From a virus: a stretch of DNA of 26,366 nucleotides. Position numbers and translations under genes: made by a program. The notes under the pieces are model-generated. The model was given only the letters and a program-made list of their open reading frames with translations. It did no database searches and had not been told where the DNA came from. Position 1 is the stretch's first letter, and each line of letters opens with the position of its first letter. The stretch is from the IMG/VR virus record IMGVR_UViG_3300020455_000081, positions 1 through 26,366 of that record, one strand, 5' to 3'. Of the stretch, positions 1 through 26,366 are shown in pieces.

Positions 1-2
1 TA

Positions 3-56
3 AGTTTTGATCATCCTTTAAATGTTTTTTTAGATAGAGATGACGAGTCGGTATAA
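3..56 (+). CDS. C-terminal end of an upstream gene (partial, unknown)
   Basis: Frame 3 is open from the window edge to a TAA at 54-56 and would encode a C-terminus reading SFDHPLNVFLDRDDESV. The other two forward frames are closed at positions 1 and 8, so this is the only frame that could carry an upstream gene into the window. It would overlap the next start (ATG at 40) by 17 bases, matching the overlapping style of the following genes. Seventeen residues are too few to name a family. The alternative is that this is non-coding leader sequence. Confidence 0.4.
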   Translation, partial: SFDHPLNVFLDRDDESV

Positions 57-201
57 CGTCCTCCGTGATGGTAAAGTTATTTTCACGAATGTAAGTGAAA
101 TGGAATACTTTAATTTAATGGAGGATTTTGCATTGGAGTTCTATCAAACAGGAACTCCGCATCCTAATGAAATTAGTTTTGAGATACTAGAAGATGAGTA
201 A
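40..201 (+). CDS. Small conserved T4-like marine phage protein, 53 aa
   Basis: This short ORF begins at an ATG with an in-frame TAG nine bases upstream, so no earlier start is available. The product begins MTSRYNVLRDGKVIF and ends FEILEDE; it is acidic, rich in aromatic residues, and has no signal peptide or membrane segment. From memory, proteins with the pattern (S)RYNVxRxGxxIFxNxxxxEYFxxMEDxAxEFYQTGxPxPxE are widespread small hypothetical proteins in marine T4-like cyanophages; I could not search to confirm this. Its last codons overlap the start of the following gene by 8 bases, which suggests translational coupling. No function is known to me. Coding status is well supported by the codon pattern and by the overlap geometry. 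Confidence 0.8.
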   Translation: MTSRYNVLRDGKVIFTNVSEMEYFNLMEDFALEFYQTGTPHPNEISFEILEDE

Positions 202-814
202 AGTAGCAATTGCTTATAAAGGTAGTTTTAATTCACCGCTAAGTCTCGTAGAGAGCACCATAGAGAATCACAAATCAATGTTCTTGGATTACTTCGAGGA
301 CATTGATTTCTTTTTTAGTACCTATAATATTGGTGATACGGAACTTAGAGATCTTTATAATCGTGAATTGAATGGTATAGAGTGGGGTTATATTCCATCT
401 GAGTTAATGACTGCTTCTACGTGGACTGCACAGTTTGAGCACCACGGGAACCTCGCTCGTATGATTAGCAACCGTGAAACTCGATATGATTTGATCGTAA
501 TTACTCGACCTGATTTACGTTGGTTGAAACCTTATAGTGACGTAAACATTGATAACTCGAAGTTTAATATAGCGATTCAACATCAATCAGGGAATTGTGA
601 TGATAATCTCTTTGTATTCCCTCAGAATTATTTGAATGGATTTGTAAAGAGTATTGATGAACTCAAGAGTGGTGGTGGTATTACACACGCATTGAATCAT
701 CGTTTAGTTGAGAATGGTGTTCCAATTCATTATATGCAAGAGTATGATGAATCTACATTCCATACTAATTCTAATTTGGGGCAATCGATCTTTACTATGT
801 GCAAATACTTATGA
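194..814 (+). CDS. Glycosyltransferase-like protein, 206 aa
   Basis: The protein opens with a beta-strand-like KVAIAYKGSF, followed near residues 31-45 by YFEDIDFFFSTYN and near residues 99-110 by YDLIVITRPDLRW. This layout (N-terminal strand, 'D-F-F-S-T-Y', then 'YD-hydrophobic-RPDL-W', then DDNLFVFP near residues 137-144) is reminiscent of LPS/capsule glycosyltransferase-like proteins in which an R-x-D-L element sits on the nucleotide-sugar side. No classical DxD is obvious, so the family call is an inference. It starts inside the end of the preceding small ORF (8-base overlap), and its TGA overlaps the next ATG by 4 bases. Seven of its eight arginines use CGN codons, unlike the AGA-rich structural genes downstream. 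It could act with the sugar-modifying genes that follow. The alternative is a hypothetical protein of unrelated fold. Confidence 0.5.
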   Translation: MSKVAIAYKGSFNSPLSLVESTIENHKSMFLDYFEDIDFFFSTYNIGDTELRDLYNRELNGIEWGYIPSELMTASTWTAQFEHHGNLARMISNRETRYDLIVITRPDLRWLKPYSDVNIDNSKFNIAIQHQSGNCDDNLFVFPQNYLNGFVKSIDELKSGGGITHALNHRLVENGVPIHYMQEYDESTFHTNSNLGQSIFTMCKYL

Positions 815-1401
815 ATACTCCTACAACTCAATTAAAAGATCTTATACACGTTGAGAAGGGCATTATACCCCCTGAGTTGTGTGATGCCTGTGTCAATGAT
901 ATAAAGAGGCGTACAGAGTGGCAAGCACACAAATGGTACAGTAATGATTCAGGACAGGTAAGTCTAGATGATAAGAGTCGAAAGGAATTAGATATACTAT
1001 TTGCAGGAAGGGAATTAGATAATAAGTTTCTTCCTATTATATTTGAAGTCGGATCAATCTATAATGAGAAGTTTGCATGGGATTCACCATTAACATCAGA
1101 GATTATAAGTACAACCACGATACTTCGATTTAATCGTTATCGTGAAGGAGAAGAGATGTTTCAACATATGGATCATATTCATTCTTTATTTGAAGGTGAA
1201 AGAAGAGGAATACCAGTATTGAGTTTTATTCTTAACTTTAATGATGATTATGAAGGTGCTGATTTATATTTTTGGAATGATACAGTTGTTTCTTTAGGAA
1301 AAGGTGATATAATAGTATGGCCATCGTTATTTTTATTTCCGCATGCAGTCTCTAAATGTACGAAAGGAACTAGATACTCAGCAGTTACATGGGCTTGGTG
1401 A
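811..1401 (+). CDS. 2-oxoglutarate/Fe(II)-dependent oxygenase (prolyl-4-hydroxylase-like), 196 aa
   Basis: This is a double-stranded beta-helix oxygenase with the expected iron and 2OG ligands. The H-x-D pair lies in FQHMDHIH (His119, Asp121), the distal histidine is in LFPHAVSK (His178), and the 2OG-binding arginine follows ten residues later in KGTRYSAVTWAW (Arg188). The spacing of about 57 residues between the first and last metal ligands is normal for the P4H-like family. The substrate is not shown: such phage enzymes could hydroxylate a protein side chain, a sugar or a small molecule. I chose ATG 811, which overlaps the upstream TGA as ATGA; a GTG at 799 would add four residues but lies inside the previous gene. 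The position in a glycan-type cassette favours a role in tailoring a sugar or surface compound, which is an inference. Confidence 0.82.
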   Translation: MNTPTTQLKDLIHVEKGIIPPELCDACVNDIKRRTEWQAHKWYSNDSGQVSLDDKSRKELDILFAGRELDNKFLPIIFEVGSIYNEKFAWDSPLTSEIISTTTILRFNRYREGEEMFQHMDHIHSLFEGERRGIPVLSFILNFNDDYEGADLYFWNDTVVSLGKGDIIVWPSLFLFPHAVSKCTKGTRYSAVTWAW

Positions 1402-1405
1402 AGAT

Positions 1406-1747
1406 ATGGAAGAAGTTACAAAACCGTGGGGATCTTATACTAATCTTTTAGATGAAGATTATACTAAGGTTAAAAAGATCGTTGTTAAACCTGGTCAATC
1501 CCCTAGTTATCAGTATCATTATAAAAGAAGTGAGGTATGGATTATCGTAAAGGGCGTTTGTACTGTGCGTTATAATGATATTTTAAAGGATTATGGAGTT
1601 GGAGATACCATAAACATCTCTAGATTAGGTAAACATCAACCAATAAACAATGGAACTGAAGATGTAGTGTTTATTGAAGTACAATTAGGTACTTATTTTG
1701 GTGAAGATGACATTGTGAGGTTGGAAGATAAGTATGGAAGAGTATAA
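1406..1747 (+). CDS. Cupin protein of the mannose-6-phosphate isomerase type II C-terminal family, 113 aa
   Basis: The protein matches the C-terminal cupin of bifunctional mannose-1-P guanylyltransferase/mannose-6-P isomerases. It begins KPWGSY (residues 6-11), has KKIVVKPGQSPSYQYHYKRS with the Q-x-H-x-x-R-x-E pattern (Gln36, His38, Arg41, Glu43), the GVGDTINI turn, a second histidine in LGKHQPINN (His77), and the closing IEVQLGTYFGEDDIVRLEDKYGR that is diagnostic of the family. It stands alone, without a fused nucleotidyltransferase. It could isomerise a hexose phosphate or bind a related sugar phosphate. I chose ATG 1406, four bases after the preceding stop and just before the conserved KPWG; an upstream in-frame ATG at 1343 would lie inside the oxygenase gene. 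It overlaps the next gene by 14 bases. Confidence 0.85.
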   Translation: MEEVTKPWGSYTNLLDEDYTKVKKIVVKPGQSPSYQYHYKRSEVWIIVKGVCTVRYNDILKDYGVGDTINISRLGKHQPINNGTEDVVFIEVQLGTYFGEDDIVRLEDKYGRV

Positions 1748-3287
1748 AGTATTACTTACTACAAGTGGATTAGGTTCTAGATTAGGAAATCTAACAAAGT
1801 TTACCAATAAAAGTCTTGTTCGTATTGGTGATAAACCTGCAATTTCACATATAATTGAATCTTACCCCTCAGAGGTTGAGTTTATCGTGACTCTGGGGCA
1901 TTATGGATCGCATGTGAAGCAGTATTTAACACTTGCACATCCAGAAAGATCAATAAAATTTGTAGAAGTTGATAATTATATGGGTGAAGGAAGTAGTTTA
2001 CTCTATTCTATCTCTTTGACACAAGAGTTTTTACAGTGCCCATTCATATTTCACGCTTGTGATACAATTCTGCCACAGAATTATGCAAAAGATATTGATT
2101 TTACAACAAATTGGTCAGTTGGTGGTATAGGAAGTAACAGTCAAGCATACAGAACACTTAATTGTGTGAATGATCGTATTGCTTCTATCAATGAAAAAGG
2201 TGAGCAAAACTTTGATTATGTCTATGTTGGTGTATCTGGTATTAAAGACTACCAAGTATTTTGGAATCATTGTAATTCTATCGTAAAATCGATTAAAACA
2301 AGCGATTTGAGTGATTGCCATATCATTAGGAAGATGAATGACTTCCGTGTTATAGAGGCAAATGAGTGGTATGACATGGGTAATGTTGATTCATTGAAGA
2401 AAACCAGAGAAAAGATCAAAGGAACTATCAATGTATTAGATAAAGAGGATGAAAATATCTTCATTGTTAACAAACATGTGATTAAATTCTTTGAAAATAA
2501 GAAAATATGCTCTGATAGGGTTGCTAGAACAGATAATCTAAAGCGTTTAGTTCCTCCAATACTTGAAAGTACTGAAAACTTCTACAAATACAAGTATGTT
2601 GAAGGGCATTTACTTGCTGACGGCATCAATTTAGAAGATTTTAAGCATCTATTGGTTTGGGCAACGGGTAATCTATGGAAAAGTAAGAAAGATTCATCAT
2701 TTAAAAATAACGCACTATCCTTTTATAGGGACAAGACAATCTTAAGAGTGGATAAGTTCCTTGATAAGTACAATCTTATCGATAAAAGTGATATTATTAA
2801 TGGAATCGAAGTACCTTCTATCAGTTCTATGTTGGAAATTGTCAATTTTGATGAAATTATGGGTAAAGAACCTACTGGGTTTCATGGAGATTTTATTTTA
2901 GACAACATTTTACAAAAAGATGATGAATTTACACTCATTGATTGGAGACAAGACTTCAATGGGAGTATTGATGCAGGTGATATGAGGTATGATCTTGCAA
3001 AATTGAACCATAATTTAGTGTTGAATCATAAAGTTTTGGCAAAAAGTCTCTATGCAGTAGAAATTTCTGATAATATTGAGTGTGATGTGTTTGTTAAGAA
3101 GTCATTTATGGATTGCAAGGAGATTTTACATAATTTTTGTGAAGAATACTTGGGAACTAACTTTAAAAACATTGAAATATTGACTGCTATCATATGGATT
3201 AATATGTCTCCTCTACATGAATATCCACTTGATATGTTTTTATACTATTTTGGCAAATATAATTTACATTTGAGCCTTAGTAAATGA
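1734..3287 (+). CDS. Bifunctional nucleotidyltransferase - aminoglycoside/choline-kinase-like phosphotransferase, 517 aa
   Basis: Two domains are visible. Residues 1-230 form a sugar-phosphate-type nucleotidyltransferase: SGLGSRL at 11-17 is the NTP-binding loop, followed by TNKSLVRIGDKPAI (24-37), a candidate metal aspartate in FHACDT (Asp110), and WYDMGN at 212-217, which resembles the closing D-I-G-N element. Residues 235-517 form an APH/choline-kinase-like domain: HVIKFFE supplies the ATP lysine (Lys251), YKYVEGHLL the hinge (287-294), HGDFILDN the catalytic loop (384-391, Asp386 and Asn391), and LIDWR the Mg-binding aspartate (Asp403). All key residues appear intact, so both activities are plausible. 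The pair resembles a LicC-LicA (phosphocholine) logic or a kinase plus nucleotidyltransferase for an activated sugar or polyol. The start at 1734 overlaps the cupin gene, and the stop overlaps the next ATG (ATGA). The substrate is unknown. Confidence 0.8.
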   Translation: MEEYKVLLTTSGLGSRLGNLTKFTNKSLVRIGDKPAISHIIESYPSEVEFIVTLGHYGSHVKQYLTLAHPERSIKFVEVDNYMGEGSSLLYSISLTQEFLQCPFIFHACDTILPQNYAKDIDFTTNWSVGGIGSNSQAYRTLNCVNDRIASINEKGEQNFDYVYVGVSGIKDYQVFWNHCNSIVKSIKTSDLSDCHIIRKMNDFRVIEANEWYDMGNVDSLKKTREKIKGTINVLDKEDENIFIVNKHVIKFFENKKICSDRVARTDNLKRLVPPILESTENFYKYKYVEGHLLADGINLEDFKHLLVWATGNLWKSKKDSSFKNNALSFYRDKTILRVDKFLDKYNLIDKSDIINGIEVPSISSMLEIVNFDEIMGKEPTGFHGDFILDNILQKDDEFTLIDWRQDFNGSIDAGDMRYDLAKLNHNLVLNHKVLAKSLYAVEISDNIECDVFVKKSFMDCKEILHNFCEEYLGTNFKNIEILTAIIWINMSPLHEYPLDMFLYYFGKYNLHLSLSK

Positions 3288-4282
3288 AATTTCCAAAGTA
3301 TTACATTGGTCCAATGAGTAAAAATGTAGTTGATTGTATTATTGATCACAGTCAACAACATTCTGTTGGGTTTATACCCTCTAGAAGGCAAGTCGATTAC
3401 AATGGTGGTTATGTTAATGGTTGGACAACCGAATCTTTTACTGATTATGTAAGAAAAAGGAGTTCATCTCCTCTTCTTTGTAGGGATCATGGTGGAGAAA
3501 ATCAAGGTCAGGTTGAAGATGATGGTATAAAGTCATTTAAAGAGGACTGTACTCGTTTTGATTTGATTCATATTGACCCATTTAGGGTATGTAAGGATGT
3601 AAACTCTGCTTCTAAGGTTACAAAAGAGGTAATAAAGACTCTTTTTGAGATTAATCCCAAAATAATGTATGAAGTAGGTACAGAAGAGGCTATTTTTAAG
3701 TATCAACCAGAAGATTTAAAGAATTTTCTTAATTATCTACAAACTTCATTAACACCAAAACAATTTGCACAGATAAAATATGCAGTTGTTCAGTCTGGAA
3801 CTGGTTTAGATTTATCAACAAGAACAAATACTGGTAATTTTAGTAAAAGAAGACTTAGTAAGTTTATAAAAGTAGTAAAAGAATTTAATTTGATGAGTAA
3901 AGAGCATAATGGAGATTATCTAATTGATTCTTTTGATGTTGAACTAAGATTTGATACTGGATTAGATGCCATTAATATTGCACCAGAATTTGGGCAAATT
4001 GAATCGGAATATTATTTGGAACAATGTAAGAGCGATAAAGAACTATTTGAAACTCTTTATCAGATATGTTATACTTCAGGCAAATGGAAAAAATGGGTAA
4101 GAAATTTTGATAGAATATCAAGAGATCAGTTAATTATGACTTCTTGTCATTACATACTATCAAATAAAGATTTTATTCAAAAAATAAAATCAAATTTTCC
4201 TAATTCTGATACATTAATTAAAAAAAGAATTAATTCTAAGTTAAAATTGTTAAATGAGCAAACAAAAAGTTATTGCATTTGA
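3284..4282 (+). CDS. TIM-barrel aldolase-like protein, possibly GatZ/KbaZ-related, 332 aa
   Basis: The N-terminal half has strand-loop motifs typical of a sugar-phosphate aldolase barrel: GFIPSRRQVDYNGGYVNGWT (residues 29-48), LLCRDHGGENQGQ (64-76), DLIHIDPF (93-100), IMYEVGTEE (127-135) and VVQSGTGLDL (168-177). The order 'RDHGG - HIDP - EVGTE - QSGT' is reminiscent of the GatZ/KbaZ non-catalytic subunit of class II tagatose-bisphosphate aldolase (GDH-x-GP, HLD, VGTE), though lengths and details differ. The C-terminal third is helical and lysine-rich. No catalytic partner (GatY/KbaY-like) is present in the window. It overlaps both neighbours (ATGA at the start, 29 bases at the end), so it is probably co-translated with the nucleotidyltransferase-kinase and the HAD phosphatase. 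It may form or cleave the sugar or polyol phosphate that they process; this is inference. The start has no clear Shine-Dalgarno sequence. Confidence 0.55.
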   Translation: MKFPKYYIGPMSKNVVDCIIDHSQQHSVGFIPSRRQVDYNGGYVNGWTTESFTDYVRKRSSSPLLCRDHGGENQGQVEDDGIKSFKEDCTRFDLIHIDPFRVCKDVNSASKVTKEVIKTLFEINPKIMYEVGTEEAIFKYQPEDLKNFLNYLQTSLTPKQFAQIKYAVVQSGTGLDLSTRTNTGNFSKRRLSKFIKVVKEFNLMSKEHNGDYLIDSFDVELRFDTGLDAINIAPEFGQIESEYYLEQCKSDKELFETLYQICYTSGKWKKWVRNFDRISRDQLIMTSCHYILSNKDFIQKIKSNFPNSDTLIKKRINSKLKLLNEQTKSYCI

Positions 4283-4640
4283 TTTGGATGATGTAATTTG
4301 TTATCGTCCCACTGAATATGAGCATTATGGACCTGATAAGTATGATTACTGTAAACCATACCCAAAAGTAATTGATATAGTAAATTCATTATATAAAGAT
4401 AATTACATTAAAATCTATACAGCAAGAGGAATGTCACAATTTAATGGTGATGTTGAAAAAATCTATGATATGCTGTATAATAAAACTATAAAACAATTAG
4501 ATTCTTGGGGTGTAAAGTTTCACCAACTTATTATGGGAAAAACGCATTATGATGTATTAATTGATGATAAGGCACTTAACTCATATAATATAAAAGAATC
4601 AACTATCAATAAATTTCTAATGGAGGGAATGAATGGCTAA
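4254..4640 (+). CDS. Small HAD-superfamily phosphatase (capsule-biosynthesis type), 128 aa
   Basis: HAD motifs are complete and in order: motif I FDLDDV with nucleophile Asp10 and acid/base Asp12, motif II IKIYTARG with Thr56, motif III lysine in IMGKTHYD (Lys96), and motif IV VLIDDKA (Asp104, Asp105). With 128 residues and no room for a large cap, it resembles the small cap-less HAD phosphatases found in capsule and LPS sugar clusters, which remove a phosphate from a sugar-phosphate intermediate. It begins 29 bases inside the preceding aldolase-like gene and overlaps the following small ORF by 8 bases. A nucleotidase or polynucleotide-phosphatase role is a possible alternative, but the neighbours favour a sugar phosphate. 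Confidence 0.8.
   Translation: MSKQKVIAFDLDDVICYRPTEYEHYGPDKYDYCKPYPKVIDIVNSLYKDNYIKIYTARGMSQFNGDVEKIYDMLYNKTIKQLDSWGVKFHQLIMGKTHYDVLIDDKALNSYNIKESTINKFLMEGMNG
4622..4627 (+). promoter_or_regulatory. Shine-Dalgarno sequence for the 4633 small gene
   Basis: GGAGGG lies five bases upstream of the ATG at 4633, inside the last codons of the HAD gene. It is one of the strongest ribosome binding sites in the window and supports the reality of the short ORF that follows. Confidence 0.65.
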
Positions 4641-4782
4641 AGTAAAAGCAGGTGCATTAGGCACTGCTGATTATATTGAAGCAATACCTAAAAAAACCAG
4701 TCAAGGTATGGGTAAGCATACAAAATATTCTGCTACTTCACGCAATCGTGCTAAAAAACGGTACAGAGGACAAGGTAAATAA
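4633..4782 (+). CDS. Small basic conserved T4-like marine phage protein, 49 aa
   Basis: The product starts MAKVKAGALGTADYIEAIPK, continues KTSQGMGKHTKYSATSRNR and ends AKKRYRGQGK. It is very basic in its C-terminal half, suggesting nucleic-acid binding or packing in a virion. From memory, near-identical small proteins (pattern KKTSxGxxxxTKYSATSRNxxKKRYRGQG) recur in marine T4-like phages, usually annotated as hypothetical; I could not verify this by search. A good Shine-Dalgarno site (GGAGGG) precedes the start, the gene overlaps the HAD phosphatase by 8 bases, and an intrinsic terminator follows immediately, so it is the last gene of the upstream unit. Confidence 0.85.
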   Translation: MAKVKAGALGTADYIEAIPKKTSQGMGKHTKYSATSRNRAKKRYRGQGK

Positions 4783-4785
4783 CTC

Positions 4786-4810
4786 AAAAACGCCCACTAG
4801 GGCGTTTTTT
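4786..4810 (+). terminator. Rho-independent terminator
   Basis: A ten-base inverted repeat (AAAAACGCCC / GGGCGTTTTT) with an ACTA loop is followed by a further T, four bases after the preceding stop. The GC core is five to six pairs in an otherwise very AT-rich region. The A-tract on the other side means it could also terminate minus-strand transcripts, but no minus-strand gene is seen nearby. Confidence 0.92.
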
Positions 4811-4831
4811 AATGTAAATACAAAAAACCCT

Positions 4832-4839
4832 CATAAATA
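4832..4839 (+). promoter_or_regulatory. T4-like late promoter, CATAAATA (one mismatch)
   Basis: CATAAATA differs at the first base from the T4 late promoter octamer TATAAATA. It sits between the terminator and the gp25 start, 32 bases upstream of the ATG, where a late baseplate operon would need a promoter. No -35 element is visible, as expected for sliding-clamp-activated late promoters. The perfect octamer before gp8 supports the reading. Confidence 0.6.
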
Positions 4840-4871
4840 AACAAAGGAAATAGTATACAAATACCTATTCA

Positions 4872-5273
4872 ATGGCACAGAATCGTTTATCAAGAGGATT
4901 TAAAGACATAAGTCTATCTTTTGGACCACATCCAGTCACAAAAGATCTTCCTGTTTTGTTGAATGAACGTGCCATAACAAGATCCGTAAGAAATTTGGTG
5001 GAGACTATTCCATCAGAAAGATTTTTCGATTCCCTTATAGGTAGTGATATTCGTGGCAGTTTATTTGAAAACTTTTCGCCAGCAATAAATGTTATTATTT
5101 CAGATCAAATAAAAGAATCAATATCAAATTATGAACCAAGAGTTGATAATGTTGAAGTTGAAGTAGATTCAACACCAGACTTAAATACTCTTGAGGTAAC
5201 GGTTCTTTTTGATATTGTAGGTGAAGAATTTCCTACACAATCATTTACTTTCTTGTTAGAACCCACTAGGTAA
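4872..5273 (+). CDS. gp25: Baseplate wedge subunit gp25
   Basis: The 133-residue product is the same size as T4 gp25 (132 aa). It has the gp25-like fold signature: an N-terminal FKDISLSFGPHPVTKDLPVL segment (residues 10-29), NERAITRSVRNLVETIPSER, the GSDIRGSLFENF helix (57-68), and the EPR core motif (Glu88-Arg90) shared by gp25 and type VI secretion TssE proteins, where it joins the gp6/TssF-like partner at the sheath-baseplate junction. It is the first gene after the terminator and late promoter. The stop codon is one base from the gp6 ATG, so the two are probably translated in balance. No strong Shine-Dalgarno site precedes the start; the leader is AT-rich. Confidence 0.95.
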   Translation: MAQNRLSRGFKDISLSFGPHPVTKDLPVLLNERAITRSVRNLVETIPSERFFDSLIGSDIRGSLFENFSPAINVIISDQIKESISNYEPRVDNVEVEVDSTPDLNTLEVTVLFDIVGEEFPTQSFTFLLEPTR

Positions 5274-5274
5274 T

Positions 5275-7236
5275 ATGCCCTTTACACAGTTTACAAATCT
5301 AGACTTTGATCAAATAAAAGTACAGATTAAAGATCATCTTCAAGCAAATTCCAATTTCAAGGATTTTGATTATGAAGGTTCTAATTTGGCGGTTATTATT
5401 GATCTGTTAGCATATAATACTTACATTAACTCGTTTAATGCAAATTTACTTGCAAATGAATCTTTCTTAGATTCTGCAACTATAAGAGAGAATGTAGTAT
5501 CACTTGCACGTAATATTGGATATGTTCCAAGATCAAAAACCTCTGCAGTAGCAACAATTAAATTGGGTGATGTAGAAATAAATGATAATATTGTTACTCC
5601 TAATGTACCATTTATCGAATTAAGACCAGGTTTAGTGTGTGTAGGATCTATAAACAATACAACGTATAGATTTTCGATTCCTGATGAAGTCACTTCATCT
5701 AGAATAATTACAAAAGAAGTTGATGGTGTAAAGAGGCGGTTTGCTCAGTTTGACGATAATATTTCAATCTATGAGGGGACTTTATTACAAAGATTGTTTA
5801 GAGTTGATACTAGTAAAGATCAAAGATTCATTATAGATTCACCAAATATAGACAGTTCAACGATTAGAACCTATGTATCTGGTGTTGCTGATGCTGGTAA
5901 AGGTAGAAAATATTCTGTAGTTGATAATATTCTTAAGTTAGATAAAGATTCCGAAATTTATTTAATTCAAGAAGTACAAGATGAAAAATATGAGTTGTTA
6001 TTTGGTGATGGATTATTTGGTAAAAAGTTAGAAAACAATTCTGATATATTGGTAAGTTACATTGTTACAGACGGTGAAACTGGAAATGGTCCTTCTGAAT
6101 TTAGTTTTCAAGGAACATTTATGGATCACAATGGTATATTATTACAACCAAGTGATAATGTTACCATAACAACTATTCAACGTGCCTCTAACGGTGCTGA
6201 AGTAGAGGATTTATCATCTATTAAGTATTTTGCACCTAGATTATATTCTGCTCAATACAGGGCAGTTACACCAAGAGATTATGAGGCAATAATTGAATCA
6301 ATTTACCCTAAAACTGAATCTGTTGCTGTTGTTGGTGGTGAAGAATTAGATCCACCACAGTTTGGTAAAGTTCAAATTAGTATCAAACCAAAAAATGGTA
6401 CATATGTATCTGATTTTGATAAACAACAGATTAAGAATAAATTAAAAAATTATGCAATTGCTGGAATTAATTCAGAAATTGTAGATCTTAAAATACTCTT
6501 TGTTGAAATTGATTCAACAGTTTATTATAACTCAACTCAAGTTGCAGATGCATCTACATTAAGAACCACTGTTATTAATTCATTACAACAATATGCAAAC
6601 AATGTTGAAATTAATAAGTTTGGTGGTAGATTCAAATATAGTAAAATGAATCAATTGATTGATAGAGTTGATAATGCAATTACTTCTAATATCACTAAAG
6701 TTATAATAAGAAGAGATTTAAAGGCATTATTAAATCAATTTGCACAATATGAATTATGCTTTGGTAATAAATTTAATATTAATCCTGCAGGATTTAATAT
6801 TAAGAGTACTGGATTTACAGTTGCTGGAGAAACTAATACTGTTTACTTTACAGATGTTCCAAATAAAGATGGAAATGGTAATTTAGACAAATCTAATAAA
6901 GGAACTCTGAGTATTGTATATCAGAATACTAAAGGAGATTTAAAGGTTGTTGTTAAAGATGTTGGAATTGTTGATTATAAGAAAGGTGAAATTATTATTA
7001 ATACAATTAATATTACATCAACAATGTCTCCAAATAATTTAATTGAGATTCAAGCATTCCCAGAATCAAATGATGTTGTTGGACTAAAGGATCTTTATCT
7101 TAGTTTTGATGTTTCAAATAGTAAGATAAATACTGTTAAGGACGTAATTGCTTCAGGAGAAGATGTATCAGGGGTTGTATTTACAAGAGACTATTACACA
7201 TCAAGTTACTCTAACGGGATATTAGAGAGGAAATAA
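5275..7236 (+). CDS. gp6: Baseplate wedge subunit gp6 (baseplate J-like)
   Basis: The 653-residue length closely matches T4 gp6 (660 aa). The N-terminal block FDYEGSNLAVIIDLLAYNTY (residues 31-50), then NESFLDSATIRENVVSLARN (61-80) and IGYVPRS, is the hallmark of T4-like gp6. A baseplate J-like core follows near residues 329-405 (RAVTPRDYEAIIESIYPKTE, then VVGGEELDPPQFGKVQISIK), and the C-terminal third is beta-rich. gp6 forms the dimeric core of each wedge and links gp25, gp53 and gp7 around the baseplate hub. It sits one base after gp25 and three bases before the giant gp7-position gene. No sign of truncation or frameshift is visible. Confidence 0.95.
   Translation: MPFTQFTNLDFDQIKVQIKDHLQANSNFKDFDYEGSNLAVIIDLLAYNTYINSFNANLLANESFLDSATIRENVVSLARNIGYVPRSKTSAVATIKLGDVEINDNIVTPNVPFIELRPGLVCVGSINNTTYRFSIPDEVTSSRIITKEVDGVKRRFAQFDDNISIYEGTLLQRLFRVDTSKDQRFIIDSPNIDSSTIRTYVSGVADAGKGRKYSVVDNILKLDKDSEIYLIQEVQDEKYELLFGDGLFGKKLENNSDILVSYIVTDGETGNGPSEFSFQGTFMDHNGILLQPSDNVTITTIQRASNGAEVEDLSSIKYFAPRLYSAQYRAVTPRDYEAIIESIYPKTESVAVVGGEELDPPQFGKVQISIKPKNGTYVSDFDKQQIKNKLKNYAIAGINSEIVDLKILFVEIDSTVYYNSTQVADASTLRTTVINSLQQYANNVEINKFGGRFKYSKMNQLIDRVDNAITSNITKVIIRRDLKALLNQFAQYELCFGNKFNINPAGFNIKSTGFTVAGETNTVYFTDVPNKDGNGNLDKSNKGTLSIVYQNTKGDLKVVVKDVGIVDYKKGEIIINTINITSTMSPNNLIEIQAFPESNDVVGLKDLYLSFDVSNSKINTVKDVIASGEDVSGVVFTRDYYTSSYSNGILERK
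7224..7231 (+). promoter_or_regulatory. Shine-Dalgarno sequence for the giant gene
   Basis: AGAGAGGA lies eight bases before the ATG at 7240, overlapping the last codons of gp6. It supports the chosen start of the giant ORF. Confidence 0.55.
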
Positions 7237-7239
7237 AAT

Positions 7240-10200
7240 ATGGCAAAAATTGATAAGAGTATACAGGTTAATACTGTAATTAAAAATCAGTTACCTGACT
7301 TTGTTGTATCAGATTTTCCAAATGCAGTAGAATTTTTTAAACAATATTATATTTCACAGGAATTTCAGGGTGGACCCACTGATTTAATAAGCAATTTTGA
7401 TCAATACTTAAAGGTAGATAATTTAGTACCTGAAGTTGTTGTTGGAACTACAACACTTTCTTCTGAAGTTGATACTACTTCTAAAACAATTTTCGTTACA
7501 TCAACAAAGGGATTTCCAGACCAATATGGTTTATTAAAAATTGATAATGAAATTATTTCATATACATCTAAAACTGATACTACTTTTGTAGATTGTTCTC
7601 GTGGTTTTAGTGGTATTACTGGATATAATGTTGGCATTTCATCATCATTATTAGATGTTAATAGAGAGTCTTTAGTTTTTAACGATACTCTTTCAGAAAC
7701 ACATAAAGTAAACGCTACTGTTACTAATCTTAGTGTATTATTTTTACAAGAATTTTTTAAGAAGTTAAAGAGAACATTTTTACCTGGATTTGAAGATGTA
7801 TCATTTTCTGATGATCTTGATGTAGGTAATTTTATAAAGATTGCTAGAACTTTTTACCAATCAAAGGGTATTGAAGAATCTATTGCTATTCTTTATAAAG
7901 TATTGTTTGGTGTAGAAGCAAGAGTATTAGATCTAGAAGAGAATTTAATAAAACCATCTGGTGCAGAATTTATTCGTAGAGAAGTAATAGTTGCTGAACA
8001 AACTAGTTTAACTGGAGATCCTTCTAATTTAGTTGGACAAACAATTTATAAATCAACAGATACTAGAACACAAGCATCAGTTTCTGAAGTAGAACAATTT
8101 ACAAGAGATAATAAATTATATCATAAAATATCTCTATTTGTTGGATATAGTGATAGAGATTTAATTGAAGGAACATTTACAATACCAGGAAACACTAAGT
8201 CTTTAGAACAAGTTCTTGAGAATGGATCAACTATTCTGGTTGATTCTACTGTTGGTTTTGGTAAAACTGGTGTTTTAATAAGTGGTGATAATATAATAAA
8301 TTATACCTCAAAAACTATAAATCAGTTCTTTGGTTGTGACGGAATTGGTAGTTCAGGTATTGGTACTGCTGATAATATTAGATCCAATGAGGTTATTTTT
8401 GGATATGAGAACGGAGATTTAAATAAAAAGATTGAACTTAGGATTACTGGAGTTCTTTCAAGTTTAGAAACCATTTCTGATATTTCTTTAGTAACAGAGA
8501 AAGAAAATATTTACGTTAAAAATGTAGGTGAAAAGATTGAAAATCCTACTGATGGTACTGCAACATATAAAGAAATATTTGCAAATTCATGGATTTATAA
8601 TACTTCTAGTAGATATCAAGTTGAGAGAGATGGAATTAATGGATCTACCTTTACATTACCAAGCACCATTGAATCATCTAGTTTAAAAAAAGGCGATAAA
8701 GTTTCTATCCTTGGGAGAAATTCTCAAACAGTTGAATATGGTGCATCAAATGGTAATATAGACGATGTTAACACTTCAATAAAACCAAATACAGTAAAGA
8801 TTGGTAATTTAGCATCTTGGCCTGGTGCGGTAACTGGAAAGTCATATGATATAAGAAGAAATCTTAAAAAGGCATCAAGTACTGGTGTTACTATAAAAAC
8901 TGGTAATGAAAGTATTCTTACTGATGTATTAAATGTTTATAATAATAAAGATACTGATGGATATGTAGTATCTAATTCATTACCAAGTTATTCTATTAAA
9001 ACTGATTTAATTAAAGAAACAATTGTTGGAGTTACTACTGATGGTACCAATCCAACATTAATAAATGAAGTTAGTAGTGGAAAATATGATACAATATCCT
9101 TTGCCCAAGTCACTGCTAGTACATCTGCCTCAATTAAATTTGTTAAAGGTGATTCTGTTATATACACTTCAGGTATTGCAACTCAACCAATACTTGGATT
9201 AGTATCTGGCAATCGTTACTATGTCGATGTTTTAGAAAATACTGGAAATTATACTTCTAATATTAAATTATACAGTTCAAAGGGTCAGCAAGAAAGTAAT
9301 AATGTTATTCTTTTACAGGCATCTGGTGCTGGACAAACACATACATTTACTTTAGAGAGACAATATAATAGAACATTAGACTCCTCATCAGTTTTAAGAA
9401 AATTCCCATTAAAGCAAAATCCATTTGTAGTTGGTAAAGAAGAAGTTCCAACAAATACTGTTGGTATTTTAATTGATGGTGTTGAACTAAGAAGTTCAGT
9501 ATCTGATGATAACATTTATTATGGACCTTTAACAAAGTTAGATCTTTTTAATGGTGGAACAGGTTATGATGTTTTAAATCCACCTAAAGTGGTGATTGAA
9601 GATTCTATAGTTAGAGATAGTAATGGATTAAAAATTGGTATAGGAGAAACTGCATTAGTTGAACCAATCATAGAAGGATCTGTTGAAGAAGTACTTGTAG
9701 ATCCTCAAGATTTTGATATTGATGAAGTAAGTGATATTAGTATTACTGGTGGTAATGGTAATGGTTGTTTATTAGAGGCGATTACAGGACCTAGATTTAG
9801 GGAATTGGAATTTGATAGTAGAGATATTTTCTTTAATGGTGGTATATCAATTGAAGATGAAACCATAACTTTTAAAACACCACATAATTTTGCAAACGGT
9901 GAAAAGGTTTTTTATAATAGTAATGGTAATACTAATATTGGAATTGGTGCATATAAGGATGCTGGTAATACGATTACAGGAACCTTAGCAAATGGTGCAC
10001 CCTACTATGTTAGTATAGTTAATAGTTCGACTGTTCATTTATATAATAGTGAAAGTGATGCTATATCTGGTATTAATACTGTTGGTTTATCTACAGATAC
10101 TAATGCTAGTGGTGTTCATAAGTTTAGAACTGTTTCTAAAAATACTATAAAGGCAGTAAAGGTTATAAATTCTGGATCTGGTTATCAATATAGAAAATTA

Positions 10201-13200
10201 AATGTAAAACCATCTGGAATATCTACATCTTTTAATACAATTAATTACAAGGATCATGGATTTAAAGATGGTGAATTGATCAATTACAGTCCAACTGTTG
10301 GTATTGGTAGCACATATCCTAAAGCAATAGGTGGGTTAAATACCACCAATTCATATTATGTTATGAAAGTAGATGATGATGCATTCAAACTTGCTGATGC
10401 AGGTATTGGTGGAACATCAACATTTGATTTTAATAGGAGAAAATTTGTTGGATTACAAACAACAGGAACAGGATATCAAACGTTTAATTACCCTGAAGTA
10501 AGAGTAACAGCAAAAGTTTCATATGCTTCTAGTATTACTGGAGATTTTGTATTTACTCCAATTATTACAGGTAAACTTACTGGATCTTATGTTTATGAGC
10601 AAGGTACAAAATATGGATCAGTTACTGTAAATCATCAAAAAGACCCATCAATAACTATACAAAATGGTAAAGATGCAGAATTAAAACCAATTGTAAGTGG
10701 TGGTAAAATTGTTGATGTTGTTGTTATGAGTAAAGGTAAAGAATTTTATTCTCTACCAAAATTAGTTATAACTGGATCTGGTAATGGTGCTGTTTTAAAA
10801 CCAGTTATTGGTGATGGAAAACTACAAAGTATATTAGTAATTAATCCAGGTATTGGTTATAATACCTCTAATACTAGTGTATATGCGGATCCAAGAGGTA
10901 TTAATGGATTATATGAACCAAGAGTAAGAAATCTAACAATAAACAGTACAAAGAGATTTGGTGAATATTATTTAAACCCTCAAGGGGACTCTTCATTAGG
11001 ATTTAATGTTGTTGGGTATAATCAGGATTTGGCAGTTCATTTTGGCGAAACATTTACAGTTGAACAAAATGGCAATTTCAATGAACCAACAGGTCACTCT
11101 CCTATAATTGGATGGGCATATGATGGAAATCCAATTTATGGTCCTTTTGGATATACAACTCCTGATGATATTAACTCTGCTGTGGGTATCATTACAAGTG
11201 GTTATGTTGCAGATTTATCAAGAGTTGATAATAGACCAGTTGCAGCAACTGGCACATTAGCATTTGATAATGGATTTTTCGTTCAAGACTATTTTTATGA
11301 TGGAAATGGTGATTTGGATGAACACAATGGTAGATTTTGTAAAACTCCAGAATTTCCAAATGGAGTGTATGCTTATTTTGCAAGTATAGAAACTAGTAGT
11401 GGTGTTATTAAACCAGCATATCCATATTTTATTGGTAAAACATATAGATCACCATTAATTAAAGACAATCATACACTTGATCATGATTTTGACTTTAACA
11501 GTACAAATTTATTAAGAAATACTGCACCATATAAAGTTGGTGATAAATTTGCAGAAAATGATTTTATTATTGAGTCTAATGAGACTCTACGACAATTATC
11601 CAATGTTGAGTCTGTTACTACAGGTGACGTTACTAATATAACTGTTTTAGATGGTGGATTTGGTTATAAAGTTGGTGATTATACAGATTTTGATGATACA
11701 GATAGTAATGGTAGTGGATTAAGAGCACAAGTTGATGAGATAGTTGGTATTGGTGTTTCTAGAATTGATACACAATTGGATAGATTTGAGGATGCAACTT
11801 TTGTTTGGAATAATAATGATGAGGTTATTGCACACAATCTTCCAAATATAGAATTAAATAATCAAGATACAGTTTCAATTTCTGGTTTAAGTACAGTTGT
11901 TGTTAATCTTACAAACTCATTTAGTGTTGGTGTTAAAACTGACATCATAGGATTAGCAAAAACTATGACAGTTAATTCTAATGCACTTGGTGCAATAGAA
12001 GATATATTTGTTACTAGAATTCCAAATACAGTTTCGATTGGTGGATCATTAAGAATTGCTGATGAGATTGTCAAGGTTCTTAATATACACCAATTAAATT
12101 CTGCAATTACCGTTAAGAGATTTGCTATAGGAATAGCTCATACTTTTGGTACAAATATTGATGTGTTGAATAGTCAGATTTCTATACCAGCAAAAACTAA
12201 GAGATTTGATTCTAAAAAAGATGATTTGGTATTTTTCAATGGACCAAAATCTGTTGGTGTTGGTACAACTACTGGTGGTGGAGTATACATTGACCATCCA
12301 ATAGGTGAAATTGAAAGAAGAATATATGCACCGACTAGAACTATATTCTTACCTAATCATCCGTTTAAAACTGGACAAGAAGTTAAATTTAGTAAGCATC
12401 CAAATGGATCTCAAATTAATGTTGGAAATACTCCTACAGGCAACCAGTTCTCAATACCACAATCTGGTTCACCTTATACCGATACAGTATATGTAATTAA
12501 TAAAGGTGAAGATCATATTGGTATAGTTACTACTAGGGCAGGTTTAGCAAATACAAGTGAAGGAGTATATTTCTTCTCTAATGGTATTAATGGATTAGCA
12601 TCTTACAAGTTTACTGAATCTGAATATTTAATTTCATCAAATTATACAAAAGTAACAGGTGATATTGATAGAATAGTTTCTACTGTTACTACTAAGATTG
12701 GATTAGCACAAACAACTACTCATGGACTGAATAATGATGATGTAGTTAAAATGGATGTTGTTCCTTCAATTAGCGTTGGTATAGGATCAACTGATGCAAT
12801 TTCTGTTAATTGGAATGAACAATATCAGAAATTATTAATTAATCCTATACAATTTACAAATACTTCTGTAAAAATAAATCAGTTAAATTTAGTAGATCAT
12901 AAATTAAAAACTGGTGATAAAGTTTTTTATGAAGGTTCTGCTACTGGATTATCAACTGGATCATATTATGCTTATAAGATAAGTGATGATTATATTGAAT
13001 TGGGTGAAACTTATATTGATGTAACAGTAAATCCAGTAAATACATTAGATATTACTCAAAATACTGGTGGTAATGATCAAAGAGTATCTTTAATAAACCC
13101 ACCAATAACAGTTGTTAAAAACTCTCAATTAACATTTGGATTATCAAGCAGCACTTTATCAAATTTCACATTTAAAGTATTTTATGATAATCAGTTTAAA

Positions 13201-16200
13201 AATGAATATTATAGTTCTACTGAGAGTGTAGATTTTAATGTTGTAGGATTTGGCACTATTGGTATTGGTACATCACCAGATTTACCTGTTGTTGGAGCAT
13301 CTTTAACTGTTTCCTACTCTAAATCTGCACCATCAAAAGTTTATTATGCTTTAGAAAGAAATGGATATATTAGTACATCAGATACAGGAGTACAAAATTA
13401 TTCAGAAATAAGTTTTATTGATAGTGCTTATAGTGGTGAATATAAGGTATTTGGTATTAGTTCTGATACATTTAAGATTTCTCCATATAAAACTCCAGAA
13501 TTCTTATCATATACTGAAAATGATTGTAGTAAGATCGAATATTCAACTAGATCTACTTCAGTTACAGGTTCTATCAAAGATCTTAAAATTATATCAAAAG
13601 GATATAATTATAAAAAATTACCTAAGTTTTTATCCGTTAAAAGTGGAAATGGTCAGAATGCAAACTTAGTAGCAGTTTCTACTTCAATAGGTAGGATTAA
13701 AGATGTTCGTATTGTTGATATTGGATATGAATATGCTTCAGACAAAACATTAAGTCCAGAAGCATTTGTGTCACCTATTATTAATCTAGATGACTTAGAT
13801 GTTATTAAAAATATTAATATAGTTAATGGTGGATCTGAGTATTTGGGTGCTCCAGATTTAGTTCTTTATAATCCAGAGAAGAAAGAAATTGTTGACGAAG
13901 TATCTCTAATTGCTAAAGTTCCAAATCAAAGTATATCTGAAGTTGAGATATTTGCACCAATTAGGGGATTACAATCAGTAACTCATAAATTAGTTACTAT
14001 TAATAACTCTAATGGTGTAGGAATTAATTCTATGCAGAGTGGTTCTGGCATAGTAACTTGTGTATTAGAGACACCTATTGCAGGATTTGCAGTGCCGCCA
14101 TTTATTGCAGGTGATGAAATATTTGTAGAAGGTATACAACTTGTAGGAGAATCTGGAATAGGAACTCAGTCGAATTCAAATGTAGGAATTTCAAGTGAAG
14201 GAACGGGATTTAACTCTAAGGATTATGACTTCCGTTTCTTTAAAGTTGAAAGTTTTATAAATTCAAATCCAGCAGTATTGAAATATAGTGTTGCTGGATT
14301 AACAACAAATCCAGGATTCGCAAAAACTTTCCAATCTGGATATGCAACTATAGTAAACAAAAATAATTATCCAGTTCTAGAACCAATCCAAGAGAGAGGT
14401 ACATATCAGGTTGGTGAAAAATTATTAGTTAATAGTGGAGTTAATTTTGAAGAAACTGATTTATCAGTTGTTGATTCTAGAGATGATTATATTAGAGTTG
14501 ATGGATTATATCAATTACAGAAAAATGATATAATTAAAGGTCAAGTTACTGATGTTTCTGCTACTGTAACTAGTTTTGTAGAAAATAAAGCAAAATTCAA
14601 TATATCATACTCAAATCGTCAAGATTATGGTTGGTTGAATAACACAGGAAAATTAAATGATGATTATCAAGTAATACCTAATAATGATTATTATCAAAAT
14701 CTTTCATATTCTGTTAAGAGTCCTATAGAATGGGAAAAATCTGTAGATCCATTGAATCGTGTAATACATCCAGCAGGTCTTAAGAACTTTGCTGATGTTG
14801 GAATATCATCTAGTGTTCCTGCAGGAATATCATCTACTCATAGTTCTTCTCCAATTTTAATATTGGATGTAATTAACGATGTTAATAGAGTTGATACTAT
14901 TAACAATATAGATCTTTCAACTGATTATGATTCTAGAACTAATCCATTAAGATCAAAATATTTACAATTTGAGAATCTAATATTAACTGATTATACTAAA
15001 TGCAAATCAAATAGGGCATTACAACATGATGACATTAGTGGTAAATTCTCAAGTAAAGGAGTACAAGATTTATTTACAGAAATTGAGGAAGTAGATGGAT
15101 TATTTGCTAATTACATTGTTCAGATAGTTGATCCAGATACTTTTGATATACAACTTAGTGAAGTTGTTGTATTAACTAAAACTTCTGATGTAATTCTATT
15201 TGAAAAAACAACAGATTTTACAAATAATAAATTAGGTGATTTTGTTGCTGATTGTGATTTCACTAATAGAAAAACTTTAAGATTTGAACCAACCGAGAAA
15301 TTTGAAAAAGATCATGATATTAAAGTTCTTAAGATTGATTTTAATACCGATTTAGAAACTAGTGGAACTCAATCAATAGGACATATTGATCTTAAATCAT
15401 CTAATGTTGGTATTGCCAGTACAACTGTTGGTTTTAATACAACAACTATAGCACAATTCTCAGAAAACGATTTTAATGCACTACAGGCTAATATCTTAGT
15501 TCAAGATGATATTACTAGAGAAGTTAATTATAGTGAAGTCATTGTTGATTTTGATGGAACAAATACTTACATAGCAGAAAACTATGTAGATACTGTATCA
15601 ATAAATTATAGTTCAAGTAGATTAGGTATTATTACTGCAAGATATGAATCTGGAAATATAAAACTTGATTTTGAAAATGAAAGAGATACTAAACTTACAC
15701 TTCAGGCAAATATAGTTGGATTAGGAACAACTACAGCAGGAACAAGTGTTTACAGATACAGTCTTCCTGGTCAACCTGCAGGTGCTGAAAGAAGTGCAAG
15801 GTATGAATCAACTTATTCATCAGATCATGCTCCAGGAATAGGGATAACATTCTCAACTCTCAATAAAGTAATTGATAGTAGTTCTAAATCTCTTGTTAGA
15901 GTATCTTGTGGTGAAACATCTGCTATTCATCAATTAATTGCAATGAGAGATGTTGATGATGTAGTTACAGTACAATATCCATTTGTTTCTGCTGGTTCTA
16001 CAACTGGAATAGGTACATTTGGTGGAGAAATTGCTGGAAATGATATCAATCTTAAGTTCTATCCAGATGCTGAATTTAATTCATTAATAGAAATTCAAGC
16101 ATATAGTAAGATTTTATATACTTCTAGTGATTTTGAAAATACACCACCAGATCTTGATATTGGTGCTGTTACTGAAAAATTATTCTTATCTGCATATGAT

Positions 16201-19200
16201 GGACCAAATGGTGAAAGAGCAAATAAAGTTAATTTTGATCTTAAGCATGAAGGTATACCAATTTATAGTAAGACCTTTAATCCTTCAGATACAAATACTT
16301 TAGGTGTTCTTCCAAACTCTTCAGGTATATGTACTATTTCAAATCATTTCTTTAATACTGGAGAAGAATTAACATATACTGCAAATTCAACATTTATTGG
16401 TGTGGGTGCAACTCCAGTATCAATTGGATCTACAGCAAATAATGCTGGTGTTGTGACAACATTAATGCCATCTACTGTATATGCTAAAGTTTTAGATGAA
16501 AATAGAATACAGTTGTATAGTAAGAAATCATATGTAACAAGTGGAACTCCAATATCATTTACTGGAATTGGAGAAGGAAATGCTCATAAATTGGAAATGA
16601 CTAAGAAGTTGAGTAAAACTGTTATTGGCCTTGATGGAATTATTCAACAACCAGTTACATATACAACTATAGAGCATACTCTAGATGGTGCTATTGGTGC
16701 TGGAGTGACACAATTCGCTCTTAGTGGAATTAGTTCTGTTCAACCAAGAGATATATTGAAGGTTGGATCTGAATATATGAAGGTTGAACAAGTTGGATTT
16801 GCTAGTGTTTCTGATGGAATTATTGATGATGCAACTAATACTGCTTTAGGAATTTCAACTATTCCTGTTGTTTATGTTAATAGGGGATCATTGGGTATAG
16901 GTGCAACATCTCACCAAGATGATGCACTTGCTAGAATTCATAGAGGATCCTTTAATATTGTTGATAGTACTGTATGGTTCTTAGATCCACCTAAAGGAAA
17001 TACTAGAGAAAGAAGAAGTTTAACAAATCTTCCATATGTTAAGGCAGAATTTAATGGAAGAACGTTTACTAGAAGTAATTATGATACCAATATGGTATTT
17101 GATGATATTTCAGATAGTTTTACTGGTATTGGTAGAACATATACATTGAGTGTTGGTGGTGCTAATACAGAAACTGGTGTTGGTATTGGAAATGGTATAT
17201 TATTCATTAATGGAATATTCCAAACACCATTAACTGTTAATAATACAGGAAATAATTATGAATTTGACAGTACAAGCGTAGGTATTTCTAGTGTAGTATT
17301 TACTGGAATTAGTTCTGAAAATGGAACTATGATGCAATCTGAGTTTGATATCAATCAAAACCAGTTACCAAGAGGTGGTATCATTGTATCTTTAGGATCA
17401 ACTTCAGGTTTAGGGTATGCACCACTTAAGGGATCATTAGTTCAAGCATTTAAAGATACTGCTGATAATAGCCTTGATTCAATAGTTGGTATTGGAACTT
17501 CTTCAGGTGTAAGTTTAGGTATTCAAACTGCTTCATATAGTCACATAACAGGTATTATTACAGTTACAACTAATGAAGTTCATGGATTATCTCTCGGTGA
17601 ACCAAAAACTGTTAAGTTGGAGAATTTAGAATTCAAATGTTCTACAGAGCATGCAGGAGTAACAACAACTATATTCAATGATGATGATCGTGCTTTATCT
17701 TTAGTTGGAATAATATCAGAAAGATCCGTTGAAGTTAAGGCTGGTGTATGTACTATCCCACACGTTTATCAAGGTGGTGGAGATCTTTTTGAGTTCTATA
17801 ACGATTTAAATACAGGATCTGGTTATCGTGAACCAGTTTCTATAGGTGTCAGTGATACTGAATATATTCATAAGTTTGTAAGTTCATCAAATAATTCGAT
17901 TACTGCAAATACAGGTACACAATTTACACCAACACAAGCAGTTTATAGTTCTTCAACTGGTGAGTTACTATTAACGGTTGGTAGTCACAGTTTACAGGCA
18001 TCAACAACACATACTGTAGAAAATGCATCTTATGTTGCTTCTACTGGAATTTTAACAATTACTATTACGGGTCATAACTTCTCTAATGGCGATTACGTTA
18101 AAATTCAGGACAATTCATTAACATTTAAGTGTGCAATGGATGGAAGCACTGCAAATAAAACCTATCCAAGACCGAATGATCCAATTAGTAATAAGTGGAT
18201 GGAAATATCCAATGTTGCTACTGATACATTTACTATTGATGTTGGAGCATCACCTATAGTAAACTTTAACGTAACAGATGCAGATTATGATCCTGTTACA
18301 GGTTTAATGGAATTAACTATTGGATCTCATTCATTAAAACCAGGCACTAGTATTAAACTTGCTAATGAATCTATTGGATTTAGTTGTGACGTAGATAATA
18401 ATGCAACAACTAAGTTCTATCCACGTTCTACAGATCCATTCTATGATACTGCTATTAATATTGAATCTGTAACTGATACAACTATTACATTACAAGTATT
18501 AACTACAATACCTTCTACAAATACAACACAACATACATTTGTATCTGCTAATCCTAATTGTATAATCTCAGGTGGAAATTACACTCACGCATTCCAAACA
18601 AACCAATCTGTTGCTGTAGATTGCCTTAAGAAAGCAAATAATACAGTACAAATAGCAAATAATTCATTGACATTTAAGTGCTCTAGAGATAATTATCTCA
18701 GTGATCACACATATCCACGTTCTACCGACTTAGCATCTGGAAATCAGTTAGGTATAGATGCAATTTCAAGTAATTTAATTCGGGTTAATGTTGGTGCTGG
18801 TGGTGGAGGTGGAACTGGTGCAAAGGTAACTGCTAAAGTTGCAACTAATGTTCATAAATTTGTAACTGCAACTGCAGGTGCTGCATTTACTGGATCTACA
18901 CAGAAAAATGTTACTGATGCTGATTATAATCCAGCAACAGGATGGATGCAGGTAACAAGTGCTTCACACGGTTTTGTTGGATGCTCCACTATTACACCAA
19001 CAAATGCTTCTTATGCAAAAACAACTGGTGTTTTAACTCTTACTAAGAATGGACATGGATTTAATGTTGGAGACTATATTTTAATTGAAGATAACTCACT
19101 AACATTTACTTGCACTAAAGATGGAAATGTTTCCGAACATCCTTATCCAAGATCAACAGATTATGCTAGTGGTAAGTGGTTACAGATTACTAATAAAACT

Positions 19201-21486
19201 GTAAATACATTTAAAGTTAATGTTAATCCCAATCCATCTTCAGAACAATATGATCATACATTTGTTCCAGCAAGAACAATTAATGGATGTATTTTAAAAT
19301 CAAATCAACTTATTGAAATAGCAACAAATTCTCTAACATTTACTTGTGAGAATGATCAACATCAAACATTACATAGTTATCCTCGTGTAACTGATCCAAT
19401 TTACAATGCTGGAGTTCCTGTAGGTAAAACTGCTACTAATTGGTTTAGAATAAATGTTGGAAAATCACCTGCTGGAACTGGTGGTGCTCTAGATCTTAAG
19501 ATAAATGAGGTTGGTGGTCATTATGTTAATCCAGTTATTGAAATTCCTAGCCCAAGTTATGATGATGTTCCAGTTGAAGGTATTTCTAGGTTGGGAACAG
19601 GATTAACAAAAACAACTGGTAGTAACTTATTAGTAGATTTGGAAGTAGGTGCTGCTAAGACTTCAGTTGGTATTGGGTCAACATTCTTTGAAATATCCAA
19701 TTTCCAAGTTTCTAGACATGGACATTCCTTCAAGATTGGTGATAAAATTAGACCAGTAGGATTAGTTCATGATAAGAGATTACAGAAACCAATTCAAGAA
19801 TTTGAATTAGAAGTTAATTCAATATTTAATGATTACTTTGCTGCTTGGCAATTTGGTGAGATAGATTTTATTGATAGTATTAAGAGTTATCAGGATGGTA
19901 CTAGAACTAGATTCCCTCTATTCTTTAATGGTCAATTGTTAAGTTTCATGACTGATCCTGGAGATACAGTATCGGAACAAATTGATTTAGATGCAGTTCT
20001 ATTAATATTCATAAATGGAGTTTTACAAACACCTAAAGTTGCGTATCAATTTAATGGAGGAACAACATTTAAATTTACTGAACCACCTGATGCTTCAGAT
20101 AATGTTGATATATTCTTCTATATTGGTGATAGAAACGTTGATGTTGAGATTGTTGATATACAAGAATCTCTTAAAGTTGGTGATGATTTAAGGGTTTATA
20201 AATCTCCATTATTTAAAGATAGTATTACTCAAGATAGTGAAAGAGTTATAAAATCAATTCAGGGTTCTGATATTGTTGAAACCAATGTTTATACTGGAAC
20301 AGGTATTAATGAAAATGATGATAAACCATTAAGATGGACAAAACAGAAAGAAGATTTATCCATTAAAGGTGATATTATTTCAAAATCTAGATCTTCTATT
20401 GAACCTCAGATATATCCAACCGCAAGGGTTATTGGTGATGTAAATACCACAACTGGTGTTGGTGTTAATGGTGGTATATTTGTTGATGATGCAGAATCAT
20501 TCTATTATGAAGATTTGGCAAATCCAGCATTAGAAGGTGGTGACAGATACAATGTAACAATTAATTCGGTTGATACATTACTAATCTCTGGTGCACCTAA
20601 ATCTACTGCTTCTATTAATGCTGTGGTATCTGCTGCAGGAACAGTACAAACATTGACTATAGTTGATGGTGGTAGTGGATATACTCTCGCACCTACAATT
20701 TCAATCGGTGCTCCAATCGGTGTTGGTGTTGGTACTGAAACTAGAGATCAGTTTGCTGTAGTTGGAGTTTCAACTTTTGCAACCGCAACTTGCAGTATAA
20801 CCGCAGGAACTGTTACTTCTGTTAGTATAACAAATGAAGGTTTAGGTTATAGTCAATCCAATCCACCTAAAGTATCTCTTAATAATCCATCATTTAAGAA
20901 TGAAAGAATACTTTCTGCAAGTAATGTTGAAGGATATACTGGAGTTATTACTAGTATAAAACAAGTATCTGGTATTGATGGGCATTCAAGAGCACTTGAA
21001 TTTGGTTTTGTTGCTGATAAAGAAGCAGATAAATTAAAAGTTGGATATCCAATTTTAATTTCTAATACTAAGGTTTCATCAGCAATTACTTCTGTTGAAT
21101 ATACTGATAATGATGTAGTTTCAATTGGATCAACTTTCTTAGATAACATCTATAAAGTTCATGCAATATGGACAAGTGGACAGGCAGGAATAATTACTTG
21201 TAATGTATTAAGTAGTTCTAACATTGTTGGATTATTAACAACTGGATATTATAATCCAGCAGGTGCAGGTGGTGTAGGATTTACTACATCTCTTGGAAGA
21301 ATTACTTGGGGTAGAATATTTGATGCTTCTAGATCAGATTCTCCAATTTCTATTGGTGTAACTGGACTAACTGTTGATTCTGGATTAAGTACATTCCCAA
21401 CAATTCAAAGAAGAAATTACACTCAGACCTCAATAAAAGGATTGAGATCTACAGGTGCAATTAGAGCATTTGGTATAACAAATTAA
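7240..21486 (+). CDS. Giant virion structural protein in the gp7 position, 4748 aa, with YHYH domain
   Basis: One uninterrupted frame of 4748 codons, about half a megadalton, lies between gp6 and gp8, exactly where T4 has gene 7 (about 1030 aa). Residues 1-250 look like a tail-structural N-terminus (FPNAVEFFKQYY, FLQEFFKKLKRTFLPGFEDV, TFYQSKGIEESIAILYKVLF). The rest is mainly beta-rich modules: three 'YTSK...GC/RG' units (nt 7447-7626, 8202-8350, 16675-16915), about ten GGxGY...P units, about nine 'H-x-F-x-x-G-x-x-V' units, a YHYH domain near residues 1260-1390, a Cys/YPRxTDP block near 3431-4077, and two 'FINGxxQTP' units (near 17196 and 20010). The C-terminus ends TIQRRNYTQTSIKGLRSTGA. It is probably a baseplate or peripheral tail component that may contact the host. 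Equivalence to gp7 is positional, not proven by sequence. Confidence 0.88.
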   Translation: MAKIDKSIQVNTVIKNQLPDFVVSDFPNAVEFFKQYYISQEFQGGPTDLISNFDQYLKVDNLVPEVVVGTTTLSSEVDTTSKTIFVTSTKGFPDQYGLLKIDNEIISYTSKTDTTFVDCSRGFSGITGYNVGISSSLLDVNRESLVFNDTLSETHKVNATVTNLSVLFLQEFFKKLKRTFLPGFEDVSFSDDLDVGNFIKIARTFYQSKGIEESIAILYKVLFGVEARVLDLEENLIKPSGAEFIRREVIVAEQTSLTGDPSNLVGQTIYKSTDTRTQASVSEVEQFTRDNKLYHKISLFVGYSDRDLIEGTFTIPGNTKSLEQVLENGSTILVDSTVGFGKTGVLISGDNIINYTSKTINQFFGCDGIGSSGIGTADNIRSNEVIFGYENGDLNKKIELRITGVLSSLETISDISLVTEKENIYVKNVGEKIENPTDGTATYKEIFANSWIYNTSSRYQVERDGINGSTFTLPSTIESSSLKKGDKVSILGRNSQTVEYGASNGNIDDVNTSIKPNTVKIGNLASWPGAVTGKSYDIRRNLKKASSTGVTIKTGNESILTDVLNVYNNKDTDGYVVSNSLPSYSIKTDLIKETIVGVTTDGTNPTLINEVSSGKYDTISFAQVTASTSASIKFVKGDSVIYTSGIATQPILGLVSGNRYYVDVLENTGNYTSNIKLYSSKGQQESNNVILLQASGAGQTHTFTLERQYNRTLDSSSVLRKFPLKQNPFVVGKEEVPTNTVGILIDGVELRSSVSDDNIYYGPLTKLDLFNGGTGYDVLNPPKVVIEDSIVRDSNGLKIGIGETALVEPIIEGSVEEVLVDPQDFDIDEVSDISITGGNGNGCLLEAITGPRFRELEFDSRDIFFNGGISIEDETITFKTPHNFANGEKVFYNSNGNTNIGIGAYKDAGNTITGTLANGAPYYVSIVNSSTVHLYNSESDAISGINTVGLSTDTNASGVHKFRTVSKNTIKAVKVINSGSGYQYRKLNVKPSGISTSFNTINYKDHGFKDGELINYSPTVGIGSTYPKAIGGLNTTNSYYVMKVDDDAFKLADAGIGGTSTFDFNRRKFVGLQTTGTGYQTFNYPEVRVTAKVSYASSITGDFVFTPIITGKLTGSYVYEQGTKYGSVTVNHQKDPSITIQNGKDAELKPIVSGGKIVDVVVMSKGKEFYSLPKLVITGSGNGAVLKPVIGDGKLQSILVINPGIGYNTSNTSVYADPRGINGLYEPRVRNLTINSTKRFGEYYLNPQGDSSLGFNVVGYNQDLAVHFGETFTVEQNGNFNEPTGHSPIIGWAYDGNPIYGPFGYTTPDDINSAVGIITSGYVADLSRVDNRPVAATGTLAFDNGFFVQDYFYDGNGDLDEHNGRFCKTPEFPNGVYAYFASIETSSGVIKPAYPYFIGKTYRSPLIKDNHTLDHDFDFNSTNLLRNTAPYKVGDKFAENDFIIESNETLRQLSNVESVTTGDVTNITVLDGGFGYKVGDYTDFDDTDSNGSGLRAQVDEIVGIGVSRIDTQLDRFEDATFVWNNNDEVIAHNLPNIELNNQDTVSISGLSTVVVNLTNSFSVGVKTDIIGLAKTMTVNSNALGAIEDIFVTRIPNTVSIGGSLRIADEIVKVLNIHQLNSAITVKRFAIGIAHTFGTNIDVLNSQISIPAKTKRFDSKKDDLVFFNGPKSVGVGTTTGGGVYIDHPIGEIERRIYAPTRTIFLPNHPFKTGQEVKFSKHPNGSQINVGNTPTGNQFSIPQSGSPYTDTVYVINKGEDHIGIVTTRAGLANTSEGVYFFSNGINGLASYKFTESEYLISSNYTKVTGDIDRIVSTVTTKIGLAQTTTHGLNNDDVVKMDVVPSISVGIGSTDAISVNWNEQYQKLLINPIQFTNTSVKINQLNLVDHKLKTGDKVFYEGSATGLSTGSYYAYKISDDYIELGETYIDVTVNPVNTLDITQNTGGNDQRVSLINPPITVVKNSQLTFGLSSSTLSNFTFKVFYDNQFKNEYYSSTESVDFNVVGFGTIGIGTSPDLPVVGASLTVSYSKSAPSKVYYALERNGYISTSDTGVQNYSEISFIDSAYSGEYKVFGISSDTFKISPYKTPEFLSYTENDCSKIEYSTRSTSVTGSIKDLKIISKGYNYKKLPKFLSVKSGNGQNANLVAVSTSIGRIKDVRIVDIGYEYASDKTLSPEAFVSPIINLDDLDVIKNINIVNGGSEYLGAPDLVLYNPEKKEIVDEVSLIAKVPNQSISEVEIFAPIRGLQSVTHKLVTINNSNGVGINSMQSGSGIVTCVLETPIAGFAVPPFIAGDEIFVEGIQLVGESGIGTQSNSNVGISSEGTGFNSKDYDFRFFKVESFINSNPAVLKYSVAGLTTNPGFAKTFQSGYATIVNKNNYPVLEPIQERGTYQVGEKLLVNSGVNFEETDLSVVDSRDDYIRVDGLYQLQKNDIIKGQVTDVSATVTSFVENKAKFNISYSNRQDYGWLNNTGKLNDDYQVIPNNDYYQNLSYSVKSPIEWEKSVDPLNRVIHPAGLKNFADVGISSSVPAGISSTHSSSPILILDVINDVNRVDTINNIDLSTDYDSRTNPLRSKYLQFENLILTDYTKCKSNRALQHDDISGKFSSKGVQDLFTEIEEVDGLFANYIVQIVDPDTFDIQLSEVVVLTKTSDVILFEKTTDFTNNKLGDFVADCDFTNRKTLRFEPTEKFEKDHDIKVLKIDFNTDLETSGTQSIGHIDLKSSNVGIASTTVGFNTTTIAQFSENDFNALQANILVQDDITREVNYSEVIVDFDGTNTYIAENYVDTVSINYSSSRLGIITARYESGNIKLDFENERDTKLTLQANIVGLGTTTAGTSVYRYSLPGQPAGAERSARYESTYSSDHAPGIGITFSTLNKVIDSSSKSLVRVSCGETSAIHQLIAMRDVDDVVTVQYPFVSAGSTTGIGTFGGEIAGNDINLKFYPDAEFNSLIEIQAYSKILYTSSDFENTPPDLDIGAVTEKLFLSAYDGPNGERANKVNFDLKHEGIPIYSKTFNPSDTNTLGVLPNSSGICTISNHFFNTGEELTYTANSTFIGVGATPVSIGSTANNAGVVTTLMPSTVYAKVLDENRIQLYSKKSYVTSGTPISFTGIGEGNAHKLEMTKKLSKTVIGLDGIIQQPVTYTTIEHTLDGAIGAGVTQFALSGISSVQPRDILKVGSEYMKVEQVGFASVSDGIIDDATNTALGISTIPVVYVNRGSLGIGATSHQDDALARIHRGSFNIVDSTVWFLDPPKGNTRERRSLTNLPYVKAEFNGRTFTRSNYDTNMVFDDISDSFTGIGRTYTLSVGGANTETGVGIGNGILFINGIFQTPLTVNNTGNNYEFDSTSVGISSVVFTGISSENGTMMQSEFDINQNQLPRGGIIVSLGSTSGLGYAPLKGSLVQAFKDTADNSLDSIVGIGTSSGVSLGIQTASYSHITGIITVTTNEVHGLSLGEPKTVKLENLEFKCSTEHAGVTTTIFNDDDRALSLVGIISERSVEVKAGVCTIPHVYQGGGDLFEFYNDLNTGSGYREPVSIGVSDTEYIHKFVSSSNNSITANTGTQFTPTQAVYSSSTGELLLTVGSHSLQASTTHTVENASYVASTGILTITITGHNFSNGDYVKIQDNSLTFKCAMDGSTANKTYPRPNDPISNKWMEISNVATDTFTIDVGASPIVNFNVTDADYDPVTGLMELTIGSHSLKPGTSIKLANESIGFSCDVDNNATTKFYPRSTDPFYDTAINIESVTDTTITLQVLTTIPSTNTTQHTFVSANPNCIISGGNYTHAFQTNQSVAVDCLKKANNTVQIANNSLTFKCSRDNYLSDHTYPRSTDLASGNQLGIDAISSNLIRVNVGAGGGGGTGAKVTAKVATNVHKFVTATAGAAFTGSTQKNVTDADYNPATGWMQVTSASHGFVGCSTITPTNASYAKTTGVLTLTKNGHGFNVGDYILIEDNSLTFTCTKDGNVSEHPYPRSTDYASGKWLQITNKTVNTFKVNVNPNPSSEQYDHTFVPARTINGCILKSNQLIEIATNSLTFTCENDQHQTLHSYPRVTDPIYNAGVPVGKTATNWFRINVGKSPAGTGGALDLKINEVGGHYVNPVIEIPSPSYDDVPVEGISRLGTGLTKTTGSNLLVDLEVGAAKTSVGIGSTFFEISNFQVSRHGHSFKIGDKIRPVGLVHDKRLQKPIQEFELEVNSIFNDYFAAWQFGEIDFIDSIKSYQDGTRTRFPLFFNGQLLSFMTDPGDTVSEQIDLDAVLLIFINGVLQTPKVAYQFNGGTTFKFTEPPDASDNVDIFFYIGDRNVDVEIVDIQESLKVGDDLRVYKSPLFKDSITQDSERVIKSIQGSDIVETNVYTGTGINENDDKPLRWTKQKEDLSIKGDIISKSRSSIEPQIYPTARVIGDVNTTTGVGVNGGIFVDDAESFYYEDLANPALEGGDRYNVTINSVDTLLISGAPKSTASINAVVSAAGTVQTLTIVDGGSGYTLAPTISIGAPIGVGVGTETRDQFAVVGVSTFATATCSITAGTVTSVSITNEGLGYSQSNPPKVSLNNPSFKNERILSASNVEGYTGVITSIKQVSGIDGHSRALEFGFVADKEADKLKVGYPILISNTKVSSAITSVEYTDNDVVSIGSTFLDNIYKVHAIWTSGQAGIITCNVLSSSNIVGLLTTGYYNPAGAGGVGFTTSLGRITWGRIFDASRSDSPISIGVTGLTVDSGLSTFPTIQRRNYTQTSIKGLRSTGAIRAFGITN
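9538..10875 (+). repeat. Cluster of GGxGY-type beta modules in the giant protein
   Basis: The protein repeats a pattern 'x-G-G-x-G-Y-x-x-x-P-x-V-x-I' at nt 9538 (FNGGTGYDVLNPPKVVIED), 10162 (SGSGYQYRKLNV), 10450 (TTGTGYQTFNYPEVRV), 10723 (SKGKEFYSLPKLVITGSG) and 10846 (NPGIGYNTSN). More copies occur at about 11647, 13591, 13825, 20659 and 20827. Between copies there is often GSGNGAxLxPVxxxGxIxxVxV. They are diverged, so they are ancient or freely recombining modules and not recent DNA duplications. Confidence 0.7.
11017..11409 (+). other. YHYH domain inside the giant virion protein
   Basis: Residues about 1260-1390 carry the motif GHSPIIGWAYDGNPIYGPFGY (1285-1305 region), which is the core of the YHYH domain, followed by EHNGRFCKTPEFPNGVYAYFA (near 1361-1381), the matching second half seen in phage versions. 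In phage tail proteins this domain has no proven activity that I know of. It is one of the few recognisable domains within the 14-kb gene. Confidence 0.75.
17530..19470 (+). repeat. Six-unit cysteine repeat block (NSLTFKC ... YPRxTDP) in the giant protein
   Basis: Residues about 3431-4077 contain six units with the core NSLTF(K/T)C followed 8-12 residues later by YPRxTDP. Core cysteines are at residues 3467 (degenerate, LEFKC, no YPR), 3631, 3716, 3814, 3958 and 4036. Alternating with them is an 'A-x-Y-x-x-x-T-G-x-L-x-L-T-x-x-x-H-x-F' segment at nt 17530, 17935, 18026, 18277, 18916 and 19004. Units are diverged at the DNA level. The block also has extra cysteines in a 'G-C' or 'N-C' setting (for example PNCIISGG, GCSTIT, NGCILK), so cysteine is concentrated here compared with the rest of the protein. 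Confidence 0.8.
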
Positions 21487-21504
21487 AAAACCAAATAAAA
21501 CCAC

Positions 21505-21512
21505 TATAAATA
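21505..21512 (+). promoter_or_regulatory. T4-like late promoter TATAAATA upstream of gp8
   Basis: A perfect TATAAATA octamer lies in the 47-base gap between the giant gene and gp8, 21 bases before the ATG. It would let gp8 and the following structural gene be transcribed independently of the very long upstream gene. No hairpin terminator is seen in the same gap, so read-through from upstream is also likely. Confidence 0.8.
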
Positions 21513-21533
21513 GAGAAAAAAAGTTAAATTACA

Positions 21534-23123
21534 ATGTCCGCAATTGTTACTGATCAATTTAGAATCCTGAATGCAAGTAATTTTGTAGAGTCAGTTGAAT
21601 CTGATAACAATTCATATTATGCATTTATTGGTTTACCAAACCCTGCAGGAACTACTGGTCTTGTTGGTTATGGTAGATCTGCAAATTGGACTGCTAAAAC
21701 GCCTGACCCAGAAGATAATTATTCATATTTGTCACATGTTAGTGACACTATGATGTTTGGTAAAAAGATAGGTTCAGCGAATATTAGAAGAGTTATTAGA
21801 AAAGTAGAATGGACTGCAGGAAATAGATATGAAATTTATAGAGATGATTATTCTATTACTAATAAAAGTCCAATAACACAATCTACTAGATTGTATAGTG
21901 CTAATTATTATGTAATTACCTCAGAATTTAAGGTTTACGTTTGTATTAGTAATGGTGGTTATGGATCTGATACTACTACTGCTAGAGGAAATCCATCGCA
22001 AGATGAACCAACATTTACTGATTTAGAACCTTCTAGAGCTGGTACTAGTGGTGATGGTTATATTTGGAAGTATTTGTTTACAGTATCTCCTACCGATATT
22101 ATAAAATTTGATTCAACTGAATATATAACAGTTCCTAATAATTGGGCAACAAGTACCGATTCTCAAATTAGATCTGTTAGAGAAAATGGAGATTCTTCTG
22201 TAAATGAGAATCAGATTAAACATATCTATATTGAAAAAGCGGGTAAGGGATATTCTGATGGATTGGGACAAGATATTCCAATTATAGGTGATGGTACTGG
22301 TGCAAGGGCTAGAGTTGATGTAGTTAATGGTGTAATTACCAATGTTACTGTAAGTTCTGGTGGTAAAGGTTATTCATATGCTCTTGTTGATTTGGGTACA
22401 TTAAGTAGTAATGTTGCTTCAACAGATAGGGCAAAACTTGTACCTATAATTCCACCATCACTTGGACATGGGTATGATCTTTATACTGAGTTAGGAACTG
22501 ATAAGGTTTTGATTTATGCTAGATTTGATGATTCTACAAAAGATTTCCCAACAGATACTAAGTTTGCCCAAGTAGGTATTGTAAAAAATCCTACTAAGGT
22601 TGGAACTTCTGTTACATTTACTGATAATAGTTATTCTTCATTACAAGCATTTTTATTTTCTGAGGTAACAGGAACACCAGTAGTTGGTGAAAAAATCACA
22701 CAAACTCTGACTGTTTCACCAAATATTGGAAAGATTGCTACAGGATATGTTGCATCTTATGATAAAGATACTCAAGTTTTGAAGTATTTTAGAGATAGAT
22801 CTTTAAATTATACTACAACAAGAGATCAAACTGATTATACTGGTATATCAACTCAAGGTCGGATATATCAATTTGAAACTGGTACTTCATCCAATCAAGT
22901 TAAAGGTGGTGCGTTTGAAGGAACAGTTAATAGTAATTTTACTGGAATAAGCACAAATCCATCTGGAACTAAGTTAATTAATTTAGCAGTTTCTTTCTCA
23001 GCAGGGTTATCTAATTCTGAGATAAATAAAGGATCAGGGGAAGTTGTTTATCTAGATAACAGACCTTTGATCGCCCGTAATGAGCGTCAAAAAGAAGACA
23101 TTAAAATCATCCTGGAATTCTAA
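21534..23123 (+). CDS. gp8: Baseplate wedge subunit gp8
   Basis: The product has the gp8 features of marine T4-like phages: an N-terminal SNFVESVESDNNSYYAFIG (residues 15-33), SANIRRVIRKVEW (81-93), YSANYYVITSEFKVYVCISN (121-140), and DGYIWKYLFTVSP (174-186). It is 529 residues against 334 in T4. The extra length includes a segment near residues 232-290 with two GGKGY/AGKGY modules flanking IIGDGTGARARVDVVNGVITNV, which is the same module type seen in the preceding giant protein. gp8 forms a dimer on the outside of the wedge with gp7 and gp10 in T4. It starts just after a perfect late promoter, and the next gene begins five bases after its stop. The last twenty or so codons use CGT for arginine, unlike the AGA-rich body. 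Confidence 0.88.
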   Translation: MSAIVTDQFRILNASNFVESVESDNNSYYAFIGLPNPAGTTGLVGYGRSANWTAKTPDPEDNYSYLSHVSDTMMFGKKIGSANIRRVIRKVEWTAGNRYEIYRDDYSITNKSPITQSTRLYSANYYVITSEFKVYVCISNGGYGSDTTTARGNPSQDEPTFTDLEPSRAGTSGDGYIWKYLFTVSPTDIIKFDSTEYITVPNNWATSTDSQIRSVRENGDSSVNENQIKHIYIEKAGKGYSDGLGQDIPIIGDGTGARARVDVVNGVITNVTVSSGGKGYSYALVDLGTLSSNVASTDRAKLVPIIPPSLGHGYDLYTELGTDKVLIYARFDDSTKDFPTDTKFAQVGIVKNPTKVGTSVTFTDNSYSSLQAFLFSEVTGTPVVGEKITQTLTVSPNIGKIATGYVASYDKDTQVLKYFRDRSLNYTTTRDQTDYTGISTQGRIYQFETGTSSNQVKGGAFEGTVNSNFTGISTNPSGTKLINLAVSFSAGLSNSEINKGSGEVVYLDNRPLIARNERQKEDIKIILEF

Positions 23124-23128
23124 AGAAA

Positions 23129-26100
23129 ATGCCACAAAAGACTAACTTAAATATAAGTCCTTATTATGATGATTTTGATAAGGCAGATAATTTTTATAAG
23201 GTATTGTTTAAACCTGGATATCCAGTTCAAGCAAGAGAATTATCAGGTCTACAATCAATACTTCAGAATCAGGTAGAATCTTTCGGTTCTCATATGTTCA
23301 AAGAGGGATCAATGGTGATTCCTGGTAATATTGAGTATGATTCAACATATTTTTCTTCAAAAATTAATCCAGATCATTTAGGAATTGATGTTTCAATATA
23401 TTTGGATGCTATTGTTGCTAATAATGGTGGTAAAGGTACAAGAGTTAGAGGTCAAAATTCTCAGATAGTTGCGACTATTAAAAATTATATTGTACCTCCA
23501 ACTGAAGGTGTTGATTCAACAACAATTTTTGTCAAATATGTTGAATCTGGAAGTAATGCAACAAGTGAATTATTTCCAAACGGTGAAATATTAGTCTTAG
23601 AAGAGAACGTCACTTATGGAAATACTACTTTATTGGCAGGTGAAACTGTTTTAACATTAGAACCAGAAAATGCATCTCATACTGGATCTTCATTTAATGT
23701 TGAAAATGGAGTATATTTTATTAGAGGTACATTTATAGATGTAACTAAGTCTACATTAGTCTTAGAACCATATAACAATAAACCATCATATAGGGTTGGA
23801 TTTGAAGTATTAGAGCAAATTATTAATGCTAATGATGATGATAGTCTATTTGATAATGCAAAGGGATTTACAAACTATGCTGCACCAGGTGCTGATAGAT
23901 TTAAAATTAGTGTTAAATTAACAAAGAAATCATTAAATGATTATGAAGATACTAATTTTGTTGAATTATTAAGAGTTAGAGACGGTCAAATTAAAAAAAT
24001 TCAGGATACATCAGTATATTCTGAAATTAAAAAGTATTTTGCAGCAAGGACTTTTGATGAGTCTGGAAATTATTCTGTAAATCCATTTAAGGTAGAAGTA
24101 CAAAGTTCATTGAATGATGAAATAGGTTCTAATGGATTATATACAGAAACACAAAAAACTGATGAGGGTAATACACCAGCAGAAGATTTAATGTGTGTTA
24201 AACTTTCTCCAGGAAAGGCATATGTTAGAGGATTTGATGTTTCTTTATCAGGAACAACAGTTTTAGATGTAGAGAAACCAAGAGATACAAAAACAATTAA
24301 GACAGCATCTATTCCATTTAGAATGGGTAGTTTGTTGAAAGTTAATAATGTTGCTGGAACTCCTTGGATTAATATTGGTGGTAATACTGCCAATACTATT
24401 GGGTTATATAACCAGAGAAAGGTAAGTAATACAAATAATGGTATAAAGATTGGTGATGCTCGTGTATATTCATTCAGTGTTTCTGATGCACCTTATACAA
24501 CAGCATCGACTGAATTTGATTTACATCTCTGGGATATTCAAACATATACAACTTTAAGTATTTCAAATCCAGGATCACATTCAAATGGTACTAAAGTTAG
24601 AGGATTAACTAGTGGTGCTATTGGATATATTGCAGACACTCCAAATACTAGTGAGATAAGTCTATCTCAAACTACAGGAACATTTGTTGCTGGAGAAGTT
24701 TTAATATTTAATGAAAGAAATAGTGATACTTCAGGAAATGCTACTTCATCATCAATTATCAAAATTAATAGTTATACAACTGAAGATATTAAATCAGTAT
24801 TCCAAGCACAGGGTAATGGATTAGTATCTCCTTTTAGTGCAGATTCTGTTCTTTATGATCGCATTTTACCTAATTTCTCAATAACAGATCAATTAAATGT
24901 TGTTGCAGACGGTACTGGAGAGAATACTGCTACAGCACCTGGAAGAAGATTTGCTGGAGTAGTTGGTATAAAAACTGATGCAATAATTTCATATACTAGA
25001 GCAGATGGAGCAGCACTACCAGGTGTTGATCCAATTTTCAATAGAGTTTCAAATATCTCAGCAGATGGTGCAACTTTAACTTTAGTACCTGTTCAAACAG
25101 TTGCAGGTGTTGGTACTGGATCGGTTTTAGATGCTAGTACAAGCATAACCTCTACATTTAGAATTAAATCGCCAAAGATTACTAATTTATCTGGTGCAAG
25201 TCTTTATAGTAGATTACCCAAGAAAAATATTTCTAATGTAGATCTTTCAAATTCTAATTTGGTAATAAATCGCCAAATTACAGGTAAATCAATTTCAGGT
25301 AAAACATTAACTATAACATCTCAAGATGGTTTAGATGTTTCTTCTGGAATTGCTAGTGCATTCTTTGAACCATTTGATGCTGAAAAGTATTCTATTGCAT
25401 ACGCAGATGGTACAACAGAACCTTTAACAGGAGATCAAGTTACTATTACTAATAATGGTAATGATGTACAGTTTAGTGGATTAGCACAGAATAGTAATTG
25501 TACTATTAATGTTACAATGAAAAAGATTGGACTTACTAGTAAGTCTAAAGATTTTGTAAGAAGTTCACAAGTACAAGTAACAAGAACTGCAGGTGTATCA
25601 ACATTATCAACTAATTTAAGTCCTAGTGATGTTTATGGTATAAGAGTTGAAGATGAAGAAATTTCTTTAAACGTACCAGATGCTGTTAATATATTGGCAG
25701 TATATGAATCAAAGGATTCAAGTGATGCTACATTAGATAAATTAACTTTTGTTTCTGGACTTGCATTAGATACAAATGCAATAATAGGTGAAAAGATTAC
25801 TGGTCAAAAGAGTAGAGCGATTGCTCAAGTTGTTAGTAGAACTTCTACGGAAATTGGATTTGTATATCTTAATGCTAATAATTTCAACCAAGGAGAAACA
25901 GTTAATTTCAATGAATCCAATATAGAAGCAACTATACAAAAGATAACTTCAGGAAATTATACAAATAGAACTAAAAATTATACTTTAGATAAAGGGCATA
26001 GGAGACAATTCTCAGATTATTCTAGAATTGTTAGGAGAAAGAATACTACTGTACCATCTAAGAGATTATTGGTAGTATTTGACTACTATAAAGCATCTAG

Positions 26101-26366
26101 TGTAGATAATGGAGATTTGTATACTTCAAATTCATATACAAAAGAAAGATATTCTACAGATATTCCAGCAGTTGGTAGAAATAGAGGAACAGATATTCTT
26201 GACTTTAGACCAAGAGTGAATCCATTTGATGCTGAATCTGCAACTGCATCACCATTTGCATTTAATAGTAGAACTTTTGAATCAACTATTAAGTATGTTG
26301 TTGCTCCAAATGAAAGTTCTATTCTTGGATATAGTTACTACTTACCTAGAATTGATAAGTTAGTAA
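23129..26366 (+). CDS. Virion structural protein with DUF4815 (partial, 3' end outside window)
   Basis: The frame from ATG 23129 is open for 1079 codons to the window edge. The N-terminus (NLNISPYYDDFDKADNFYKV, then LFKPGYPVQARELSGLQSIL) and an internal AYVRGFDVSLSGTTVLDVEK/PRDTKT element are characteristic of the DUF4815 structural proteins of marine T4-like phages, as is the late SYYLPRIDKLV that ends the visible part. It lies where T4 has gp9/gp10, so a baseplate-periphery or fibre-attachment role is likely but inferred. Three copies of a 'G-x-x-V-x-G-x-x-S-x-A' module are visible (nt about 23435, 24587 and 25787). The start is five bases after the gp8 stop and lacks a strong Shine-Dalgarno site. 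Confidence 0.88.
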   Translation, partial: MPQKTNLNISPYYDDFDKADNFYKVLFKPGYPVQARELSGLQSILQNQVESFGSHMFKEGSMVIPGNIEYDSTYFSSKINPDHLGIDVSIYLDAIVANNGGKGTRVRGQNSQIVATIKNYIVPPTEGVDSTTIFVKYVESGSNATSELFPNGEILVLEENVTYGNTTLLAGETVLTLEPENASHTGSSFNVENGVYFIRGTFIDVTKSTLVLEPYNNKPSYRVGFEVLEQIINANDDDSLFDNAKGFTNYAAPGADRFKISVKLTKKSLNDYEDTNFVELLRVRDGQIKKIQDTSVYSEIKKYFAARTFDESGNYSVNPFKVEVQSSLNDEIGSNGLYTETQKTDEGNTPAEDLMCVKLSPGKAYVRGFDVSLSGTTVLDVEKPRDTKTIKTASIPFRMGSLLKVNNVAGTPWINIGGNTANTIGLYNQRKVSNTNNGIKIGDARVYSFSVSDAPYTTASTEFDLHLWDIQTYTTLSISNPGSHSNGTKVRGLTSGAIGYIADTPNTSEISLSQTTGTFVAGEVLIFNERNSDTSGNATSSSIIKINSYTTEDIKSVFQAQGNGLVSPFSADSVLYDRILPNFSITDQLNVVADGTGENTATAPGRRFAGVVGIKTDAIISYTRADGAALPGVDPIFNRVSNISADGATLTLVPVQTVAGVGTGSVLDASTSITSTFRIKSPKITNLSGASLYSRLPKKNISNVDLSNSNLVINRQITGKSISGKTLTITSQDGLDVSSGIASAFFEPFDAEKYSIAYADGTTEPLTGDQVTITNNGNDVQFSGLAQNSNCTINVTMKKIGLTSKSKDFVRSSQVQVTRTAGVSTLSTNLSPSDVYGIRVEDEEISLNVPDAVNILAVYESKDSSDATLDKLTFVSGLALDTNAIIGEKITGQKSRAIAQVVSRTSTEIGFVYLNANNFNQGETVNFNESNIEATIQKITSGNYTNRTKNYTLDKGHRRQFSDYSRIVRRKNTTVPSKRLLVVFDYYKASSVDNGDLYTSNSYTKERYSTDIPAVGRNRGTDILDFRPRVNPFDAESATASPFAFNSRTFESTIKYVVAPNESSILGYSYYLPRIDKLV

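Follow-up and report, generated by a model that had tools for sequence, protein, structure and literature searches.

The window, by which we mean the whole 26,366-nucleotide stretch that was analyzed (positions 1 to 26,366 of the virus record IMGVR_UViG_3300020455_000081), carries six tightly chained ORFs between positions 194 and 4640, all on the plus strand. Their junctions are, in order, an overlap of 4 bases (ATGA), a gap of 4 bases, and overlaps of 14, 4 and 29 bases, and each end of the block overlaps its flanking ORF by 8 bases. These coordinates bear out the chain of six genes, with overlaps of 4-29 bases or a 4-base gap, that had been described in a sequence-only reading of this DNA. 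The first two genes code for a candidate GT-A-fold glycosyltransferase-like protein (gene 1; 194..814, 206 aa) and an accessory 2OG-Fe(II) oxygenase (gene 2; 811..1401, 196 aa from the ATG at 811). They are followed by the four genes of the core, namely those for a PMI-type II cupin, a predicted sugar-phosphate isomerase (1406..1747, 113 aa), a fused nucleotidyltransferase-kinase (NTK; 1734..3287), a GatZ/KbaZ-like barrel, a predicted ketose-phosphate C4 epimerase (3284..4282, 332 aa), and a small HAD phosphatase (4254..4640, 128 aa).

Insertion into a T4-like backbone

The edges of the block are marked by an upstream plus-strand ORF of 53 aa (40..201) and a downstream one of 49 aa (4633..4782), which belongs to phrog_516 (4.6e-23). 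The T4-like backbone is anchored beyond the latter by the baseplate wedge genes gp25 (4872-5273; phrog_261) and gp6 (5275-7236; phrog_219), likewise on the plus strand. This baseplate region displays 73% nucleotide identity to that of the Prochlorococcus phage P-SSM2, of which the window phage is a marine relative. The upstream ORF is 38-40% identical to PSSM2_107 and to SWZG_00170 of phage S-SKS1, and a phrog_516 homologue immediately follows the homologue of the upstream ORF in P-SSM2, AG-345-E02 and S-SKS1. As the two flank homologues are separated, from upstream stop to phrog_516 start, by 2 bases in P-SSM2 and 9 in S-SKS1, these represent empty sites and the cassette an insertion, as the sequence-only reading had held. 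P-SSM2 has no NTK-GatZ core at the corresponding site. We also considered and rejected the idea that gene 2 is the resident oxygenase of P-SSM2: PSSM2_108 lies beyond the phrog_516 ORF and shares 27% identity with it over 60 residues.

Domains and catalytic residues of the encoded proteins

The oxygenase (PF13640, 42.8 bits versus a cut-off of 27) and the cupin (PF01050, 89 bits versus 23.6) pass their Pfam cut-offs. The nucleotidyltransferase (NTase), kinase, HAD and GatZ-like domains fall below theirs and are backed by PHROG, NCBIfam or PDB profiles, invariant catalytic motifs or fold; the catalytic motifs are intact in all five core domains. In the cupin, the metal ligands Q36, H38, E43 and H77 are invariant across 16 relatives. 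The NTK combines an NTase domain (approximately residues 1-235) with an APH-type kinase domain (approximately 240-517). The former matches TIGR03992 (6e-10) and, among PDB profiles, LicC (1jyk, 3e-7) at the top along with glucose-1-phosphate cytidylyltransferase (1tzf); its likeness to LicC and inositol-phosphate cytidylyltransferase is as strong as that to sugar-1-phosphate enzymes, and MurU models score far below cut-off. Across 17 relatives, G12, G14, R16, K26, D110 and D214 of the NTase are invariant, as are the APH motif residues K251, H384, D386, N391 and D403 of the kinase, for which the Pfam APH model is sub-cut-off. The HAD protein matches phrog_1238 (8e-25), the capsule biosynthesis protein 9iqw in the PDB (7e-14) and, below its cut-off, the EcbF-BcbF model TIGR01689 (8e-5, 22.5 bits versus 162), with its motif residues D10, D12, T56, K96, D104 and D105 invariant. 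Profile searches recovered no SIS or GHMP matches in the six proteins of the window.

Gene 1 has no match in Pfam. Its AlphaFold2 model (pLDDT 79) retrieved in Foldseek searches the GT8 enzyme 3tzt (2.8e-6) at the top, followed by glycogenin and GT6 enzymes, with the nucleotidyltransferases IspD and TarI also matching; the correspondence to the GT-A fold is at a TM-score of about 0.5. R105xD107 and D136-D137 are conserved, with no clear DxD. At the level of predicted fold, we regard gene 1 as a candidate GT-A-fold glycosyltransferase-like protein.

The barrel presents a comparable case, in that direct sequence searches against Pfam and PDB gave nothing useful, the window protein has no PF08013 match in Pfam, and a profile comparison between the phage barrels and three bona fide GatZ sequences did not reach significance. 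The assignment hence needed fold comparison together with intermediates from Firmicutes, relatives of about 30% identity that do pass PF08013; catabolic Firmicutes relatives occur with PTS genes. The barrel model (pLDDT 88.6) best matched 3txv of the GatZ/KbaZ family (9e-11), and then class II fructose-bisphosphate aldolase (FBA), UxaE and tagatose 4-epimerase. Structure prediction thus places both proteins within carbohydrate families, as had been supposed: gene 1 falls among GT-A glycosyltransferases, GT8 and glycogenin foremost, and the nearest folds to that of the barrel are GatZ/KbaZ, class II aldolases, UxaE and tagatose 4-epimerase. E. coli GatZ and KbaZ are fructose-6-phosphate 4-epimerases (PMC11907403). 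The predicted fold is shared with these PF08013 proteins, as are the residues proposed to bind zinc and act as the base (PMC11907403): D68, H69, E134 and H208 correspond to D87, H88, E171 and H257 of E. coli GatZ and are invariant across the family save for one E-to-D change. In contrast, the window barrel is about 90 residues shorter than E. coli GatZ, lies below Pfam detection, and is coupled to a kinase-NTase rather than to galactitol/GalNAc catabolism. Throughout its subfamily, C20, E44 and K279 of E. coli GatZ are replaced, in the window by G9, I31 and N231; these are the residues that separate GatZ/KbaZ from FBA. Given these replacements and the lack of a PF08013 match of its own, the barrel may act on a substrate different from that of GatZ.

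Recurrence of the core and exchange of its partners

The core of cupin, NTK, barrel and HAD is not confined to this phage: dozens of further viral contigs carry it, as do a small number of bacterial and archaeal assemblies. Its order and its 14/4/29-base overlaps are retained in 13 of 14 loci with approximately 60-100% protein identity, the exception (L013) having an overlap of 1 where the others have 4, and the dN/dS values (NG86) of the four genes are 0.09-0.20 in all comparisons with measurable divergence; both features argue against a chance arrangement. Among 79 viral NTK loci, GatZ is present in 73 (within two genes in 71), HAD in 70 and the cupin in 64. Clonal duplication was rejected as the cause of this co-occurrence: the pattern holds upon clustering NTK at 95, 80 and 60% identity, with GatZ, HAD and cupin found respectively in 24, 25 and 22 of the 28 clusters at 60%. 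Moreover, NTK and GatZ distances are correlated (r = 0.927), a value reached in 0 of 1000 Mantel permutations. The core genes thus stay together in related viral contigs; scattering of these genes had been named beforehand as the outcome that would count against a functional unit. The six-gene unit as originally drawn survives in its four-gene core: gene 1 is part of the form seen in this phage group, where it is present in all intact copies, and has relatives in other islands, and the oxygenase is restricted to a subset, being missing from most relatives, with a homologue (6.5e-62) lying between NTK and GatZ in another virus (L163).

The neighborhoods of the module are glycan islands with GMD-like proteins, GT10, GT25, GT2, GT47 and GT61 glycosyltransferases, and methyltransferases. 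Among named phage records it was found in one single-cell virus contig only, and a search of plasmids for NTK gave a single match, at 21%; for most plasmid matches of the barrel, the annotation is that of a tagatose-bisphosphate aldolase non-catalytic subunit. Marine Flavobacteria carry lone GatZ-like copies away from glycan genes (L037-L047, L049, L051, L053); as no adjoining NTK was found, we did not count these in support of the module.

At three loci (L185, L192, L231), on which the evidence for an exchange rests, genes for RPE-like and SIS-like proteins replace those for GatZ and the cupin beside NTK; this pair is never seen beside GatZ (0/82). An AroE-like (shikimate-dehydrogenase-like) gene lies beside or near NTK at a further set of loci (L048, L050, L195, L229, L230). 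It is found in some cellular and viral versions of the module, and would be compatible with a product of the polyol or keto type.

A proposed route to an activated sugar and its alternatives

An HAD sugar-6-phosphate phosphatase, an APH-type anomeric kinase and a nucleotidyltransferase act in series in the AmgK-MurU-MupP system to yield an NDP-sugar. The same series is predicted here, with the kinase motifs K, HxD...N and D and the NTase K and D present. Unlike in that peptidoglycan recycling route (PMC5371407), the kinase and NTase of the window form one protein, which would be fed by an epimerase/isomerase pair. As the kinase is APH-like, this is a closer precedent than the GHMP-type heptose kinase HddA. 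Hence, of the comparison with GDP-heptose synthesis made in the sequence-only reading, the shared logic of isomerase, kinase, phosphatase and nucleotidyltransferase stands, whereas the window has neither an SIS-type GmhA nor a GHMP-type kinase, and its HAD is EcbF-like and not GmhB.

We consider it likely that the cassette makes an NDP-sugar for a surface glycan, and infer the individual reactions, the identity of the sugar, and the acceptor in host or virion. The horizontally mobile module would make a nucleotide-linked sugar in the infected cell. The barrel would epimerize a ketose phosphate, in the simplest case fructose-6-phosphate at C4, by a retro-aldol/aldol mechanism, and the cupin would convert the ketose phosphate to an aldose phosphate. 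Dephosphorylation at the terminal position by the HAD and phosphorylation of the anomeric carbon by the APH-type kinase domain would follow, in either order, prior to the final activation to an NDP-sugar by the NTase domain. Gene 1 might then transfer the sugar and the oxygenase modify the sugar or glycan. The acceptor is probably a host envelope polysaccharide, the change of which would keep out later phages; the other candidate is the virion. The activated-sugar route of the earlier reading is thus favored by the gene set, fold, motifs and conservation, with its product as our proposal.

An alternative is that the core yields an NDP-alditol or NDP-ketose, like CDP-6-glucitol, for phosphodiester transfer rather than an NDP-aldose. 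The best PDB matches of the NTase, LicC and other alcohol-phosphate cytidylyltransferases, and the AroE-like dehydrogenase at the above loci are in line with this, as is the Campylobacter jejuni HS:5 route to CDP-6-D-fructose and CDP-6-D-glucitol, which also derives a rare nucleotide-linked hexose from fructose-6-phosphate for a surface glycan (PMC10918830). That route has two enzymes, an NTase and a reductase, and dispenses with kinase, epimerase and phosphatase (PMC10918830). Against an NDP-alditol or NDP-ketose, the window lacks a reductase, the cupin, which would form an aldose, is present in most viral loci, and the HAD would be redundant were the terminal phosphate the activated one; we accordingly think this product unlikely. 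The same LicC match, together with the APH/choline-kinase-like kinase, might be read as LicA/LicC-like activation of choline or ethanolamine with coincidentally adjoining sugar enzymes, an option left standing in the sequence-only reading. The constant neighbors are, however, sugar-phosphate epimerases and isomerases, the association with GatZ, cupin and HAD is too regular for coincidence, and at loci lacking the first two, other sugar-phosphate enzymes can take their place, all of which render choline activation the least probable explanation. Scarcely more probable is a role in intracellular metabolism, such as auxiliary genes diverting fructose-6-phosphate: the PTS-linked catabolic relatives in Firmicutes and the lone flavobacterial copies apart from glycan genes would accord with it, but an NTase-kinase amid glycosyltransferase-rich surroundings has no evident central-metabolism role.

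Within the preferred NDP-sugar reading, we tentatively advance a more specific scheme, which as a whole we regard as possible rather than probable. Here, a fixed unit of the fused anomeric kinase/NTase and HAD would accept exchangeable ketose-phosphate enzyme pairs, GatZ with the PMI-type cupin or RPE-like with SIS-like proteins, and sometimes an AroE-like protein, to produce different rare sugars, and might constitute a new and widespread pathway that marine T4-like phages carry for their own surface glycan. The GatZ form would proceed from fructose-6-phosphate via tagatose-6-phosphate and talose-6-phosphate to NDP-D-talose, which to our knowledge has no precedent as a viral product.

Phages with surface-glycan genes are known, with the usual cargo being glycosyltransferases or well-known sugar enzymes. 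This also applies to cyano- and pelagimyophages, likewise T4-like marine phages, whose described LPS/O-chain gene sets consist largely of glycosyltransferases and established sugar enzymes; the passages considered here do not describe an NTK-GatZ core (PMC7029224). The open-licence literature on GatZ with nucleotidyltransferases and on talose nucleotides yielded no description of the module. For this compact module, recurrent in many viral contigs and not recognized as a pathway by Pfam or PHROGs, we propose a small route of four enzymes leading to an activated sugar that is probably rare. Such a route would add a biosynthetic role to those of the GatZ epimerase family, and may offer a handle on how marine T4-like phages change the surface of their hosts or their own.

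The inserted cassette and its surroundings

The six genes flagged in the sequence-only reading indeed form a chained set on the plus strand before the baseplate genes: gene 1 (194-814); gene 2 (811-1401), coding for a 2OG-Fe(II) oxygenase; a PMI-type cupin (1406-1747); NTK (1734-3287), a nucleotidyltransferase domain fused to a C-terminal APH-type kinase; a GatZ-like barrel (3284-4282), with a predicted fold match to the GatZ/KbaZ family; and an EcbF-like HAD phosphatase (4254-4640). Neighbouring genes overlap by 4, 14, 4 and 29 bases, except at one junction, where 4 bases separate them. Gene 1, previously called glycosyltransferase-like, retains that description by fold alone (GT-A-like, TM ~0.5). 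The phage is T4-like: shortly after the cassette come gp25 (4872-5273), gp6 (5275-7236) and, in the baseplate region, an ORF of 4,748 aa; the closest named isolate across gp25-gp6 is Prochlorococcus phage P-SSM2 (73% nucleotide identity). This single ORF (7240-21486) is ordinary for the phage group, since P-SSM2 has a still longer gp7-annotated gene at the equivalent position (75005-90592).

Two small ORFs flank the cassette, one of 53 aa on the left (40-201) and one of 49 aa, a phrog_516 member, on the right (4633-4782); ~4.4 kb separates them in the window. Their homologues lie 2 bases apart in P-SSM2 and 9 bases apart in the phage S-SKS1, and also adjoin each other in AG-345-E02. Hence, the cassette is a real insertion at this site, as had been proposed. 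An oxygenase near the site in P-SSM2 was rejected as the counterpart of gene 2, as it is located beyond phrog_516.

Conservation of the four-gene core

When viral contigs were scanned with the barrel as query, 31 loci were recovered. The order cupin, NTK, GatZ-like and HAD is kept in the T4-like copies adjoining gp25/gp6 (L002-L009) and, within long glycan islands, in most other loci (L010-L026); what remains of three cut loci (L001, L027, L028) agrees with it. The islands encode GDP-mannose-dehydratase-like enzymes, GT10, GT25, GT2, GT47 and GT61 glycosyltransferases and methyltransferases, and several loci carry a TylF-type methyltransferase gene between NTK and GatZ. The 14/4/29 overlaps are unchanged in 13 of the 14 loci examined, and the dN/dS of the core genes is 0.09-0.20 in all comparisons with enough divergence for a value.

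A second scan, with NTK as query, yielded 79 viral loci, in which the core genes prove to be grouped, not scattered: GatZ occurs in 73 (at most two genes away in 71), an HAD phosphatase within six genes of NTK in 70, and a PMI-type cupin in 64. Two of the six loci lacking GatZ (L140, L151) are contigs ending near NTK. When NTKs are clustered at 60% identity (n=28), GatZ, HAD and cupin are present in 24, 25 and 22 clusters, respectively. NTK and GatZ pairwise distances are correlated (r = 0.927, reached by 0 of 1000 permutations). Gene 2 is found in a minority of cassette copies, and in the locus L163 its homologue sits between NTK and GatZ. Comparison of the window with the T4-like copy L007 gave dS values of 0.04 for the cupin, 0.68 for NTK, 1.06 for the GatZ-like gene, 0.31 for HAD and 0.13 for gp25; this jump inside the cassette suggests that the NTK-GatZ segment (1734-4282) was swapped between close relatives by recombination.

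A T4-type gp23 capsid gene was found in 13 of the 37 searched module-carrying records; by this test, a viral origin is supported for those 13 only. Among named phage records, NTK was found solely in Marine virus AG-345-E15, a single-cell contig. Cellular NTKs are rare, occurring in 3 of 289 genomes of one class (counting the genome used as centre) and 2 of 296 of one phylum. They are accompanied by GatZ in L048, L050, L052, L054, L057, L058 and L232, with a cupin fused onto the front of NTK in L048 and L050.

Enzymes of the core

The barrel was confidently modeled (pLDDT 88.6), and its expected placement among carbohydrate-enzyme families was upheld: the top fold match is 3txv (GatZ/KbaZ family), followed by class II fructose-bisphosphate aldolases, UxaE and tagatose 4-epimerase. 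Firmicutes relatives ~30% identical to the barrel exceed the PF08013 cut-off. In E. coli GatZ, D87, H88, E171 and H257 have been proposed for zinc binding and as the base (PMC11907403); the aligned D68, H69, E134 and H208 of the barrel are kept throughout its family, save for one Glu-to-Asp change. In contrast, C20, E44 and K279 of GatZ are replaced; the barrel therefore represents a subfamily of its own, which may act on another substrate than GatZ.

Solitary GatZ-like genes, with products ~44-52% identical to the phage protein, were observed in assemblies of marine Flavobacteria and related Bacteroidetes (L037-L047, L049, L051, L053), mostly in one recurring chromosomal setting without NTK; in L039, the locus checked, the gene lies between those for a beta-lactamase-family protein and an iron-sulfur (Fer2/Fer4) protein. 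The ~30% identical Firmicutes proteins occur in L055, in L060 with PTS EIIC genes and an HAD, and in L065 with a fucose-isomerase-like gene, a ROK kinase and an HAD; these and others from Firmicutes loci are likely to be catabolic ketose-phosphate epimerases.

The cupin scores 89 bits against PF01050, with invariant ligands Q36, H38, E43 and H77. The closest sequences to the NTK nucleotidyltransferase domain are LicC and glucose-1-phosphate cytidylyltransferase, and the motif sets of both NTK domains are invariant across 17 relatives. The HAD motifs are likewise invariant, and the top PDB match of this phosphatase is a capsule biosynthesis protein.

Replacement of GatZ and the cupin, and the proposed pathway

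Two viral loci (L185, L192) and one cellular locus (L231) have NTK with neither GatZ nor cupin; here NTK is adjoined by a ribulose-phosphate-3-epimerase-like (RPE-like) gene and a SIS-domain gene, Pfam-confirmed in L231 and, in L185 and L192, identified by their similarity to the L231 genes. Such genes are near NTK in none of the 82 loci with GatZ (Fisher p = 0.001, uncorrected for relatedness). Thus, the epimerase and isomerase seem to have been swapped as a unit, with NTK and, in these cases, HAD retained. No other observation speaks as strongly as this apparent swap for GatZ and the cupin acting upstream of NTK on sugar phosphates. L185 and L204 additionally have transketolase-like N and C halves nearby. 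Shikimate-dehydrogenase-like (AroE-like) genes, possibly for a dehydrogenase of the pathway, lie beside or close to NTK in L048 (8276-8968), L050 (8384-9001), L195 (7095-7892), L229 (1415-2209) and L230 (1225-2052).

We posit that the enzymes probably act in the following sequence: the GatZ-like enzyme would epimerise a ketose phosphate and the cupin would then isomerise the product; HAD would remove the terminal phosphate and the kinase domain phosphorylate the anomeric position, in either order; the nucleotidyltransferase domain would form an NDP-sugar, whose sugar gene 1 would transfer and the oxygenase modify. By textbook stereochemistry, the simplest product from fructose-6-phosphate would be NDP-D-talose, a guess that we consider improbable. 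MupP, AmgK and MurU have the roles of HAD, APH-kinase and nucleotidyltransferase, respectively. Their route provides a precedent for these activities in series (PMC5371407).

We found no description of the enzyme module in the open-licence literature. By analogy with marine myophage LPS genes, viewed as guarding against coinfection (PMC7029224), the host surface is suggested as the target of the cassette product; decoration of the virion is equally plausible. The main line of the activated-sugar interpretation is sustained, and the evidence supports the cassette being phage-carried surface-glycan biosynthesis, a known kind, built on an uncharacterised enzyme module.
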